Shown here one piece after another: positions 1 to 64,000 of a DNA stretch of 64,000 nucleotides. The DNA is from Streptomyces sp. RPT161 (GTDB taxonomy: Bacteria; Actinomycetota; Actinomycetes; Streptomycetales; Streptomycetaceae). Under the pieces are notes generated by a model. That model did no database searches. It saw only the letters and a list, made by a program, of their open reading frames with translations, and had not been told where the DNA came from. The DNA lies in the NCBI RefSeq assembly GCF_027533845.1, contig NZ_JAPZVN010000022.1, forward strand, positions 47,907-111,906. The letters run 5' to 3'. The translations under genes were made by a program, and so were the position numbers. Positions within the stretch are counted from its first letter, which is position 1. Each line of letters opens with the position of its first letter.

Positions 1-815
1 GCGCCACGTTCGTCCGCGAGGTGGAGCCGGGCGAGCTGATCGCCGTCGACGAGAACGGGCTGCGCTCCTCCCGGTTCGCCGAGGCCAGGCCGAAGGGCTG
101 CGTCTTCGAGTACGTCTACCTGGCGCGCCCGGACACCGACATCGCGGGCCGCAACGTCTACCTCTCGCGCGTCGAGATGGGCCGCAGACTGGCCAAGGAG
201 GCGCCGGTCGACGCCGACCTGGTGATAGCGACGCCGGAGTCCGGTACCCCGGCCGCCGTCGGCTACGCCGAGGAGAGCGGCATTCCGTACGGCTCCGGCC
301 TGGTGAAGAACTCCTACGTGGGCCGTACCTTCATCCAGCCCTCGCAGACCATCCGCCAGCTGGGGATCCGGCTCAAGCTGAACCCGCTCAAGGAGGTCAT
401 CCGGGGCAAGCGCCTGGTGGTGGTGGACGACTCGATCGTCCGCGGCAACACCCAGCGCGCACTGGTCCGGATGCTGCGCGAGGCCGGTGCGGCCGAGGTG
501 CACGTACGCATCTCCTCGCCGCCGGTGAAGTGGCCCTGCTTCTTCGGCATCGACTTCGCCACCCGCGCCGAGCTGATCGCCAACGGCATGTCGGTCGAGG
601 AGATCGGCAAGTCGCTGGGCGCAGACTCGCTGGCCTACATCTCCATCGACGCCATGGTCGAGGCGACCACGATCGCCAAGCCCAACCTGTGCCGCGCCTG
701 CTTCGACGGCGAGTACCCGATGGAGCTGCCCGACCCGGAGCTGCTGGGCAAGCAGCTGCTGGAGACCGAGCTGGCGGGCGGCCCGGACGCGGCCAACGCG
801 CTCCGCCGCCCGTAG
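1..815 (+). CDS. purF: Amidophosphoribosyltransferase, C-terminal part (gene starts before the window)
   Basis: This is the 3' part of the enzyme that commits PRPP to purine synthesis by making 5-phosphoribosylamine from PRPP and glutamine. The reading frame is open from the window edge (first full codon at base 3), so the N-terminal Cys glutaminase domain lies outside. The visible region holds the phosphoribosyltransferase domain with the PRPP-binding motif VVVDDSIVRGNT (about bases 418-453), the GLVKNSYVGRTFI segment and the late PVKWPCFFGIDF Cys region typical of the family. It ends 34 bases before purM on the same strand, the usual actinomycete purF-purM pairing. Identification is firm; only completeness is limited. 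Confidence 0.97.
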   Translation, partial: ATFVREVEPGELIAVDENGLRSSRFAEARPKGCVFEYVYLARPDTDIAGRNVYLSRVEMGRRLAKEAPVDADLVIATPESGTPAAVGYAEESGIPYGSGLVKNSYVGRTFIQPSQTIRQLGIRLKLNPLKEVIRGKRLVVVDDSIVRGNTQRALVRMLREAGAAEVHVRISSPPVKWPCFFGIDFATRAELIANGMSVEEIGKSLGADSLAYISIDAMVEATTIAKPNLCRACFDGEYPMELPDPELLGKQLLETELAGGPDAANALRRP

Positions 816-849
816 GGCTCGTATCCCCTCAACGAAAGATCTCAAGGCA

Positions 850-1920
850 ATGTCTTCAGAGACCACTGGTGCGAGCTACGCCGCCGCGGGAGTCGACATC
901 GAGGCGGGCGACACCGCCGTCGAGTTGATGAAGGAGTGGGTGCGCAAGGCGACCCGCCCCGAGGTGGTCGGCGGACTAGGCGGCTTCGCCGGGCTGTTCG
1001 ACGCCAGCGCGCTGAAGCGCTACGAGCGCCCGCTGCTCGCCTCCGCCACCGACGGCGTCGGCACCAAGGTGGACATCGCCCGCCGCATGGGCGTCTACGA
1101 CACCATCGGCCACGACCTGGTGGGCATGGTGGTGGACGACCTGGTGGTGTGCGGTGCCGAGCCGCTGTTCATGACCGACTACATCTGTGTCGGCAAGGTC
1201 TTCCCCGAGCGGGTCGCCGCCATCGTCAAGGGCATCGCCGAGGGCTGTTCGCTGGCCGGCTGCGCGCTGGTCGGCGGTGAGACCGCGGAGCACCCCGGGC
1301 TGCTCGGCGTCGACGAGTTCGACGTGGCCGGCGCCGGTACCGGTGTGGTCGAGGCGGACCGGCTGCTGGGCGCGGATCGCATCCGAAAGGGTGACGTGGT
1401 CATCGCCATCGAGTCCTCCGGACTTCACTCGAACGGGTACTCACTCGTTCGCCATGTGCTGTTCGATCGGGCTGGCTGGGCGCTGGACCGGGAGGTTCCG
1501 GAGTTCGGCCGGACGCTGGGCGAGGAACTGCTGGAGCCGACCAGGATCTACGCGCTGGACTGCCTGGCGCTCACCCGCACCGCCGAGGTGCACGCCTTCT
1601 CCCACATCACCGGCGGCGGGCTGGCCAACAACCTGGCCCGGGTGGTCCCCGACGGGCTGCACGCCGTGGTCGACCGCTCGACCTGGAGCCCGGACCCGAT
1701 CTTCGACCTTGTCTGCAGGTTGGGCGAGGTCAGCCGTCCGGAGCTGGAGAAGACCCTGAACATGGGCGTCGGCATGATCGCCGTGGTGCCGCCCGAGTCG
1801 GTGGACGTGGCGTTGACGACCCTCGCCGACCGCGGGGTGGACGCCTGGGTGGCGGGCGGGATCGAGGACCGCGGCGACCGTACCGAGGCGGTGGCGCTCA
1901 CCGGCGACTACGCGGCCTAG
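850..1920 (+). CDS. purM: Phosphoribosylformylglycinamidine cyclo-ligase (AIR synthetase)
   Basis: PurM closes the imidazole ring of AIR from FGAM using ATP in cytosolic de novo purine synthesis. The 356-residue product has the family's usual length and motifs: YAAAGVDIEAGD near the N-terminus, LASATDGVGTK (about residues 64-74), GGETAEHPG (about 142-150) and the glycine-rich HITGGGLANNL (about 252-262). It follows purF closely on the same strand and probably shares its transcript. A strong hairpin lies just after the stop. The ATG start fits the family N-terminus. Confidence 0.98.
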   Translation: MSSETTGASYAAAGVDIEAGDTAVELMKEWVRKATRPEVVGGLGGFAGLFDASALKRYERPLLASATDGVGTKVDIARRMGVYDTIGHDLVGMVVDDLVVCGAEPLFMTDYICVGKVFPERVAAIVKGIAEGCSLAGCALVGGETAEHPGLLGVDEFDVAGAGTGVVEADRLLGADRIRKGDVVIAIESSGLHSNGYSLVRHVLFDRAGWALDREVPEFGRTLGEELLEPTRIYALDCLALTRTAEVHAFSHITGGGLANNLARVVPDGLHAVVDRSTWSPDPIFDLVCRLGEVSRPELEKTLNMGVGMIAVVPPESVDVALTTLADRGVDAWVAGGIEDRGDRTEAVALTGDYAA

Positions 1921-1945
1921 GGCACCGGTAAAGGCGCACGACGAA

Positions 1946-1974
1946 ACCCGGTCCGGGCGAGGCCCGGACCGGGT
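1946..1974. terminator. Bidirectional hairpin terminator between purM and the DUF3073 gene
   Basis: A 13-bp GC-rich inverted repeat (ACCCGGTCCGGGC, 2-base loop, matching arm) lies between the convergent ends of purM and the DUF3073 gene. There is no T-run, as is common for Streptomyces terminators. Confidence 0.75.
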
Positions 1975-1989
1975 GAGCGAGACGAAGGG

Positions 1990-2250
1990 TCAAGCGCGGC
2001 GACGCTGTTGCGACGAGTGGTGCCCCTCGGCGTCCTCGTCATCGTCGTCTTCGTCGGTGTTGTACAGATCCGCGTACCGTGCGTACGGGTCGTTGTTCCG
2101 CTCATCGTCGTCGTGCTCCGGCTTCACCGGTCGCGTCGGCGACGATGCGCCCAGCTCCTCGGCCAGACGTGAGAGATCCGTTCCGCCGCTGTTGTACTTC
2201 AGCTGGCGGGCGACCTTTGTCTGCTTGGCCTTGGCCCGGCCGCGCCCCAT
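1990..2250 (-). CDS. DUF3073 family protein
   Basis: Small (86 aa) basic-then-acidic cytosolic protein starting MGRGRAKAKQTKVAR, the signature of the actinobacterial DUF3073 family. The body has KYNSGGTDLSRLAEELG, followed by an acidic low-complexity tail rich in Asp (NTDEDDDDEDAEG). The family function is unknown to me. It sits between purM and valine dehydrogenase, a position I recall as conserved in Streptomyces. It reads convergently to purM and is probably independently transcribed. Confidence 0.9.
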   Translation of the reverse strand: MGRGRAKAKQTKVARQLKYNSGGTDLSRLAEELGASSPTRPVKPEHDDDERNNDPYARYADLYNTDEDDDDEDAEGHHSSQQRRRA

Positions 2251-2501
2251 GGCTCGACCCCCTCAACGGCGGGGCTCGACGGCCCCGAGTCTTGACACGC
2301 GTTCATGAATGGGAACGGTCTCCATGGCGAAGACCGGCCCGTAGGGCTTCAACGGTACCTGCTTCCGCGCCCACACGGTACGTCGCCCGCACGACGCGCG
2401 TCGAAGCAGGGGCCGTTAACGGCCCCGTCCTAGCTGGTCAGCCACGATTTTACCTTCTTTCGCGGCGGGGCGACGGCCGGGTCGTGGTACGGGTCACCCC
2501 G

Positions 2502-3614
2502 TCAGTCAACCGTTGGGCGCAACCAGCTCTCGGCGGGGGTGCGGTCGGCCATCCGCTGCTCGGCCAACCGGTCCGCGGCGGCGGCTGGCGGAATTCCATC
2601 GGCCGCGGCGCGTTCGAATATTGCCAAAGTTGTGTCAAAGATCTTCGTGGCCTTTGCCTTTGCCCGGTCGAAATCGAACCCGTGCAACTCGTCGGCCACC
2701 TGGATCACGCCACCGGCATTCACCACGTAATCCGGCGCATAAAGGATTCCGCGGTCGGCCAGATCCTTCTCCACACCGGGATGCGCCAGTTGGTTGTTGG
2801 CGGCACCACAAACCACCGAGGCTGTGAGGTTGCGCACACTGTCGTCGTTCAGGGCACCACCCAGTGCACACGGTGCGTAAACATCCAGCTGCGCGCCGAT
2901 GAGCTCGTCGGTGCTCGCGACGGCCTCGACCCCGGGGTGCGCGGCGCGGATCCGCTCCACCGCGTCGGCCCGCACATCGGTGACCACCACGACCGCGCCG
3001 TCCGCCAGCAGGTGCTCCACCAGGTGGTGGCCGACCTTGCCGACGCCCGCGATGCCCACTCGCCGTCCGCGCAGCGTCGGGTCGCCCCAGCGCACCTGCG
3101 CGGAGGCCCGCATGCCCTGGAAGACGCCGTAGGCGGTGAGCACCGAGGAGTCGCCCGCCCCGCCGTTCTCCGGGGAACGGCCGGTGGTCCACGGGTTCTC
3201 GGCGGCGACGACGTCCATGTCGGCGACGTAGGTGCCGACGTCGCACGCGGTCACGTAGCGCCCGCCGAGCGAGGCGACGAACCGGCCGTAGGAGCGCAGG
3301 AGTTCAGGAGTCTTGTCGACCACCGGGTCGCCGATGATGACGGCCTTGCCGCCGCCGTGGTCGAGCCCTGCGAGCGCGTTCTTGTAGCTCATGCCGCGGG
3401 CGAGGTTCAGCGCGTCCTCGACGGCGTCCTCGTCGCTGGCGTACGGGAAGAAGCGGGTGCCGCCGAGCGCGGGGCCCAGGGCGGTGGAGTGGATGGCGAT
3501 GACGGCCTTCAGGCCGGTGTCGCGGTCCTGGCAGAGCGCGACCTGTTCGTGTCCCCCCTGCTCCGATCGGAACAGCTTGGAGACCACGGAATCTGATGGA
3601 CGTACGTCGGTCAC
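2502..3614 (-). CDS. vdh: Valine (branched-chain amino acid) dehydrogenase
   Basis: NAD-dependent Glu/Leu/Phe/Val dehydrogenase that oxidatively deaminates branched-chain amino acids to 2-oxoacids, feeding acyl-CoA precursors and nitrogen assimilation. The 370-aa product has the substrate-domain motif [12 protein letters not shown], the conserved lysines in [16 protein letters not shown] (about residues 79-94; the second is the catalytic-type Lys) and a Rossmann fold [12 protein letters not shown] (about 188-199). It diverges from the 3832 gene. The ATG at 3614 fits the family N-terminus. The Val-versus-Leu specificity is assigned from the known Streptomyces vdh at the same locus, not from a diagnostic residue. 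Confidence 0.93.
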
Positions 3615-3831
3615 GGTGGTGACTCCCGAGGTCGGTGAATAAGCCCTCCGGGAGGGTAGGGGAGGGCCCGTTGAACAGAAGACTAGGCCCGTTCACACGC
3701 TGTAGCGCCTGCCGTGTCATGGATCACCCCCGGGGTTGACGAAAGCCTTGCCCAGCGGGCCGGTGGATGGGAGACGGAAGGGCGGCGGGCGTGGCACGAT
3801 GCGGCATACAGACGGCGACGAGGGAGCTGGT

Positions 3832-4704
3832 GTGGGCTGGTCTGCGGTTGCGGTGCCGTACGCCTCGTATCTGCGCGTCTACGAGCCTCTCGCGGCCTTT
3901 CCCGAGCCCGAGCGCAGCCACTGGAAGCGGTACGCCGCGGCGGGCCATCTGCCCACCGCCCAGGACGAGTTGCGCCAGTCGCTGGCCGATCTGGTGCCCG
4001 TGCCGCCGGTGCCGGTTCCGGTGCACGAGAGCCAGGACGCTTTCGTCGTGGTGGCCGACGAGGTGACCCACATCTGTCCGTGGCGCACCCGGCTGCGCGC
4101 CTGGCTGGCCCTTGAGCAGCTCCAGGAGGAACTGCCCGCCCCGGTCCTGGACGCGGTGCTGCCGCCGCTCGTACGGCGCCAGACGACCGCCGACTACGAC
4201 CTGTGGCGGGTCGCCAACCCGGACGCCCGGCCGTGGATCCGATCGGCCACCTGGCATGTGCCGGTGCGCTGGTTCGTCCTTTTCGACGACGCCGAGCGGG
4301 AGTTCGAGCCGGGCGGCGTCTGCGCATCGGACGACGACGGCGACGAGAAGCGGCGCAGCGCGCCGGTGCTGCGCTACCGGGCGCCGATGGTGCAGGCGCG
4401 CCGCCGGGTGGCGCGGGGGCTGCGGGTGCTGCGGGACAGCCTGGAGGAGGGGCCGTTGATCGACGGCCTGGTGGACGTCGGCCGCTGGCTGGAGGAGTTC
4501 CACCCGCGCTCCTTGGTGGAGTTGGACTACGGCGGCCTGGTGTACGCGATTCCGGAGAGCCGTCTGGCCGGTGACCACAGCGCGGCGGAGGTGGCGGAGG
4601 GGCTCGCGGCGCTGCGCGAGGGGGACGGCGCGCGGGCCGCGGAGACCTATGCCCGGCTGACCGCCCGCTGGCGCGGGGTGCGCGAGCTGCAGTACGCGAG
4701 CTGA
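3832..4704 (+). CDS. Conserved hypothetical protein upstream of bldC
   Basis: A 290-aa cytosolic protein with no signal peptide or membrane segment. I recognise no catalytic motif. Conserved-looking stretches are YASYLRVYEPLAAFPEPER near the N-terminus, HICPWRTRLRAWLALEQ and WHVPVRWFVLF. I chose the GTG at 3832 because AGGGAG lies 5 bases upstream; the longer in-frame ATG starts at 3736 and 3799 lack a good ribosome site. Streptomyces genomes as I recall them carry an uncharacterised gene of this type between vdh and bldC. No function is proposed. Confidence 0.8.
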   Translation: MGWSAVAVPYASYLRVYEPLAAFPEPERSHWKRYAAAGHLPTAQDELRQSLADLVPVPPVPVPVHESQDAFVVVADEVTHICPWRTRLRAWLALEQLQEELPAPVLDAVLPPLVRRQTTADYDLWRVANPDARPWIRSATWHVPVRWFVLFDDAEREFEPGGVCASDDDGDEKRRSAPVLRYRAPMVQARRRVARGLRVLRDSLEEGPLIDGLVDVGRWLEEFHPRSLVELDYGGLVYAIPESRLAGDHSAAEVAEGLAALREGDGARAAETYARLTARWRGVRELQYAS

Positions 4705-5181
4705 ACGCGCGTTTGACCCGCACGTGGTGATGTGTACCCTTACCGAACGCTTATCCCGGGAACGGGGTTTGGACTGGACCTGACCGGGTCCTTGGTCCCG
4801 ATCCCGGCCAATTGGGCAAGCGTGATGGAGAGCACGTTTCCCGACTCTTGCCTCCATAGCTAACCCTCGTGTCAAAATAGGACAACTTGCGTGTTCTTGT
4901 CTCGTCCCGGTCCTTTGATCTCACTGTGACTGATCGTCACGCCTGCGTGACTGTCCGTTATGGCCCGGTCCATCGGCTTCCGCCGAGCTTGAACACCTGA
5001 GAGGGCAATTCCATCGGTTTGGCCGACACGGCTGGACAGATGGTGTAGTTGTAGTGCCGAGGACAAGCCGTTCGTCCTATTACCGACTCGGCTCGCGTCC
5101 GCCATTTCGGGCAACGCGGGTCAAGGTGCAGAATTTAGAGGAAAGAACCGTGATGGTTCGGTTCTCCCGAGGAGGCCGCTC
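4705..5181. other. Long bldC upstream region without a gene
   Basis: 477 bases with no convincing ORF on either strand. The region is less GC-rich than its surroundings and holds the 16-base palindrome listed separately plus short GTGAC/GTCAC repeats. It is presumably the complex promoter and leader region of bldC. Confidence 0.6.
4936..4951. promoter_or_regulatory. Perfect palindrome, candidate developmental-regulator operator (BldD-like)
   Basis: GTCACGC-CT-GCGTGAC is a perfect 7-bp-arm palindrome about 230 bases upstream of bldC, with an extra GTGAC half-site at 4926. BldD sites, from memory, are pseudo-palindromes with TNAC...GTNA arms and a centre one base shorter, and bldC is a reported BldD target. 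The match is therefore suggestive but not exact. Confidence 0.45.
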
Positions 5182-5388
5182 ATGACCGCTCGCACCCCTG
5201 ATGCCGAGCCGCTGCTGACCCCCGCTGAGGTCGCCACCATGTTCCGTGTGGACCCCAAGACGGTCACGCGCTGGGCAAAGGCAGGCAAGCTCACGTCCAT
5301 CCGCACGCTCGGTGGCCACCGCCGCTACCGCGAGGCGGAGGTTCGGGCTCTGCTCGCGGGCATTCCGCAGCAGCGTTCCGAGAGCTGA
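5182..5388 (+). CDS. bldC: Developmental regulator BldC (MerR-like winged helix)
   Basis: BldC is a 68-aa MerR-like DNA-binding protein without an effector domain; it binds DNA cooperatively and holds Streptomyces in vegetative growth by delaying sporulation genes. The product has the whole conserved domain: LLTPAEVATMFRVDPKTVTRW (helix-turn-helix, about residues 11-31), then AGKLTSIRTLGGHRRYRE (wing). A strong GAGGAGG ribosome site precedes the ATG. It is monocistronic, with a textbook terminator about 90 bases downstream. Confidence 0.98.
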   Translation: MTARTPDAEPLLTPAEVATMFRVDPKTVTRWAKAGKLTSIRTLGGHRRYREAEVRALLAGIPQQRSES

Positions 5389-5474
5389 AACACCCCAGTA
5401 CATCCGATTCCGGGTCCCCCAGCCCGGAACGCCTAAGCACTTCCTGACCCCTGTCCCCATCAGGGTTCGCCTCT

Positions 5475-5515
5475 AGATCGCGTCGGACTCCGCCGGGTCC
5501 GACGCGATCTTTTTG
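5475..5515 (+). terminator. Intrinsic terminator of bldC
   Basis: GATCGCGTCGGAC and its exact complement GTCCGACGCGATC form a 13-bp stem with an 8-base loop, followed directly by TTTTT. This is an unusually canonical rho-independent terminator for a high-GC genome. Confidence 0.93.
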
Positions 5516-5696
5516 TGTTCGAAAGCTGTTCGGGTGGCGGTGCGGCGGGAGTGCAATTTCACATATTAAATTGACGGCATACGGAAGGGGTGGAAGTTCC
5601 ACCTTCTCCGCATCTCGTCTGGTGACTCCCGTCACATGTGACGGTATTGCCGTCCGATGTAGGGATGCGGTAAGGGGGGCTCTGTCGGTTTTTGGG

Positions 5697-5915
5697 TCAG
5701 CTGGGGGCGTCCGCACCGCGCGGTTCCGAGGGGCACCCGTCCCCCGAGGGGGCCAGCAGCGCCAGGCGCAGCAGGCGGTGGCAGATCGGGCAGTGGCGGG
5801 TCAGATGGCCCCGGCCTGCGGCGGCCGACAGATGGGCGCGGAGCAGCGCGCGGGTCTCGTGTCGCGGGTTTCGAGCGGTCTGACGCTGCGCGTCTCCTGA
5901 TACGGCTGTCGACAT
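5697..5915 (-). CDS. Small DUF6274-like protein with CxxC-type knuckle
   Basis: A 72-aa protein (MSTAVSGDAQRQTARNPRHE...) with the core ALLRAHLSAAAGRGHLTRHCPICHRLLRLAL. The C-P-I-C pair with neighbouring His residues suggests a small metal-binding knuckle. I recognise it as the short Streptomyces family listed as DUF6274, from memory. The longer reading frame runs into the tRNA-Asp gene, so I placed the start at the ATG at 5915, which has GGAAGG upstream. No function is known to me. Confidence 0.7.
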   Translation of the reverse strand: MSTAVSGDAQRQTARNPRHETRALLRAHLSAAAGRGHLTRHCPICHRLLRLALLAPSGDGCPSEPRGADAPS

Positions 5916-6034
5916 CGGGGTCCACCGCCTTCCGCTGGGCTTATGCCACAGGTACTCGCCGCTTCCCGGTGCGTCAAGGTCGCGGCGGCGCCAGGGTTTC
6001 GGACCCCGAACGGCAGAGTGTGAGCGGAAACGCA

Positions 6035-6063
6035 AAATGGCCCACATCCGAAGGATGTGGGCC
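6035..6063 (-). terminator. Intrinsic terminator of tRNA-Asp
   Basis: On the minus strand GGCCCACATCC, a 3-base loop and GGATGTGGGCC form an 11-bp stem, followed by ATTTT. It lies 6 bases past the 3' end of tRNA-Asp. Confidence 0.92.
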
Positions 6064-6068
6064 GGTTG

Positions 6069-6143
6069 CGGTCCTGACGGGATTTGAACCCGCGGCCTCC
6101 ACCTTGACAGGGTGGCGAGCACTCCAAACTGCTCCACAGGACC
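6069..6143 (-). tRNA. tRNA-Asp (GTC), copy 1
   Basis: Read on the minus strand it gives a full cloverleaf: acceptor GGTCCTG/CAGGACC with discriminator G, anticodon arm CCACC-CTGTCAA-GGTGG with anticodon GTC, and T-arm GCGGGTTCAAATCCCGT. CCA is not encoded. The sequence is identical to the copy at 11449-11523. Confidence 0.97.
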
Positions 6144-6227
6144 AGGTTTCGCAGCTCTCAGAACTTCCTGCGCTGCGATGAAGACTGTACAGCAGTGCGG
6201 GCCCCCAGGTCGAACTCGCGATTCGGC

Positions 6228-10175
<3,948 letters not shown>

Positions 10176-10264
10176 ACGGCTCCCAGGATCTCACCCGCCG
10201 CGCGCGTGCCGCGAACGGGTTTCACGGCGTGCGCGACGCCCGGCCGACCGGGAGGGTGGGCGGC

Positions 10265-11290
10265 ATGAGCCAGCAACGGGATACGGGCCGTGCACACCGG
10301 ATTCGGGAGAAGTGGCACGCCTTCCGCGTGTCGCCGTTCCTGCCCGCGGTGGTGGTCACGTTCATCGTCGCGGTGGCCGCGGGGCTGTTCGCGGGCTCGT
10401 ACACGTACGCCTTCGCCAACCCGACTCCGCGTCACATTCCGACCGCCGTCACCGGTGTCCCGGCCTCCGAGGTCAAGCGGGCGCAGTTCGTACAGGGCAT
10501 GGAGAGGGCGCTCGGCGCGTCGCTCCGGCTGCGCCACTACCCGACCTACGCGCAGGCGCTGCACGCCGTCAACGAGCAGCAGGTCTTCGCGATCCTCCAG
10601 GAGCGAAGGGGCAGAGCGGAGCTGGACCTCTCCGGCGCGTCCGGTGCCTCCGTCGCCCAGCTGCTGGCGGAGGCGGCGCCGCGGGTCAGTTCGTCGGTCG
10701 GGGTACCGCTGGTCGTGAAGGACATCAGGCCGTTGCAGCCGGGTGACCCGCGCGGCCTGGCCGTCTTCTACATCTCGCTGGCCTCGGTGATCCTCGGCTT
10801 CATCGGCGCGGTGCAGTTGAGCGTCCACGCCAAGGAGCTCACACCGGCGGAGCGGATCGCCTTCACGGTGGCCTACTCGCTGCTCGGCGGCTTCTCGATC
10901 TGCGCGGTGGTGGACTGGGGGCTGGGCGCGCTACGGCTGCCGTTCGTGGAGTCCTGGCTGATCCTGGCGCTGACGATGTTCACCTCGGGGATGGTCTTCA
11001 GCATGTTCAACGTCCTGATCGGGCGCTGGGCGCTGCTGCCGACCTGGGGGCTGATGGTGATGCTCGGCAACCCGTCCTCGGGCGGCGCGGTCTCCTGGCC
11101 GCTGCTGCCGTCCCTGCTCGGTACCATCGGCCGCTGGCTGCCCCCGGGCGCCTCGGTCAACGCCCAGCACACCGCCGTCTACTTCCGCCACTACCAGCAC
11201 CCGTTCCCGTTCGTCGTCCTCGCGGTCTGGGCCGTGGCGGCCGGCACGGTCTTCTGGGTGTGGCGGCACCGGCATCCGGGCGGGCGGTAG
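10265..11290 (+). CDS. ABC-2 type / YhgE-like membrane protein
   Basis: A 341-aa integral membrane protein. One N-terminal transmembrane helix (about residues 22-45, FLPAVVVTFIVAVAAGLFAG) is followed by an extracellular domain of about 115 residues and then about five helices. This resembles the DUF3533/ABC-2 permease architecture used in small-molecule or lipid export. No ATPase partner is adjacent. I chose the ATG at 10265 because GGGAGGG lies 8-9 bases upstream; the longer frame lacks a site. A large hairpin terminator follows. Substrate unknown. Confidence 0.75.
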   Translation: MSQQRDTGRAHRIREKWHAFRVSPFLPAVVVTFIVAVAAGLFAGSYTYAFANPTPRHIPTAVTGVPASEVKRAQFVQGMERALGASLRLRHYPTYAQALHAVNEQQVFAILQERRGRAELDLSGASGASVAQLLAEAAPRVSSSVGVPLVVKDIRPLQPGDPRGLAVFYISLASVILGFIGAVQLSVHAKELTPAERIAFTVAYSLLGGFSICAVVDWGLGALRLPFVESWLILALTMFTSGMVFSMFNVLIGRWALLPTWGLMVMLGNPSSGGAVSWPLLPSLLGTIGRWLPPGASVNAQHTAVYFRHYQHPFPFVVLAVWAVAAGTVFWVWRHRHPGGR

Positions 11291-11330
11291 CACGGGTTGG
11301 GCGGGGTCTCATACGAGTGAACGGGCGACA

Positions 11331-11366
11331 ACGACGAAGACCCCGCCGGGGCGGGGTCTTCGTCGT
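11331..11366. terminator. 17-bp-stem bidirectional terminator
   Basis: ACGACGAAGACCCCGCC, a GG loop and the exact complement form a 17-bp perfect hairpin between the membrane-protein gene and the minus-strand tRNA cluster. Confidence 0.9.
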
Positions 11367-11370
11367 GCGG

Positions 11371-11444
11371 TGGCTGGGGCCGGGGTCGAACCGGCGACCT
11401 ACCGCTTTTCAGGCGGTCGCTCGTACCAACTGAGCTACCCAGCC
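11371..11444 (-). tRNA. tRNA-Phe (GAA)
   Basis: The minus strand gives acceptor GGCTGGG/CCCAGCC with discriminator A, anticodon arm ACCGC-CTGAAAA-GCGGT (anticodon GAA) and a T-arm with GGTTCGACCCC. It is the last gene of a Glu-Asp-Phe tRNA cluster. Confidence 0.97.
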
Positions 11445-11448
11445 GCAG

Positions 11449-11523
11449 CGGTCCTGACGGGATTTGAACCCGCGGCCTCCACCTTGACAGGGTGGCGAGC
11501 ACTCCAAACTGCTCCACAGGACC
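11449..11523 (-). tRNA. tRNA-Asp (GTC), copy 2
   Basis: The sequence is identical to the tRNA-Asp at 6069-6143, with anticodon GTC in CCACC-CTGTCAA-GGTGG. It lies 4 bases from tRNA-Phe and is surely co-transcribed with it. Confidence 0.97.
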
Positions 11524-11561
11524 AAGCTTGTGCGAGCACTAGTCTCGCACATGGTGGTGCG

Positions 11562-11634
11562 TGCCCCCAACGGGATTCGAACCCGTGCTACCGCCTTGAA
11601 AGGGCGGCGTCCTGGGCCACTAGACGATGAGGGC
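11562..11634 (-). tRNA. tRNA-Glu (TTC)
   Basis: The minus strand gives acceptor GCCCTCA with TGGGGGC, discriminator A, and anticodon arm CCGCC-CTTTCAA-GGCGG (anticodon TTC). It is first in the tRNA-Glu/Asp/Phe cluster, and a promoter lies about 50 bases upstream. Confidence 0.97.
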
Positions 11635-11682
11635 TGATGGCCCGCCTTGGCGCGTTTTCCTGCCGCCGTCGGGGACGTGAGA

Positions 11683-11712
11683 AGCATATGGGATGCCGAG
11701 CGGTATCGCCAA
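11683..11712 (-). promoter_or_regulatory. Housekeeping promoter of the tRNA-Glu/Asp/Phe cluster
   Basis: On the minus strand TTGGCG, an 18-base spacer and TATGCT match a HrdB-type promoter and end about 48 bases before tRNA-Glu. Confidence 0.65.
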
Positions 11713-11729
11713 AACGGTTTCAATGCGGG

Positions 11730-12080
11730 TCAGCCCCAGCCCAACTCGTGCAGCCGCGCGTCGTCGATGCCGAAGTGGTGGGCGACTTCGTGGACCACCG
11801 TCACCGCCACCTCGTGCACCACTTCCTCCGGCTCCTGGCAGTGCCGCAGGATCGGCCCCATGTAGATGGTGATCCGGTCGGGGAGCACGCCCGCGTACCA
11901 CTCGCCGCGTTCGGTCAGCGGAGTCCCCTCGTACAGGCCCATCAGCTCCGGGCCCGACGGGTCGGGTTCGTCCTCCACGAAGACCGCGATGTTGTCCATG
12001 GCCTGGGACAGCTCGGAGGGGATCCGGTCGAGTGCGGTACCGACCAGCTCCTCGAACTCCTCCCGCGACATCTTCAGCAC
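11730..12080 (-). CDS. Small zincin-like metallopeptidase family protein
   Basis: A 116-aa protein of the minimal metallopeptidase family found across actinobacteria. It has MSREEFEELVGTALDRIP at the N-terminus, the conserved LYEGTPLTERGEWYAGVLPD middle and a C-terminal HEVAHHFGID zinc motif (HExxH plus downstream Asp). The GTG at 12080 is preferred because GGGAGA lies about 8 bases upstream; an ATG three codons later is the alternative. It abuts the end of the broken MFS gene. The substrate is unknown, and activity of such short zincins is mostly undemonstrated. Confidence 0.88.
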   Translation of the reverse strand: MLKMSREEFEELVGTALDRIPSELSQAMDNIAVFVEDEPDPSGPELMGLYEGTPLTERGEWYAGVLPDRITIYMGPILRHCQEPEEVVHEVAVTVVHEVAHHFGIDDARLHELGWG

Positions 12081-13254
12081 CCCGCCATTCTCCCGGACCG
12101 GCGCGCCACGGCGAGCAGGACGAGCGCCGCGGCCTGTGTCGCGGCGACGGTGACGACCAGCGCCCGCACCGAGTACCCGTACAGCGTCCCGGTGAGTGCC
12201 CCGCCGACCAGCGTGGCGGCGCCGACCACTCCGGCGAAGACGCCGTACGCGGTGGCCCGCCTGGCGGCTGGGACCAGGTCGGCGACGGTGGCCAGCAGGG
12301 TGGACTCCTGCACGCCGAGCGCCGCGCCCCAGGCCAGCGCAGCGCCCACCGCCACCGCGACCGTGCCGGTGAACGCCAGCGCGGGCACCGCCGCGGTCAT
12401 CAGCGGCAGCGCCACCAGCGCCCGCGCCCCGATCCTGTCGTACGCCCAGCCGGTGGCCAGCGCGCTCGGCGCGTCGGCCAGCATCACCCCCGCGTACAGC
12501 ATCGGCACCGCCGCGACCGGCAGCAGGGCGCGGTGCACCAGGTGGTACGAGAGCACGCCGAACGTGGCCAGACCGCAGGTGGTGACCCCGGTGAAGGCCG
12601 CGTACAGCCAGAACGCGCGGGGCAGCGGCGCCGAGGGCGCCTCGGCGGGCGCCGGCGGTGTCGGCTCGTACGCCGCCGGGGCCGGGGCCCGGGCCCGCAA
12701 CCACAGCAGTACCGCCAGTGCGGCGGCGCCCGGCGCGGCCAGGACCAGCAGCGCGGGCGCGTAGTCGCCGCCGGTGGCGGCCAGTACTCCGGCCACGGTC
12801 AGCGGCCCGATCAGCGCGCCGGTCTGGTCCAGCGCCTGGGCCGCCGCGAAGCCGCGGCCGCGCCCGGTGGCGGCGCTGCGTGCGAGAGCAGGGTGTCCTT
12901 GGCCGGGCCGCGCACGGCCTTGCCCCCCGCCCGGCGACCACCAGCCCGCAGGCCGCCCACAGCGTGCCCACCACGCCCAGCGGCGGCACGCTCACCACGG
13001 TCAGCAGGTACCCGGCGATGGTGACCGTCCAGAACCGCCGGGTGCGGTCGGCCAGCGGCCCGGACACCAGCCGCAGCCCGAGCGCCGCCGCGTCCCCGGC
13101 GCCGGTGACCACGCCGATCACCGCCGCCGAGCGAGCCCAGCAGCGGTCCGGTGACCGGGCGGGCGCACTCGTAGACGAAGTCCGCCAGCAGGCTGACGAC
13201 GCCGAAGGAGACCACGAAGCGCCAGGGAGGCAGCGCGGCCCTGGCGGCGGTCAT
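12074..13254 (-). pseudogene. MFS transporter gene interrupted by three frameshifts
   Basis: Joined across frames, this encodes a typical 12-helix MFS exporter. It starts MTAARAALPPWRFVVSFGVVS and LLADFVYECARPVTGPLLGSLG in one frame and continues IGVVTGAGDAAALGLRLVSG in a second frame after about 13125-13140. It returns to the first frame (GGKAVRGPAKDTLLSHAA) near a C6 run at 12921. A third frame (GALIGPLTVAGVLAATGGD onward) starts at about 12865-12885 and runs to the stop. All three shifts lie in GC homopolymer-like tracts within 270 bases. Either the gene is dead or the tract is mis-sequenced; the remaining frame is well preserved. Neighbours are crcB and the metallopeptidase. Confidence 0.8.
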
Positions 13255-13261
13255 CCCCGGC

Positions 13262-13636
13262 TCATCCCCACAGGACCCGGGCCAGCCCGGCTCCGGCGAA
13301 GGCGGCGGTGACCCCGGCGACCACGCTGGCCACCACGTTCGCCACGGCGAGCAGTCGCGCGCCCTGCTCGGCCAGCCGCAGCGTCTCGTAGCTGAACGTC
13401 GAGTACGTGGTCAGCGCCCCGCACAGGCCGGTGCCGAGGAGCAGTTGCAGCCGCGAGGACGCGGCTCCCGCCGCGGCCGCGCCGGTGAGCGTGCCGAGGA
13501 CCAGACAGCCGACCACGTTGACGGTGAACGTCCCCCAGGGGAAGACCGTGTCGTGCCGGGACTGGACCGTGCGGTCGGTCAGATAGCGCAGCGGGGCGCC
13601 GACCACCGCTCCGGCGATCACCAGTAGCCAGTTCAC
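13262..13636 (-). CDS. crcB: Fluoride exporter CrcB/FluC, copy 1
   Basis: A 124-aa Fluc-family fluoride channel subunit with four transmembrane helices. Family signatures are [10 protein letters not shown], the Asn in [17 protein letters not shown] and the [16 protein letters not shown] motif containing the Phe/Thr pore residues. The GTG at 13636 has GAGGAG upstream, and the start overlaps the stop of the DUF190 gene (GTGA), so translation is coupled. Together with the second crcB it probably forms a heteromeric dual-topology channel, as in other Gram-positives with two copies. Confidence 0.95.
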
Positions 13637-13977
13637 CGCCGCTCCTCGTTTCCCACGTACCGGATGACCTCGCACTCGTCGAGGGTCACCAGGCCCTCCG
13701 AGACCAGTTCGTCGAGTTGCGGCAGGAAGGCCCGTACCCGCTCCTCGGTGTCGACGATCACCACGGCCACCGGAAGGTCCTCGCTGAGCGACAGCAGCCG
13801 TGAGGTGTGGATCAGTGAGGACGCGCCGAAGCCCTCGACTCCCTTGAAGACGGAGGCGCCGGCGAGCCCGGCGGCGTGCGCGCGGTGCACGATCTCGCTG
13901 TGCAGCGGCCGGTGGTGCCAGGTGTCGTTCTCCCCGACGTAGATCGTCACCCGCAGCGCGGGACCGGTCAGTCGCAT
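13633..13977 (-). CDS. DUF190 domain protein
   Basis: A 114-aa soluble protein starting [21 protein letters not shown], with [12 protein letters not shown] and the late [13 protein letters not shown], characteristic of DUF190 (a PII-like ferredoxin fold). It is sandwiched between two crcB genes with overlaps of 10 and 4 bases. DUF190 proteins often co-occur with CrcB, which suggests a regulatory role in fluoride efflux; that role is inference. Confidence 0.92.
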
Positions 13978-14480
13978 CGTGCCTCCCGCCAGTCGAGGAA
14001 GCGTCGGGTCAACGCCGCCGCCGTCCACACCGATACCAGGGCGGCCACCGCCGTCCCGGTCAAGTAGCCCAGCGCCACGCCGATCTGACCACGCGTCAGC
14101 AGCCGCTGTGTGTCGACCGCGTAGGTGGAGAAGGTGGTGAACCCGCCGAGCACGCCGGTGCCGAAGAACGGCCGCACCAGACGGTGTGCCGAGACCCCCT
14201 CGGTGATGACCACCATGAAGACCCCGATCACCGCGCAGCCCACCGCGTTGACCAGCAGCGTGGTCCACGGGAACGTCCCGTGCCCGGTCGGCCACAGCAG
14301 CGAGGCGCCGTAGCGGGCGCACGCGCCGAGCGCGCCGCCGAGCGCGATCACCGCGAGGGCGGGGAGCTGGCCGCGCAGCGGCGACCGGCGGATGGGCGGG
14401 GAGGGGGTGAACCGCGGACCGGGCTGGTGCGCGGTCGGGGTCTTCGGCCCGGTTCCTGGCATGGACGCTTCCGCCTCCAC
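13968..14480 (-). CDS. crcB: Fluoride exporter CrcB/FluC, copy 2
   Basis: A 170-aa Fluc subunit with a longer N-terminal cytosolic extension (about 40 residues) before four transmembrane helices. Motifs are [30 protein letters not shown] and [18 protein letters not shown]. The GTG at 14480 is preferred because AGGAGG lies about 6 bases upstream. It is first in the crcB-DUF190-crcB operon. I see no fluoride riboswitch consensus in the upstream 150 bases. Confidence 0.94.
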
Positions 14481-14700
14481 GTACGCCTCCTACTCGCGCG
14501 GCGCCCCCTGGTGTGCGGGCGCGCTCCATCGGCAAGTAGGGACCGTTGGCGGCCGACACCGCGGTTCGGGTACGGCGGGCCCCACCGCCGCGCGGCCGCC
14601 GTGGACCGGGCGGACCGCTTTTCCCACCCTAACGGGATGCCGTCCGGCGCACCCGACGTGCTCCCGTGTCCTCCGGCCGGGGGAATGCGTTGGGTAGGCC

Positions 14701-15180
14701 GTGACTCGACTTTCCGCGCGGGCCCGCAGGGCCGCCGCCGCGCTGCCGTTGGTGTTCCTGCTCGCCGGGACCGCGGGTTGTCTGCGGTTCTCCGAGCCCG
14801 GCCGTCCGCAACCGCATGGCTCGACGGCTCCCTCGGCCGGTGCGGGCAGCGCGAGCGCGGACCCGCACGACGACGCGGCCCGGACGCGCGGGGCGCTGCC
14901 GGGCGTGCCCGGGGACGCCTCGGTCTCGCCGGGCGCGGCTTCGGTGCAGGCGGCGGCGCCGTCCGCGGGGCACCCGGCGGACCAGCCCGCCCCCGCGGGG
15001 CCCGGACGGCCGCCCTCCGGGCAGCACGGCCCGGCGCCCCGGCCGTCGTCGGAGCGGCCGAGCCCGCCTGCGGGGCCGCCGCCGGTGTCCAGCCCGGTGT
15101 CCACCCCGACGCCGACGCCTCCGCCGTCCACCGGCGGGGCCTCGCCCTCGCCGGGCGCGCAGCCGAAGGCGGGGGGCTGA
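14701..15180 (+). CDS. Proline-rich putative lipoprotein
   Basis: A 159-aa product with a basic N-terminus, a hydrophobic stretch (AAALPLVFLLAGTAG) and a Cys at about residue 26 in TAGC, which fits a lipobox. The rest is a disordered Pro/Ser/Ala/Gly region typical of cell-wall-spanning linkers, with no folded domain. The GTG start has only a weak ribosome site, and the composition could also arise from GC-rich noncoding DNA, so existence is less certain than for its neighbours. Confidence 0.5.
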   Translation: MTRLSARARRAAAALPLVFLLAGTAGCLRFSEPGRPQPHGSTAPSAGAGSASADPHDDAARTRGALPGVPGDASVSPGAASVQAAAPSAGHPADQPAPAGPGRPPSGQHGPAPRPSSERPSPPAGPPPVSSPVSTPTPTPPPSTGGASPSPGAQPKAGG

Positions 15181-15405
15181 GACGGCGGCTCCGGATGTCA
15201 CGCCGCTCACCCCGGCTGGAAGGCGATTTGGCGTTCGGGGCAGTCTGTCGGTATGGTGGTAGATCGTTTGCCCCATTTCCCCGGCGCCACACCGAAGCGC
15301 GCCGTGCGGCGCGTTCCTTGACTCCTGTGGCTGACCGCATCGAGGCGGTTGTAAGCAACCTGCGGAGCTGGCGCGTGCCCAGTCTCCGAGAGGTTCAGCT
15401 TCAGC

Positions 15406-17502
15406 ATGTCCATTGACACTGCCGACCGTTCTGCCATGCCCGAGAACATCGAGGTCGACACCGCTTCCGAGGAAGCCCCCAGCATCACCTTCGCGGACCT
15501 CGGGCTGCCCGAGCAGATCGTCCGCAAGCTCGCGCAGAACGGTGTGACCACCCCGTTCCCGATCCAGGCCGCCACCATTCCGGACGCCCTGGAGGGCAAG
15601 GACATCCTGGGCCGTGGTCGTACCGGCTCCGGCAAGACCCTGTCGTTCGGTCTGCCGCTGCTGACCACGCTCGCGGGCGGCCGCACCGAGCAGAAGCGCC
15701 CGCGCGGTGTGATCCTCACCCCGACCCGCGAGCTGGCGATGCAGGTCTCCGACGCGCTCCAGCCGTACGGCGACGTGCTCGGGCTGAAGCTCAAGGTGGT
15801 CTGCGGCGGCACCTCGATGGCCAACCAGATCTACGCGCTGGAGCGCGGCGTCGACATCCTCGTCGCCACCCCGGGCCGGCTGCGCGACCTGATCGACCGC
15901 GGCGCCTGCGCCCTCGACCAGGTGCGGATCGCGGTGCTCGACGAGGCCGACCAGATGGCCGACATGGGCTTCCTGCCCGAGGTCACCGAGATCCTCGACC
16001 TGGTGCCGGCCGGCGGCCAGCGGCTGCTGTTCTCCGCGACGCTGGAGAACGAGATCGACACGCTGGTCAAGCGGTACCTGGTGAGCCCGGTCACGCACGA
16101 GGTCGACCCCTCGGCGGGCGCGGTCACCACCATGACCCACCACGTGCTGGTCGTGAAGCCGAAGGACAAGGCGCCGGTCACCGCCGCCATCGCCGCCCGC
16201 AAGGGCCGCACGATCATCTTCGTCCGCACCCAGATGGGCGCCGACCGGGTCGCCGAGCAGCTGCGCGACGCGGGCGTACGGGCGGACGCGCTGCATGGCG
16301 GCATGACCCAGGGCGCGCGCACCCGCACGCTGGCCGACTTCAAGGACGGCTATGTGAACGTGCTGGTGGCGACGGACGTCGCCGCACGCGGCATCCACGT
16401 GGACGGCATCGACCTGGTGCTGAACGTCGACCCGGCCGGTGACCACAAGGACTACCTGCACCGCTCGGGCCGTACCGCCCGCGCGGGTCAGAGCGGCACC
16501 GTGGTCTCGCTCGCCCTGCCGCACCAGCGCAAGACCATCTTCCGCTTGATGGAGGACGCGGGCGTCGAGGCGTCCCGCCACATCGTCGGCGGTGCGGGCT
16601 CGTTCGACGAGGACGTGGCCCGGATCACCGGCGCCCGCTCGCTGACCGAGGTCCAGGCGGACGCGGCCTCGAACGCGGCCCAGCAGGCCGAGCGCGATGT
16701 CGCCGAGCTGACCCGCGAGTTGGAGCGGGCGCAGCGCCGGGCGACCGAACTGCGCGAGGAGGCCGACCGGTTGACCGCCCGCGCGGCGCGCGAGCGCGGT
16801 GAGTCGGTCCCCTCGGCCCCCTCGGCCCCCTCGGACGATGAGACGGAGCAGCCGGAGGCGGTTGTTCCGGCGCAGGCCGCCGCGCCGGTGGAGGAGCGGC
16901 GTGAACGCCGCAACGAGCGGGGCGAGTTCGAGCGCCGGGGCGACCGCGAGCGGTCGGAGCGTCCGGCCCGGTCCTCGTACGAGCGGCGGGAGGAGCGCGG
17001 CTCCTCCTACGAGCGGCGCGACGACCGGCGGCCGGTCAACCGGGACCGCGACCGGGACCGGTCCTTCGACCGCCGCGACGACCGCCGTCCGTTCAACCGC
17101 GACGAGCGCCGTGATGACCGGCGCGACGACCGACGCCCGTTCAACCGGGACCGTCGTGACGACCGTCCGGCGTTCAACCGGGACGACCGCGAGCGCCGCC
17201 CGTTCAACCGGGACCGTCGCGACGAGCGCCCGGCGTTCAACCGCGACGACCGCGAGCGCCGCTCGTTCGACCGCCGGGACGACCGGGGCGGTTTCAACCG
17301 CGACCACCGCGAGCGCCGTGACCACCGGGGCAGCGACCGCCCGTTCAACCGGGACCGTCGCGACGACCGTCCGGCGTTCAACCGGGACCGTGACGACCGC
17401 CGCCCGTACGGCCGTCGGGACGACCACCGGGGCGCGTCCGGCACCGGCGCCCGTGGCTTCGACCGCCGCGCGGACAAGCCGCGTTGGAAGCGCAACGGCT
17501 GA
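15406..17502 (+). CDS. DEAD-box ATP-dependent RNA helicase with RD-rich repeat tail
   Basis: A 698-aa RhlE/CsdA-like RNA helicase. The core is at residues about 25-400: Q motif (FADLGLPEQIVRKL...PFPIQ), motif I GRTGSGKT, motif Ia PTRELA, motif II DEAD in VLDEADQM, motif III SAT, and motif VI HRSGRTARAG. A coiled-coil Arg/Glu segment follows (about 415-470). The last about 200 residues are degenerate tandem repeats of the type RRDDRRPFNRDR, a basic disordered RNA-binding tail. The ATG at 15406 has GAGAGG about 12 bases upstream and a 5' region of about 220 bases. A hairpin terminator follows. Confidence 0.95.
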   Translation: MSIDTADRSAMPENIEVDTASEEAPSITFADLGLPEQIVRKLAQNGVTTPFPIQAATIPDALEGKDILGRGRTGSGKTLSFGLPLLTTLAGGRTEQKRPRGVILTPTRELAMQVSDALQPYGDVLGLKLKVVCGGTSMANQIYALERGVDILVATPGRLRDLIDRGACALDQVRIAVLDEADQMADMGFLPEVTEILDLVPAGGQRLLFSATLENEIDTLVKRYLVSPVTHEVDPSAGAVTTMTHHVLVVKPKDKAPVTAAIAARKGRTIIFVRTQMGADRVAEQLRDAGVRADALHGGMTQGARTRTLADFKDGYVNVLVATDVAARGIHVDGIDLVLNVDPAGDHKDYLHRSGRTARAGQSGTVVSLALPHQRKTIFRLMEDAGVEASRHIVGGAGSFDEDVARITGARSLTEVQADAASNAAQQAERDVAELTRELERAQRRATELREEADRLTARAARERGESVPSAPSAPSDDETEQPEAVVPAQAAAPVEERRERRNERGEFERRGDRERSERPARSSYERREERGSSYERRDDRRPVNRDRDRDRSFDRRDDRRPFNRDERRDDRRDDRRPFNRDRRDDRPAFNRDDRERRPFNRDRRDERPAFNRDDRERRSFDRRDDRGGFNRDHRERRDHRGSDRPFNRDRRDDRPAFNRDRDDRRPYGRRDDHRGASGTGARGFDRRADKPRWKRNG
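16975..17440 (+). repeat. In-frame degenerate repeats encoding the helicase RD-rich tail
   Basis: Units of about 30-60 bases encode variants of FNRDRRDDRPAFNRDDRERR in tandem. Third positions are nearly as conserved as first and second, which indicates recent expansion by slippage or unequal crossing-over. Confidence 0.75.
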
Positions 17503-17520
17503 CGGCGGTAGCTGACCGAG

Positions 17521-17564
17521 ACGAACCCGGACGATGTACACCATCGTCCGGGTTCGTCGTTTTG
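17521..17564 (+). terminator. Terminator of the DEAD-box helicase gene
   Basis: ACGAACCCGGACGATG and its exact complement form a 16-bp stem with a short loop, followed by CGTTTT. Confidence 0.88.
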
Positions 17565-17668
17565 TACCCGCGGGGCACGGCCCGCCTGGGCGGTAACGGT
17601 CTGGTTTCATACCTTTAAATTCCGGCCACGCTGCTTTGGAACCACCAGCGCGGGGAAACGCAGTGGGC

Positions 17669-19198
17669 ATGACAGAACTCAATGGTTCCCCGGGCGAAAG
17701 AATCGCCGCCGAACACGCCCCGCCGCCGCACGACTCCGACGAGGAGCGGCTGCGCCAACTCGGCTACACCCAGGTGCTGGCGCGGCGGATGACGGCGTTC
17801 TCCAACTTCGCCGTCTCCTTCACCATCATCTCGGTGCTATCCGGCTGTCTGACGCTCTACGGCTTCGGTATGAACACCGGCGGCCCGGCGATGCTGATCT
17901 GGGGCTGGGTCGGGGTGGGCCTGATGACGCTGATCGTCGGGCTGGCGATGGCGGAGGTGTGTTCGGCGTATCCGACCTCGGCCGGGCTGTACTTCTGGGC
18001 GCACCGGCTGGCGCCGCCCCGGACCGCCGCCGCCTGGGCCTGGTTCACCGGCTGGTTCAACGTGCTCGGCCAGATCGCGGTGACCGCCGGTGTGGACTTC
18101 GGCGCGGCGAGCTTCCTGGGCGCCTATCTGAACCTGCAGTTCGGCTTCACGGTGACCGCGCCGCGCACCATCGGGCTGTTCGCGGTGATCCTGCTGCTGC
18201 ACGGTCTGCTGAACACGTTCGGCGTGCGGATCGTGGCGATCCTCAACGACGTCAGCGTGTGGTGGCACGTCCTCGGCGTGGCGGTGATCGTCGGCGCGCT
18301 CACCCTCGCACCGGCCAAGCACCAGTCCGCGTCCTTCGTCTTCACCCACTTCGTCAACAACACCGGCTGGCACAGCTCCTTGTACGTGGGACTGCTGAGC
18401 CTTCTCGTGGCGCAGTACACCTTCACCGGCTACGACGCCTCCGCCCACATGACCGAGGAGACCAAGGACGCCTCGGTGGCCGGGCCGCGCGGCATCGTGC
18501 GCTCCATCTGGCTGTCCTGGATCGCGGGCCTGGTGCTGCTGCTGGGCTTCACCTTCGCCATCCAGTCCTGGGACGGCACGTTGAACACCAGGACCGGAGT
18601 GCCGCCCGCGCAGATCCTGCTGGACGCGGTCGGCGCGACCGGCGGCAAGCTGCTGCTCCTGGTGGCGATCGGCGCGATGCTGTTCTGCGGGATGTCGTCG
18701 GTGACGGCCAACAGCCGGATGATCTACGCCTTTTCACGGGACGGCGCGCTGCCGTACTCGCGCGTCTGGCAGCGGATCAACCCGCGCACCCGCACCCCCA
18801 CCAACGCGGTCTGGCTCGCCGCCCTGGGCGCGCTGGTCCTGGGCCTGCCGTACCTGATCAACTCGACCGCGTACGGGGCGGTGACGTCCATCGCCACCAT
18901 CGGCCAGTACATCGCCTACGTCATCCCCATCTACCTGCGGCTGCGCCAGGGCGACCGCTTCGACCGCGGCCCCTGGCACCTGGGCCGCTGGAGCCGTCCG
19001 ATCGGCGTGGTGTCGGTGGCCTGGGTGACGCTGATCACGCTGCTGTTCATGCTGCCGCAGTCCAGTCCGGTGACCGCCGAGACCTTCAACTACGCGGTGA
19101 TCGCCGTGCTGGCGGTGCTGGGCTTCGCCGCCACCTGGTGGCTGCTGTCGGCCCGCGGCTGGTTCCTCAAGGATCCGCGGCCCACCGACGCCATATGA
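17669..19198 (+). CDS. Amino-acid permease (APC superfamily)
   Basis: A 509-aa, 12-helix cytoplasmic-membrane permease of the APC amino-acid/choline/GABA type. A soluble N-terminus with RLRQLGYTQVLARRMTAFSNFAVSF precedes helix 1. Next come the ISVLSGCLTLYGFGMNTGGP signature and the FTGYDASAHMTEETKDAS motif (about residues 253-270), diagnostic of GabP/UGA4-like members. A GTG two codons upstream (17663) is an alternative start; GGGGAA at 17652 serves either. Substrate (GABA, choline or other amines) cannot be fixed from sequence. tRNA-Lys follows 42 bases after the stop. Confidence 0.9.
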   Translation: MTELNGSPGERIAAEHAPPPHDSDEERLRQLGYTQVLARRMTAFSNFAVSFTIISVLSGCLTLYGFGMNTGGPAMLIWGWVGVGLMTLIVGLAMAEVCSAYPTSAGLYFWAHRLAPPRTAAAWAWFTGWFNVLGQIAVTAGVDFGAASFLGAYLNLQFGFTVTAPRTIGLFAVILLLHGLLNTFGVRIVAILNDVSVWWHVLGVAVIVGALTLAPAKHQSASFVFTHFVNNTGWHSSLYVGLLSLLVAQYTFTGYDASAHMTEETKDASVAGPRGIVRSIWLSWIAGLVLLLGFTFAIQSWDGTLNTRTGVPPAQILLDAVGATGGKLLLLVAIGAMLFCGMSSVTANSRMIYAFSRDGALPYSRVWQRINPRTRTPTNAVWLAALGALVLGLPYLINSTAYGAVTSIATIGQYIAYVIPIYLRLRQGDRFDRGPWHLGRWSRPIGVVSVAWVTLITLLFMLPQSSPVTAETFNYAVIAVLAVLGFAATWWLLSARGWFLKDPRPTDAI

Positions 19199-19239
19199 GA
19201 TCGAAGCCAGGGCCCCCGCCCGGCTATGCTGCGGGGTGC

Positions 19240-19312
19240 GGGCCATTAGCTCAATTGGCAGAGCAGTGGACTTTTAATCCATTGGTTCAGGGTTCGAGCC
19301 CCTGATGGCCCA
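19240..19312 (+). tRNA. tRNA-Lys (TTT), integration-site candidate
   Basis: Cloverleaf with acceptor GGGCCAT/ATGGCCC and discriminator A, anticodon loop CTTTTAA (anticodon TTT) and T-arm CAGGGTTCGAGCCCTG. A -10-like TATGCT lies at 19225-19230, and a hairpin follows the gene. The stop codon of the integrase remnant on the other strand lies inside this gene, consistent with tRNA-Lys being the insertion site of the neighbouring island. Confidence 0.97.
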
Positions 19313-19697
19313 CCGGTCCAGCGCCCCTCGCGGGGCGCTGACCTGTGAGATCGCGTCCCGGCTGGTTGCTTCGGCCGGGGCGCTTTCCCTTGCCCGGGGC
19401 GTCCGCGGGGGTGGGCGGCTCGGCATCCGCCGACGGAGCGGACGCCGGACGGGGCACGCGGGACGGTTCCGCGGCGGCTTCGGCCGCGGCTTTGTCGACT
19501 TCGGGCAGCAGACTCGTGTACGTGTCCGAGGTCAGCGTGATCGTGGAGTGCCGCAGCGTCTCCTTGATCGTGTGAAGATCGCCACCTCCGCCGTGGGTGA
19601 GGGTCGCCGCGACATGCCGCAGATCCCGAAGCGTGATCGGCGGCAGGTCCAACCGCCGCGCCGAAGCCGCCCGCCTACGCTCCACCACTCCCGGCAC
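19287..19697 (-). pseudogene. Truncated tyrosine recombinase (integrase), C-terminal remnant
   Basis: The frame encodes only the C-terminal catalytic half of a phage/AICE-type tyrosine integrase: PPITLRDLRHVAATLTHGGG (LRH box with its Arg), HTIKETLRHSTITLTSDTYTSLLPEVDK (second His/Arg box and the nucleophilic Tyr). The N-terminal arm- and core-binding domains and the first catalytic Arg are missing; upstream sequence shows no matching frame, so the gene is dead. After the recombinase homology ends (about 19480) the frame runs through the tRNA terminator and stops inside tRNA-Lys. It marks the left edge of the accessory island. Confidence 0.82.
19319..19340. terminator. Hairpin after tRNA-Lys
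   Basis: CAGCGCCCC-TCGC-GGGGCGCTG forms a perfect 9-bp stem with a 4-base loop, 7 bases after tRNA-Lys. Confidence 0.75.
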
Positions 19698-19894
19698 TGT
19701 GCCGCAGCAGCGAACGCAAGCCGCAGCGCCCGCGTCCGCTGCCGCGATGATGAGCCGCCGTCAACGCCAGAGGTAAGGAGAAGAAGCAAGCGCAATCCAT
19801 CCCCACCGTCTGCTCCCGATGACCGCTCAACGGTCAACCCACCACGTCGGACACCGTGAAAGGGAGGGTTGGCCCCGCCCTGTAGGGTGTTTCC

Positions 19895-19947
19895 GCAGGT
19901 GACAGTGTTGCGGTGACAGTTCTCCCTGTATAGCTCGACTCACCTGC
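19895..19947. repeat. Paired direct and inverted repeats upstream of rmlC
   Basis: GGTGACAGT occurs twice (19898-19906 and 19912-19920, 14 bases apart), and GCAGGTGA at 19895 is mirrored by TCACCTGC at 19940-19947. They lie about 60-110 bases upstream of rmlC beside a -10-like GTATAG. They could be an operator of the island or remnants of recombinase arm sites; the sequence does not decide. Confidence 0.4.
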
Positions 19948-20006
19948 TGTCCCGTCAAGCCTTTTTTCCGCAGGCAGACCGCTGGCCGAGTGCTGAGGAG
20001 CCATGA

Positions 20007-20621
20007 GTGCGTCCGCTGGGTATCGAGGGCGCGTGGCTGCTGGACACTGATGTCTTCGCCGACGATCGGGGCAGCTTCCACCAGTGGTTCCAGGGCGGTG
20101 ACTTCCGGGCGGCGACCGGTCATGAGCTGCGGGTCGCTCAGGCCAACTGTTCGGTTTCCCGTCGTGGCGCGCTGCGTGGCATCCACTTCGCCGACGTGCC
20201 ACCGGGGCAGGGCAAGCAGGTAACGTGCCTGCACGGAGCGGTGTTCGACGTCGTGGTGGACCTCCGGGTCGGCTCGCCGACCTTTCGCCGCTGGGAAGCC
20301 GTGCGGCTGGACGACCAGCACCGTCGTGCTGTCTACCTTGCGGAAGGTCTCGGCCATGCCTTCCTCGCGCTGACCGACGACACGGTTGTGGCGTATCTGA
20401 CCTCGCAGGGATACGCGCCCCAGCGGGAACACGCGATCCACCCCCTCGACCCCGCCCTCGGCATCGACTGGCCGGGCGATGTGGAACCGGTGTTGTCGCC
20501 CAGGGACGCCGCCGCACCCACCCTTGCAGAGGCGGAGCGCCGGGGGCTGCTGCCTTCGTACAGGGCCTGCCGGGAGTTCTACGCCGACCTGCGCGCCGCC
20601 GCCAGTGAGCAGGTCGGCTGA
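20007..20621 (+). CDS. rmlC: dTDP-4-dehydrorhamnose 3,5-epimerase
   Basis: RmlC converts dTDP-4-keto-6-deoxyglucose to dTDP-4-keto-L-rhamnose. The 204-aa cupin carries FADDRGSFHQWF at the N-terminus, QANCSVSRRGALRGIHF with the catalytic His (about residue 56), KQVTCLHGAVFDVVVDLR and the GLGHAFLAL segment with the second conserved His. The GTG at 20007 has GAGGAG 6 bases upstream; the ATG at 20003 is out of frame. It is convergent with rmlD (43-base overlap) and with rmlA, B and D completes the L-rhamnose pathway. It could be a C-3 or C-5 single epimerase, but the full rml set argues for 3,5-epimerase. Confidence 0.93.
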   Translation: MRPLGIEGAWLLDTDVFADDRGSFHQWFQGGDFRAATGHELRVAQANCSVSRRGALRGIHFADVPPGQGKQVTCLHGAVFDVVVDLRVGSPTFRRWEAVRLDDQHRRAVYLAEGLGHAFLALTDDTVVAYLTSQGYAPQREHAIHPLDPALGIDWPGDVEPVLSPRDAAAPTLAEAERRGLLPSYRACREFYADLRAAASEQVG

Positions 20622-21505
20622 CCGGCCGCGTTGAGTTCGGCCTCCACCAGTTTTGGGACCGCTTCGGCCAGCGCGGTCCTCCAGTGGCGCATTGGTCCTG
20701 GAGCAGCCTTATCCGAGCCTCTGGGAGCGAGCACGCTGTAACTCGGTCGAACCGCTGCCCGGCGCAGGATGTCGCTGGTCGTCGGCCGCACCCTGTCGGG
20801 GTCAGCGCCGAGGAGGCGGAAGGTCTCACGAGCGAGTTCGTACCAGGTGGTCTCACCGTCCGCGGTGGCGTGGTGGACCCCCGGCCGAATGGCACCGTCC
20901 AGCGTGCCGCGCCCGAGCCACAGCAACCACTCGGCCAGGTCCAGGGACCAGGTGGGCTGGCCGCGCTGGTCCGTGACCACCTCAACGGTCTCCCGTTCAC
21001 GTTCCAGCCGGATCATGGTGCGCACGAAGTTCCGGCCAACCGCGCCGTAGAGCCAGGCGGTTCGCACCACGTGTCCGGTGTGCGGAAGCAAGGACAGCAC
21101 GGCGCGTTCACCGGCCAGCTTGGTGCGGCCATACACCGTGCGCGGCGCTGGGCCGGCGTCCACGGGGTACGGGCGGGTGGCTCCGCCCGCGAAGACGTAG
21201 TCGGTGGAGATGTGCAGCAGTCGTGTGCTGGTGTCGGCGCAAGCGGCGGCCAGGTTGCCGGGACCGTCCCTGTTGACGCGCAGGGCCCGCGCGGGATCGT
21301 GCTCGGCGTCGTCCACGGCTGTGAAGGCGGCACAGTTGACGATCACGTCGGGGCGCAGATCGCGAACCGCCGCCCTCACCGCGGCCGCGTCGGTGACGTC
21401 CAGTTCCGTGCGGGGCAGGCCGACCGCGGGTTCGCCCTCCTCAAGGAGCCGTCGGAGCAGGTCGTGGCCCAGCAGCCCGCCCGCACCTGTCACCAGCCAC
21501 CGCAT
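20579..21505 (-). CDS. rmlD: dTDP-4-dehydrorhamnose reductase
   Basis: RmlD reduces dTDP-4-keto-L-rhamnose to dTDP-L-rhamnose with NAD(P)H. The 308-aa extended SDR starts MRWLVTGAGGLLGHDLL (Rossmann). It has the LHISTDYVFAGG motif (Ser/Thr then Tyr), the catalytic YGRTKLAGE Tyr-xxx-Lys (about residues 127-135) and NFVRTMIRL. I use the ATG at 21505, because the 14 extra codons upstream lie inside rmlB and do not match the family. The start overlaps the 3' end of rmlB by 16 bases, so the pair is coupled. Its own 3' end overlaps rmlC. Confidence 0.94.
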   Translation of the reverse strand: MRWLVTGAGGLLGHDLLRRLLEEGEPAVGLPRTELDVTDAAAVRAAVRDLRPDVIVNCAAFTAVDDAEHDPARALRVNRDGPGNLAAACADTSTRLLHISTDYVFAGGATRPYPVDAGPAPRTVYGRTKLAGERAVLSLLPHTGHVVRTAWLYGAVGRNFVRTMIRLERERETVEVVTDQRGQPTWSLDLAEWLLWLGRGTLDGAIRPGVHHATADGETTWYELARETFRLLGADPDRVRPTTSDILRRAAVRPSYSVLAPRGSDKAAPGPMRHWRTALAEAVPKLVEAELNAAGQPTCSLAAARRSA

Positions 21506-22515
21506 GGTGCGGCTTCCGGTCGCCCCTGGGACACCGAAGGCGCCCACCAGTCACGGTTGTCGCGGTACCAGGAGACGGTGGCGGCGAGCCCGTCGCGGAA
21601 GTCGTGCCGTGGCCGGTAGCCCAGTTCGCCGCAGACCTTGGAGCAGTCGACGGCATACCTCAGGTCATGGCCCTTGCGGTCCGCCACATGACTGACCATC
21701 TCCCAGCCGGCGTCGCACGCCGCCAGCAGCAGGTCGGTCAGCTCGCGGTTGGTCAGTTCGTTGCCGCCGCCGATGTTGTAGACCTCGCCCGGGCGGCCAT
21801 CACGACGGACCAACTCGACGCCCAGGACGTGGTCGTCGACGTGCAGCCAGTCCCGTACATGGCGTCCGTCTCCGTACAGCGGGACCTTCCGGCCCTGGAG
21901 GAGGCTGGTGACGAAGCGCGGGATGATCTTCTCGGGGTACTGATGCGGTCCGTAGGTGTTGGAGGCGCGCGTCACCCGCACGTCAAGGCCGTGCGTACGG
22001 TGGTACGCCAGGGCCACCAGGTCACTGGCGGCCTTTGACGCCGCGTAGGGCGAGTTGGGTTGCACGGGGGCAGTCTCCGGCCAGGAGCCTTCGGCGATGG
22101 ACCCATAGACCTCGTCGGTGGAGACGTGGACGAACCGGCCGACACCACGGCGAACAGCGGCGGCCAGCAGGGTCTGGGTGCCCAGCACGTTGGTGCGTAC
22201 GAAGTCGGTCGCGTCCTGGATCGAGCGGTCCACATGGGACTCGGCCGCGAAGTGCACCATGTGGTCGTGAGTGGCGGCCAGTTCGTCAACCAGTTCCGTG
22301 TCGCAGATGTCACCGTGGGCGAAGGCGAATCCCGGGTGTTCTCGTACGGCGGCCAGGTTGGCCTGATTTCCCGCGTATGTCAGCCGGTCGAGGACGGTGA
22401 TTGTGACGCTGTCGGCCTGCGGACCGCACAGCAGTGCACGGACATAGGCGGAGCCGATGAACCCCGCCCCGCCGGTGACGAGGATCCTGGTCGGTTCGTT
22501 GCGAGGTGGCTTCAT
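21490..22515 (-). CDS. rmlB: dTDP-glucose 4,6-dehydratase
   Basis: RmlB forms dTDP-4-keto-6-deoxyglucose from dTDP-glucose, using bound NAD. The 341-aa protein has ILVTGGAGFIGSAYVR at the N-terminus, HFAAESHVDRSI, VHVSTDEVYGS with the catalytic Asp-Glu pair, YAASKAASD (Tyr-xxx-Lys) and TRASNTYGPHQYPEKIIP. All are diagnostic of 4,6-dehydratases. The ATG overlaps the rmlA stop by 4 bases (ATGA), so rmlA-B-D form one coupled minus-strand operon. Confidence 0.96.
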   Translation of the reverse strand: MKPPRNEPTRILVTGGAGFIGSAYVRALLCGPQADSVTITVLDRLTYAGNQANLAAVREHPGFAFAHGDICDTELVDELAATHDHMVHFAAESHVDRSIQDATDFVRTNVLGTQTLLAAAVRRGVGRFVHVSTDEVYGSIAEGSWPETAPVQPNSPYAASKAASDLVALAYHRTHGLDVRVTRASNTYGPHQYPEKIIPRFVTSLLQGRKVPLYGDGRHVRDWLHVDDHVLGVELVRRDGRPGEVYNIGGGNELTNRELTDLLLAACDAGWEMVSHVADRKGHDLRYAVDCSKVCGELGYRPRHDFRDGLAATVSWYRDNRDWWAPSVSQGRPEAAPCGGW

Positions 22516-23579
22516 GCGGAGATCTGCGCCTTGCTGTGGTCGCCGAGGACGAGCCGGTGGGCGCGCGGTACGGCGGGCGCGGGCGTCACCTCGACGCTGC
22601 GGCCGATCAGCGATGCCTCGATCCTTCCGACCCCGGTCACGGAGGCGTTCTTGAGCACGATGGAGAACTCGATCTCGCTGTCCTGGATCCGGCAGCCCTG
22701 GGCGATAGAGGTGAACGGGCCGACATACGTGTCAGTGAGGACGCTGCCGGAGCCGATGACCGCCGGGCCCACGATGCGGGAGTGACGTACCGTCGCGCCC
22801 GCGTCGATCCGCACCCGGCCGATGATCTCGCTGGTCTCGTCCACCTCACCGTCCACCCGGGGCTCCAGGGTCTCCAGGACGAGGCGGTTGACCTCCAGCA
22901 TGTCGGCGACGTTGCCGGTGTCTTTCCAGTAGCCGCTGACCTCGGTGGAGCGAAGGTCACTTCCGTGGTCGATCAGCCACTGCAATGCGTGCGTGATCTC
23001 CAACTCACCACGCGCGGACGGCCGGACGGCGCGCACCGCCTCATGGATCGCGGTGCCGAATAGGTAGACGCCAACCAGCGCGAGATCGCTCTTGGGCCGC
23101 TGCGGCTTCTCCTGAAGGCCGACGACCCGGCCGGTGCCATCGAGCTCCGCGACCCCGAACTCGGATGGCCGCGCCACCCTGGTGAGCAGGATCTGCGCGT
23201 CCGGGCGTTGTGTGAGGAAGGTGTCCACCACGTCCGTGATGCCGCCGACCAGAAAATTGTCACCGAGGTACAGGACGAAGTCGTCTTCTCCCAGGAACTC
23301 CCGGGCGATCAGTACCGCGTGCGCGATGCCGAGTGGCGCCCGTTGCTGGATGTACGTGACGGTGATGCCGAATGCGCGGCCATCCCCCACGGCGTTACGG
23401 ATCTCTGCCTCGGAGTCGCCGACGACAATGCCGACATCGGTAATCCCGGCGTCCGCGATCGCTTCCAGACCGTAGAACAGGACCGGCTTGTTCGCGACCG
23501 GTAGCAACTGCTTTGCCGAAGTGTGGGTTATCGGTCGGAGCCGGGTGCCCGAGCCTCCCGCGAGTACCAGGGCCTTCAT
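22512..23579 (-). CDS. rmlA: Glucose-1-phosphate thymidylyltransferase
   Basis: RmlA makes dTDP-glucose from dTTP and glucose-1-phosphate, the first step to dTDP-deoxysugars. The 355-aa product has the nucleotidyltransferase signature LAGGSGTRLRPIT at residues about 6-18, then KQLLPVANKPVLFYGL and YLGDNFLVGGI. A left-handed beta-helix C-terminus (repeated hexapeptides such as IIGRVRIDAGATV and VIGSGSVL) makes it the long actinomycete antibiotic-type form, not the 290-aa housekeeping form. GAGGAG lies about 12 bases before the ATG. It diverges from the RRE gene across a 309-base promoter region. Confidence 0.95.
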   Translation of the reverse strand: MKALVLAGGSGTRLRPITHTSAKQLLPVANKPVLFYGLEAIADAGITDVGIVVGDSEAEIRNAVGDGRAFGITVTYIQQRAPLGIAHAVLIAREFLGEDDFVLYLGDNFLVGGITDVVDTFLTQRPDAQILLTRVARPSEFGVAELDGTGRVVGLQEKPQRPKSDLALVGVYLFGTAIHEAVRAVRPSARGELEITHALQWLIDHGSDLRSTEVSGYWKDTGNVADMLEVNRLVLETLEPRVDGEVDETSEIIGRVRIDAGATVRHSRIVGPAVIGSGSVLTDTYVGPFTSIAQGCRIQDSEIEFSIVLKNASVTGVGRIEASLIGRSVEVTPAPAVPRAHRLVLGDHSKAQISA

Positions 23580-23888
23580 TCGTGCAACTCGCTCCTCGCA
23601 TTGGGCGCCGCATCATCAGGCGTCCCTGCCGGGTCACTCCATCACTGACGCCCGAACTGCGTCAAGGCGGTTGAGGCTGCCTTGAGCTGCGGATCCTGCC
23701 TGGAGAAGGCCGAGTTGCCCGGACCGGGGCGGACGTGCTTGTGTTCTCCCCAGCAGGTTCGTGCTGACCACGGGAACCTGGCTGGTTGACCTTGGTGGGT
23801 GCTGAACAAAGCCTTTCCACGGCAACGGTAAACGGGGAAGGTTCGGCGTGCGGCGCTGCCGTGCGGCGAACAGCTTGCAGGGGGAAAC
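23580..23888. other. Divergent promoter region between rmlA and the RRE gene
   Basis: 309 bases with no supportable ORF. It must hold the start sites for the rmlABD operon and for the RiPP gene set, making it the likely control point of the cluster. I see no clear -35/-10 pair or long palindrome. Confidence 0.5.
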
Positions 23889-24992
23889 ATGCAGGATGTT
23901 TTGCGTCACTTGCATATCTGGGGGCGCGGTAGCGCGGGTCTGGTCGGGGCCACACATGATGTGTCGCCAAGGACGGCCTTTGTAGAGTCGGCTGATTTGC
24001 TGCCGGCTGTGCTCGACAGCGGTCTGTGCGACGGCGAAACCATGGCTTTCTCCCCTTCCGGTGCTGCTCCAACTACCGCTTCGACAGCGGAGGTTGTGGA
24101 ATACGAGGGCTCGTTCATCGCCCCCGGTGACGAGATGTCGGTGGGTGAGGACTTCTTCGTCGAGGTCCAGGACTACGCAGTCGCGCCTTTCCTCGCGATA
24201 GCCGGACCGACCCTGCTCCGCGTGACCGGAGAGAACGACTTCGAGGCATTTCTGCACGATGCCGATCAGGCGCGGGAACGGGGGGCGTTCCTGCCCGCGC
24301 TGGTCCACCCAATGATCCAGCTCGGCGACCTGTGCGCGCTGGGAGGCGCGCATGACTGTGGCGGCCCGCGCCACCGGCTGTTCGTCAACAGCCTCGGTGA
24401 GGTGCGGACCGCGCCACACGGCGCCCTGCTCGGCACTGTGCGGGACGGACTGGAGGGACTGACCGCGGTCTGGTCCTCCATCGAGCGTGCGCCAGGCTCC
24501 GGCTGTCCGGTCTGTCTGGGCCAGGCTGTTCCGACCGCCGTGCTGGAGGCCGCACACCGACAGCGGCCCTGGCTGTCACGCTATCTGCACGCCCTGGACG
24601 CGCTGCGGATGGCGGCCGCACGAGGCCTGACCGAACTGAGGGTGTCCGGTTTCGCCGAGCGCCTGGTGACGACGGGGGACCAGGACGCACCGGCCGTCGA
24701 TCTCACCGTCGCCGGCGCGGAAGCTCCACTGCTGCTGTTCAACCCCGAGACCGCCGTGCTCCACGAGCCGCTCGGCAACCGGCAGTTCCAGCTGTCCATG
24801 GACGCCGCTCGCCTGGTCGAGCTGCTGATGGTCCACGGGGACCATGGCGTGGCGGCAGAGATGGCAACACGGCACCTCGGGCTCGGCCAAGACGCCGCAC
24901 TGAGTGCCGTGGCGCAGGTGGAGAGCCACCTGACGGGCGCCGGTGTGCGGCTGCCTGCGGCACCCGCCGGTATTCCGGCGATCACGGGCTGA
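23889..24992 (+). CDS. Daptide-type RiPP recognition protein (RRE-containing)
   Basis: A 367-aa soluble protein that I assign as the recognition element of a daptide cluster. It probably binds the precursor leaders and presents the C-terminus to the dehydrogenase. The N-terminal part has HIWGRGSAGLVG and the acidic EYEGSFIAPGDEMSVGEDF, features I associate with daptide recognition proteins. Residues about 285-352 (FQLSMDAARLVELLMVHG through VESHLTGAGV) have the helix and strand spacing of a PqqD-like winged-helix RRE. GGGGGAA precedes the ATG. It lies 140 bases upstream of the two precursor genes. The class assignment rests on context plus remembered family features, not an alignment. Confidence 0.75.
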   Translation: MQDVLRHLHIWGRGSAGLVGATHDVSPRTAFVESADLLPAVLDSGLCDGETMAFSPSGAAPTTASTAEVVEYEGSFIAPGDEMSVGEDFFVEVQDYAVAPFLAIAGPTLLRVTGENDFEAFLHDADQARERGAFLPALVHPMIQLGDLCALGGAHDCGGPRHRLFVNSLGEVRTAPHGALLGTVRDGLEGLTAVWSSIERAPGSGCPVCLGQAVPTAVLEAAHRQRPWLSRYLHALDALRMAAARGLTELRVSGFAERLVTTGDQDAPAVDLTVAGAEAPLLLFNPETAVLHEPLGNRQFQLSMDAARLVELLMVHGDHGVAAEMATRHLGLGQDAALSAVAQVESHLTGAGVRLPAAPAGIPAITG

Positions 24993-25076
24993 GCCCGTCC
25001 AAGACCCACGTCCCCGGCTCGGCTGTTGAGTCAGTCATGCCCTGAGGCGTGCGCGCGCACAGCGCGACCTCCCTGC

Positions 25077-25117
25077 TTTCCCGTTTGGAACGGGGAGACC
25101 ACTCACGGGAAATCCCG
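25077..25117 (+). promoter_or_regulatory. Overlapping, mutually exclusive hairpins before precursor 1
   Basis: TTTCCCGT (25077-25084) pairs with ACGGGAAA (25105-25112). The latter also takes part in a second small hairpin CGGGA-AA-TCCCG (25106-25117) ending a few bases before the GGAGG ribosome site of the precursor. The two folds cannot form together. This may stabilise the precursor mRNA or tune its translation. Confidence 0.45.
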
Positions 25118-25131
25118 AAAGGAGGGAAATC

Positions 25132-25308
25132 ATGCAGAACACCATTGAGCTTTCCACGCTCGACCTCGGCATCTCCGAGCTGGAGCCGATGGAGGCCCCG
25201 GGCTTCTGGGACACCGCTGCCGGCTTCGTCACCGGCACCGTCATCGGCGGCGCGGTCGTCGGCGGTAGCGTCTACGGCGGCATCGCGCTCGGCGTCGCCA
25301 TCACCTGA
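25132..25308 (+). CDS. Daptide-like RiPP precursor peptide 1
   Basis: A 58-aa peptide starting MQNTIELSTLDLGISELEPM, with leader motif LDLGISELEPMEAPGFW (residues about 10-26). A glycine-rich, almost uncharged hydrophobic helix follows, ending GVAIT with C-terminal Thr. Daptides derive their dimethyl-propanediamine C-terminus from exactly such a terminal Thr. The core contains several Gly-xxx-Gly pairs suited to a membrane-spanning helix, plus Thr, Ser and Tyr residues that could be glycosylated or used by a YcaO enzyme. Cleavage probably falls around EAP/GFW (inferred). AGGAGGG gives a very strong ribosome site before the ATG. Confidence 0.88.
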   Translation: MQNTIELSTLDLGISELEPMEAPGFWDTAAGFVTGTVIGGAVVGGSVYGGIALGVAIT

Positions 25309-25345
25309 TCGGCCTTTCGGCCCGTATCACGGAAGGAGCGTCCGC

Positions 25346-25534
25346 ATGTACGCAGCGGCCGCCGCGTCTGAGCGCACCGCGCTCAGCGCTCCCGGGCTCG
25401 ACCTGGGTATCTCTGAGCTGGAGCCGCTGGAGGCCCCCGACTTCTGGAGCGGTTTCACGACCGGTCTGACGTTGGGTGCCGCCGGTGGTGCCGCTCTCGG
25501 CACCGGCATCGGGATTGGCATAGCCATCACCTGA
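25346..25534 (+). CDS. Daptide-like RiPP precursor peptide 2
   Basis: A 62-aa paralogue of the upstream peptide. An Ala-rich extension (MYAAAAASERTALSAPG) precedes the same leader motif LDLGISELEPLEAPDFW (residues about 18-34). The Gly/Ala/Thr-rich hydrophobic core ends GIAIT with C-terminal Thr. The leader motif and the final Ala-Ile-Thr are conserved while the core differs, the usual pattern for precursor peptides sharing one set of tailoring enzymes. GGAAGGAG precedes the ATG. It lies 37 bases after precursor 1 on the same transcript. Confidence 0.88.
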   Translation: MYAAAAASERTALSAPGLDLGISELEPLEAPDFWSGFTTGLTLGAAGGAALGTGIGIGIAIT

Positions 25535-25635
25535 CCGGTGAGTAGTTGAATCGCCGGGTTCCGCGACACCGGTCCGCGGAAGGCAGTGCGGAACCCGGCG
25601 CACCGCAAACCACAGCAAGACCTCGGGAGGCACTT

Positions 25636-25845
25636 ATGACAAGCCAGCCAGTCGACAACCAGGGATTCCGCTCACCATTGTTCGTGGCGTCCATCATGTT
25701 CGTCCTGGTGGTGCTCATGGCGCTCTCCCCGTTGGTGCTGAACGGTGGTGCACGGTGGACCGCCCTGACGGTGCTCGTGGTCGTCGAGTTCGGCCTCGCC
25801 GTGCTGATGGGACTGCGCATCGCCCAGTCCAGGAGCGACAGGTGA
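25636..25845 (+). CDS. Small two-helix membrane protein of the RiPP cluster
   Basis: A 69-aa protein with two predicted transmembrane helices (about residues 13-35 and 40-63) joined by a short loop, N- and C-termini polar. No family recognised. GGGAGG precedes the ATG. Its stop overlaps the GTG of the ABC ATPase (GTGA), so it is coupled to the exporter and could be an immunity peptide or exporter subunit; neither role is shown by sequence. Confidence 0.72.
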   Translation: MTSQPVDNQGFRSPLFVASIMFVLVVLMALSPLVLNGGARWTALTVLVVVEFGLAVLMGLRIAQSRSDR

Positions 25846-26576
25846 CGCGTCAGGACCCCGCCCGGTTCGACGGCTTCACCAAGACCTTCGGCACCACCAC
25901 GGCCGTCGAGGATCTGACGTTCGCCCTGCGTTGCGGACGCATCCTCGGACTGCTGGGTTCCAACGGAGCGGGAAAGAGCACCTCGCTCCGGGGCCTGCTG
26001 GGCCTGATCCACCCCACCAGCGGCACCGCGACGGTCTTCGGCGTGCCGTATGGAGAACTCGCCCACCCAGCCCGCCAGGTGGGCGTCAGCATGGACGGCA
26101 TGGGCTTCGTCTCCCATCTGTCCGGCCGCAGAAACCTTTTGATCGCCGCCCGTGCGGCGGATCTGGCCGCCAGCCGGGTGGACGCCGTCCTCGACCAGGT
26201 CGGCCTCACCGACAGCGCCGGGCGCAAGGTCAAGGGCTACTCGACCGGCATGCGCCAGCGGCTGTCCATCGCCGCGGCCCTGCTCGGCGACCCGGAGCTG
26301 CTGGTGCTCGACGAACCGGCCAACGGAATGGACCCGGAAGGCATCCGCTGGCTTCGCACGCTGCTGCGTTCGCTCGCGGACGAAGGCCGCACCGTCCTGG
26401 TCTCCAGCCACCAACTGGCCGAACTCGAACAGACCGTTGACGATGTCGCCGTCCTCCAACGCCGCCTACTGTTCTGCGGTTCGCTGGCACAGCTCACCGA
26501 GGACGGCAGCAGCCGCCTGGAGGAGAAGTTCTTCGAGCTGACCGCAACACCGGTGTCAGGAGCAGCAGTTGCGTAA
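25842..26576 (+). CDS. ABC transporter ATP-binding protein of the RiPP exporter
   Basis: A 244-aa cytosolic ATPase of the drug/bacteriocin exporter type. Walker A is GLLGSNGAGKST (about residues 37-48), the signature is YSTGMRQRL (a common CcmA/NatA variant of LSGGQ), Walker B is LLVLDEPANGMD, and the switch His is in VLVSSHQLAE. The GTG start overlaps the preceding stop. Its stop overlaps the TTG start of the permease, so they form one exporter, probably for the mature peptide or for self-protection. Confidence 0.93.
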   Translation: MTRQDPARFDGFTKTFGTTTAVEDLTFALRCGRILGLLGSNGAGKSTSLRGLLGLIHPTSGTATVFGVPYGELAHPARQVGVSMDGMGFVSHLSGRRNLLIAARAADLAASRVDAVLDQVGLTDSAGRKVKGYSTGMRQRLSIAAALLGDPELLVLDEPANGMDPEGIRWLRTLLRSLADEGRTVLVSSHQLAELEQTVDDVAVLQRRLLFCGSLAQLTEDGSSRLEEKFFELTATPVSGAAVA

Positions 26577-27312
26577 CCAGATCGCCGCCGAGACGCTGAA
26601 GGTGCGTTACAGCAGGTCCCTGCTGTGGCTGCTCGGCATCGGCACCTTCTTCGTCGTGGTCTCCAACCTTGGCCTGATGAGCCAGGGGAGGGGCCGTGTC
26701 GTCGCCGGAACGAGCACCGCGGCGGTGCTCACCCACGACCTGGTCCGTAACCCGTTCGCCTACCTGCTGTTCGTCTCGATGGCGGGCGCGATGGCCGTCT
26801 CTGGTGAGTACCAGAACGGCTACATCAGCCGTTCCGTGCTCCTCAGCGGAGGCCGCAACCGGCTGCTCGCGGCCAAGGCCATCGTTTCCTGCGGTGTGGG
26901 GGCCCTCTTCGGCGCCCTGGCCGTGGTGGTCGGTGTGGCGACCAGTTACGGCGCCCTCTCCTCGATCGGCCGCTCACCTGTTTTCGACCGCGAGACCTGG
27001 CTGATCCTGGGCGGCGTCTTCCTCGTCAACGTGCTCGCCGGGCCATGGGGCACGTTCCTCGGCTGGCTGGTGCGCCACCAGGTCGCCTCAGTGTCTCTGG
27101 TCTTCGTCATGACGATGATGGTCGATCCGGCGTTGCAGCGACTGTTGCCGTCCGTTGGCAAGTACCTGATGACCATCGCGATGAGCAGCGTCTACCGCGA
27201 CGACAAGACCGGGTTGCTGTCCGAACCGATCGCGCTGGTGGTCATCGCCGCGTGGCTGGCGGTCGCGGCGGTCGCCGCCCGCAAGCTGCTGGCGAGCAGA
27301 GACATCACCTGA
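26569..27312 (+). CDS. ABC-2 type permease of the RiPP exporter
   Basis: A 247-aa membrane protein with about six helices, matching the short ABC-2/NatB-type bacteriocin permeases. The amphipathic N-terminus IAAETLKVRYSRSLLWLL and the cytosolic GEYQNGYISRSVLLSGGRNR loop are typical of this family. A TTG start at 26569, preceded by AGGAGC, overlaps the ATPase stop by 8 bases. It pairs with the 25842 ATPase. Confidence 0.88.
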   Translation: MRNQIAAETLKVRYSRSLLWLLGIGTFFVVVSNLGLMSQGRGRVVAGTSTAAVLTHDLVRNPFAYLLFVSMAGAMAVSGEYQNGYISRSVLLSGGRNRLLAAKAIVSCGVGALFGALAVVVGVATSYGALSSIGRSPVFDRETWLILGGVFLVNVLAGPWGTFLGWLVRHQVASVSLVFVMTMMVDPALQRLLPSVGKYLMTIAMSSVYRDDKTGLLSEPIALVVIAAWLAVAAVAARKLLASRDIT

Positions 27313-27377
27313 CCCCAACGGCCGGTCCAGCAGTGCGCCATCGCGTTGGACCGCATGCGAAAGCGATCACGATCACC

Positions 27378-29090
27378 ATGAGAACTGGCGGGCTCGACAA
27401 CCGCACGGACCACTCGGCAACGGACGCCCCAGGTACGCCGGGGAACCGTCCGCTACCGGAGCGTCCGGCCCGGGCGGCCGGGACGGTCATCCACCCGCCG
27501 ATGGAAGGCAGCGCGGACGACGCGCCATGGGTCGTCGTCCGCGCCGACCAGCGATACCTGCGGGTCGGCAGGGACGCGGCCGCACTGCTGCGACTGCTGA
27601 ACGGCAGGCTGGACTGCACCGGTCTGGCCGATGCGCTGGGCGCTCGCTGGACCCCCGCCGACGTACGTTCCGCGCTGCTGGCCTTTGACCGCATGGGCCT
27701 GATCTCGGGCGAGGCGACGGCCGAGGACAGCGCGCGACCGCCTCGGCGGCGACGCGTCAGCTACGCGCCGCCACTCACCGTGCACCTCACACTCGCCGAC
27801 CCGGCTCGCCTGCTCGCCCGGATCCGGCCCCTGGCGCTACGGACCTTCGGACGGGCCGGCCGGATCTGCGCGGCGATGCTCGCGGTATGCGGGGTGTGCG
27901 TGTTGGCCGCCAACTCCACACAGGTCGGATACGCGTTGGGGCATCCTCTGCCGCTTCGCGACTACGCGCTGTTCTTCGGCGCTCTGTTGCTGACCACGGC
28001 CCTGCACGAACTCGGGCACGGCACCGTACTGACCTGCTTCGGCGGCAGACCGAGCCGCCTTGGGATCATGCTGTTCTACCTGACGCCCGCCTTCTTCTGT
28101 GATGTGTCGGACGGCTGGCGACTGCCCCGCCGAGAGCAGCGGGCCTGGACCGCGCTGGCCGGTGTCGCCGTCCAGTGGACGGTCGCGGGCGCGGTGGCCA
28201 GCGGATCACTGCTGGTCCCGTCGGGCGAGCTGGGTGACTGTGCCCTCGCGTTCGCCGCCATGACCTATCTGCACGGGTTGCTGAACCTGATCCCGTTCGT
28301 GAAGTTCGACGGCTACATCGCCTTGATGAGCATGGTCGACATCCCGCACCTGCGCACCAAGGCGATGGACGACGCCCGGCGCTTTGTGGCCAGGATCCTG
28401 TTCGGCGGGGTTTATGAGCGTGAACTGCCGGGTGTCCGCTGGGCGGTTCCCTTCGGTCTGTGCTGTCTGGCGTTCCCGGTTTACCTCGTCGGTACCGCCA
28501 TGTACCTGTGGCTCGGAGTGGCGTTGCGGGCGGGCGTGTTCGGCGCTGTCGCATTGGTCGCACTCCTCGGCTACCTCGCCTGGCGCTTCCTGAACGGCGC
28601 CGTGCGCGTGCTGCGGGAGGCGAGAGCGGCCGGCGCCCGCCCGGTCAGACTCGTCGGCGTGGGTGCCGCCGTGGCCGGCGCCGCCGTGGCGCTGCTCGCC
28701 CTGGTCCAGGTGCCGTACCAACTGGACGGGGGATACATCCGGCAGGGGGACACCGTCGAGGTGCTGCTCCCGGCCGGGGCTGACACCCACGTGCTGCGCC
28801 CCGGTATGCCGGTGAGCTTCAACCGCTCCGGCGTGGGCGGCGGCGCGCGGCTGGCACGGGGACAACTGGACGGTACCGCCGGGCGGGCCGTCTCCGCACC
28901 GGTCGAGGCGTTCCTGCCGGTCCGCGCGGACGCCGCCCGGTTGCCCGCGAACGCCTATCCGGCCACCAGCACCGGAGTTGCGTCGCTGCCGCCCGCAGGC
29001 TCGGCGACGCTGGACGGCGGGAGCCTGCCGCTGGGCCGGTGGATCGTCCAGGTGTACGGCGCACCCGTCGTCCGCGTCCTCACCCGTTGA
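27378..29090 (+). CDS. Daptide-type intramembrane metalloprotease (M50) with RRE-like N-domain
   Basis: A 570-aa membrane protease likely to remove the leader peptide. Zinc motif HELGH is at residues about 210-214, and the second M50 motif NLIPFVKFDGY (Asn...Asp-Gly) at about 303-313. Roughly eight transmembrane helices frame them. Residues about 50-112 (WVVVRADQRYLRVGRD through LLAFDRMGLI) look like a PqqD-type winged helix, so the protease may bind leaders itself. The C-terminal about 100 residues resemble an extracytoplasmic beta barrel-like extension (GDTVEVLLPAG...). The ATG at 27378 has a weak ribosome site, so the exact start is uncertain. Confidence 0.83.
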   Translation: MRTGGLDNRTDHSATDAPGTPGNRPLPERPARAAGTVIHPPMEGSADDAPWVVVRADQRYLRVGRDAAALLRLLNGRLDCTGLADALGARWTPADVRSALLAFDRMGLISGEATAEDSARPPRRRRVSYAPPLTVHLTLADPARLLARIRPLALRTFGRAGRICAAMLAVCGVCVLAANSTQVGYALGHPLPLRDYALFFGALLLTTALHELGHGTVLTCFGGRPSRLGIMLFYLTPAFFCDVSDGWRLPRREQRAWTALAGVAVQWTVAGAVASGSLLVPSGELGDCALAFAAMTYLHGLLNLIPFVKFDGYIALMSMVDIPHLRTKAMDDARRFVARILFGGVYERELPGVRWAVPFGLCCLAFPVYLVGTAMYLWLGVALRAGVFGAVALVALLGYLAWRFLNGAVRVLREARAAGARPVRLVGVGAAVAGAAVALLALVQVPYQLDGGYIRQGDTVEVLLPAGADTHVLRPGMPVSFNRSGVGGGARLARGQLDGTAGRAVSAPVEAFLPVRADAARLPANAYPATSTGVASLPPAGSATLDGGSLPLGRWIVQVYGAPVVRVLTR

Positions 29091-29107
29091 GAAGCGAAGG
29101 AATGGTT

Positions 29108-30244
29108 GTGTCCGCACCCCGAGTGTCGGTGATCTGCCCCACGTACAACCGGGGCCGCGCCATCGTCTCCACCCTGGACTCGGTACGCGCCCAGTCGGTG
29201 CGTGACTGGGAGCTGTTGGTCGTCTCGGACGCGAGCGACGACGACACGGATGAGGTTGTGGCCGGCGTCGTCGCGCGGGACCCCAGGGTCCGGCTGATCC
29301 GCACCCGGCGCTTCGGCCATCCGTCCGGGCCGCGGAACGTGGCGCTGGACCAGGCCAGGGGCGGCACCATCGCCTACATCGACCACGACGACCACTGGAC
29401 GCCCAACCATCTGAGCCGGGTGACCGCTGCGATCGACAGCGGCGCGCGGTTCGTGGCCACCGCGGCGACCCGGGTCCGCCCGTCCGGTGCGGCCGTCCAC
29501 ACCCCACCCGACATCCTGCTGTGCTGGCACCCCGAACTCCAGCTGATGGCCCCGCTGTTCGAACCTTCCCGGGTCGCCCACGAGGCCGGGCTGGCCGAGG
29601 CGGTGGGCGGTTGGCGCGAGTCGCCGGTCGGGCTTGAGGACTGGGACCTGTGGCTGCGATTCGCCGACGCGGGGGTGTGGTGCACCACGCTGATGGAGTC
29701 CACCGTAAGGCTGTTGGACGATCCCGCGACGCGACTGCACCACATGCCCTGCGGCTTCCAACTGGAGATCGCCCGCTTCCCCGACGCCCGAACGGCACGA
29801 GCGGCGTACCGAGCGCTCAAGGACCCGCGCCGGTCGCGGGCACTGCTCGAAGCCTGCCGACAGGACCTGCTGGAGTGGTACGGAGCACTGGCGGACGACG
29901 GTGGACTCGTGCGGCCCCTCGGCTGGCGGCCCGAGCGGCACGAACTCCTGGCGGCCGTCGTCGAGTTGGTGGACGACGCCGCCGACCCCTGGCCGGACCT
30001 CACCTTGGTACGCCGCGACGGCCATGTCTCCCTGGTGCGCGTCCTGCGGTGCATGACCGCCAGGCACGCCGCCCGCGTCGAGGAACTCACCCGCAGGACC
30101 CAGCCGCGCCAGCGCGCGCTGATCGACCAGGTGCTCGCCCCCTTCGTCGGCGCGGGGACCGACACCAGCCCGCCGACGGTGCCCGGCCGTGAGCGCCGCC
30201 CAGCCCAGACGCCCGCATGGCGCGTGGAGGAGATACCAGCATGA
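29108..30244 (+). CDS. GT2-family glycosyltransferase in the RiPP operon
   Basis: A 378-aa cytosolic GT-A glycosyltransferase: VSVICPTYNRGRAIVSTLDSV at the N-terminus, LLVVSDASDDDTDE, then the metal/nucleotide-sugar motif IDHDDHW (about residues 93-99), and a C-terminal helical region. The GTG at 29108 is chosen because AAGGA lies about 7 bases upstream; the ATG at 29102 is too close to that site. Its stop overlaps the methyltransferase start (ATGA). With the rmlABCD genes nearby, dTDP-L-rhamnose is the likely donor and a precursor Ser/Thr/Tyr the likely acceptor (both inferred). Confidence 0.85.
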   Translation: MSAPRVSVICPTYNRGRAIVSTLDSVRAQSVRDWELLVVSDASDDDTDEVVAGVVARDPRVRLIRTRRFGHPSGPRNVALDQARGGTIAYIDHDDHWTPNHLSRVTAAIDSGARFVATAATRVRPSGAAVHTPPDILLCWHPELQLMAPLFEPSRVAHEAGLAEAVGGWRESPVGLEDWDLWLRFADAGVWCTTLMESTVRLLDDPATRLHHMPCGFQLEIARFPDARTARAAYRALKDPRRSRALLEACRQDLLEWYGALADDGGLVRPLGWRPERHELLAAVVELVDDAADPWPDLTLVRRDGHVSLVRVLRCMTARHAARVEELTRRTQPRQRALIDQVLAPFVGAGTDTSPPTVPGRERRPAQTPAWRVEEIPA

Positions 30245-31068
30245 ACCACTCGGCGACCGCGCCCAACCTGCCCGGTCTCGCCGGTGAGATCGCCGCCGCC
30301 CTGCGCGGCTCCCTGACCGTGGACGATCTCTACGGCGACCTCGGAGGCCCGCTCTACCACCAGTTGAGCCAGGGCGACAGCCACGAGGTCCGCGAGATCA
30401 CCGCGGCGTTGCGCGGCATCGAAGGGCCGGTGCTCGAACTCGCCTGCGGCTCAGGGCGCCTCACCCTGCCCCTGCTCGCCGCCGGACACCACGTCACCGG
30501 CGTTGACAACTCCCCATCGCTGCTACGCCTGTTGGCCGAGCGGCTGGACGATCCCCGAGCCGCCCAACTGGCTCGGCGGCTCACCATCGTCGAGGCGGAC
30601 ATCCGGCACCTCGCCATGGACCGCCGTTACGGAGCAGCGCTGCTGGGCACCACCACCGTCGGCCTGCTGTCGCCGGCCATCCGCCCGGAGGTCTTCCGCG
30701 GCGTACGGCGGCATCTGGACCCCGGCGCCCCCTTCGTGCTCACCGTCTTCGACCCTCTCGGTGGACGGGAGTCGGGCCAGGGCGCCGCCAGGCCGGTGGA
30801 GACCACCCGCACGATGACGGTCGGCACCTCGGTGTGCACCCTCATCGACCATGTGACGGCGGACCGGTCGCGCCGCCATGTCGCCCTCTTTCGGGTCGGC
30901 ACGGACCGTGAGCCGTTGCTGCTGACGTCCGAAGTACACCTGGTGACGGCCGCCGAGGTCATCGCCGAACTGGCCGAAGCCGGATTCGCCACCGAAGACC
31001 CACGCCCGGTGCGCGGTGCGACGACCGGCGCCGGCTCAACCCTGATCGTCGCGAGGAACACCGCATGA
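30241..31068 (+). CDS. Daptide-type N-methyltransferase
   Basis: A 275-aa class I SAM methyltransferase: motif I VLELACGSGRLTLPLL (about residues 64-79), acidic post-I VTGVDNS, and motif IV-like GAALLGTTTVGLLS. In daptides this enzyme dimethylates the new C-terminal amine; that role is inferred from context. GGAGGAG lies about 9 bases before the ATG. Start and stop overlap both neighbours by 4 bases. An N-terminal YGDLGGPLYHQLSQGD segment resembles small-molecule methyltransferases. Confidence 0.85.
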   Translation: MNHSATAPNLPGLAGEIAAALRGSLTVDDLYGDLGGPLYHQLSQGDSHEVREITAALRGIEGPVLELACGSGRLTLPLLAAGHHVTGVDNSPSLLRLLAERLDDPRAAQLARRLTIVEADIRHLAMDRRYGAALLGTTTVGLLSPAIRPEVFRGVRRHLDPGAPFVLTVFDPLGGRESGQGAARPVETTRTMTVGTSVCTLIDHVTADRSRRHVALFRVGTDREPLLLTSEVHLVTAAEVIAELAEAGFATEDPRPVRGATTGAGSTLIVARNTA

Positions 31069-32342
31069 GCTTCACAACGCACGACCGCCCGCTGTGGGAG
31101 CTGCTCTCCCCGCCCAGTGCCTTCGGTCGGCCCGAGCGGCGCACGACCGGGGCCCGCGGCGCGTACCTGCGGTACGCCGACGGCTCCGAGCTGTTCGACG
31201 CCACCAGCGGCCTGTGGAACGTCAACCTCGGCTACGGCAACGAGGCCATCGCCGACGCCGTGCACACCGCACTGCGCGAAGCCTCCTACCTGACCCTCTT
31301 CCGCGGCTCCCATGACCACGCGATCGACGCCGCAGCCCGGCTCATCGCCGCGGCGGGACAGGACACCTACCGCCGTGTGGTCTTCTCGACCTCCGGAGGG
31401 TCGGCCAACGACCTGGCGATGAAGCTCGCCCGGCAGTACGCGGCACTGCGCGGCGAGCCGCAGCGGCGTCTGGTGGTGGGGCTCAAGGGGAGCTATCACG
31501 GGCTGACCTACGGTGCCTTCTCGCTGACCGGGGAGGCGCTCGGACAGGGCATGTACGGTGTCGACGTCCGTCAGGTCCGGCACGTCGACCCGCACCGGCC
31601 CGACGACTTCACCCGGTTGATGGCCCATGAGGGCCACAAGGTGGCCGCCGTTGTCTGCGAACCGGTACTCGGCTCGGGAGTTCACCCCGTACCGTCCGAA
31701 CTGCTCGACGCCATGCTCGCGCTCCGCGAGCGGTACGGCTACCTGCTGGTCGCCGACGAGGTCGCCACAGGTTTCGGAAGGACCGGACCGCTGTTCGCGA
31801 GCCACAACTGGGCTGCCCGGCCCGATGTGTTGCTCACCTCCAAGGGCCTGACCAACGGCACCTGCGCGGCCTCCGCCGTTCTGGTCGGCGATCGGGTCTG
31901 CGCGGAGTTCGACCGGCATGACGCCCTCTTCGTGCATGCCGAGACCCAGGCCGGTACCCCGCCGACCTGCGCAGCGATCACCGAGACCCTGCGGCAGTTC
32001 GAGGTGCTCGACGCGCTCGCCCACGGCGGTCGGACCGCCAAGAACCTCGACGGACTCCTCGCCGACCTCGCCGATCGACTGCCCGTCGTCGGCCGGGTCA
32101 CCGGCGCCGGCTGCTTCCGCGGCGTCCACCTCGTCGACCGTGACGGCGCACCCTTCGACGCCGCGGCCGTCCAACGGACCATCACCGCGATCCGGGCCCA
32201 CGGCGCACTCGTCTACCCCGGCCCCGGCTGCGTCCAGGTCATACCCCCGCTGACCAGCACCCCGGCGGAGCTGGAAACACTGAGCACCGCCCTGCACAAG
32301 GGCCTGGCCGACGTCGCGGCCCAGGAAGCCCGGCCACGGTGA
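31065..32342 (+). CDS. Daptide-type class III aminotransferase
   Basis: A 425-aa PLP enzyme of the class III (ornithine/DAPA) aminotransferase fold. Conserved features are the SGGSAND phosphate-binding loop, the DEVATGFGRTG segment with the PLP Asp (about residue 231) and the Schiff-base Lys in LLTSKGLTNG (about 260). In a daptide pathway it converts the decarboxylated C-terminal ketone into a primary amine. ATG overlaps the methyltransferase stop (ATGA) and the stop overlaps the GTG of the dehydrogenase. The amino donor is unknown. Confidence 0.9.
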   Translation: MSFTTHDRPLWELLSPPSAFGRPERRTTGARGAYLRYADGSELFDATSGLWNVNLGYGNEAIADAVHTALREASYLTLFRGSHDHAIDAAARLIAAAGQDTYRRVVFSTSGGSANDLAMKLARQYAALRGEPQRRLVVGLKGSYHGLTYGAFSLTGEALGQGMYGVDVRQVRHVDPHRPDDFTRLMAHEGHKVAAVVCEPVLGSGVHPVPSELLDAMLALRERYGYLLVADEVATGFGRTGPLFASHNWAARPDVLLTSKGLTNGTCAASAVLVGDRVCAEFDRHDALFVHAETQAGTPPTCAAITETLRQFEVLDALAHGGRTAKNLDGLLADLADRLPVVGRVTGAGCFRGVHLVDRDGAPFDAAAVQRTITAIRAHGALVYPGPGCVQVIPPLTSTPAELETLSTALHKGLADVAAQEARPR

Positions 32343-33592
32343 CCACCGCACCCGCACCACCGCAGATTCCCGCCACCTGGTCTCGCCCCACGCTGCTGCA
32401 CGTCGGCGTCGGCAGCGCGCTACGAGCGGTCACCGAAGGAGCCGCAGAAGGCGGTCTGGTGGCGGCCGATGACGGCACCGTGGTACTCGCGGACTCCGCG
32501 CTGCCGCGTGGTCTCGTGCAGCGGCTGGCCGCGGCCTCCGGCGGCGGCCGGATCCTGGACGTCGACGCTGGCGCCCCGGACGCCTCGGACCTGGCCCGGG
32601 CGGAGGCCCTCAGCGGCCAACTGTCCGGCGCCGAGCGCGTCATCGCCGTCGGTGGTGGAACCGTGCTCGACCTGGCCGCCATGGGCCGTCTGCTCACCGC
32701 CGACCCGGATGCCGCGGCCCGCATCCGGCACGGCGGATCGAGGCCTGGGCTTGTCGTCTTCCCCGACGTCCGTCGCCCGGAGCACTGCCCCGAACTCATT
32801 GCCGTTCCCACCACGGTCGGCACGGCGGCGGAGGTCAGTGCGGTGGCCACCACGGTGCTCGGCGGCCACCGCAAACTGGTCATCGCCCCGCTGCTCGCCG
32901 CCGACACGGCCGCGCTTGACCCTTGGACCACCGGGACCCTGCCCCCGACGCTTCTCCGGGAAGGAGTCTTGGAGGCGCTGTTCCGGGTCCTCAACAGCTA
33001 CACGATGGAACCGGGACCGCACTGCCCACCTACCGCGGACGCGGAATCCCTGCACCTACTGGGCCAGTTGGCGGCTGTCGGAGACCACCTGGGCGACGCG
33101 GCAGATGACGCCGCTGTGCGCACTGACGCCGCCCTGCTGAGCGCGCGCACCGTGCTGGGCTGCTCCCAGCTGGGACGCGACCCATTCGCGGGCAAGATCT
33201 GGTACGTGTCCAACGAACTCGCGACGGTGGCCGGTGTACGCAAGATGGTCGCCACCGCGGCCACCGCACCCCATCTATGGCGACGGGCACTCGCCGGTGA
33301 TGGACGTTTCGGCCAGGCGGCACGCATCCGCCGGGCCTGGGAGGCGGTACGCGACAACCTGCCCGGCCTTTCGCCCGACCCGGCCACGGGTCTCCGCGGC
33401 CTCGCCGAGCGCTGGTCCGTGCCACGGTGCCCACGCCCCTCCGTCTCGGCGGCCGCCCTGGCCTCGCGGGCAGTACGTGCGTGGGGTGCCGGCCTCCCCA
33501 TGCTCGGCGCCCTCCGCACCGCTGACCTGCGTTCCCTGTACGCGGACATCCTTGGTGAGACGGGCAGTTCAGAAGGAGACTCCTCGCGTTGA
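32339..33592 (+). CDS. Daptide-type dehydrogenase/oxidative decarboxylase (Fe-ADH fold)
   Basis: A 417-aa protein of the iron-containing alcohol dehydrogenase fold. The dinucleotide motif VIAVGGGTVLDLAA (about residues 101-114) and PTTVGTAAEVSAVATT (about 157-172) are kept. The usual metal-ligand positions are not: the region matching GxDALxH reads GVLEALFR, and where two further His normally occur I see SNELATVAGVRKM. In daptides this family oxidises and decarboxylates the C-terminal Thr to a ketone. Loss of metal ligands fits a changed chemistry, but whether other family members share it I cannot check. GTG start overlaps the aminotransferase stop. Confidence 0.82.
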   Translation: MTTAPAPPQIPATWSRPTLLHVGVGSALRAVTEGAAEGGLVAADDGTVVLADSALPRGLVQRLAAASGGGRILDVDAGAPDASDLARAEALSGQLSGAERVIAVGGGTVLDLAAMGRLLTADPDAAARIRHGGSRPGLVVFPDVRRPEHCPELIAVPTTVGTAAEVSAVATTVLGGHRKLVIAPLLAADTAALDPWTTGTLPPTLLREGVLEALFRVLNSYTMEPGPHCPPTADAESLHLLGQLAAVGDHLGDAADDAAVRTDAALLSARTVLGCSQLGRDPFAGKIWYVSNELATVAGVRKMVATAATAPHLWRRALAGDGRFGQAARIRRAWEAVRDNLPGLSPDPATGLRGLAERWSVPRCPRPSVSAAALASRAVRAWGAGLPMLGALRTADLRSLYADILGETGSSEGDSSR

Positions 33593-34893
33593 TCGACTAT
33601 CTGGCCACCATCGCCCCTGCCACGGGTGTGGTCCGCGGCAGCACGGTCCTGCCTCCCAGCATGCCCACCGAGCCACTGTGGCGGGGGATGATGGAACTCG
33701 CATGGGACGCCGGGCCGGCGCCCGCTGACCGTCCACTGGCCGCCAACGTCGTGGGGGCTTACGGCGTGTCGCGGTCGGACGTCTTCGTCCGTGCCATCGG
33801 AGAGGCGGTCGAGCGGTACGCGCTACGCCCGGCGCCGACGGACGATCCGCTCCACGCGACCCATGCCGCCCTGGGCGCGCCCACTCTGGATTTCGGCCAC
33901 CACGAGACGTCGATGGGCGAACCGACAGTGGCGAGCTGCGAGTTGGCGTGGTACCCCGCTCGCCGACTGAGCGATGGCGTCACCGTACGGGTACCCGCGG
34001 GTCTGGTCGATTTCCCCGCGTCCGATGCCGATGCCGTCGGCTTCGACCCCTCACCGTCCGGGGCAGCCTCCGGCCCTGGCCATCAGGCGGCATTGCGCTC
34101 CGCGCTACTGGAGACCATCGAACGCGACGCGGTCCTGGTCGCCTGGGCCCGCCGCCTGGAACTGCCGCGTGTCGACCTGGGCAGTACGCTGGCGCAACTC
34201 CCGCCGAGCCCTTCACTGACAAGGCTCCGTCGCGCCCTGGACCGGGCGGGCGGCGCCGGGTGCGAACCGATCCTGGCCCAAGTGCCCACGGGCGTTCCGG
34301 GCGTGGTGTGCGCGGTCGGGATCATCGTCGACGGTGCGCAAGACGACGCTCGCCGGCACCCCTCGGCCGCCGTGGGCTGCAAGGCGTCCACTGACCCGGC
34401 GGCAGCCCTGGCGGGCGCGCTGCAGGAGGCGCTCCAGATCCACTCGGTGCTGCGCGTCGTCCGGCACCGGCTGCCCGACGCTCCGGCGCCCGACCCGACT
34501 GCGATCACCGACGACGTGGCCCGCGCCCTCTACTTCGCCTCCGGTGAGGGCGTCGCGGCCGTCGACCGCTGGACCTCCTGCTTCGGCGAGCCGGTCCCGC
34601 TGCGACCGCCAGGGGGAGGCGAGGAGGCGACACTGACCGAGCTGATCGACTCGGTGCACGCGGACGGCGGCCGTCCGCTGGTTGTTGACCTCAGCCACCG
34701 GCTGCCGGATCCGCTGCGGCAAATGGGGTGGGCCGTGGTGAAGGTGATCCCGGACGGATACCAGCCACTACTGGTCAACGAGCAGCGTGCCTTCGTGTGG
34801 AACCGTCCCCGGTTGGCCACCGCCACCCATCGCACCGGACTCACCGCGCATGCGGCCGTCACCGACGCCATACCGCCCCACCCCCTCATCTGA
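33589..34893 (+). CDS. YcaO-domain protein
   Basis: A 434-aa YcaO enzyme, the ATP-dependent backbone-amide activating family. The three ATP/Mg-binding motifs are present: AIGEAVERYA (about residues 69-78), LLETIERD (about 173-180) and GCKASTDPAAALAGALQEALQ (about 263-283). The protein ends IPPHPLI, reminiscent of the Pro-rich C-terminus of azoline-forming YcaOs. The TTG start overlaps the dehydrogenase stop (TTGA), with AAGGAG upstream, so it belongs to the operon. No TfuA and no E1-like partner is visible, so azoline formation using the RRE protein, or an unusual backbone change, is more likely than thioamidation. Confidence 0.9.
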   Translation: MIDYLATIAPATGVVRGSTVLPPSMPTEPLWRGMMELAWDAGPAPADRPLAANVVGAYGVSRSDVFVRAIGEAVERYALRPAPTDDPLHATHAALGAPTLDFGHHETSMGEPTVASCELAWYPARRLSDGVTVRVPAGLVDFPASDADAVGFDPSPSGAASGPGHQAALRSALLETIERDAVLVAWARRLELPRVDLGSTLAQLPPSPSLTRLRRALDRAGGAGCEPILAQVPTGVPGVVCAVGIIVDGAQDDARRHPSAAVGCKASTDPAAALAGALQEALQIHSVLRVVRHRLPDAPAPDPTAITDDVARALYFASGEGVAAVDRWTSCFGEPVPLRPPGGGEEATLTELIDSVHADGGRPLVVDLSHRLPDPLRQMGWAVVKVIPDGYQPLLVNEQRAFVWNRPRLATATHRTGLTAHAAVTDAIPPHPLI

Positions 34894-35203
34894 TGGTGGA
34901 TGCGTGAGCAGACGGCGCGCCACCCGCCGTCCACCGCGCCGCCTGAAGAGCTACGCCCTGGAACGGGTCGCCTCCTGGCACCCCGACCTGACCACACTCA
35001 TCCGTTGTGGGACGTCGACACCGTGCAGCCGCTGACACTGCGCAGCCATCCCCCCCCGAAGCGTGGCAGCCGACGACTGTGACGCTCGTGGGTGACGCCG
35101 TCCACGCCATGAGCCCGGCACTGGGCATCGGCGCTGACACCGCACTGCGCGACGCCCAGGTCCTGGGCGCCGAACTGCTCGCCGCAGCCCGCCGTGACAA
35201 CCC
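34894..35203 (+). pseudogene. FAD-dependent monooxygenase fragment
   Basis: Only the C-terminal part of an aromatic-hydroxylase-type flavoprotein remains: SYALERVASWHPDLTTLIR, DTVQPLTLRSHPP and then VTLVGDAVHAMSPALGIGAD with the conserved GDA(I/V)H...G-x-G-A-D FAD motif. The pieces lie in three frames; one shift coincides with a C8 run at 35050-35057. No N-terminal FAD domain precedes it. It is a decayed gene directly after the YcaO gene. Confidence 0.75.
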
Positions 35204-35204
35204 C

Positions 35205-35645
35205 TGCCCGCGCGACCAGCGGCATCGGCGCCCACCGCAAAGGCCCTGGCGGAACAGGGCGCTCACGTCCTGGTCAGCGGACGGGACGAGAAGCGCCGCC
35301 GCGCCGTCGTGGACGCGATCCGCGCCCGAGGCGGTGAGGCGGATTTCATCGCGGCCGACCTGCGGGACTCGCGACCGTGCGCCGGCTGGCGCACCAGGCC
35401 ACGGCAGCCGGCGGCGGCTGCGTGGAGACTGGTCGTGGCGCTCGCACCGACGATGGCCGAACGCGGGCAGGGTGTGACCGTGGACGTTAGCTCGCAGAAC
35501 GCCGCCTTCAGCCCGCCGGGTCTGGCGCTGTACGGGGCGAGCAAGGCCGCACTGAACCTTCTCACCAAGGCATGGGCGGCCGAACGGGCCGCGAGGCGTA
35601 CGCGTCAACGCCGTAGCCCCGGGCGCCCCCCGCACCGAGGGAACC
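35205..35645 (+). pseudogene. Short-chain dehydrogenase (SDR) remnant
   Basis: Recognisable SDR pieces appear in shifting frames: ATSGIGA (from the TGxxxGIG loop), then AKALAEQGAHVLVSGRDEKR and RGGEADFIAADLRDS, then VTVDVSSQNAAFSPPG and LYGASKAALNLLTKAWAAE with the Tyr-xxx-Lys site. The first strand and several internal stretches are lost. Non-functional. Confidence 0.75.
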
Positions 35646-35739
35646 GCACCGTTCGAGGAAGCCCTGTGCCAGATTGCGCGCAGGCCCCCTTGGACATGCC
35701 GCGGGTCTGCGCCCGCTACTCGCCTTCGCTGTCGGTGTC

Positions 35740-35865
35740 CTCACTCGTTCGGTGGTGGCTTCGTCATCATCCCGCTGATGCAGGCCGACGCTGTGCACAC
35801 CTACCACTGGATGACCGACAGCCAGTGCCTCAACGCCGTCGCCCCAGTACCGGACGTCCTGGCTG
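35740..35865 (+). pseudogene. Chromate transporter (ChrA) fragment
   Basis: A run SFGGGFVIIPLMQADAV followed by HTYHWMTDSQCLNAVA matches the conserved ChrA GGG(Y/F)VIIPLMQ...HWMT..QFLNAVA region. Sequence on both sides loses similarity at once, so only about 40 codons remain of a gene of over 350. Confidence 0.7.
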
Positions 35866-36013
35866 CCCGACGCCGCGAGCGCTCCCGCATCTGCAGCCGT
35901 TAGGCGTTGGCAACCGGGTCGTTTGCGTGAGCGCTGAGTGAGCGGACGGCCCAGCGGCCGGCCCACCCCAGGTCACCGGCGTGGCGCCGCTGACCAGGGG
36001 CCTTCGGGGTCGC

Positions 36014-37324
36014 TCAGGGGCGCTTGGGGTCGAGGACCGCCGGGAGCTTCGGGGTGTGCGTCTTCGGGAGCTCCTTGGCGCCGGGGGTGCCGAGTTGCTG
36101 GGCGAGCCAGGGCAGGGCCTGGGCGAACGCCCTGGAGCCGAACTGCCAGTCGTGGAAGCCCGGAGCCACGTTCACCTTGCAGCTGATGCCGTCCCTGCCG
36201 GCCGCCGCGCACAGCTTGTGGGCCTGGACGATGTGCTTGCCCTCCTGGTCGCCGCTCTCGAACCAGCCGGAGATGTGCCGGTACCTGCGGTGGTGGGCCA
36301 GCACGGTCAGCGGGTCGTGGGCGTCCCACGCCGCGGCGCTGCCGCCGTACAGCTTGTTGATGGTCTGCTGCTTGTTGCCGCTGTTGGGGCCGATGTCCCC
36401 GGAGATGTCCTCGAAGTGCGTGAAGACGTCAGGGTGCTCGACGGTCATGTCGACCGCGCAGGTGCCGCCCATCGACCAGCCGGCCACACCCCACTTGGCG
36501 GGGCTGGTGCTGCTGCCGAAGGTCTTCTCGATGTACCGGGGCACGTCCTTGACCAGGTGGTCCTCGGCCATGCCCAGCGGGCCGTTGACGCACTCGGTGT
36601 CCACCTTGAAGCCGCCCGCCGGGTCGGCGAAGACCAGTATCGGCGAGAAGCCGTGGTGCTTCTCGGCGTATGCGTCGGAGGTCGCCACGGCGTTTCCGGC
36701 CCGTACCCAGTTGTCGGGCTCGGAGAACTCGCCGCCGATCATCTCCAGCACCGGCAGCTTGGGGCGGGCCTTGCTGCGGAACCACGCGGGCGGCAGGTAG
36801 ACGAGCTCCTGGCGCGGCCGGAATCCGCTGTTCCCGGGTATGTTCACCGACACGATGCGGCCGGTCTTGGTCTTGCCGGTCACCGTGCCCAGTTGGGCCA
36901 GGGTGATCTGCTGCGGCAGCGGGCTGTCGGTCAGCTCGCCGATCGCGTCGTCCACCGTCGGGTAGTAGCCCGTCGACAGGTTGAGCGCGTTGGCCCCGCA
37001 CAGGACGGCCAGCAGGATGGCGACCGGTGCCAGCAGCAGCCGCCACCACCGGGCGCCGCGCCAGCCGACCACCAGGACGACCAGCGCGGTGATCGCCACC
37101 CCTGCCCAGATCCACAGCGAGAACGGCAGTGGATCGGTGATCCCGGCCGTCCTGATCACGACCACCGCCAGGACTGCGGTCACCGCGGCGGACGCGACGA
37201 CGGCCGCTGGCGCCCGGCGCAGCCGCCAGCGCCGGTCCCGCCAGCCGATGGCGGCGAGGCAGGCCAGCGCGGCCGCTATTTGGACGGTCCAGGGGAACCA
37301 GCCGTCGAGCAGTGAGACGTTCAT
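36014..37324 (-). CDS. Membrane-anchored esterase (alpha/beta hydrolase, esterase D/antigen 85-like)
   Basis: A 436-aa protein with about four N-terminal transmembrane helices (residues about 10-130), then an extracytoplasmic esterase domain. The nucleophile elbow is GWSMGG (Ser about 281), and a late GFHDW His completes a likely triad. This resembles the actinobacterial antigen-85-like/putative esterase family, whose members act on cell-envelope or unknown esters. No ribosome site precedes the ATG, so translation may be leaderless. A distant paralogue lies at 39158-40234. Confidence 0.85.
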   Translation of the reverse strand: MNVSLLDGWFPWTVQIAAALACLAAIGWRDRRWRLRRAPAAVVASAAVTAVLAVVVIRTAGITDPLPFSLWIWAGVAITALVVLVVGWRGARWWRLLLAPVAILLAVLCGANALNLSTGYYPTVDDAIGELTDSPLPQQITLAQLGTVTGKTKTGRIVSVNIPGNSGFRPRQELVYLPPAWFRSKARPKLPVLEMIGGEFSEPDNWVRAGNAVATSDAYAEKHHGFSPILVFADPAGGFKVDTECVNGPLGMAEDHLVKDVPRYIEKTFGSSTSPAKWGVAGWSMGGTCAVDMTVEHPDVFTHFEDISGDIGPNSGNKQQTINKLYGGSAAAWDAHDPLTVLAHHRRYRHISGWFESGDQEGKHIVQAHKLCAAAGRDGISCKVNVAPGFHDWQFGSRAFAQALPWLAQQLGTPGAKELPKTHTPKLPAVLDPKRP

Positions 37325-37785
37325 GGCGGGGAAGCGTAACCACGCAGGTTATGCCGCCGATCGATTTTCGTACCCGTGAGCGATCTTGGGGCACGGCTGC
37401 GACAAAAGAAACCCGGCCGTGTCGGTGGCCGACTCGTGGCGCTCGCCGTCAACTGCCCGGCGGGCAAGGCCCGTTGGGCGGGCGGCTGGGCGGAGCGGGA
37501 GTTGCGGTCGGGTTCGCGCGGGCCGTCCCGGGCGCCGGTCGTGTGCGCGAAGTCACCGGTGCCCACGAGGGCGGCAGGCGACTGAACCCGTGTCCGGCGC
37601 GCGACGTACCGTGATGTGACGCGAGACGCGCCGTAGCTTCCGGTACTCCGGGTACGGGAAGCTGGGGACGGCCGCCGGTGCCCGGTACGGGCAGGCGGAA
37701 CGGACCTTTGCGTAACCGTGCAACAATGCGGCTGATCCCCACCTGGAATCGCTGGGATCGGGACCGCAGGATCTAGGGAGGGCGC
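37325..37785. other. Divergent intergenic region, esterase / FtsW-family gene
   Basis: 461 bases without a supportable ORF; frames here lack ribosome sites and known domains. It should carry the promoters of both divergent genes. I see no riboswitch or large repeat. Confidence 0.5.
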
Positions 37786-39204
37786 GTGGCTTCACCCATG
37801 GTGAATCGGCGCAGGAACACCGAACTGGTGCTGATAGTCGGCGCCATCGCGCTCGGCATGCTGGGCTACGCCAGCGCCTCGCTGGCGCTGAACGACACCG
37901 TGTCCGGCAAGCTCTACATGGTCGGTGGCGTGCTCGGCGTGATGGCACTGGGCGCGCACTTCGCGGTCCGCCGCTTCGCCCCGTACGCGGACCCGCTGAT
38001 CCTGCCGATCGCGGTGATGCTCTCCTCCACCGGTCTGATGCTCATCGGCCGGCTGGACATCAGCTACAAGGTGGAGTTCCCCAAGAGCTTCAGCGCCAAG
38101 ACGCCGAACCAGGTCATGTGGATGGCGATCTCGATGGTGGTGTTCGTCGGGGTCATGATCTTCCTCAAACACCACCGGGTGCTGCAGCGTTACGCATACG
38201 TGCTGATGACGGTGGCCCTGGTGCTGCTGATAGCGCCGGTGTTCTCGCCCAGCGACACCTACGGCGCCAAGCGCTGGATCCAGCTGCCCGGCGCGACCCT
38301 GGAGCCCGACGAGTTCGTCAAGGTGGCCATCGCCGTCTTCTTCGCCGCGTACCTCACCGTCAACCGTGACGCGCTGGCGCTGGTCGGACGCAAGGTGTGG
38401 GGGATCAGCCTGCCGCGCGGGCGCAACCTCGGGCCGGTCATCGCGGTGTGGGCGGTCAGCCTGCTGGTGCTGGTCTTCGAGAACGACCTGGGCACCTCGC
38501 TGATCTTCTTCGGCGTGTTCGTGATCATGCTGTATGTGGCCACCGAACGCACCGGATGGGTGGTCGTCGGCCTGCTCATGGCGGTGGCGGGCGCCGGAAT
38601 CGTCGGCTCGACCTCGTCCCACGTGGTCGGGCGTGTGGTGGCCTGGCTGCACCCGATGGACATCTTCCTGCCGCCCGCCCAGCGCCCGGCGGGCCTGGTC
38701 TCCGACCAGGCGGCGCAGGCGCTGTTCAGCTTCGGCAGCGGCGGCATCCTCGGTACCGGCCTGGGTCAGGGCCACCCCTGGCTGATCGGCTTCGCCGGGC
38801 AGAGCGACTTCATCCTCAGCACGGTCGGCGAGGAGCTGGGCCTGGCGGGCGTCACCGCCGTCCTGCTGCTCTACGTGCTGCTGGTGGAGCGCGGCCTGCG
38901 GACCGCGGTCGTGCTCACCGACCCGTTCGGCAAGCTGCTGTCCGCCGGGCTGTCGGCGGCGCTCGGCCTGCAGGTGTTCGTGGTGGCGGGCGGTGTCACC
39001 GGGCTGATCCCGCTGACCGGTAAGGCGCTGCCGTTCCTGGCCGCCGGTGGTTCCTCCGCGCTGGCCAACTGGCTGATGGTCGCGGTACTGATCAAGCTGA
39101 GCGACGCGGCGGGCCGGATCTCCGAGGAGGCGTTGAGCCCGACGCCGTCGCTTGCCACTACCTCCGAGGCGCTGACTGCTGTGGTGCCGCGAGCTGCTGG
39201 CTGA
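37786..39204 (+). CDS. FtsW/RodA/SpoVE-family peptidoglycan polymerase
   Basis: A 472-aa SEDS protein with about 10-12 membrane helices. The conserved Asp/Glu-rich loop (PGATLEPDEFVKVAIAVFFAAYL) and the C-terminal SEDS signature (GGVTGLIPLTGKALPFLAAGGSS, then ALANWL) are present. SEDS proteins polymerise lipid II with a cognate class B PBP. None is adjacent, so it could be a third, development-related copy besides FtsW and RodA. GTG start with AGGGAGG upstream. The 3' end overlaps the convergent esterase gene by 47 bases. Confidence 0.9.
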   Translation: MASPMVNRRRNTELVLIVGAIALGMLGYASASLALNDTVSGKLYMVGGVLGVMALGAHFAVRRFAPYADPLILPIAVMLSSTGLMLIGRLDISYKVEFPKSFSAKTPNQVMWMAISMVVFVGVMIFLKHHRVLQRYAYVLMTVALVLLIAPVFSPSDTYGAKRWIQLPGATLEPDEFVKVAIAVFFAAYLTVNRDALALVGRKVWGISLPRGRNLGPVIAVWAVSLLVLVFENDLGTSLIFFGVFVIMLYVATERTGWVVVGLLMAVAGAGIVGSTSSHVVGRVVAWLHPMDIFLPPAQRPAGLVSDQAAQALFSFGSGGILGTGLGQGHPWLIGFAGQSDFILSTVGEELGLAGVTAVLLLYVLLVERGLRTAVVLTDPFGKLLSAGLSAALGLQVFVVAGGVTGLIPLTGKALPFLAAGGSSALANWLMVAVLIKLSDAAGRISEEALSPTPSLATTSEALTAVVPRAAG

Positions 39205-40234
39205 GCCAGCCGAACGCGGCCGGGTACTCGCTGGTCCACGTCCCGTAGTTGTGCCCGCCGGTGGCGAGCAGCTCGGTCTGCACCCGGACCTTGCTGCCCT
39301 GCGCGGCGCGTACGAACTGCTCGATGTAGAACGGTTGGCTGAAACGGTCCTGCTTCGAGGTGGCCAGGAAGATCCCCACGTCTGCCTTGGAGTGGCGGAC
39401 CATGTCGGTCGGGCTGTTGAGACGGCGCAGCTCGGGGTCGGACAGCACCGACGGGTCGCCGGACAGCCGGTCGGGGTCGAGCGCGGCGCCCGCGCCGAAC
39501 ACGTTCGGGAACTCCAGCGGAAGCTTGGCGGCGCAGTAGCCGCCGGTGGAGAAGCCCATCACGCCCCAGCCCTTGGGACCGGGGATGGTGCGGAACTTGT
39601 CCCTGATCAGGCTCGGTACGTCGGCCGACAGCCAGGTGGCCACCTTGCGGCCCGGGATGTCGGTGCAGTCGGTGTCGACGCTGCCGGGGTTGACCACCGG
39701 CATGGCCAGGATGAACGGATGCGCCTTGTTGGCGTCCACCAGCCGCTGGAAGGCGGTGGGCATCCCGCCGTGCTCCAGCCAGGACTGCGGTGAGCCGGGC
39801 ACCCCGTGCAGCAGCATCAGCACGGGGAACCTCATGTTCCGGTTCTTGGGGTCGTCGTACTCGGGTGGAGTCCAAACGATGACCTGGCCGGAGAGCTTGG
39901 AGTGCGCACCGTGGAAGTACGTGTCCAGGATTCCGGTTCCGCTTCGGCTGAACTTCGCTCTGGAGGCGGGCGGTCCGGGCATCGCGGCGGCGTTGGCGTT
40001 GCTGTTCGTGCCCAACAGGTCCGCCCAGGAGGCGTAGAGCCCGTAGCTGGTGTTGATCCATGCCGCGACCACGGAGATGGCCGTCAACTGGCAGAGCAGG
40101 ATCATGACCAACCGGGACAGCCAGCGCACCGGCCGCGGGCCGGGGATACGGGACCACAGCAACAGGGTGGCCAGGACCATCAGTACCGTCGCTGCGATCA
40201 GGACGGCGAAGAACGACGTGCCGGTGAGACTCAC
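39158..40234 (-). CDS. Membrane-anchored esterase paralogue
   Basis: A 358-aa protein with two N-terminal transmembrane helices (residues about 8-28 and 38-60), then an extracytoplasmic alpha/beta-hydrolase domain of the esterase D/antigen-85-like type. The nucleophile elbow reads GFSTGG (Ser about 223), with oxyanion segment LLHGVPGSPQSW and late His in TGGHNYGTW. It is similar to the 36014 esterase, so the two flank the SEDS gene as divergent duplicates, hinting at a shared envelope job. Confidence 0.86.
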   Translation of the reverse strand: MSLTGTSFFAVLIAATVLMVLATLLLWSRIPGPRPVRWLSRLVMILLCQLTAISVVAAWINTSYGLYASWADLLGTNSNANAAAMPGPPASRAKFSRSGTGILDTYFHGAHSKLSGQVIVWTPPEYDDPKNRNMRFPVLMLLHGVPGSPQSWLEHGGMPTAFQRLVDANKAHPFILAMPVVNPGSVDTDCTDIPGRKVATWLSADVPSLIRDKFRTIPGPKGWGVMGFSTGGYCAAKLPLEFPNVFGAGAALDPDRLSGDPSVLSDPELRRLNSPTDMVRHSKADVGIFLATSKQDRFSQPFYIEQFVRAAQGSKVRVQTELLATGGHNYGTWTSEYPAAFGWLSQQLAAPQQSAPRR

Positions 40235-40469
40235 GACGTACTAGACGGGTGGAGAGGGGTTGGCGTTCCGCCGGATTCTGCCGATTCACGTGGTTGACGT
40301 ACTGTTCACCGCCCGACCGCCGAGCCGTTACCGCGGCCGCGTGCCTACGGCTGGCGGCCCTTGGCGCGCTTCCGGTGCGCTTCCGGCGCGGGCGGCGCCA
40401 ACTCCCTTGCGCTGGCACCGCTTTCCCCGAACGGGTTGGAAACAAGCCCTCGGGTCTATTAACGTTCGA

Positions 40470-40602
40470 TAACGCAACGCCGAATCCCGCGCTCAAGCGC
40501 GGGAACCGGGGACCCATCCTCTGGGGTGAATCCGGCCTGCGCAAGGGCCGGTAGGAGACCTTCCTGCTTCCGAACCCGTCAGCTAACCCGGTAGGCGTGA
40601 AG
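40470..40602 (+). ncRNA. c-di-AMP riboswitch (ydaO-yuaA type)
   Basis: The region carries the conserved ydaO core in order: GCTCAAGCGCGGGAACCG, GGGACCCA, TGGGGTGAATCC, then CCGAACCCGTCAGCTAACC and a closing P1 strand GGTAGGCGT pairing with ACGCC near the 5' end. It lies in the leader of the M23 endopeptidase gene and ends just before its ribosome site. In Streptomyces this class is known to turn off cell-wall hydrolase genes when c-di-AMP is high. Confidence 0.92.
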
Positions 40603-40624
40603 GAAGGAAAGGAGTGCGCCACCA

Positions 40625-41566
40625 GTGGCGTCGCAGCAGCCCGCCTTCGCGGATTCCGCTCCCTCGGCCGACCCGGCCACCCCGGTTGACCCGGCCGCCG
40701 GTGACGGGGGTAGGCACCGGCTCCCCAAGCAGCGTTCCGTGTCGCGTGGTTCGACGGTTCTCGGCGTCGCCGCGATAGCCGCGGTCGGCGCGGGAGGGGT
40801 GGCCGCCGCCCAGGGCAAGTCCCCCGTCTCGATTCCGGTTTCGGTTCCCGACGTGCTGCCGCAGGTGGTGCACGCCGTCGCCGGTTCGACCGCCGAGCAG
40901 CCTCCTGCCGCCGCCCCCGCGGCGCCGCTGGACGCGGGCGAGTCGCTGCTCACCCGGATCCTGGCGCAGGCGCAGGCGCAACGGACCGCCGCCGACACCG
41001 CCGTACGCGAGACGGAGCGCAAGGCCGCCGAGGAGGCCGCCGCCAAGGAGGCGGCGGCGCAGAGGGTGCGCGAGGAGGCGGCGAAGAAGAAGGCCGAGGA
41101 GGAGGCGCGGCGCAAGGCGGCCGAGGAGGCCGCCGCCAAGGCGCAGGCGGAGCAGGCCGCCCAACTCGCCACCAGCTACGGCAAACCCGTCACGTCCTAC
41201 ACGCCCACCGCCGGTTTCGGAGAGTCGAGTTCGCTGTGGTCGTCCACCCACACCGGTCAGGACTTCGCCGCACCGACCGGCACTCCGGTGATGGCCATCC
41301 ACAGCGGAACGATCACTTCCGCCGGGTGGGCGGGCTCGTACGGCTACCGCATCGTGCTGACCCTCGATGACGGCACCGAGCTGTGGTACTGCCATCTGTC
41401 CTCGATGGTGAAGACCGGCGGCAAGGTAACCACCGGCGATGTCATCGGCCGAGTGGGCGCGACCGGCAATGTCACCGGCCCGCATCTGCACCTGGAGGTC
41501 CGCCCGGGCGGTGGCGGTCCGGTCGATCCGCTGCCCTGGCTGCGGGACCACGGGGTTTCGGTATAA
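40625..41566 (+). CDS. M23 family metallopeptidase (secreted peptidoglycan endopeptidase)
   Basis: A 313-aa cell-wall hydrolase. A short basic N-terminus leads to a signal-anchor helix (STVLGVAAIAAVGAGGVAAA, about residues 43-62). A Glu/Ala/Lys coiled coil follows (about 105-185), then a C-terminal LytM domain with zinc ligands in HTGQDFAAPTGTPV and HLHLE. The family cleaves peptide cross-links during growth or germination. GTG start has GGAG 10 bases upstream. Expression is probably controlled by the c-di-AMP riboswitch immediately upstream. Confidence 0.95.
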   Translation: MASQQPAFADSAPSADPATPVDPAAGDGGRHRLPKQRSVSRGSTVLGVAAIAAVGAGGVAAAQGKSPVSIPVSVPDVLPQVVHAVAGSTAEQPPAAAPAAPLDAGESLLTRILAQAQAQRTAADTAVRETERKAAEEAAAKEAAAQRVREEAAKKKAEEEARRKAAEEAAAKAQAEQAAQLATSYGKPVTSYTPTAGFGESSSLWSSTHTGQDFAAPTGTPVMAIHSGTITSAGWAGSYGYRIVLTLDDGTELWYCHLSSMVKTGGKVTTGDVIGRVGATGNVTGPHLHLEVRPGGGGPVDPLPWLRDHGVSV

Positions 41567-41670
41567 CATTCAACAAGAACGCGTACTGAGCGCCCGTTCA
41601 CCGCTGTTCGGTCGGCGATGCCCGACCGATGCCGCCGTTTACGCCGTGCCGCTCGCGCGTCCCTGAACCG

Positions 41671-41711
41671 CCGACGGCCCCGGTGCCATCCCCCGACACC
41701 AGGGCCGTCGG
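41671..41711. terminator. Bidirectional hairpin between M23 gene and convergent membrane gene
   Basis: CCGACGGCCC and GGGCCGTCGG form a 10-bp stem whose loop holds a further CGGTG/CACC pairing. No T-run. Confidence 0.75.
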
Positions 41712-41722
41712 CGCACCACTTC

Positions 41723-42025
41723 TCAGTACTTGCGGTCGGCGGCTATCCATGCGGCCGCCGCGACCGTGCCCGCCGCGGTGAACACCGCCGGCCAGGCGCC
41801 GACCTTCTTCGCCAGCGGGTGCGAGCCCGCGGCGGCGGCTGCGTACAGCCCGGTCAGCGTGGCGGCCGTCTTCAGCCCGGCCTTGCCGTTCCAGTCCCGC
41901 GCGGCGAAGGCACCGGCCACTGCCATCGCGGCACCGCCCAGCGGCCGCTTCTTGGTCCAACGCGCCACGCCGTAACCGCCGACCAGCCCGGCCGCCGCCG
42001 CCACGGAACCCGGAATCCTGGGCAT
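41723..42025 (-). CDS. Small membrane protein, conserved hypothetical
   Basis: A 100-aa Ala/Gly-rich protein with about three short hydrophobic helices separated by basic loops (RWTKKRP, DWNGKAG, KKVG). Family not recognised. The ATG at 42025 is chosen because GGGAGGT lies about 6 bases upstream; a longer frame exists without a site. Function unknown. Confidence 0.7.
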   Translation of the reverse strand: MPRIPGSVAAAAGLVGGYGVARWTKKRPLGGAAMAVAGAFAARDWNGKAGLKTAATLTGLYAAAAAGSHPLAKKVGAWPAVFTAAGTVAAAAWIAADRKY

Positions 42026-42117
42026 CCGCGTTACCTCCCGTTTCAAGGAACTCCTGTGTGGTTCCTGAGACTAACCCCGTCCGAAACGCCGCCGTGCGGT
42101 GGGCCGGTGCGTACCGG

Positions 42118-42810
42118 TCACGCCGTCCAGTTGCGCCCGAGCTGCCTGAGTCCCGCCAGGTCGAATTCGGTGAACCGCCCGCCGCGGCTGCCGCTGTAGC
42201 CGCCGTTCGGGCTGCACATCAGAGGTCGGAAACCCCGGGCGTCGGTGACGCACCTGAACGGGATGTCAGCGCCCTTGGCGTCCTTGGCGTTGGGGTGGTC
42301 CAAACCCACCAGGTGCCCTATCTCATGGACGACGGCGTTCGCCTTCCACCAGTCCGGATCCTTCCAGGCCGGGGTCCAGTACTCGCTGTCTATCCTTGCT
42401 ATGCCGCCGAACGCCGAGTGGTCGACGGTGTCGTAGCAGGGCAGCGCCCGGCTCATCCCCCGCTGCCCGTTCAGCGGCCGGTAGTCGAGGCTCATCACCA
42501 GGTGGTGCTTGGTGGGGCAGCCCCCCGTGAAGCCCTCCACCGTGCGGCTCAGGACGAACTTCGCCCCCGTGGCGCTGCTCAACTGGCCGAGTACCGGGGC
42601 GATGTACGGGGTCAGCCGCTCCCGGGCGGCGGCCGAGGTGAAGGTGAAGGTGTACGGCTCGGAGCGGTCGACGGAGTGGATGCCCCAACCGGTCTCTATC
42701 GCCCACCCCCGCCCCGAGTAGACCTGCGCCGCGGACGCGGTCGGAGCGGTGGTCACGGCCACCACGGCCGCGACCACGGCCAGCAGCACGGCTGCGGTGC
42801 GTGTCTTCAT
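42118..42810 (-). CDS. Secreted metzincin-like zinc protease
   Basis: A 230-aa exported protease. The signal peptide is MKTRTAAVLLAVVAAVV then TTAPTASA with an Ala-x-Ala cleavage site near residue 28. The catalytic zinc motif HEIGHLVGLDHP (HExxHxxGxxH, about residues 147-158) is characteristic of metzincins/matrixins. Paired cysteines (CPTK, PCYD, FRCV, PLMC) suggest disulfides. The ATG at 42810 has GGGGGAG upstream; a longer in-frame ATG would bury the signal peptide. A 10-bp inverted repeat lies about 35 bases before the start. Confidence 0.88.
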   Translation of the reverse strand: MKTRTAAVLLAVVAAVVAVTTAPTASAAQVYSGRGWAIETGWGIHSVDRSEPYTFTFTSAAARERLTPYIAPVLGQLSSATGAKFVLSRTVEGFTGGCPTKHHLVMSLDYRPLNGQRGMSRALPCYDTVDHSAFGGIARIDSEYWTPAWKDPDWWKANAVVHEIGHLVGLDHPNAKDAKGADIPFRCVTDARGFRPLMCSPNGGYSGSRGGRFTEFDLAGLRQLGRNWTA

Positions 42811-43148
42811 GATCTCCCCCGTGTGATGGTGCGCGTTCAAGTGCCGAACTGGTGAACTCACCCCCGTGGAGCACCAGTTCGACGCTGGGCATGACCCTAC
42901 CGAGGGCCACTGACAATCCCCCTCGGCGATCGGGACGTCCCTGGTCCGGATCCCCGGCTTCTTGCCGGCGCCCCAGGCGGTCGGCGCCTGTCAACGATGT
43001 CGTCGCGGCCAAGTGCGCCGGGCTCCGGGCGGGGCTGCTGCGGCGTGGGCCGTGGGGATTCGTCGAGCGGGAGACGGAGGGTGGTGCCGATGTGCGGCTT
43101 GCCGGGCTGGCCGAGTTGCCCGGGTTGGGTGGCCGCGCGGCGCCGAGG
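42811..43148. other. Intergenic region upstream of the secreted protease
   Basis: 338 bases with no supportable gene. It contains CGAACTGGTG (42845-42854) with its exact inverted copy CACCAGTTCG (42872-42881), a candidate operator or leader hairpin for the protease. Confidence 0.5.
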
Positions 43149-44597
43149 TCAGCGGGGCGGGCCGTAGGGGCCGTAGTACGGGGGCGGAACCTGCGGGCCC
43201 GGCCAGGCGGGCGGGACCGGCGGGAGCACCGAGTACGCGGCCTGGACGAGGACCGGCTGTGCCAGGGCCTTGCGTTGCCACATGTGGTGCAGCAACTCCT
43301 GCTCGCGGACGGTGAAGTCCGGGTCCGCGTCCCCGCGTGCGGCGCGGGCTCGCAGGAACGCGAGCGAGGTGGCGAACGACTGGTACTCGCGCACCGTGCG
43401 GGCTGCCGCCGTGCCACGGGAGCCGCGGGCCAGGTCACGGGCGAGTTTGCGGGCCTTCATCGACGACAGGGCGACCGGTTCGAGCGGCGCGAGCCAGCCT
43501 GCCATCGCGTACACCGGCAACTGGGCGCGGATCGTCCGTAGTTCGTTGCCCCGCGACCACACCGCGAGCCAGGCCAGCAGGGTGAAGACCGGGACCATGA
43601 AGGCCGCGTAGATCAGCAGGAAGCCGAACTGGCCAAGCGAGGACGAACCGTTCCATATGCCGTGCAGCAGCATGGCTATCGCCCAGCCGCCGAGCGGTGC
43701 CAACCAGCGGCGGGCCTGGCCGCGCCGGCTCATCGCGGCTATGCCGAAGCCGACGCCGGTCATGCTGGTGAACAGGGGATGCGCGAACGGGGACATGATC
43801 ACGCGGATGAAGAACGTGGCGATGGTCGTGGACCCCAGGCCGGTCGAACCCAGCACCTGGTCCTCGCCGAAGGCGTTGCCGATGTAGAGGATGTTCTCGG
43901 TGAACGCGAAGCCGGTCGCCGTGATCCCGGCGACCACCACGCCGTCCACGATGCCCTGCACATCGCGGCGCCGGAACAGGAAGATCAGCAGCACCGCCGT
44001 GCCCTTGCAGGTCTCCTCGACCAGCGGTGCGACGAAGGTACCGCCCCAGGTGTCGCTCTCGCCGGGGTTCGATGTGAACGTCGTCGCCAGCAGATGTGTC
44101 GCGTAGCTGTTGGCGAGCAGCGCCACGAGGGTCGCCGCGCACGCGCCCCAGGCGAAGCAGAAGACCAGGTTCCGCCAGGGCTGCGGTTCCACGCGGTCGA
44201 TCCACAGAAACGTTCCGACGAGCAGTGGGACGGGCAGGACGGCCAGCGCCACGCCGACCAGGAAGCCTTCGGTGCCCGTCTGTTGGCGCACTATCGCCAA
44301 AATGATCAGGCCGCACAGTGCCAGCAGGGCGATCAGCGCTCCGGCGCGCAGCGCCTTGCTCTCCCAGAACGCGCGGCGCGGCTTGTAGCGCCAGCGCTTG
44401 GGCAGCGCGAACTGCGGTTGCTGCTCGTACGACGGGACCGGGTGCGCGCCCTGCTGGGCGGGGACGGCGCCGGTCACCGGGGTGGGGTTCGTTCCGTTCG
44501 TACCCGGGGCCGGGTAGGTCGGGCCGGTGGGCCCGTACCCGTTGGGCCCGGTGTGCTGGGATCCGGAGGGACCGGGCGAATGCGGGTGCGAGTACAC
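43149..44597 (-). CDS. PrsW-family intramembrane metalloprotease
   Basis: A 482-aa membrane protein. A Pro/Gly/Tyr-rich cytosolic N-terminus (about 80 residues) precedes about eight helices holding the PrsW motifs: PLVEETCKG (Glu-Glu, about residues 190-198), FAFTENILYI and the His in FAHPLFTSMTG. PrsW-type proteases cleave anti-sigma factors within the membrane or mature membrane proteins; the substrate here is unknown. GTG start at 44597 with weak ribosome site. The C-terminal about 80 residues are soluble and end in a Pro-rich tail. Confidence 0.9.
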   Translation of the reverse strand: MYSHPHSPGPSGSQHTGPNGYGPTGPTYPAPGTNGTNPTPVTGAVPAQQGAHPVPSYEQQPQFALPKRWRYKPRRAFWESKALRAGALIALLALCGLIILAIVRQQTGTEGFLVGVALAVLPVPLLVGTFLWIDRVEPQPWRNLVFCFAWGACAATLVALLANSYATHLLATTFTSNPGESDTWGGTFVAPLVEETCKGTAVLLIFLFRRRDVQGIVDGVVVAGITATGFAFTENILYIGNAFGEDQVLGSTGLGSTTIATFFIRVIMSPFAHPLFTSMTGVGFGIAAMSRRGQARRWLAPLGGWAIAMLLHGIWNGSSSLGQFGFLLIYAAFMVPVFTLLAWLAVWSRGNELRTIRAQLPVYAMAGWLAPLEPVALSSMKARKLARDLARGSRGTAAARTVREYQSFATSLAFLRARAARGDADPDFTVREQELLHHMWQRKALAQPVLVQAAYSVLPPVPPAWPGPQVPPPYYGPYGPPR

Positions 44598-44692
44598 CTG
44601 TCGAGCCTAAGGCCGAAGGGGCGGTGTACGCGACGCCGCGTCGGGCTGCCGTTCGCAGGTGGGCGGGGTGGGGGCGGTGCGGACCGTGGGGC

Positions 44693-45481
44693 TCAGCGGC
44701 GGGTGAAGACCAGGTCGTGCACGACATGGCCCTTCGCCAGACCCTGCCCCTCGAACTTGGTCATCGGCCTGGAGTCCGGACGGGGCGCGTAGCCGTCGTA
44801 CGCGTTGCGCAGCTCCGGTTCGGCGCTGAGCACCTCCAGCATCTGCTCCGCGTACGGCTCCCAGTCGGTGGCGCAGTGGAAGAGGGCGCCGGGGGCGAGC
44901 CGGGAGACGGCCAGTGAGACGAACTCGGGCTGGATCATCCGCCGCTTGTGGTGGCGGGCCTTGGGCCAGGGGTCAGGGAAGAAGACCCGCAGGCCCGCGA
45001 GCGAGCCGGGCGGCAGCATGTCACGGAGCAGGATGACCGCGTCGCCGTTGGCCACCCGGATGTTGGACAGGCCGTTTCGCTCCGCGAGACAGAGGAGGTT
45101 GCCCTGGCCGGGGGTGTGGACGTCCACGGCGAGGATTCCGGTGGCCGGGTCGGCGGCGGCCATCTGCGCCGTCGCGTCGCCCATGCCGAAGCCGATCTCC
45201 ACGATGACCGGGAGGTCGGCGCTTCCGAAGAGTGCCGTGAGGTCGAGCGGGGTGCCGTCGATGTCCAGACCCCACTGCGGCCACAGCCGGTTGATCGCGT
45301 CGCCCTGCGCGGCGGTCACCCGGCCGCGGCGCGGGTGGAACGTGCGGATCCGCTGCTCGTGGTGCGCGTCGGGATGCGGACGGGCCGCCGGGCCGTTCGG
45401 GAACATCGGCGGCTTGCCCTCGCGGGCCGCGCGGGTGTTCTCGGCTTCGACGGTGGACGTGGGGGTGCGGGACTCAGACAC
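44693..45481 (-). CDS. trmB: tRNA (guanine-N7-)-methyltransferase
   Basis: TrmB methylates G46 of tRNA using SAM. The 262-aa protein has an N-terminal extension ending in RIRTFHPRRGR, motif I VEIGFGMGDAT and the family signature FFPDPWPKARHHKRRMI (about residues 168-184) that positions the tRNA guanine. The C-terminal DWEPYAEQM and MTKFEGQGLAKGH segments are also typical. The ATG at 45481 is the longest start and fits Streptomyces homologues. Confidence 0.95.
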   Translation of the reverse strand: MSESRTPTSTVEAENTRAAREGKPPMFPNGPAARPHPDAHHEQRIRTFHPRRGRVTAAQGDAINRLWPQWGLDIDGTPLDLTALFGSADLPVIVEIGFGMGDATAQMAAADPATGILAVDVHTPGQGNLLCLAERNGLSNIRVANGDAVILLRDMLPPGSLAGLRVFFPDPWPKARHHKRRMIQPEFVSLAVSRLAPGALFHCATDWEPYAEQMLEVLSAEPELRNAYDGYAPRPDSRPMTKFEGQGLAKGHVVHDLVFTRR

Positions 45482-45573
45482 AGTGCCCCCAATTCTACGG
45501 GGGCGGTGGAGAAGGCCCGGGGCGCCGGGATCCGGGGGTGGAGATCCCCGGGCCGACCTTATGGGCGCGACGG

Positions 45574-46782
45574 CTACGCGGCGGTCAGCGCTGCCAGGGC
45601 CCGCCGGGCCACCTCCCGGCCGATGGGCAGGGACGCGGTCGCCGCGGGGGATGGCGCGTTCAGTACGTGGACGTAAGGGCCGCTCCCCGCGAAGAGGAAG
45701 TCGTCGGCCAGGGTGCCGTCGCGCAGCACCGCCTGGGCGCGGACGCCCGAGGCGGCCGGTATCAGGTCCTCCGGGCGCACATCGGGCAGCAGGCGCTGGA
45801 CGGCACGGGTGAACGCGTGCTTGGACAGCGAGCGGCGGATCTCGTCGACCTCGTACCGCCAGTGGCGGCGGGCTATCCGCCAGGTGCCGGGGAAGGCGGC
45901 GGTCTGCACGAGGTCGCGCGGGCTGACCGTACGCCAGCCGTAGCCCTCGCGGGCGAGCGCGGGTACCGCGTTGGGGCCGATGTGGACGGCGCCGTCCACA
46001 CCTCGGGTGAGGTGCACGCCGAGGAAGGGGAAGGCGGGGTCCGGCACCGGGTAGACCAGTCCGCGCACCAGGTCCGCGGCGGACGGCGCGAGCTCGTAGA
46101 ACTCGCCTCGGAAGGGGACGATCCGCATCGCTGGGCGGAGACCCGCGAGGCGTGCGACGCGGTCGCAGTGCAGGCCCGCGCAGTTCACCAGCACCTTGGC
46201 GCGGAACTCCTCGTCGGCGGTCGACACGACCACCTCGTTGCCGCGCTGGGTGATCGCCCGCACCTGGCGGCCGTAGCGCAGGTCCGCGCCCGCGTCCTGG
46301 GCGAGACGGGCCAGCGTCTCGGTCACCGCCCGGAAGTCGCAGACGCCGGTGGTGCCGACATGGATGGCCGCGATGCCGCGGACATGCGGTTCGTGATCCG
46401 CTATCTGGGACGGGACGAGTTCGCGCACCGGGATGCCGTTCTCCCTGCCGCGCTGCACCAGGCTGTGCAGGCGCGGCAGTTCCTCGCGCTCGGTGGCGAC
46501 GATCAGCTTTCCGGTGACCTCGTGCGGGATGTCGTGCTCGGCGCAGAACTTGACCATTTCCGCCGCGCCCTGCACGGCGTAGCGGGCCTTGAGGGATCCC
46601 GGGCGGTAGTAGATCCCACTGTGGATCACGCCGCTGTTGCGGCCGGTCTGGTGCTGGGCCGGGTGGAGCTCCTTCTCCAGTACGGTGACCCGGGTGCCGG
46701 GGGCGGCGCGGGTGATCGCGTACGCGGTGGACAGGCCGATGATGCCGGCGCCGATCACCAGCACGGCGTCTGCGGTCGCCAT
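45574..46782 (-). CDS. lhgO: L-2-hydroxyglutarate oxidase
   Basis: A 402-aa FAD enzyme oxidising L-2-hydroxyglutarate to 2-oxoglutarate. The dinucleotide fold AVLVIGAGIIGLSTAYAI is at the N-terminus, followed by the family-specific HQTGRNSGVIHSGIYYRPGS, NCAGLHCDRVARLAG and the C-terminal SGVRAQAV...FAGSGPYVHVLNAPSPAATAS. I chose the ATG at 46782 because GGAGGTGA lies just upstream; a longer frame runs into GC-rich repeats. Confidence 0.94.
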   Translation of the reverse strand: MATADAVLVIGAGIIGLSTAYAITRAAPGTRVTVLEKELHPAQHQTGRNSGVIHSGIYYRPGSLKARYAVQGAAEMVKFCAEHDIPHEVTGKLIVATEREELPRLHSLVQRGRENGIPVRELVPSQIADHEPHVRGIAAIHVGTTGVCDFRAVTETLARLAQDAGADLRYGRQVRAITQRGNEVVVSTADEEFRAKVLVNCAGLHCDRVARLAGLRPAMRIVPFRGEFYELAPSAADLVRGLVYPVPDPAFPFLGVHLTRGVDGAVHIGPNAVPALAREGYGWRTVSPRDLVQTAAFPGTWRIARRHWRYEVDEIRRSLSKHAFTRAVQRLLPDVRPEDLIPAASGVRAQAVLRDGTLADDFLFAGSGPYVHVLNAPSPAATASLPIGREVARRALAALTAA

Positions 46783-47401
46783 CGCGTCACCTCCGTTTCC
46801 CTCGGGCCGTCCGCTGGGTGTGGTGCGGGTTCCATCATGGACCGGGGCACTGACAACGGCCCCCTTCTTTCCCGGCCACCCGCCCGTACGGTTCTTTCCC
46901 ACCCTCCCACCCGCACGGGGCTCCGCCCCGGACCTGGCACGGGCTTCGCCCCGGACCCGGCGGGGCTCCGCCCCGGACCCCGCATGGTCTCCGCCCCTGT
47001 GTCCCGGTGGGGGTGCCGACCTGTGTCTGGGCGGGGGAGAGCCGCTGCGACCGGTGCTGGGGGCTTCGCCCCGGACCACCGGCGAGGCCCTGCCCCGGTC
47101 CGGCGAGGTTTCGGCCCTGCCTCGGTCCGGCGCGGCTTCGGCCCCGCCCCGCTCCGGCGGGGCTCCGCCCCTGTGCCCCGGTGGCCGTGCGCGCCCGCGC
47201 CCCCGTGGGGCTCCGCGTGTTGTGCCTGTTAGCGGGTCGTGCCCCAGGCGCGCCCGCGTGCTCTGGCGCTGTCCGCGCAGCGGTCCGCGCCACCGCTGCG
47301 TGGCTTCGTGCGCCTCCGTGCTCGCCGGACAGTGAACTGCCCACGGTATTAGCCGACTTGGGGCCGCCGTCCATGTTGGCTGGCCGCCAGGCCCCCGCGG
47401 G
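46783..47401. other. Intergenic region without a gene (GC-rich repeats)
   Basis: 619 bases between lhgO and the sporulation-type regulator. Open frames here are artefacts of repeated GC-rich motifs; none has a ribosome site plus plausible protein. Confidence 0.6.
46900..47215. repeat. Degenerate tandem GC-rich repeats with nested hairpins
   Basis: The motif GGGGCTCCGCCCCGGACC and variants (GGGCTTCGCCCCGGACC, GGCGGGGCTCCGCCCC) occur about eight times. Each copy is itself partly palindromic (GGGGC-TCC-GCCCC), so the stretch can fold into a row of stable hairpins. It probably ends transcription from both sides or is a fast-evolving repeat tract. Confidence 0.7.
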
Positions 47402-48793
47402 CTACGCCGGGGCGGCGAGCAGCGGGCGGGCGCGTTCGCGTAGTTCGGCTACTCGGGGTTCGTCGCCGTAGGGCTCCAGGCGGTGCAGTAGGTCGCGGAC
47501 GTACTCCGTGGTGCGGGCGGAGGAGATGCGGCCCGCGACCTCCACCGCGCGGGCGCCCGCGGCGCAGGCCGCGTCCAGGTTGCCGGACTCCAGTTCCGCC
47601 ACCGCGGAGACCACCAGGCGCAGACCGTGGGAGCGGACGAAGTCCTCGGTCGGGCGGGACAGCGCGGTCTCGGTGAAGCGCCGCACCTGGCGTGGCACCC
47701 CCAGATCGCTGTAGCACTCGGCGGCGTCGGCGGCCAGCCGGTCGTACGAGTAGAAGCCGAGCCACGCCGGATCCGGGTCGCCGTCGCGGGCCCGCTCCAG
47801 CCAGCCCTCGGCGGCCGACAGCGCCGTCCCGCACGCCTGCGGGTCGCCCGCCTTCGCATGGGCGCGGGCCTCGATCAGATGGAAGAAGCTCATCGTGCGG
47901 GCGGTCGCCAGCCCCCTGTTGCGCTCAAGTGCGGCCTGCGCCAGGTCCACGCCCTCGTCGGCGAAGCCGCGGTAGATGGCCTGCAGGCTCATGGACGCCA
48001 ACACATAGCCGCCGAGCGGCACATCGGCCGCCGCGCGTGCCAGCCGCAGCGCCTGGATGTAGTAGCGCTGCGCGGCCTCCTGCTGGCCGGTGTCGAACGC
48101 CATCCACCCGGCGAGCCGGGTCAGTTCGGCGGTCGCGCCGAACAACGAGCGCCCGACGTCGTCGCTGTAGGAACCGAGCAGCAGCGGCGCCGCCTCCACC
48201 CGCAGGCACTCCGGCACCATGCCGGAACGCCAGTCACCACCCCCGTACTTGGAGTCCCAGCGGCGGGCGTCGTCGGCCGCCTCACGCAGTTTGCGGACGT
48301 CCGCGTGGCCGACCCTCGGCACTCCGGACTCCGTCAACTCGCGTGCCACCGAACCATCCGCGGGAGTGATGAGCCAGCGGGACGCCGGGGTCGCGTACGC
48401 GGTCACCGCGAAGGAGCCGGTCAGGAAGTCACGGCGGCCCGCGAGGTCGAGGCGCCACAGGTCGGTCGCCGACTTCACCGCCTCGCTGACATCGCGCGGG
48501 AAGGCGAGCCCCACCTCGGGCGCCGGATCCGCGTCCGCGAGGCCGATCTCGTGCAACGGCACCGGGCGGCCGAGCTTGCTGCCGATCGCCGCGGCGATCA
48601 GATGAGGCGCCGCGCCCTGCGGCACCATCCCCTTGGCCACCCAGCGGGCGACCGAGGTCTTGTCGTAGCGAAGCGTCAACCCCCGTTGCGCTCCGAGGTC
48701 GTTGACCCTGCGCGCGAGCCCCGCGTTACTGATCCCGGCCAAGGCGAGCATGGTGCCGAGCTTCTCGTTGGGCCCGCGGTGTTCCCTCGTCAT
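47402..48793 (-). CDS. NsdA/SCO4114-type sporulation-associated regulator
   Basis: A 463-aa cytosolic regulator. The N-terminus [20 protein letters not shown] and [23 protein letters not shown] (residues about 9-52) is a helix-turn-helix-like region shared with NsdA, a negative regulator of sporulation and antibiotic production. The rest is helical, TPR-like repeats ([20 protein letters not shown] and so on). The ATG at 48793 has GAGGAG 5 bases upstream. From memory the syntenic S. coelicolor gene is annotated sporulation-associated. DNA binding is inferred. Confidence 0.82.
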
Positions 48794-49713
48794 GCGCACT
48801 CCTCGTCCCGCTCGCCGCCCCCTGCGTCGCGGGCCGCGGACCGCTTCCCCCGCTGGCCGCCGGGGTCCTGCGACCGCCGACGCCCGTCGCAGGGCATGGG
48901 CCGAGACCCGAGCCACCGGGACGCCCGCTCCTCGGGTACACCCAGCGTAGTTCGCCGGATCCCGACCGTTAAGAGGAGTTGTCCCGGATGGCGAGATTCC
49001 TGCGCCGCACTGGTGTACGTGCTCCCGGAGTGTGTGGCTGTGCGCCCGTCCGTGCGCTCTGTGCGGGCCGCGGTGATCGCGCTTGCATGGGGCCGTGGGT
49101 CGGCCTGCCGTCGAGACTGCGGCTTCGGATTTGTCGGTGGTGGGCCAGGGGACACCGCTGCCTCATTCCCCGCGGGTGGCGGAACCGGTCCGGGGGGCGT
49201 GCCGACGCCTCCCGGACTGAGTGTTGGCCCGCGCGTGGCGTGTGGATACCCGCGCGACGTTGGCGAGAAATCGCCGGTTTGGGGATTGCGGGTCGGGGCA
49301 CTGAGACGGGCTGCCCGTTCCGGACCACGGAGGGGGAGGCCCGGGGCGGGCAGCCTTATACCAGAGCTTTACGCACTGGCCCAACGGCGGGAGCCCAGCC
49401 GCCACTTAATGCGACGCGCACCCCGCCGAACGTGTTCGGCGTACCCCCGCGCCACGCGGCACCCCGCCCGGGGCATACGCCAACCGGCATACGACAGACG
49501 GAACATAACGCGCATACCGCCACATTGACCCGCATCGGTGGCGCGGGACCACCGCTTCGCCGCGCTCCCGTACGCCCCTGACGCTCCACTCCGTGGCAGC
49601 ATGTTCCCAGAGCAGAGCCCTGATGTTCCCCGAGCGGAGATCTGTCCGGGCTCTGATGGAGCGGCAGTTCGCCGTGGTGCGAAGCCAGTTGTCCACAGCC
49701 GGTGGAGGCTGCG
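48794..49713. other. Long region without a supportable gene
   Basis: 920 bases. Several long frames exist on both strands, but none has good third-position GC bias with a ribosome site, and none resembles a known family. A minus-strand frame at about 49369-49515 (MRVMFRLSYAGWRMP...) is the only one I considered seriously. The region probably holds the divergent promoters of the two flanking genes. Confidence 0.5.
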
Positions 49714-51834
49714 ATGCGGTGGTTGGTGGGTTGGAGCAGCGCCGTAGCGCGGTCATCGGTCGTCGCCGGTCGGACCCTGCTGCCGGTCGGCGGTCAACTC
49801 CTGTGGGGTGACCCCGATCCGCTGTGGGCGGTCGGCGACTGGCGCGCCGACGAGATCCGGGTCATCACGGCCGACCCGACACGCCCCGGAGGCAACGGCG
49901 CACACGGCGCGTACGGAAGCGCGTACGGCACCACGCCCGGATTCGGCTCCGGGCAGCGCAACGGCGGAGGCCCGGTGACCGTCCGCCTCGCCGTACTGGG
50001 CCGGTGCCTCGCCAGCGATGACGCGCTCCGCATCGGGCTCTACGCGGCGCGCGGCGGCGCGCTGCGCCATCTCACCATGTGGGCAGGGAGTTACACCGCG
50101 GTGCTCCAGATCGGGCGCCGCACCACGATCGTCGCCGACCTCGCCGGAGCCCGCCCGGTCTTCCACACCCCGTGGGCGGGCGGCACCGCGTACGCCACCG
50201 CCGCACTGCCGCTCGCCGACCTCGTCGAGGCGAGCCTGGACGTCACCCACCTCGCCGCCCAACTAGCCTGCCCCGACTCGCCGGAGGCGCTCGGCAACGG
50301 CACTCCGTACCAGGACGTGCGCCGGGTGCCGCCCGGTCACGCGCTCATCCTGCGCGAGGGCGCCCCGGAGATCACCGGCTACGAGCCGCACGCCTCCCTG
50401 GCGGTCGGAGCGTCCCGTTCCGCCACCGACGCCGAGCAGGCGGTCGCGGGTGTACGGGACGCGCTGGTCGAGGCGGTACGTGCCCGGCTGGCCCAGCCGC
50501 GCTACGTACCCGAGCCCGGCGACGCGCCCGCGCCCGGGATCGGCGCCGACCTGTCGGGCGGCAGCGCGTCCGCGACCCTGGCGCTGCTCGCCGCGGGCCT
50601 GCCCGGTATGCCGGGAACGCCGATCGGACTGGGGGCGCAGGCCGGGCAGCGGCTGCGCGCCGTCACCTTCAACGACCTGGCCACCAGCGGGGAGCAGGGG
50701 CGCGACGCGGAGCTGGAACGAGCCCGCAGGATGGCGGCCGACCCCCGGCTGCACCACGTGGTGGTGCCCGGCGGTGCCGAGTCCCTGCCGTACGCGGACC
50801 TGTTGGACAGCGGTCCGCTGACCGACGAACCGGGTCCCGCGTTGATCACCGCGGAGCGGCATCGGCGGCGGCTCGCAGCGGGTGGCGCCGACCACTTCAT
50901 CGGCCATGGCGCGCGCCACGTGCTCGACGCGCATCCCGCGCGACTCGCCGATCTGCTGCTGGAGCGGCACCGACGCCATCTGCTGCGTCCCGCCGCCGCG
51001 TTGGCGCGGGCCGAGGGGGCGTCGGCGCGCTCCGCGTTCGTACCGCTGACGCTGTACCGGGCGGCGCGGCGGCTCGCCCGCACGCCTTATCAACAGGGTG
51101 TGGAGGACGCGGCGGGCCGGCTGCTGGCACGGCGCTTCGACGACGCCGGGGCGGGTGGGCTCACGGCGTCATTGGCGGCGCTCACCTGGTGCCGTCCCGG
51201 GCCCGCGGCCCGCTGGCTGACCGGGGAGGCGCTCGCCGAAGTATCGATTCGGTTGTCCGACGCGGCTGCCCGGCCCGGCTCCGTGGGCCGTCCCGGCGAG
51301 CGGCGGGCCCGCGCGGCGCTCGCTCGTGCGGCGGCTGATCTGCGGGTTTTCGAGCAGGCGGTGGAGGTGCGAAGCCAGCGGCTGCATGCGCCGTTCCTGG
51401 ACAACCAGGTGGTGCGGGCGGCGCAGGCGCTGCCCGAGACGATGCGGGTACGGCCCGGAGCGCGGGCCTCCGTGCTGCGCGCGGTACTGGCCGGGGCCGG
51501 GGTGCACGATCTGCCGCCCGGGTGGGGCGCCACGACCAACACCTCCGGCGCGGTACGGGTAGGGCTGCGCGCCGCTGTGGACGACCTGATGGACCTGTTC
51601 AGCGCGCCGCTGCTGGCCGACGCCGGGCTGGTCGACGCGCGGGTGGTACGGGGGGCGCTGCGCTCGGCGGCGGACGGGGAGGCGTTGCCGCTCGACGGGC
51701 TGGGGGAGTTGGTCGCGACGGAGGTCTGGCTGCGGCGGCTGCTGGCGCGACGGGGGTCGTGCTGGACGGGGCCCGACGCCCCGGGGGTGCTGGCGCTGGC
51801 CTTTCGGGCGATCTCGCTGCCGCCTACGCACTAG
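49714..51834 (+). CDS. Asparagine synthase-related protein (macrolactam-cyclase-like)
   Basis: A 706-aa protein of the asparagine synthetase B fold, closest in style to lasso-peptide/albusnodin-ikarugamycin-type cyclases. The N-terminus MRWLVGWSSAVARSS lacks the catalytic Cys2 of the glutaminase site, so it cannot use glutamine. The ATP pyrophosphatase loop reads DLSGGSASATLALL instead of SGGxDS, with Ala at the usual Asp. A C-terminal segment keeps RAPFLDN-like HAPFLDNQVVRAAQALPE. The ATG at 49714 has GGAGG 5 bases upstream. No lasso precursor, RRE or protease gene is adjacent, and the gene appears conserved in Streptomyces core regions, so its role is unknown. Confidence 0.82.
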   Translation: MRWLVGWSSAVARSSVVAGRTLLPVGGQLLWGDPDPLWAVGDWRADEIRVITADPTRPGGNGAHGAYGSAYGTTPGFGSGQRNGGGPVTVRLAVLGRCLASDDALRIGLYAARGGALRHLTMWAGSYTAVLQIGRRTTIVADLAGARPVFHTPWAGGTAYATAALPLADLVEASLDVTHLAAQLACPDSPEALGNGTPYQDVRRVPPGHALILREGAPEITGYEPHASLAVGASRSATDAEQAVAGVRDALVEAVRARLAQPRYVPEPGDAPAPGIGADLSGGSASATLALLAAGLPGMPGTPIGLGAQAGQRLRAVTFNDLATSGEQGRDAELERARRMAADPRLHHVVVPGGAESLPYADLLDSGPLTDEPGPALITAERHRRRLAAGGADHFIGHGARHVLDAHPARLADLLLERHRRHLLRPAAALARAEGASARSAFVPLTLYRAARRLARTPYQQGVEDAAGRLLARRFDDAGAGGLTASLAALTWCRPGPAARWLTGEALAEVSIRLSDAAARPGSVGRPGERRARAALARAAADLRVFEQAVEVRSQRLHAPFLDNQVVRAAQALPETMRVRPGARASVLRAVLAGAGVHDLPPGWGATTNTSGAVRVGLRAAVDDLMDLFSAPLLADAGLVDARVVRGALRSAADGEALPLDGLGELVATEVWLRRLLARRGSCWTGPDAPGVLALAFRAISLPPTH

Positions 51835-51931
51835 CCGGGGCTGGGGTTCGCCCACCCGCCTGCCCGTTCGCCGTCGGCCTTTGGTGCGCCGTCGCGCGGT
51901 TGGTCGCGGGTCCGGTTGCCCCGCGGTAAAA

Positions 51932-51970
51932 GCGGGTTGGCGAGTGGGAGATCCCCACTCGCAAACCCGC
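51932..51970 (+). terminator. 17-bp inverted repeat after the asparagine synthase-like gene
   Basis: GCGGGTTGGCGAGTGGG pairs with CCCACTCGCAAACCCGC with one mismatch and a 5-base loop. It lies about 100 bases after the stop; no T-run. Confidence 0.75.
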
Positions 51971-52078
51971 GGCGCGGCCGCGAACCGGAACGCGCACAGT
52001 CGGCGGCGATCGGTCGGGCGAGTGCGAAAACTCCGAACCCTGGCAGGGCCGCACCCAGGGGGCGGGGGAGAATGAGAC

Positions 52079-55000
52079 GTGCGCTACCAACTCCTCGGCA
52101 CGACGGAAGTCGCCGGAGCCCCGCTCGCCGGGGCCCGTCTGCGCGCCGCCCTCGCTGCCCTCGCGCTCCGTGCGGGGCGCCCCGTCGCGCCCTCCGTGCT
52201 CATCGACGAGGTGTGGGGCGGCGACGAGCCCGAGGACGCGCACGGTGCCCTGCAAGCGCTGGTGTCCCGGCTGCGCCGGGCCCTCGGCCGGGACGAGGTC
52301 GGCTCCGGCCCGGCCGGCTACGTACTGCACGCCAAGCCCGAGGACGTCGACCTCTTCGTGTTCGAGCGCCTGACGAAGGACGGCGCCACCGCGCTCGGCG
52401 AGGGAAACGCGGCGGCCGCCGCGAGCGCGCTGGACGAGGCCCTCGCGCTCTGGCGCGGCCCGGCGCTCGCCGATCTCCCGGACCGTTCCGCCGCCGCCCG
52501 CTGGGAGGCCCTGCGGCTCACCGCGTTGCAGCACCGCGCCGAGGCGCACCTCGCGTTGGGACGTGCCGCCGACGTCCTACCGCAGTTGCAGGAACTGGTG
52601 GCCGAGCATCCGCTGAACGAACCGTTCCGCGCCCAGTACATCCGTGCGCTGCGCGCGGTCGGCCGTACCGCCGACGCCCTGGCGGCCTACGAGCAGACCC
52701 GCACCGCCCTCGCCGACAGCCTGGGCACCGACCCCGGTACCGAACTGCGCGCGCTGCACGCCGAGTTGCTCGACCCCGGCCCCCCATCGCGCCAACCACC
52801 GCCCGCGCCCCCGGCCCCCGGCGCACCCGGCAACCTCCGTCCCCGCCTCACCAGCTTCGTCGGCCGGGAGGACGACCTGCGCGCACTGCGGGACGACATG
52901 GCCCTGCACCGGCTGGTGACCCTCGTCGGGGCGGGCGGCTCGGGAAAGACGCGGCTGGCGGAGCAAGCCGGAACCGAACTCGCGGCCATGTACCCGGACG
53001 GGGTGTGGGTCGCCGAGCTGGCGCCCGTCGCCGATCCGGGCGGGGTGGCCCGCGCGGTGCTCAACTCCGTAGGCCGTAGCGACACCGCCCTGCTGACGAG
53101 CACGGCGCCGGTCGCCGAGCCCACCGAGCGGCTGCTCGAACACTGCGCGCACCGCCGCATGCTGCTGGTGCTCGACAACTGCGAGCACGTCATCGGCGCC
53201 GCCGCCCGTACCGCCGAGGCGCTGCTGGCACACTGCCCGGGAGTGACCGTGCTGGCGACCAGCCGGGAACCGCTGGGCGTGCCCGGCGAGGCGGTCCGCC
53301 CGGTGGAACCGCTGCCTCCGCCCACCGCGTACCGGCTGTTCGCCGAGCGTGCCGCGGCCGTGCGCCCCGGCTTCGACGCGGACGCCGACCACGAGGCGAT
53401 CGCCGAGATCTGCCGCCGCCTGGACGGCCTGCCGCTCGCCATCGAACTCGCCGCCGCCCGGCTGCGCATGCTCACCCCGCATCAGATCGCCGACCGGCTG
53501 GACGACCGCTTCCGTCTGCTGACCAGCGGCAGCCGCACCGTGCTACCGCGTCAGCAGACGCTGCTCGCGGTGGTGGACTGGTCCTGGGGGCTGCTCGACG
53601 CCCGGGAGCGCACCCTGCTGCGCCGGGTGTGCGTCTTCTCCGGCGGCTGCACGCTGGCCGCCGCCGAGGCGGTGTGCGCCGACGGCACGGAGCTGCGCGA
53701 GCGGGACGTGCTGCACCTGATCGGGTCGCTGGTGGACAAGTCACTGCTGGTCGCCGAGGAGTTGCCGGACGGGGTGCGCTATCGCTTCCTGGAGACCATC
53801 CAGGAGTACGCGCGGGAGCGCGCCGCCGAGTATCCGGACGAGGCTGCCGCCACCGCCCGCCGCCATACCGCGTACTTCCACGACCTGGTGCGGACCGCCG
53901 ATCCGAAGCTGCGCACCGGGGAGCAACTCCCTTGGCTGGAGCGGCTGGAGACCGAGCTGGACAACGCGCGCGGCGTGCTGAAGCGGGTGATCGACGAGGG
54001 TGACGAGGAGACGGCGATCTCGATGGTCTCCGCGCTAGGCTGGTTCTGGTGGCTGCGCAGCTACCGGGACGAGAGCGCCGGGTGGATCTCGCGGGTCGTC
54101 GCGCTCGGCGAGCCGCCGACGGATCGCAGCGATCCGCTGTTCATGTCGCGGATGGATCTGCGGCTGGTGCAGTTCTTGCTCAGTGCCGACCGGGCGAGCG
54201 TGGCGGGGGTGGTCCACGACGAGGTCAAGGCGATGGCCCGGCAGATCAGAGGCGTCTACGCCGAGCCGGGGCCGCACAGCGCGCGCTTTCCCGGACTGCT
54301 GTGGCCGTTCGTCGGATATCACCTGGGCGGACAGCAGGATATTCGGGCGCACACCGACGTCATGGTGGACAACTGCCGTGCGTACGGCGGCGAGTGGGAA
54401 CTCGCGTGTGCGCTGACCTTCCGCACGCACGTGATCATCGACATGCCCGGTGGGCTGAACACCGCCGATGCCGACTGGGCGGAGCTGGCCGAACTGGCCG
54501 AGCGGGTGGGGGATCGCTGGCTGATCGCCCAGGTGCGTACCGCCAGGGCCGAGTTGGCGATAGCGCGCGGCCAGTACGCCACCGCGCGCGCCGACCTGGA
54601 GGCCTCCATCCGGCTGTGCGAGGAACTGGGCGCGCGCGCTGAGCACCCGTTTCTGGTGGCCAGGCTGGCGGAGTTGGCCGCCAGGGAGGGTGATGACGCG
54701 ACGGCCGGGCGACTGCTGGAGCAGGCGGAACGGGAGGCCGACCACTATGGCGTCTGGGACGCGCGTACGTATATCCGCTGTCTGCAAGGCGCTATCGCCG
54801 CACGTGCGGGCGATGTATCCAGAGCCCGTGAGCTGTGCGATATCGCCCGTGCCGAGGCCGAACTGGGCACCCCGCCGCCGATGTTCACCGCTTTCCTCAC
54901 CGGCTTGGACGGCGATGTGCTGCTCGCCGAGGGCAAGCGGCCCGAGGCGGTGGACACGTTCCGCCGCGCCCTGCGCGAGGGCATCGCGGCGCAGTGCACC

Positions 55001-55270
55001 GAACCGCTGCTCGCCACCCTCGCCGAGCGAGCCGCCGTCGGCCTGCTGGAGTTGGGCCGACCCGCGGACGCGCTGCGGGTGTTGGGCGCGGCGACCACGC
55101 TGCGCGGTTCGCTGGCCCGATCGGTGCCGGAGCGAGCCGACGCGGCACGGGTACACGACCGGGCCCGTGCCGTGCTGGGCGACCAGGCCCACGACGCCGC
55201 GTACGCGGAGGGCCTGCGGCACACCGTCGGCGAGGCCGTCGAACTGCTGGACGGCGTCACCGGCAACTGA
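52079..55270 (+). CDS. AfsR/SARP-type BTAD transcriptional regulator with NB-ARC and TPR domains
   Basis: A 1063-aa regulator. An OmpR-like winged helix (residues about 1-90, RLRAALAALALRAGRPVAPS then VLIDEVWG) is followed by a BTAD domain (about 95-235). The NTPase/NB-ARC module starts at FVGRE and has P-loop GAGGSGKTRLAEQAG (about 282-296) and LLVLDNCEH. The long helical/TPR C-terminus follows. This is the large AfsR-like architecture that integrates ATP and partner binding to activate secondary-metabolism or developmental genes. GTG start. Targets unknown. Its 3' end overlaps the convergent sigma-factor gene by 14 bases. Confidence 0.93.
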   Translation: MRYQLLGTTEVAGAPLAGARLRAALAALALRAGRPVAPSVLIDEVWGGDEPEDAHGALQALVSRLRRALGRDEVGSGPAGYVLHAKPEDVDLFVFERLTKDGATALGEGNAAAAASALDEALALWRGPALADLPDRSAAARWEALRLTALQHRAEAHLALGRAADVLPQLQELVAEHPLNEPFRAQYIRALRAVGRTADALAAYEQTRTALADSLGTDPGTELRALHAELLDPGPPSRQPPPAPPAPGAPGNLRPRLTSFVGREDDLRALRDDMALHRLVTLVGAGGSGKTRLAEQAGTELAAMYPDGVWVAELAPVADPGGVARAVLNSVGRSDTALLTSTAPVAEPTERLLEHCAHRRMLLVLDNCEHVIGAAARTAEALLAHCPGVTVLATSREPLGVPGEAVRPVEPLPPPTAYRLFAERAAAVRPGFDADADHEAIAEICRRLDGLPLAIELAAARLRMLTPHQIADRLDDRFRLLTSGSRTVLPRQQTLLAVVDWSWGLLDARERTLLRRVCVFSGGCTLAAAEAVCADGTELRERDVLHLIGSLVDKSLLVAEELPDGVRYRFLETIQEYARERAAEYPDEAAATARRHTAYFHDLVRTADPKLRTGEQLPWLERLETELDNARGVLKRVIDEGDEETAISMVSALGWFWWLRSYRDESAGWISRVVALGEPPTDRSDPLFMSRMDLRLVQFLLSADRASVAGVVHDEVKAMARQIRGVYAEPGPHSARFPGLLWPFVGYHLGGQQDIRAHTDVMVDNCRAYGGEWELACALTFRTHVIIDMPGGLNTADADWAELAELAERVGDRWLIAQVRTARAELAIARGQYATARADLEASIRLCEELGARAEHPFLVARLAELAAREGDDATAGRLLEQAEREADHYGVWDARTYIRCLQGAIAARAGDVSRARELCDIARAEAELGTPPPMFTAFLTGLDGDVLLAEGKRPEAVDTFRRALREGIAAQCTEPLLATLAERAAVGLLELGRPADALRVLGAATTLRGSLARSVPERADAARVHDRARAVLGDQAHDAAYAEGLRHTVGEAVELLDGVTGN

Positions 55271-57245
55271 TGCGTGACCGCGCCCAGTCCGCGAGGTTCA
55301 GGAACGGCCCGCCGCCCGCGTCCCGTACGACCAGGCGCAGCGTCCTGTACCCGGTGAGGTCGGCGTGCACCGGCACCGGACCGCTGTCCGCGGTGACCAC
55401 GCCCGAGGTGAACAGCGGGGTGTCGTCGCCGTAGACCGCGAAGCGCACCGCGCCGCCCTCCGCCGACAGGTCGTCCAGCCCGGCCACCGCGTCATACGAG
55501 GTGCAGGCGCGGTTGAGGTCGATCTCGACGGACGAGGGCGTGTGCACGCTCACCCCGTCCGGGTAGTTGGTGCCGTCCATCTCCAGGTCGTAGCGGTGCC
55601 ACAGCCAGTTGAACGCGTCCGGCCGCACCTCCGGTCCCGTGCCGTCGCCGAGGACGCCCAGCGGTAGCTCGTTGAGCTGGTAGACGGTCGGCGGTGCGAG
55701 CGGTGGCGGCGTCGGCGTCGGGGTGGGCGACGGGGTCGGCCGGGGCGCCGGTGGGGTGGGCTTGGGAGTTGGCTTGGGCGGCGGCGGCGTCGGGGTCGGC
55801 GTCGGCAGGGCGACATGGGCGGGTGAGGGCGGCGGGGTACTCGGCCTAGGGGTGCGAGTCGACGCCGGGGACGGTGGTGATGCCTTCGGTACGGGGCCGA
55901 TGGGCGCGGCCTTCACCGGCGGCTTGGCTTCCGGCTTCGGCGCGTGGTGGTCGTTGCCGAGCAGGACGGCGGCGATCGCCACTCCGCCCGCCGCGACCAC
56001 CACGCCCGCCGCGATGCCGATCTTCGCGGGCATCCCCACGCCCTCGGCCGCCGCGGCACCGCCCGCCGCGCCGCCGGAGCCGGAGGCCCCGCCCGCCCCC
56101 GCCGCACCAGCACCGGCCGCCGCTCCCGCGCCTGCCGCGCCGACCGCGGCGATCCCGGCCGCCTTGGCGACGTAGGACGCGGCGAACCACCCGATCGTGG
56201 CAACCGGCAGCAGGCCCTTGAGGCAGGCGTTGACATCGGCGAGGTCGGCCGCCGCCGCACGGCATCTGCCGCATGTCTCAAGGTGCTTGCGCAACTCCCG
56301 GTCCGCGCGCAGCCGCAGACCGCCGCGGGCATGCGCGCCGAGCCGGTCCGCGTGCCGGGCGCACTCGCCTTCGGCGGTCAGCGCGGAGCTGACATGGGCC
56401 TGGAGATAGGCCTGGCGCAGCCCCTCACGGGCCCGGTGCGCCAGCACAGCGGTCGCGTTGGCGGTCAGGCCCAGCAACGGGGCGATCTGGCTGGGCGACT
56501 CCTGCTCGACAGCGGTGTGCCACAGCACCGCCTGCCACCGCTCGGGCAGGGTCTTGAAAGCCTTCACCGCGAGCGATTGGTCGGCCTCCTGCATGGCCCG
56601 CACATCGGCGCCGGGATCCGTCCCGGCACCGAACGCCCCGCTCCCGCCGTTGCTGTTCGCACCGGCGGCGCTGACCGCGAACACCGCGAAGTCCTCGACC
56701 AGTTGCTCCCGTTTCGCGCTGCTCGTCCAGGAGGCCGCGACCCGCCGCACCGTCGTCAGCAGATACGCCCGTACCGCCGCGTCCGGCCCGGCGCCACCGC
56801 GCACCGCCTGAAGGGTGCGGGCGAACACCTCACCGGTGAGGTCCTCCGCGGTGTAGGCGTCCCGGCAGCAACCGCGCGCATAGCGGCGTACCGCGTCGGC
56901 GTGCCGCCGGTACAGCTCCTCGTACGCGCTGTCGTCACCGTCACGCACCCGGGCCACCAACTCGGCGTCCGACGGCGGCAGTTGACCACCGCCCGAGCGC
57001 TCGCGCTGCTGCGGTACGAACTCGTCGGCCGCGCCGCGTCCGCCGCCGGACCGTCCGGAGGCGTCCGCCGCGCCTGTGGCGCCCGCACCCGCGGGAGCCT
57101 GGCCCGGAACCCGCCGGTGCAGCCCACGGCCGGGTCTGGGGCCCTCGCCCGAGCCACCGGCGGCCCCGGAGTCGCCCGCATCCCGGCCGTCGCCGGACCG
57201 CGCGCCGTCAGTGCCCCGAGAGTCGTCCTGTCCGTCAACGCCCAT
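55257..57245 (-). CDS. ECF sigma factor fused to zinc finger, membrane segments and NPCBM domain
   Basis: A 662-aa modular protein. After a disordered N-terminus, sigma region 2 (ELVARVRDGDDSAYEELYRRH) and region 4 (LPERWQAVLWHTAVEQESPSQIA) are clear at about residues 100-280. Next is an anti-sigma-type zinc finger (CARHADRL...HLETCGRCRAAAADL). One or two hydrophobic Ala/Gly segments follow, then a Pro/Thr-rich wall-spanning linker and a C-terminal NPCBM-like carbohydrate-binding domain (YPDGVSVHTPSSVEIDL). Sigma, anti-sigma and sensor thus appear on one chain. The ATG at 57245 has GGAGC 7-8 bases upstream. atrA is upstream on the same strand. Confidence 0.88.
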   Translation of the reverse strand: MGVDGQDDSRGTDGARSGDGRDAGDSGAAGGSGEGPRPGRGLHRRVPGQAPAGAGATGAADASGRSGGGRGAADEFVPQQRERSGGGQLPPSDAELVARVRDGDDSAYEELYRRHADAVRRYARGCCRDAYTAEDLTGEVFARTLQAVRGGAGPDAAVRAYLLTTVRRVAASWTSSAKREQLVEDFAVFAVSAAGANSNGGSGAFGAGTDPGADVRAMQEADQSLAVKAFKTLPERWQAVLWHTAVEQESPSQIAPLLGLTANATAVLAHRAREGLRQAYLQAHVSSALTAEGECARHADRLGAHARGGLRLRADRELRKHLETCGRCRAAAADLADVNACLKGLLPVATIGWFAASYVAKAAGIAAVGAAGAGAAAGAGAAGAGGASGSGGAAGGAAAAEGVGMPAKIGIAAGVVVAAGGVAIAAVLLGNDHHAPKPEAKPPVKAAPIGPVPKASPPSPASTRTPRPSTPPPSPAHVALPTPTPTPPPPKPTPKPTPPAPRPTPSPTPTPTPPPLAPPTVYQLNELPLGVLGDGTGPEVRPDAFNWLWHRYDLEMDGTNYPDGVSVHTPSSVEIDLNRACTSYDAVAGLDDLSAEGGAVRFAVYGDDTPLFTSGVVTADSGPVPVHADLTGYRTLRLVVRDAGGGPFLNLADWARSRISCR

Positions 57246-57449
57246 CGCGCAAGCTCCACAACCCGCCGCCGCACCAAGCCACGGCCAAGGGTCGCACACC
57301 CCCATGACGCGCGCTCCGGGCTGTCACCGGAACCACTCGTCCGGGCAGACTTCCCGCGTCGCCCCTGAACGTTCACCCGTACGAGGGTGACCATCCGCCG
57401 CCGGACCGTGGGTGGCACCGCCCCGATCCAGCGGCGGACCGGCGGCCGA

Positions 57450-58253
57450 CTACGCCGTACGTATCTGCGGACGCGACCGAAGCCCCTCCAGCAGGATCTC
57501 CAACAGCCGCGCCGAAGCCGCCGCCTGCTGCGCCGCGTCCGGCAGTGAAGGCGCCGCGGTGGCTATCACCAACAGCACGTCGGCCACCGCCACATCGGGC
57601 CGCAACTCGCCCGCCGCACGCGCCCGCTCGACCAGTTGGCCGACCACCGTGAGTAGCGCCGTGATGCCGCCGTCGTGCTCCGCGCCGACCGTGGAGCGCG
57701 GCTCGACCAGCCGCGGCGACTCAGGCCCGTGGCCGTCCACACGGTGCGGCACGACCGCCACCGACTCGCGCTGCTGCGGAACCCTGGCCTCGGCCAGCTC
57801 GGGCGCGCTGGTCTCCACCCGCAGCACCTGCGGCGGCAGCAGCCGCCCTGCCCCGGACGCCACCGAGGTGCGCAGGAACCGCGAGAGCGCGGCCCACGGA
57901 TCGTCCTCCTGTCCGAGCGCGGCGCGGGCCTGCTCGGTCAGCCGGGCGGTCTCCTCCTCGGCGATCCGGCGCACCAGCACGTCCTTGCTGGGGAAGCGCC
58001 GGTAGACCGTGCCGACACCCACCCGGGCGCGTCGCGCCACGTCCTCCATCGGCGCGCCGTAGCCCAGCTCGCCGAAGACCTCGCGCGCCGCCCGCAGCAC
58101 ATGCTCCAGATTGCGCTGGGCATCCACCCGCAGCGGTGTGCCCCTGCCCCCCGAACCCCCCGTCGTCAGGCCGTGCGCTCGTCCATGGGCACGGCCGTGT
58201 CCGTCACCGTCAGTGTTGATGGTCATCGCCCACTGCGGGTCCTGAATATGCAT
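57450..58253 (-). CDS. atrA: TetR-family regulator, AtrA-like
   Basis: A 267-aa TetR regulator. After a disordered Gly/His-rich N-terminus, the DNA-binding domain runs RNLEHVLRAAREVFGELGY then GAPMEDVARRARVGVGTVYRRFPSKDVLV (residues about 47-95). In S. coelicolor the syntenic gene, as I recall it (SCO4118), is atrA, an activator of actinorhodin and streptomycin genes that also acts on GlcNAc uptake. The ATG at 58253 follows GGGGGA; longer frames upstream lack support. It diverges from the NDH-2-like gene. Confidence 0.85.
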   Translation of the reverse strand: MHIQDPQWAMTINTDGDGHGRAHGRAHGLTTGGSGGRGTPLRVDAQRNLEHVLRAAREVFGELGYGAPMEDVARRARVGVGTVYRRFPSKDVLVRRIAEEETARLTEQARAALGQEDDPWAALSRFLRTSVASGAGRLLPPQVLRVETSAPELAEARVPQQRESVAVVPHRVDGHGPESPRLVEPRSTVGAEHDGGITALLTVVGQLVERARAAGELRPDVAVADVLLVIATAAPSLPDAAQQAAASARLLEILLEGLRSRPQIRTA

Positions 58254-58528
58254 ATGTATCCCCCGGTTGTGACGTCTCCCCCCGGAGACTCCCCCAATGT
58301 CCCTTCGGTGCCGGGCACTTGCCCGTACCGATGACGTACCGCTGTACGAACATAGTTGAGCCCAGGTCAAGAATGAAGGGGGAGGTTCCGCCCGGACCGC
58401 CCCGATCGCGTACTTCCCCGGACTGCTTTCCAGCATCGTACGAGTCTGTGAGCCAACCATGATCGGCCTGTGGACAACGTTGTGCGGCCCTGTGGACAAA
58501 CCACCGCTTGTCGGTGCGTCATGGGAAG

Positions 58529-59869
58529 GTGACACAGCCAGCACGGATCCTGGTGGTCGGCGGCGGATACGTCGGCATGTACGCGGCCCTGCGCCTCCAG
58601 CGCAGGCTCAGGCGCCGCGAGGCCGAGGTCGTCGTCATCTCGCCCGACCCGTACATGACGTACCAGCCGTTCCTCCCCGAGGCGGCCGCCGGGTCCGTGG
58701 CGCCCGCGCACGTCATCGTGCCGCTCCGGCGCGTCCTGCCCCGCTGCCAGGTCGTGGTCGGCGAAGCGCGCCGCATCGACCACGCCAGACGGACCGCGTA
58801 CGTCTCCACGCCCGCCACCCGCAGCGAGGGCGGCGGCGACGCCGAGCTGCGCTACGACGAGATCGTCCTCGCCCCGGGGTCGGTCTCCCGCACCCTGCCG
58901 ATCCCCGGACTGGCCGAGTCCGGCATCGGGTTCAAGACCGTGGAGGAGGCCGTCGGCCTGCGCAACCACGTGCTGGCCCAACTCGACATCGCCTCCTCCA
59001 CCCGCGATGTCGAGGTCCGCGACGCGGCGCTGACCTTCGTCTTCGTCGGCGGCGGATTCGCCGGGGTCGAGGCGCTGGGCGAGCTGGAGGACATGGCCCG
59101 CTACGCCACCCGCTACTACCACAACGTGCTGCCCGACGACATGCGCTGGGTGCTGGTGGAGGCTACCGACCGGATCCTGCCGGAAGTCGGCGAGGAACTC
59201 GGCCGGTACGCGGTGCGCGAGCTGCGCGGCCGCAACATCGACGTACGGCTGGAGACCCGGCTGGCCAGATGCGAGAAACGGATCGCGGTACTCAGCGACG
59301 GCGCGCGCTTCCCCACCCGTACGGTGGTGTGGACCGCCGGGGTCAAGCCGCATCCGCTGGTCGCCGCCACCGACCTGCCGCGCGACCCGCACGGCCGGCT
59401 GCGGGTCACCGCCGCGCTACGGCTGGACGGCACCGAACACGCCTGGGCGGCCGGTGACGCCGCGGCCGTACCCGACCTGACCGCGCAGAAGCCCGGCACC
59501 GAGTGCGCGCCGAACGCCCAACACGCCGTCCGCCAAGGCAGGCTCCTCGCCGACAACATCATCGCCACCCTCCGCGGCGGCGAGCCCCAGGAGTACCGGC
59601 ACGCCCTGATCGGCTCGGTGGCCTCCCTCGGCCTGCACAAGGGTGTCGCCCATCTGTACGGGCGCCAGGTCAAGGGCTACCCTGCGTGGCTCATGCACCG
59701 CGTCTACCACCTCAGCCGCCTCCCAACGGCCAACCGCAAGTCCAGAGTCCTCGCCGACTGGACCCTGGCCGCGCTGTTCAAGCGGGAGATCGCGGCACTC
59801 GGCTCCCTGGAGAACCCCCGTGCGGAGTTCGAACTCGCCGCAGGCATCGGCAGACAGCCGGACGTCTGA
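58529..59869 (+). CDS. NAD(P)/FAD-dependent oxidoreductase, NDH-2-like
   Basis: A 446-aa single-subunit dehydrogenase of the type II NADH:quinone oxidoreductase family. It has FAD motif RILVVGGGYVGMYAA at the N-terminus, SYMTYQPFLPEAAAG-like DPYMTYQPFLPEAAAG, NAD motif FVFVGGGFAGVEALGEL (about residues 170-186) and CAPNAQHAVRQG near the FAD. The C-terminus lacks a long membrane helix, so association is peripheral. The start is uncertain: GTG at 58529 gives the family N-terminus but has no spaced ribosome site; TTG 58508 and GTG 58514 are alternatives. Confidence 0.88.
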   Translation: MTQPARILVVGGGYVGMYAALRLQRRLRRREAEVVVISPDPYMTYQPFLPEAAAGSVAPAHVIVPLRRVLPRCQVVVGEARRIDHARRTAYVSTPATRSEGGGDAELRYDEIVLAPGSVSRTLPIPGLAESGIGFKTVEEAVGLRNHVLAQLDIASSTRDVEVRDAALTFVFVGGGFAGVEALGELEDMARYATRYYHNVLPDDMRWVLVEATDRILPEVGEELGRYAVRELRGRNIDVRLETRLARCEKRIAVLSDGARFPTRTVVWTAGVKPHPLVAATDLPRDPHGRLRVTAALRLDGTEHAWAAGDAAAVPDLTAQKPGTECAPNAQHAVRQGRLLADNIIATLRGGEPQEYRHALIGSVASLGLHKGVAHLYGRQVKGYPAWLMHRVYHLSRLPTANRKSRVLADWTLAALFKREIAALGSLENPRAEFELAAGIGRQPDV

Positions 59870-60099
59870 CCCCGGCTGGGCCCACCACCGCCCCCAACCG
59901 AGGTACTCGCCGCACTGCCACATCCGTCCCTCGCCAACTACGCTCCAACACTGCGATGGTGACGGCGGGTACGCCCGTACCTGCGAAGAGTGACACATGC
60001 GCCTGACGCGGGCAGAGTGTGACACAGAAGAGAAACTGGGCGTTTACCCCACGGCCGCCCGGCAGAGCCACCCGGTACGACAGCACGAGGCATCAATCT

Positions 60100-61803
60100 G
60101 TGAATCTGACGCGCTGGAGCGCCCGGCTCCCCGGAACACAGCGACGCGCGGCGGCTGCCGCCGCGGCAGCGGATCCCACCGCCACACCGGGCGCCACCGG
60201 TGCCACGGGATCCGTCCCCGCCGCCCGCGCGGCGCGGCACCCCGGGGCGACCGCGGCCGACCAACTCTCCGTCCATGACGTCCTCGGCCAGGTACCGGCG
60301 CTGATCGCCATCACCTACGGGCCCGAGCACCGCACCGGGTACGTCAACGACGCCTACACCGAGGTCTTCGGCGCCCGCAAAACCGGCGAACCGGCCCGCG
60401 AATCGCTGCCCGAACTCGCCGAGCTGGGCCTGTTGCCGCTGATGGACCAGGTGCTGCGCAGCGGACGCCCGCGCACCGTCAAGGCCCGCAAGGTGACCTG
60501 GGCGCGTGGCGCGAACGAGGAGCAGCGCAGCGGCTACTTCACGTTCACCTGCACCCCGTTGGCGAACACCGCTCTGGAGAAGGCCGCGGCCGAGGATGCC
60601 GCGGAGGGCGGTGTGCTGGTCTTCGCCGCCGACGTCACCGACCAGGTGCGCTCCGCCGAACGGCTGCGGGCCAGCGAGCGGTTGCAGCGCGAGGCCGCTG
60701 TCACTTTGCAACGCAGCCTGCTGCCACAGGAGTTGGAGCAGCCCGACGACCTGCGGGTGGCCGCCACCTACCAGCCCGGCGGCACCGAGGCCGCCGTCGG
60801 CGGCGACTGGTACGACGTGATCACCCTCGGCGCGGGCCGCACCGCCCTGGTGATCGGCGACGTCATGGGCCGCGGAGTACGCGCCGCCGCCGTGATGGGC
60901 CAGCTGCGCACCGCCGTAAGGGCGTACGCCAGGCTGGACCTCCCGCCGCACGAGGTGATCCAACTCCTCGACGGGCTGGCCGCCGAGATCGACGCCAGCC
61001 AGATCGCCACCTGCGTCTACGCCGTCCACGACCCCAGCGAGGCCCGGCTGACCTACGCCTCCGCCGGGCACCTGCCCATCGTCATCCGTGCGGCGGACGG
61101 CACCGTCCACCGCGCCGAGGGGCCGACCGGCCCACCGCTGGGCACCGGCGGCTGGCTGCACGCATCGGGGTCGGTCCCGCTGGAGCCCGGCGCCACCGCC
61201 GTGCTCTACACCGACGGGCTGGTGGAACGCCGCGACGAGGACATCGACGAGGGCGTCGCCGGGCTGGAGCGGGCACTGGCCGGAGCCAGCGGCACCCCGC
61301 AGGTCATCTGCGACCGGCTGCTGCGCACCCTGGGCGTCAGCTCGGACCATGACGACGACGTGGCGGTACTGGTGCTGCAACACCCCCGGCACACCGGGGC
61401 CGAAGCGGAACTGTTCCGCAACGCCTCACTCGACCTGCTCGGCGGCGTCGAAGCGGCGCCCCGGGCACGGGCGTTCGCGACCGGGGTGCTCGCGTCCTGG
61501 CGGTTCCCGGTGGAGTTGCGGGACCTCGGGGTGCTGGCCACCAGCGAACTGGTGGCCAACTCGCTGCAACACGGCACCCCGCCCATGCGGTTGCGGCTGC
61601 GCCGCACCGACCGGCGACTGATCATCGAGGTGACCGACGGCGACGACCATCTGCCACGGCGACGGCGCGCCGAGCCCGGAGACGAAGCGGGCCGCGGGAT
61701 CGCGATCGTCGCGACCATCGCCTCCTCATGGGGCTCGCGGCGGACACCGGGCGGCGGGAAGACCGTCTGGTGCGAGTTCGCCCTGCCGGGTACCGGCGGC
61801 TGA
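60100..61803 (+). CDS. SpoIIE-family PP2C phosphatase with PAS and ATPase domains
   Basis: A 567-aa soluble signalling protein. A PAS-like sensor (LGQVPALIAITYGPEHRTGYVNDAYTEVFG, about residues 63-95) is followed by the PP2C/SpoIIE phosphatase domain (GGDWYDVITLGAGRTALVIGDVMGRGV through DDDVAVLVLQ). A C-terminal anti-sigma-type HATPase (ELRDLGVLATSELVANSLQHG, GRGIAIVATIASSWG) closes the protein. The combination suggests a partner-switching regulator of an alternative sigma factor through an anti-anti-sigma protein not seen here. GTG at 60100 with GAGG upstream is preferred over the longer TTG-led frame. Confidence 0.9.
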   Translation: MNLTRWSARLPGTQRRAAAAAAAADPTATPGATGATGSVPAARAARHPGATAADQLSVHDVLGQVPALIAITYGPEHRTGYVNDAYTEVFGARKTGEPARESLPELAELGLLPLMDQVLRSGRPRTVKARKVTWARGANEEQRSGYFTFTCTPLANTALEKAAAEDAAEGGVLVFAADVTDQVRSAERLRASERLQREAAVTLQRSLLPQELEQPDDLRVAATYQPGGTEAAVGGDWYDVITLGAGRTALVIGDVMGRGVRAAAVMGQLRTAVRAYARLDLPPHEVIQLLDGLAAEIDASQIATCVYAVHDPSEARLTYASAGHLPIVIRAADGTVHRAEGPTGPPLGTGGWLHASGSVPLEPGATAVLYTDGLVERRDEDIDEGVAGLERALAGASGTPQVICDRLLRTLGVSSDHDDDVAVLVLQHPRHTGAEAELFRNASLDLLGGVEAAPRARAFATGVLASWRFPVELRDLGVLATSELVANSLQHGTPPMRLRLRRTDRRLIIEVTDGDDHLPRRRRAEPGDEAGRGIAIVATIASSWGSRRTPGGGKTVWCEFALPGTGG

Positions 61804-61807
61804 CCGC

Positions 61808-63106
61808 TCAGGCCGCCGCCACCACCCGATCCGCCTCCGCGGACGGCGCGGACACGGCGGCGGCACGCATCGGCGAGTCCTGTACAGGAGTGAGGCGCCG
61901 CCCCAACCGCAGCGACAGCACGGTGATCGCCAGTGAGCAGCCGACCAGCATCACGATGTACGGCGTGTACAGCCCAAGGCCCGCCAATATGCCGCCGACC
62001 AGCGGCCCGACGGCCAATGCGAGCTGCTTGACCAGCGCGAACGCCGAGTTGTACAGCCCGACCATGCGGCCCGGGGCCAGATCCGCCACCAGCGGAGCCA
62101 CCGTCGGCGCCAGCAGCGCCTCGCCCAGCCCGAACAGGGCGTACGTGGAGATGATCGCCCCGGTCGCCCACATCTGGTGCCCGTGGATCAGCCCGGAGGC
62201 GCCCGCCGCCAGCCAGGCGACCGTCCATATCAGCCCCACCGCCGCAATGACGCGGGTGCGCCGACGCCGCTCCACGGGCTTGAGTACCAGGAACTGCGCG
62301 ATCACGATGACCGCCGTGTTGGCGGCCAGCGCCACGCCCAGGGTGGCGGGCTGGATACGGGTGACATCGGTGGCGAACGCCGACAGTCCGGACTCGAACT
62401 GCCCGTAGCAGGCGAAGAACATCACCGCGCCGAGCACGCACAGCCGCACCATCGACCGGTCCGCGAGCAACGCCCGCCAACCGCCGATCCGCTCACCCTC
62501 CGGCGCGTCCTGGATGTCCTCGATCGCGACGGTACGCGGCAGACGCACGGTCGCCACGATGGCGGCCAGCACCAGGAACATCGCCGCCTCTATGGCGAAC
62601 AGCCGGGTGAACGAGCCGGGGTGGGCGGTGTCCACCAGCAGCCCGCCGAACAGTCCACCTATGCCGAGCCCCAGGTTGTTCAGGAAGAACTGCGTGGCGA
62701 AGGCGCGCGAACGCGTCGTGGTGCTAGAGCACCAGACGATCAGCGTGGCCAGCGCGGGCTGGATCACCGCCATGCCCGCACCGAGCACGCCGGAGGAGAC
62801 GATCGCCATCGGGGCCGACGTCGCCAACCCGAACCCCAGCGAACCGACCGCGGAGACCACGGAACCGACGAGCACTACGGGCAGCGGACCCCGCCGGTCG
62901 ATGACCCGACCGGTGAACGGCAGCACGACCAGCGCGGCGGCGGCGAAAGCCCACAACACCACGCCCGCGGTGACGGCACCAAGATCTCGAACCCGCGCCA
63001 CGTAGACGAACAGGAACGGGACCGTGAAGCCGTTGCCGAACGCGCTCAGCGCGTTCCCGAACTGGATCCGGCGCAGCGCTGCGCCCATTGCCGTGGTCAC
63101 ACTCAC
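61808..63106 (-). CDS. MFS transporter (drug-efflux type)
   Basis: A 432-aa, 12-helix major facilitator with the A-type loop GRVIDRRGPLPV between helices 2 and 3. NALSAFGNGFTVPFLFVYVARV lies in helix 1. It belongs to the DHA1-like exporter group. It diverges from a MarR gene across a 120-base region with palindromes, so it is probably repressed by that regulator and induced by a small molecule. GTG start at 63106. Confidence 0.9.
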   Translation of the reverse strand: MSVTTAMGAALRRIQFGNALSAFGNGFTVPFLFVYVARVRDLGAVTAGVVLWAFAAAALVVLPFTGRVIDRRGPLPVVLVGSVVSAVGSLGFGLATSAPMAIVSSGVLGAGMAVIQPALATLIVWCSSTTTRSRAFATQFFLNNLGLGIGGLFGGLLVDTAHPGSFTRLFAIEAAMFLVLAAIVATVRLPRTVAIEDIQDAPEGERIGGWRALLADRSMVRLCVLGAVMFFACYGQFESGLSAFATDVTRIQPATLGVALAANTAVIVIAQFLVLKPVERRRRTRVIAAVGLIWTVAWLAAGASGLIHGHQMWATGAIISTYALFGLGEALLAPTVAPLVADLAPGRMVGLYNSAFALVKQLALAVGPLVGGILAGLGLYTPYIVMLVGCSLAITVLSLRLGRRLTPVQDSPMRAAAVSAPSAEADRVVAAA

Positions 63107-63140
63107 CTACCTCTGGTGCGAGAGCCCGTGGTCTACGAGC

Positions 63141-63168
63141 TCGAAGACTTCAACCCTAAACTTCGAAG
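63141..63168. promoter_or_regulatory. Candidate MarR operators in the MFS/MarR intergenic region
   Basis: GAAG-A-CTTC at 63143-63151 and the perfect CTTCGAAG at 63161-63168 lie in an AT-rich stretch between the divergent MFS and MarR starts, with AAAATATACA as the likely -10 region of marR just after them. Confidence 0.5.
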
Positions 63169-63226
63169 CTAAAATATACATGGCCGAAGACTTAAGTGCG
63201 AACGACTTCCATGGGATACTCGGCAC

Positions 63227-63775
63227 ATGACCGCAGCCGACGAGCCGCCCCATGAGCCGGCGGAGCTAGACCTCGACGAGCAGATCGCCATCTACCAGCG
63301 CGAGTTCCCCGAGGTGGACCCGCAGATCGAGAAGGTCGTCTCGGCCCTCCAGCGGCTGAACCGGCGGATGAACGTCGCCTACGGGCGCCAGGTCGCCGAG
63401 CTCGGCATAAGCAACGCCGAGTGGGAGGTGCTCAAGGCCCTCGTACTGGTCGGCAAGCCCTACCGCCTCGGTCCCGGTGATCTGGCCAAGCGCCTGGGAC
63501 TGACCCCCGCCGCGATGACGCACCGCATCGACCGGATGGTCGCCGAGGGTCTGGTGACCCGCGAGCGCGACGAGTCCAACCGGGTACGGGTGATCGTCGA
63601 GCTGACCGACGAGGGCCGGGGCAAGTGGCTGGAGGCCATGAGGATGGCGGCGGGCTTCGAGTCGGAGCTGTTGCAGGACCTGTCCTCCGAGGAACTGGCC
63701 ACGCTGGGCGGGATGTTGGCGAGCGTTCTGCACCGGGTGGACCCGGATGCGACGGACGACACCGAAGCGAGTTGA
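63227..63775 (+). CDS. MarR-family transcriptional regulator
   Basis: A 182-aa winged-helix repressor: dimerisation helix, then YRLGPGDLAKRLGLTPAAMTHRIDRMVAEGLVTRERDESNRVRVIVELTDEG (about residues 80-130), which contains the DNA-recognition helix and the Asp-Arg wing. It most likely controls the divergent MFS exporter and itself. The ATG at 63227 is the only start that fits. The syntenic S. coelicolor neighbour, as I recall, is SCO4122. Confidence 0.92.
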   Translation: MTAADEPPHEPAELDLDEQIAIYQREFPEVDPQIEKVVSALQRLNRRMNVAYGRQVAELGISNAEWEVLKALVLVGKPYRLGPGDLAKRLGLTPAAMTHRIDRMVAEGLVTRERDESNRVRVIVELTDEGRGKWLEAMRMAAGFESELLQDLSSEELATLGGMLASVLHRVDPDATDDTEAS

Positions 63776-63800
63776 CACGGGCCCGGCCCATCCGTAGTGT
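63772..63800 (+). promoter_or_regulatory. Strong HrdB-type promoter (rRNA-operon-like)
   Basis: TTGACA (63772-63777), 17-base spacer, TAGTGT (63795-63800). The -35 box overlaps the marR stop codon. It reads toward the window end. Confidence 0.75.
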
Positions 63801-63929
63801 TCTCCGAGTTGCCCGGCGTGAGCGCCGACTTCGGTCGGTCCGCGGGTGACCATTCCGCAAACGCAACCGACTAGCTGTCGCAGCTTTTTCGTGCGTGTTT
63901 TCGGAATGTGGAACCGGAATTCGCTCGAT

Positions 63930-63959
63930 TAGACCGAGCGGCCAAGGATCCACTAAAGT
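63930..63959 (+). promoter_or_regulatory. Second tandem promoter
   Basis: TAGACC (63930-63935), 18-base spacer, TAAAGT (63954-63959), directly before the rRNA-leader-like sequence. Tandem promoters are typical of Streptomyces rrn operons. Confidence 0.6.
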
Positions 63960-64000
63960 CTCACTCGTCGGAACGGCCGCGAGGCCGGAAAGACAAACCA
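63960..64000 (+). other. Probable start of an rRNA operon leader
   Basis: The last 40 bases (CTCACTCGTCGGAACGGCC then GCGAGGCCGGAAAGACAAACC) match, from memory, the processed leader region upstream of 16S rRNA in Streptomyces. The 16S gene itself would lie outside the window. Confidence 0.6.

What the first reader, a model, noticed from the sequence alone, without database searches (positions are those of the whole stretch)
23889..34893. Daptide-type RiPP cluster with added YcaO and glycosyltransferase
Seen: two precursors ending in AIT, an RRE protein, ABC exporter, M50 protease, methyltransferase, class III aminotransferase and Fe-ADH-fold dehydrogenase, i.e. the full enzyme set of the daptide class known from Microbacterium. 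In the same coupled operon are a GT2 glycosyltransferase and a YcaO protein. I know of no characterised daptide carrying sugar plus a YcaO-made backbone change, so the product may be a new hybrid RiPP.
Basis: partly seen in the sequence, partly recalled or inferred. Interest (0 to 1): 0.95.

Follow-up and report, generated by a model that had tools for sequence, protein, structure and literature searches.

The report
Daptide cluster predicted to rhamnosylate tyrosine
An actinomycete genome carries a complete daptide gene cluster together with genes for a YcaO enzyme, a glycosyltransferase and dTDP-rhamnose synthesis; its product is predicted to be a peptide pair with reshaped (likely imidazoline) ends, one member of which likely also carries a sugar on a tyrosine.

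Summary
Window 23889-34893 is a daptide cluster: DapB, P, M, D, C and both precursors score above NCBIfam's daptide cut-offs. The YcaO is no mystery: it is 50% identical over full length to a Streptomyces azureus YcaO, taken to be the enzyme shown in 2025 to make a C-terminal dimethylimidazoline (PMC12338566). GT plus YcaO is not unique: 11 of 35 GT-bearing daptide clusters examined have both.

New here is the sugar. (1) All four dTDP-rhamnose genes lie just upstream, in the same variable block beside a tRNA-Lys. (2) The GT belongs to a daptide-linked GT family in which the two GT2 enzymes of the cacaoidin cluster nest; cacaoidin carries rhamnose on tyrosine. (3) All 33 GT-bearing clusters with precursors found have a Tyr 9-16 residues from the peptide's C-terminus, against 3 of 30 without the GT; no other residue compares. 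So the GT is most likely a tyrosine O-glycosyltransferase with Tyr25 of the DapA1 core as acceptor; DapA2 has no Tyr. Rhamnose is the likely but less certain sugar. Nothing is shown biochemically.

The parts
19240..19314 (+). tRNA-Lys; left edge of the variable block
   Evidence: ARAGORN; the flank shared with both other held genomes of the genus ends at 19315
20007..20621 (+). rmlC, dTDP-4-dehydrorhamnose 3,5-epimerase
   Evidence: PF00908 196.7 bits
20579..21547 (-). rmlD, dTDP-4-dehydrorhamnose reductase
   Evidence: TIGR01214 272.6 bits, cut-off 224
21490..22515 (-). rmlB, dTDP-glucose 4,6-dehydratase (one of three copies over the cut-off in the genome)
   Evidence: TIGR01181 415 bits, cut-off 365
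22512..23579 (-). rmlA, glucose-1-phosphate thymidylyltransferase
   Evidence: TIGR01208 440 bits, cut-off 320
23889..24992 (+). DapB, RRE partner of the oxidative decarboxylase
   Evidence: NF041823 338 bits, cut-off 150
25132..25308 (+). DapA1 precursor; predicted core 25201-25305 (35 aa, GFWDTAAGFVTGTVIGGAVVGGSVYGGIALGVAIT); predicted sugar acceptor Tyr25 of the core at 25273-25275
   Evidence: NF041808 26.1 bits, cut-off 25; ORF; Tyr association
25346..25534 (+). DapA2 precursor; predicted core 25439-25531 (31 aa, DFWSGFTTGLTLGAAGGAALGTGIGIGIAIT), no Tyr in the core
   Evidence: NF041808 25.8 bits, cut-off 25
25636..25845 (+). small predicted membrane protein, function unknown
   Evidence: ORF with a ribosome-binding-like stretch; weak PF07332 match below cut-off
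25842..26576 (+). ABC exporter ATPase (DapT1-like)
   Evidence: PF00005
26569..27312 (+). ABC-2 permease (DapT2-like)
   Evidence: PF12730
27378..29090 (+). DapP, intramembrane M50 leader protease
   Evidence: NF041824 440 bits, cut-off 300
29102..30244 (+). GT2 glycosyltransferase, predicted peptide tyrosine O-glycosyltransferase
   Evidence: PF00535; family and tree with the cacaoidin-cluster GTs; model mean pLDDT 91.7; GT-A fold neighbours
30241..31068 (+). DapM, N-methyltransferase
   Evidence: NF041820 221 bits, cut-off 175
31065..32342 (+). DapD, class III aminotransferase
   Evidence: NF041821 560 bits, cut-off 450
32339..33592 (+). DapC, Fe-ADH-fold oxidative decarboxylase
   Evidence: NF041822 304 bits, cut-off 300
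33589..34893 (+). DapY, YcaO predicted to form the C-terminal imidazoline
   Evidence: PF02624; 50% identity over full length to the S. azureus YcaO P0132; PHPL near the C-terminus invariant in the 13 aligned sequences

Best explanation
The window holds a daptide cluster (two precursors, DapB, C, D, M, P and an ABC exporter) with a DapY-type YcaO, a GT2 glycosyltransferase and an adjacent rmlABCD set, and it likely makes a two-peptide daptide in which the YcaO is predicted to close a C-terminal imidazoline and the GT is predicted to put a 6-deoxyhexose, probably L-rhamnose, on Tyr25 of the DapA1 core. Steps, all inferred from characterised relatives: DapB binds the leader and, with DapC and NAD+, oxidatively decarboxylates the C-terminal Thr to an aminoacetone end; DapD transaminates it from lysine; DapM methylates once; DapY cyclodehydrates the secondary amine onto the preceding amide to give 3,4-dimethylimidazoline, or DapM methylates again to give the dimethylamine end. 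RmlA, B, C and D make dTDP-L-rhamnose and the GT transfers the sugar to the tyrosine hydroxyl of DapA1; the DapA2 core has no Tyr and would stay unglycosylated. DapP cleaves after ELEP[ML]EAP and the ABC proteins export the pair. The order of glycosylation relative to the other steps is not known.
For: Daptide core: NCBIfam daptide models above cut-off for DapB, P, M, D, C and both precursors. YcaO: 50% identity, full cover, to a S. azureus YcaO (P0132), taken by species name to be the characterised SaDapY; PHPL end shared; chemistry in PMC12338566. GT belongs to the pathway: overlapping stops; 31 of the 40 best GT loci in named genomes hold daptide genes, 0 of the other 40 kept; in 394 genomes of the window's family the GT family (E<=1e-60, five candidates scored per genome) occurs in 8 genomes, 5 of them among the 21 with DapB. 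Acceptor: Tyr 9-16 residues from the C-terminus in 33 of 33 GT+ clusters with precursors and 3 of 30 GT- clusters; in that region the next residue is G at p=0.046; family survey alone 5 of 5 against 1 of 16; after collapsing clusters at 70% DapD identity 10 of 10 against 2 of 10, p=0.0004. Three Arthrobacter-type GT+ clusters whose precursors were first missed carry VVGGGLIYGGIAIGVAIT or VVGGGLVYGGIAIGVAIT, close to the window's VVGGSVYGGIALGVAIT, each with a second peptide whose core lacks Tyr. Chemistry precedent: the window GT is 40% and 39% identical to the two GT2s flanking caoA in S. cacaoi, which nest inside the GT family (48-row clade 100/100); cacaoidin's Tyr carries rhamnose (PMC8068269). 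Sugar: full rml set adjacent; two further rmlB copies in the genome; no rml match in this slot in both other held genomes of the genus; rmlA+rmlB near the GT in 10 of 32 GT+ clusters, 0 of 16 GT-.
Against: No biochemistry. The cacaoidin GT assignment is itself a proposal of its authors. Tyr does not imply GT: 13 of 30 GT- clusters have a Tyr past core position 5; 9 of these come from one family and have it at position 6. By that looser measure other residues are also somewhat enriched with the GT (K p=0.009, F 0.015, D 0.018). The 9-16 window was set after the first data were seen, before the last survey. Tree-controlled contrasts are few: 3 independent pairs on supported branches, same direction in 1 to 3 of 3 over 200 random pairings (2.6 on average) and never opposite, not enough for significance. 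Sugar identity is weaker: the close GT relative in L058 sits with an aminotransferase, a C-methyltransferase and an rmlC-like gene, pointing to another deoxysugar there; G448, G463 and G509 have the GT without rml matches in the fetched stretch. The structure search ranks UDP- and GDP-sugar enzymes above the TDP-sugar ones. DapC passes its NCBIfam cut-off by only 4 bits. In S. azureus the YcaO acted on three of four precursors (PMC12338566), so an end here may stay dimethylamine. That P0132 is the very SaDapY, or lies in a daptide cluster, was not checked.
Confidence: 0.6

Rival explanations
1. The GT glycosylates the peptide, but on Ser or Thr (or a core Trp as in NAI-112), and the Tyr is conserved in GT+ clusters for another reason, such as membrane placement or pairing of the two peptides.
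For: Ser, Thr and Trp occur in the window cores; Cys/Ser/Thr sugars (glycocins) and an N-linked Trp sugar (NAI-112) are known in other RiPPs (passages of PMC8068269). GT+ clusters mostly have exactly two precursors (26 of 30), so Tyr could belong to the two-peptide design.
Against: 9-16 residues from the C-terminus, Ser and Thr are about equally common with and without the GT (27/33 against 25/30; 24/33 against 26/30), Trp is rare (3/33 against 5/30), Tyr is 33/33 against 3/30. The relatives in the tree with a known product belong to the cacaoidin cluster, whose sugar is on Tyr.
Confidence: 0.15
2. The sugar on the peptide is not rhamnose: the GT takes another NDP-sugar made elsewhere in the genome and the rml set serves another pathway, placed here by chance.
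For: A close GT relative sits beside a different deoxysugar cassette and many GT+ clusters have no rml match in the fetched stretch (19 of 32; G448, G463, G509). GT-A folds similar to the model use UDP-, GDP- and TDP-sugars.
Against: All four rml genes are adjacent, the genome has two further rmlB copies, and the block has no counterpart in the two relatives. rmlA+rmlB are beside the GT in 10 of 32 GT+ and 0 of 16 GT- clusters.
Confidence: 0.3
3. The YcaO forms azolines or another backbone change inside the core instead of the C-terminal imidazoline.
For: It matches the TOMM cyclodehydratase model SagD (TIGR03604, 114 bits, below its cut-off 219).
Against: 50% identity over full length to a S. 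azureus YcaO taken to be the one with shown imidazoline activity (PMC12338566); no Cys in either core; the RRE protein is DapB, the partner of DapC.
Confidence: 0.07
4. Ordinary daptide: the YcaO or the GT is inactive on these peptides and the products carry only the dimethylamine end.
For: The YcaO of S. azureus left one of four peptides as dimethylamine (PMC12338566). Expression was not tested.
Against: Both genes are open, overlap-coupled in the operon and have close relatives in other clusters.
Confidence: 0.1

Closest known systems
Daptides, mpa cluster of Microbacterium paraoxydans (PMC10036551)
   Same: Precursors with ELExMEAP leader end and C-terminal Thr; DapB/C/D/M/P and ABC exporter; all present here
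   Different: mpa was chosen as a cluster with only the primary enzymes; here YcaO, GT2 and rmlABCD are added
YcaO daptides: azuritides of Streptomyces azureus and the Thermobifida fusca cluster (PMC12338566)
   Same: DapY homologue, 50% identical over full length to a S. azureus YcaO; predicted same C-terminal imidazoline
   Different: 'glycosyl' does not occur in that paper's main text; here GT and rml genes are present
Cacaoidin (lanthidin, class V lanthipeptide; PMC8068269)
   Same: Two GT2 enzymes homologous to the window GT (39-40%), rmlA/B/D beside them, rhamnose on a core tyrosine
   Different: Different peptide class and backbone chemistry; disaccharide with 6-deoxygulose; has a further GT4
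   Same: Daptide set plus the same GT family; L069, L070 and L085 also carry rmlA, B, C and D; G448, G463 and L091's contig also carry DapY and a peptide ending YGGIAIGVAIT or YGGIAIGIAIT
   Different: In the fetched stretches no cluster other than the window has GT, DapY and all of rmlABCD together

Membership tests
Daptides | Precursor with ELExMEAP-type leader end, aliphatic core and C-terminal Thr | tested here: met
   Both precursors
Daptides | DapB (RRE fusion) plus DapC oxidative decarboxylase | tested here: met
   NF041823 and NF041822 above cut-off, the latter by 4 bits
Daptides | Class III aminotransferase DapD and methyltransferase DapM | tested here: met
   NF041821 and NF041820 above cut-off
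Daptides | Intramembrane protease DapP and ABC exporter | tested here: met
   NF041824 above cut-off; PF00005 and PF12730. The RRE fused to DapP was not tested separately
Daptides | Amine-derived C-terminus of the product | not testable with these tools
   Needs mass spectrometry
YcaO (imidazoline) daptides | YcaO of the daptide-associated group | tested here: met
   50% identity, 100% cover to S. azureus YcaO P0132; relatives lie in daptide clusters; the published similarity network was not rebuilt
YcaO (imidazoline) daptides | Canonical PxPxP motif near the C-terminus | tested here: inconclusive
   S. azureus P0132 ends PHPHPLI, which holds PHPHP; the window ends PPHPLI, with PHP but no full PxPxP; PHPL is invariant in the 13 aligned sequences
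Cacaoidin-type tyrosine GT2 | Homology and common clade with the cao GT2s | tested here: met
   39-40% identity; 48-row clade 100/100 against 7 outgroup GT2s
Cacaoidin-type tyrosine GT2 | Tyr in the core of the cognate precursor | tested here: met
   DapA1 Tyr25; 33 of 33 GT+ clusters with precursors
Cacaoidin-type tyrosine GT2 | Transfer of dTDP-L-rhamnose to Tyr | not testable with these tools
   Needs enzyme assay
TOMM / azoline RiPPs | E1-like or ocin-ThiF partner and Cys-bearing core | tested here: not met
   No such partner in the scans of the cluster's proteins, and the RRE protein is DapB; no Cys in either core

The most novel reading that the evidence does not exclude
Daptide glycosyltransferases and the cacaoidin GT2s form one family of RiPP tyrosine O-glycosyltransferases that has moved between peptide classes with deoxysugar cassettes; the window encodes its best-equipped daptide member, making a two-peptide daptide with a Tyr-O-rhamnosyl, imidazoline-ended DapA1 and a sugar-free, imidazoline-ended DapA2.
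Probability: 0.45. Interest if true: 0.75.

Novelty: new variant of a known kind. Interest (0 to 1): 0.55.

Why it matters
Glycosyltransferases in daptide clusters have been listed, but in the papers and passages seen they are given no substrate. The precursor-GT covariation gives a testable acceptor (Tyr), the tree gives a testable chemistry (cacaoidin-type tyrosine rhamnosylation), and the operon gives exact product masses. If right, it would yield a family of enzymes that glycosylate tyrosine in ribosomal peptides, rare in natural products, and combinable with the tolerant daptide C-terminal enzymes.

Tried and rejected
Azoline or thioamide YcaO reading: rejected on identity to the S. azureus YcaO and lack of Cys. 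TOMM E1 reading of the RRE protein (my first impression from its CxxC region): rejected by the NF041823 hit. First assignment of rmlC to ORF 19827-20441 (-), used: wrong, no Pfam hit; the true rmlC is 20007-20621 (+) and is used from then on. Promoter and terminator scans gave nothing above shuffles. Independent-pairs test on the DapD tree: too few supported pairs to decide. Literature: searches for a glycosylated daptide or a RiPP tyrosine glycosyltransferase were read as listings; only PMC12338566, PMC10036551 and PMC8068269 were opened; two reviews in the listings (PMC10373908, PMC7616364) and the other daptide-mentioning papers were not opened; supplements could not be opened.

Result partly against: the last survey (family of G396) was run under a written prediction that clusters without the GT mostly lack a mid-core Tyr. 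Under the loose criterion (any Tyr past core position 5) it failed: all 9 new GT- clusters, from one family and 8 of them from one genus, have Tyr at position 6. Under the 9-16-from-C-terminus criterion none has. The only GT+ cluster of that survey (G1125b) is on a contig already in the set (L091); its precursor, found, has the Tyr. The class-level set alone is small: 3 of 3 GT+ against 2 of 5 GT-, p=0.18.

Rows dropped before counts: of the 32 GT+ clusters, five had no precursor by the first pattern; three (Arthrobacter types) were recovered, two (Frankia canadensis on a 4.5 kb contig, Patulibacter) stay out. Hits below the DapB cut-off (G441, G669; G862, G939, G1027, G1057) were not fetched; G1125b was below it too but was fetched. 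L061, L073, L084 (GT at a contig edge or on a short contig), L086 and L087 (no daptide set) and L075, L076, L079, L080 (no daptide genes) were not in the table. L038 (lone DapB) was left out. SID5910 lacks DapD in the fetched stretch and is absent from the collapsed tests. In L093 (S. misionensis) the GT matches in two pieces and may be interrupted; it was counted as GT+. Some GT- calls rest on stretches cut by contig ends (L029, L034, L040, L044, G554).

Full report
What is there. The stretch 23889-34893 encodes, on one strand, the complete daptide set: DapB, two precursors, a small membrane protein, an ABC ATPase and permease, the M50 protease DapP, a GT2 glycosyltransferase, DapM, DapD, DapC and a YcaO protein. 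NCBIfam's daptide models are exceeded by DapB, DapP, DapM, DapD, DapC and both precursors. From the GT on, successive genes overlap by four bases.

Divergent from dapB lie rmlA (22512-23579), rmlB (21490-22515) and rmlD (20579-21547), with rmlC (20007-20621) facing them: the complete dTDP-L-rhamnose pathway. The genome has three rmlB genes over the family cut-off, so this set is not the only one. In the two other held genomes of the genus the left flank is shared up to window 19315, one base past a tRNA-Lys (19240-19314), and the right flank from 36006 or 36037; between them those genomes carry other sequence with no match to the daptide or rml proteins. So rmlABCD and the daptide operon sit in one variable block, possibly inserted at the tRNA. 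I made no dedicated search for an integrase.

The YcaO. Its relative P0132 is a YcaO of Streptomyces azureus, 50% identical over the full length; I take it by species name to be SaDapY and did not check its surroundings. Dommaraju et al. 2025 (PMC12338566; abstract, section 5 parts 1 and 2 and passages read) showed that SaDapY and TfDapY close a 3,4-dimethylimidazoline at the C-terminus from the singly methylated diamine, in competition with a second methylation. Window and P0132 both end in PHPLI, and PHPL is invariant in the 13 aligned sequences; P0132 has a full PxPxP (PHPHP), the window does not. I infer the same reaction here.

Is the GT part of the pathway? The scan of named genomes kept 80 loci of 525 confirmed. 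Of the 40 best, 31 hold daptide genes and 9 do not, three of these nine on a short contig or at a contig edge; of the other 40 none does. In a sample of 394 genomes of the window's family, 21 have DapB and 8 have this GT family at E<=1e-60, 5 of them among the 21. Of the other three, two (G155, G216) have the GT beside rmlA and rmlB and one (G321) beside neither; their surroundings look like peptide-synthetase clusters by eye, without a family search. GT and DapY occur together in 9 of 32 GT+ clusters and in 2 of 3 further ones, so the window's combination recurs.

What does the GT modify? I compared the predicted core peptides of GT+ and GT- clusters. In the family survey alone, a Tyr 9-16 residues from the C-terminus is present in 5 of 5 GT+ and 1 of 16 GT- clusters (any Tyr past position 5: 5 of 5 and 2 of 16). 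Over all 63 clusters with precursors it is 33 of 33 against 3 of 30 (p = 8e-15); scanning all 20 amino acids in that region, the next best is Gly at p = 0.046. Collapsing clusters with DapD identity of 70% or more leaves 10 of 10 against 2 of 10 (p = 0.0004). The exceptions are G235, G613 and G739, which have such a Tyr without the GT in the fetched stretch. A looser count (any Tyr past core position 5) gives 33 of 33 against 13 of 30, because nine clusters of one other family have Tyr at position 6. With the loose measure, before the last survey, K, F and D were also weakly enriched (p 0.009 to 0.018) against 4e-10 for Tyr. The tree of DapD needs 9 changes of GT and 8 of Tyr; only 3 independent contrasts lie on supported branches, the same way in 1 to 3 of 3 over the random pairings and never opposite. 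A striking case: three Arthrobacter-type clusters with GT and DapY, for which no precursor had been found, turned out to encode a peptide ending VVGGGLIYGGIAIGVAIT or VVGGGLVYGGIAIGVAIT plus a partner with a Tyr-less core, almost the window's DapA1 tail (VVGGSVYGGIALGVAIT) and its DapA2. In the genome G1125 one cluster has the GT and this Tyr; the other has no GT and only the position-6 Tyr. The window's nearest DapD relative, G095, has DapY but no GT in the fetched stretch, and none of its five cores has a mid-core Tyr.

A chemical precedent. In Streptomyces cacaoi NBRC 12748 the GT profile finds, besides the daptide GTs, two GT2 genes 10 kb apart. The cacaoidin core peptide, as printed in PMC8068269, is encoded between them, with rmlA, rmlB and rmlD homologues nearby. 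They are thus very likely Cao8 and Cao16. The window GT is 39% and 40% identical to them, and in a tree of 55 GTs they nest within the family of daptide GTs (inside a 46-row branch supported 95/91), which as a 48-row clade is separated from seven outgroup GT2s at 100/100. Cacaoidin's tyrosine carries rhamnose extended by 6-deoxygulose, and its authors propose that Cao8 and Cao16 attach the rhamnose (PMC8068269, passages and section 5 part 1). The AlphaFold2 model of the window GT is confident (mean pLDDT 91.7); its structural neighbours are GT-A enzymes (the term is recalled), among them SpsA with dTDP and RmlT with TDP-rhamnose, but UDP- and GDP-sugar enzymes rank higher, so the fold does not fix the donor.

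Which sugar? rmlABCD next door argues for L-rhamnose. Against certainty: a cluster with a close GT relative carries other deoxysugar genes (L058: epimerase, DegT aminotransferase, rmlC-like and C-methyltransferase), and only 10 of 32 GT+ clusters have rmlA and rmlB in the fetched stretch, 13 of 32 any rml gene, against 0 of 16 GT-; G448, G463 and G509 have none.

Verdict. A real daptide cluster of the YcaO subtype with a dedicated GT. Known parts: daptide class (2023), YcaO imidazoline (2025), presence of GTs in such clusters (listed 2023, PMC10036551 section 6). New here, as inference: the tyrosine acceptor, the kinship with cacaoidin's GTs, and the complete rhamnose set in the same variable block. 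No listing shows a glycosylated daptide; these cover only the open-licence library, and most listed papers were not opened. Gene labels such as DapT1 follow the literature naming.

Noticed in passing
L038 (G338:C4; 9210-10436 in the locus), with L151 and L152: A lone DapB-like gene, 53% identical to the window's DapB (closer than the other DapBs of that survey), with no other daptide gene matched in the 58 kb fetched around it; ORFs that look like transposases by eye follow it.
   Followed up: partly
L055/L082 (Streptomyces sp. ISL-1), L057/L064 (A108), L059/L072 (S. cacaoi): Daptide clusters with two GTs of different subclades, both precursors with Tyr; may build a disaccharide as in cacaoidin.
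   Followed up: partly
L058, 12273-16260: Deoxysugar cassette beside a daptide GT with aminotransferase, rmlC-like and C-methyltransferase genes: perhaps an amino, C-methyl deoxysugar on a daptide.
   Followed up: partly
L075, L076, L079, L080, G155, G216: GT of the same family with rmlA and rmlB and, by eye, MbtH-like and SARP-like genes: perhaps a rhamnosylated non-ribosomal peptide.
   Followed up: no
window 19240-19315 and 36006: The slot between a tRNA-Lys and the right flank holds different sequence in the three held genomes of the genus.
   Followed up: partly
window 34925-35938: Short partial matches to FAD-binding and short-chain dehydrogenase domains and to repeats elsewhere in the genome: probably decayed gene fragments right of dapY.
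   Followed up: partly
window 25636-25845: Small predicted membrane protein between the precursors and the ABC ATPase, no family match over cut-off.
   Followed up: no
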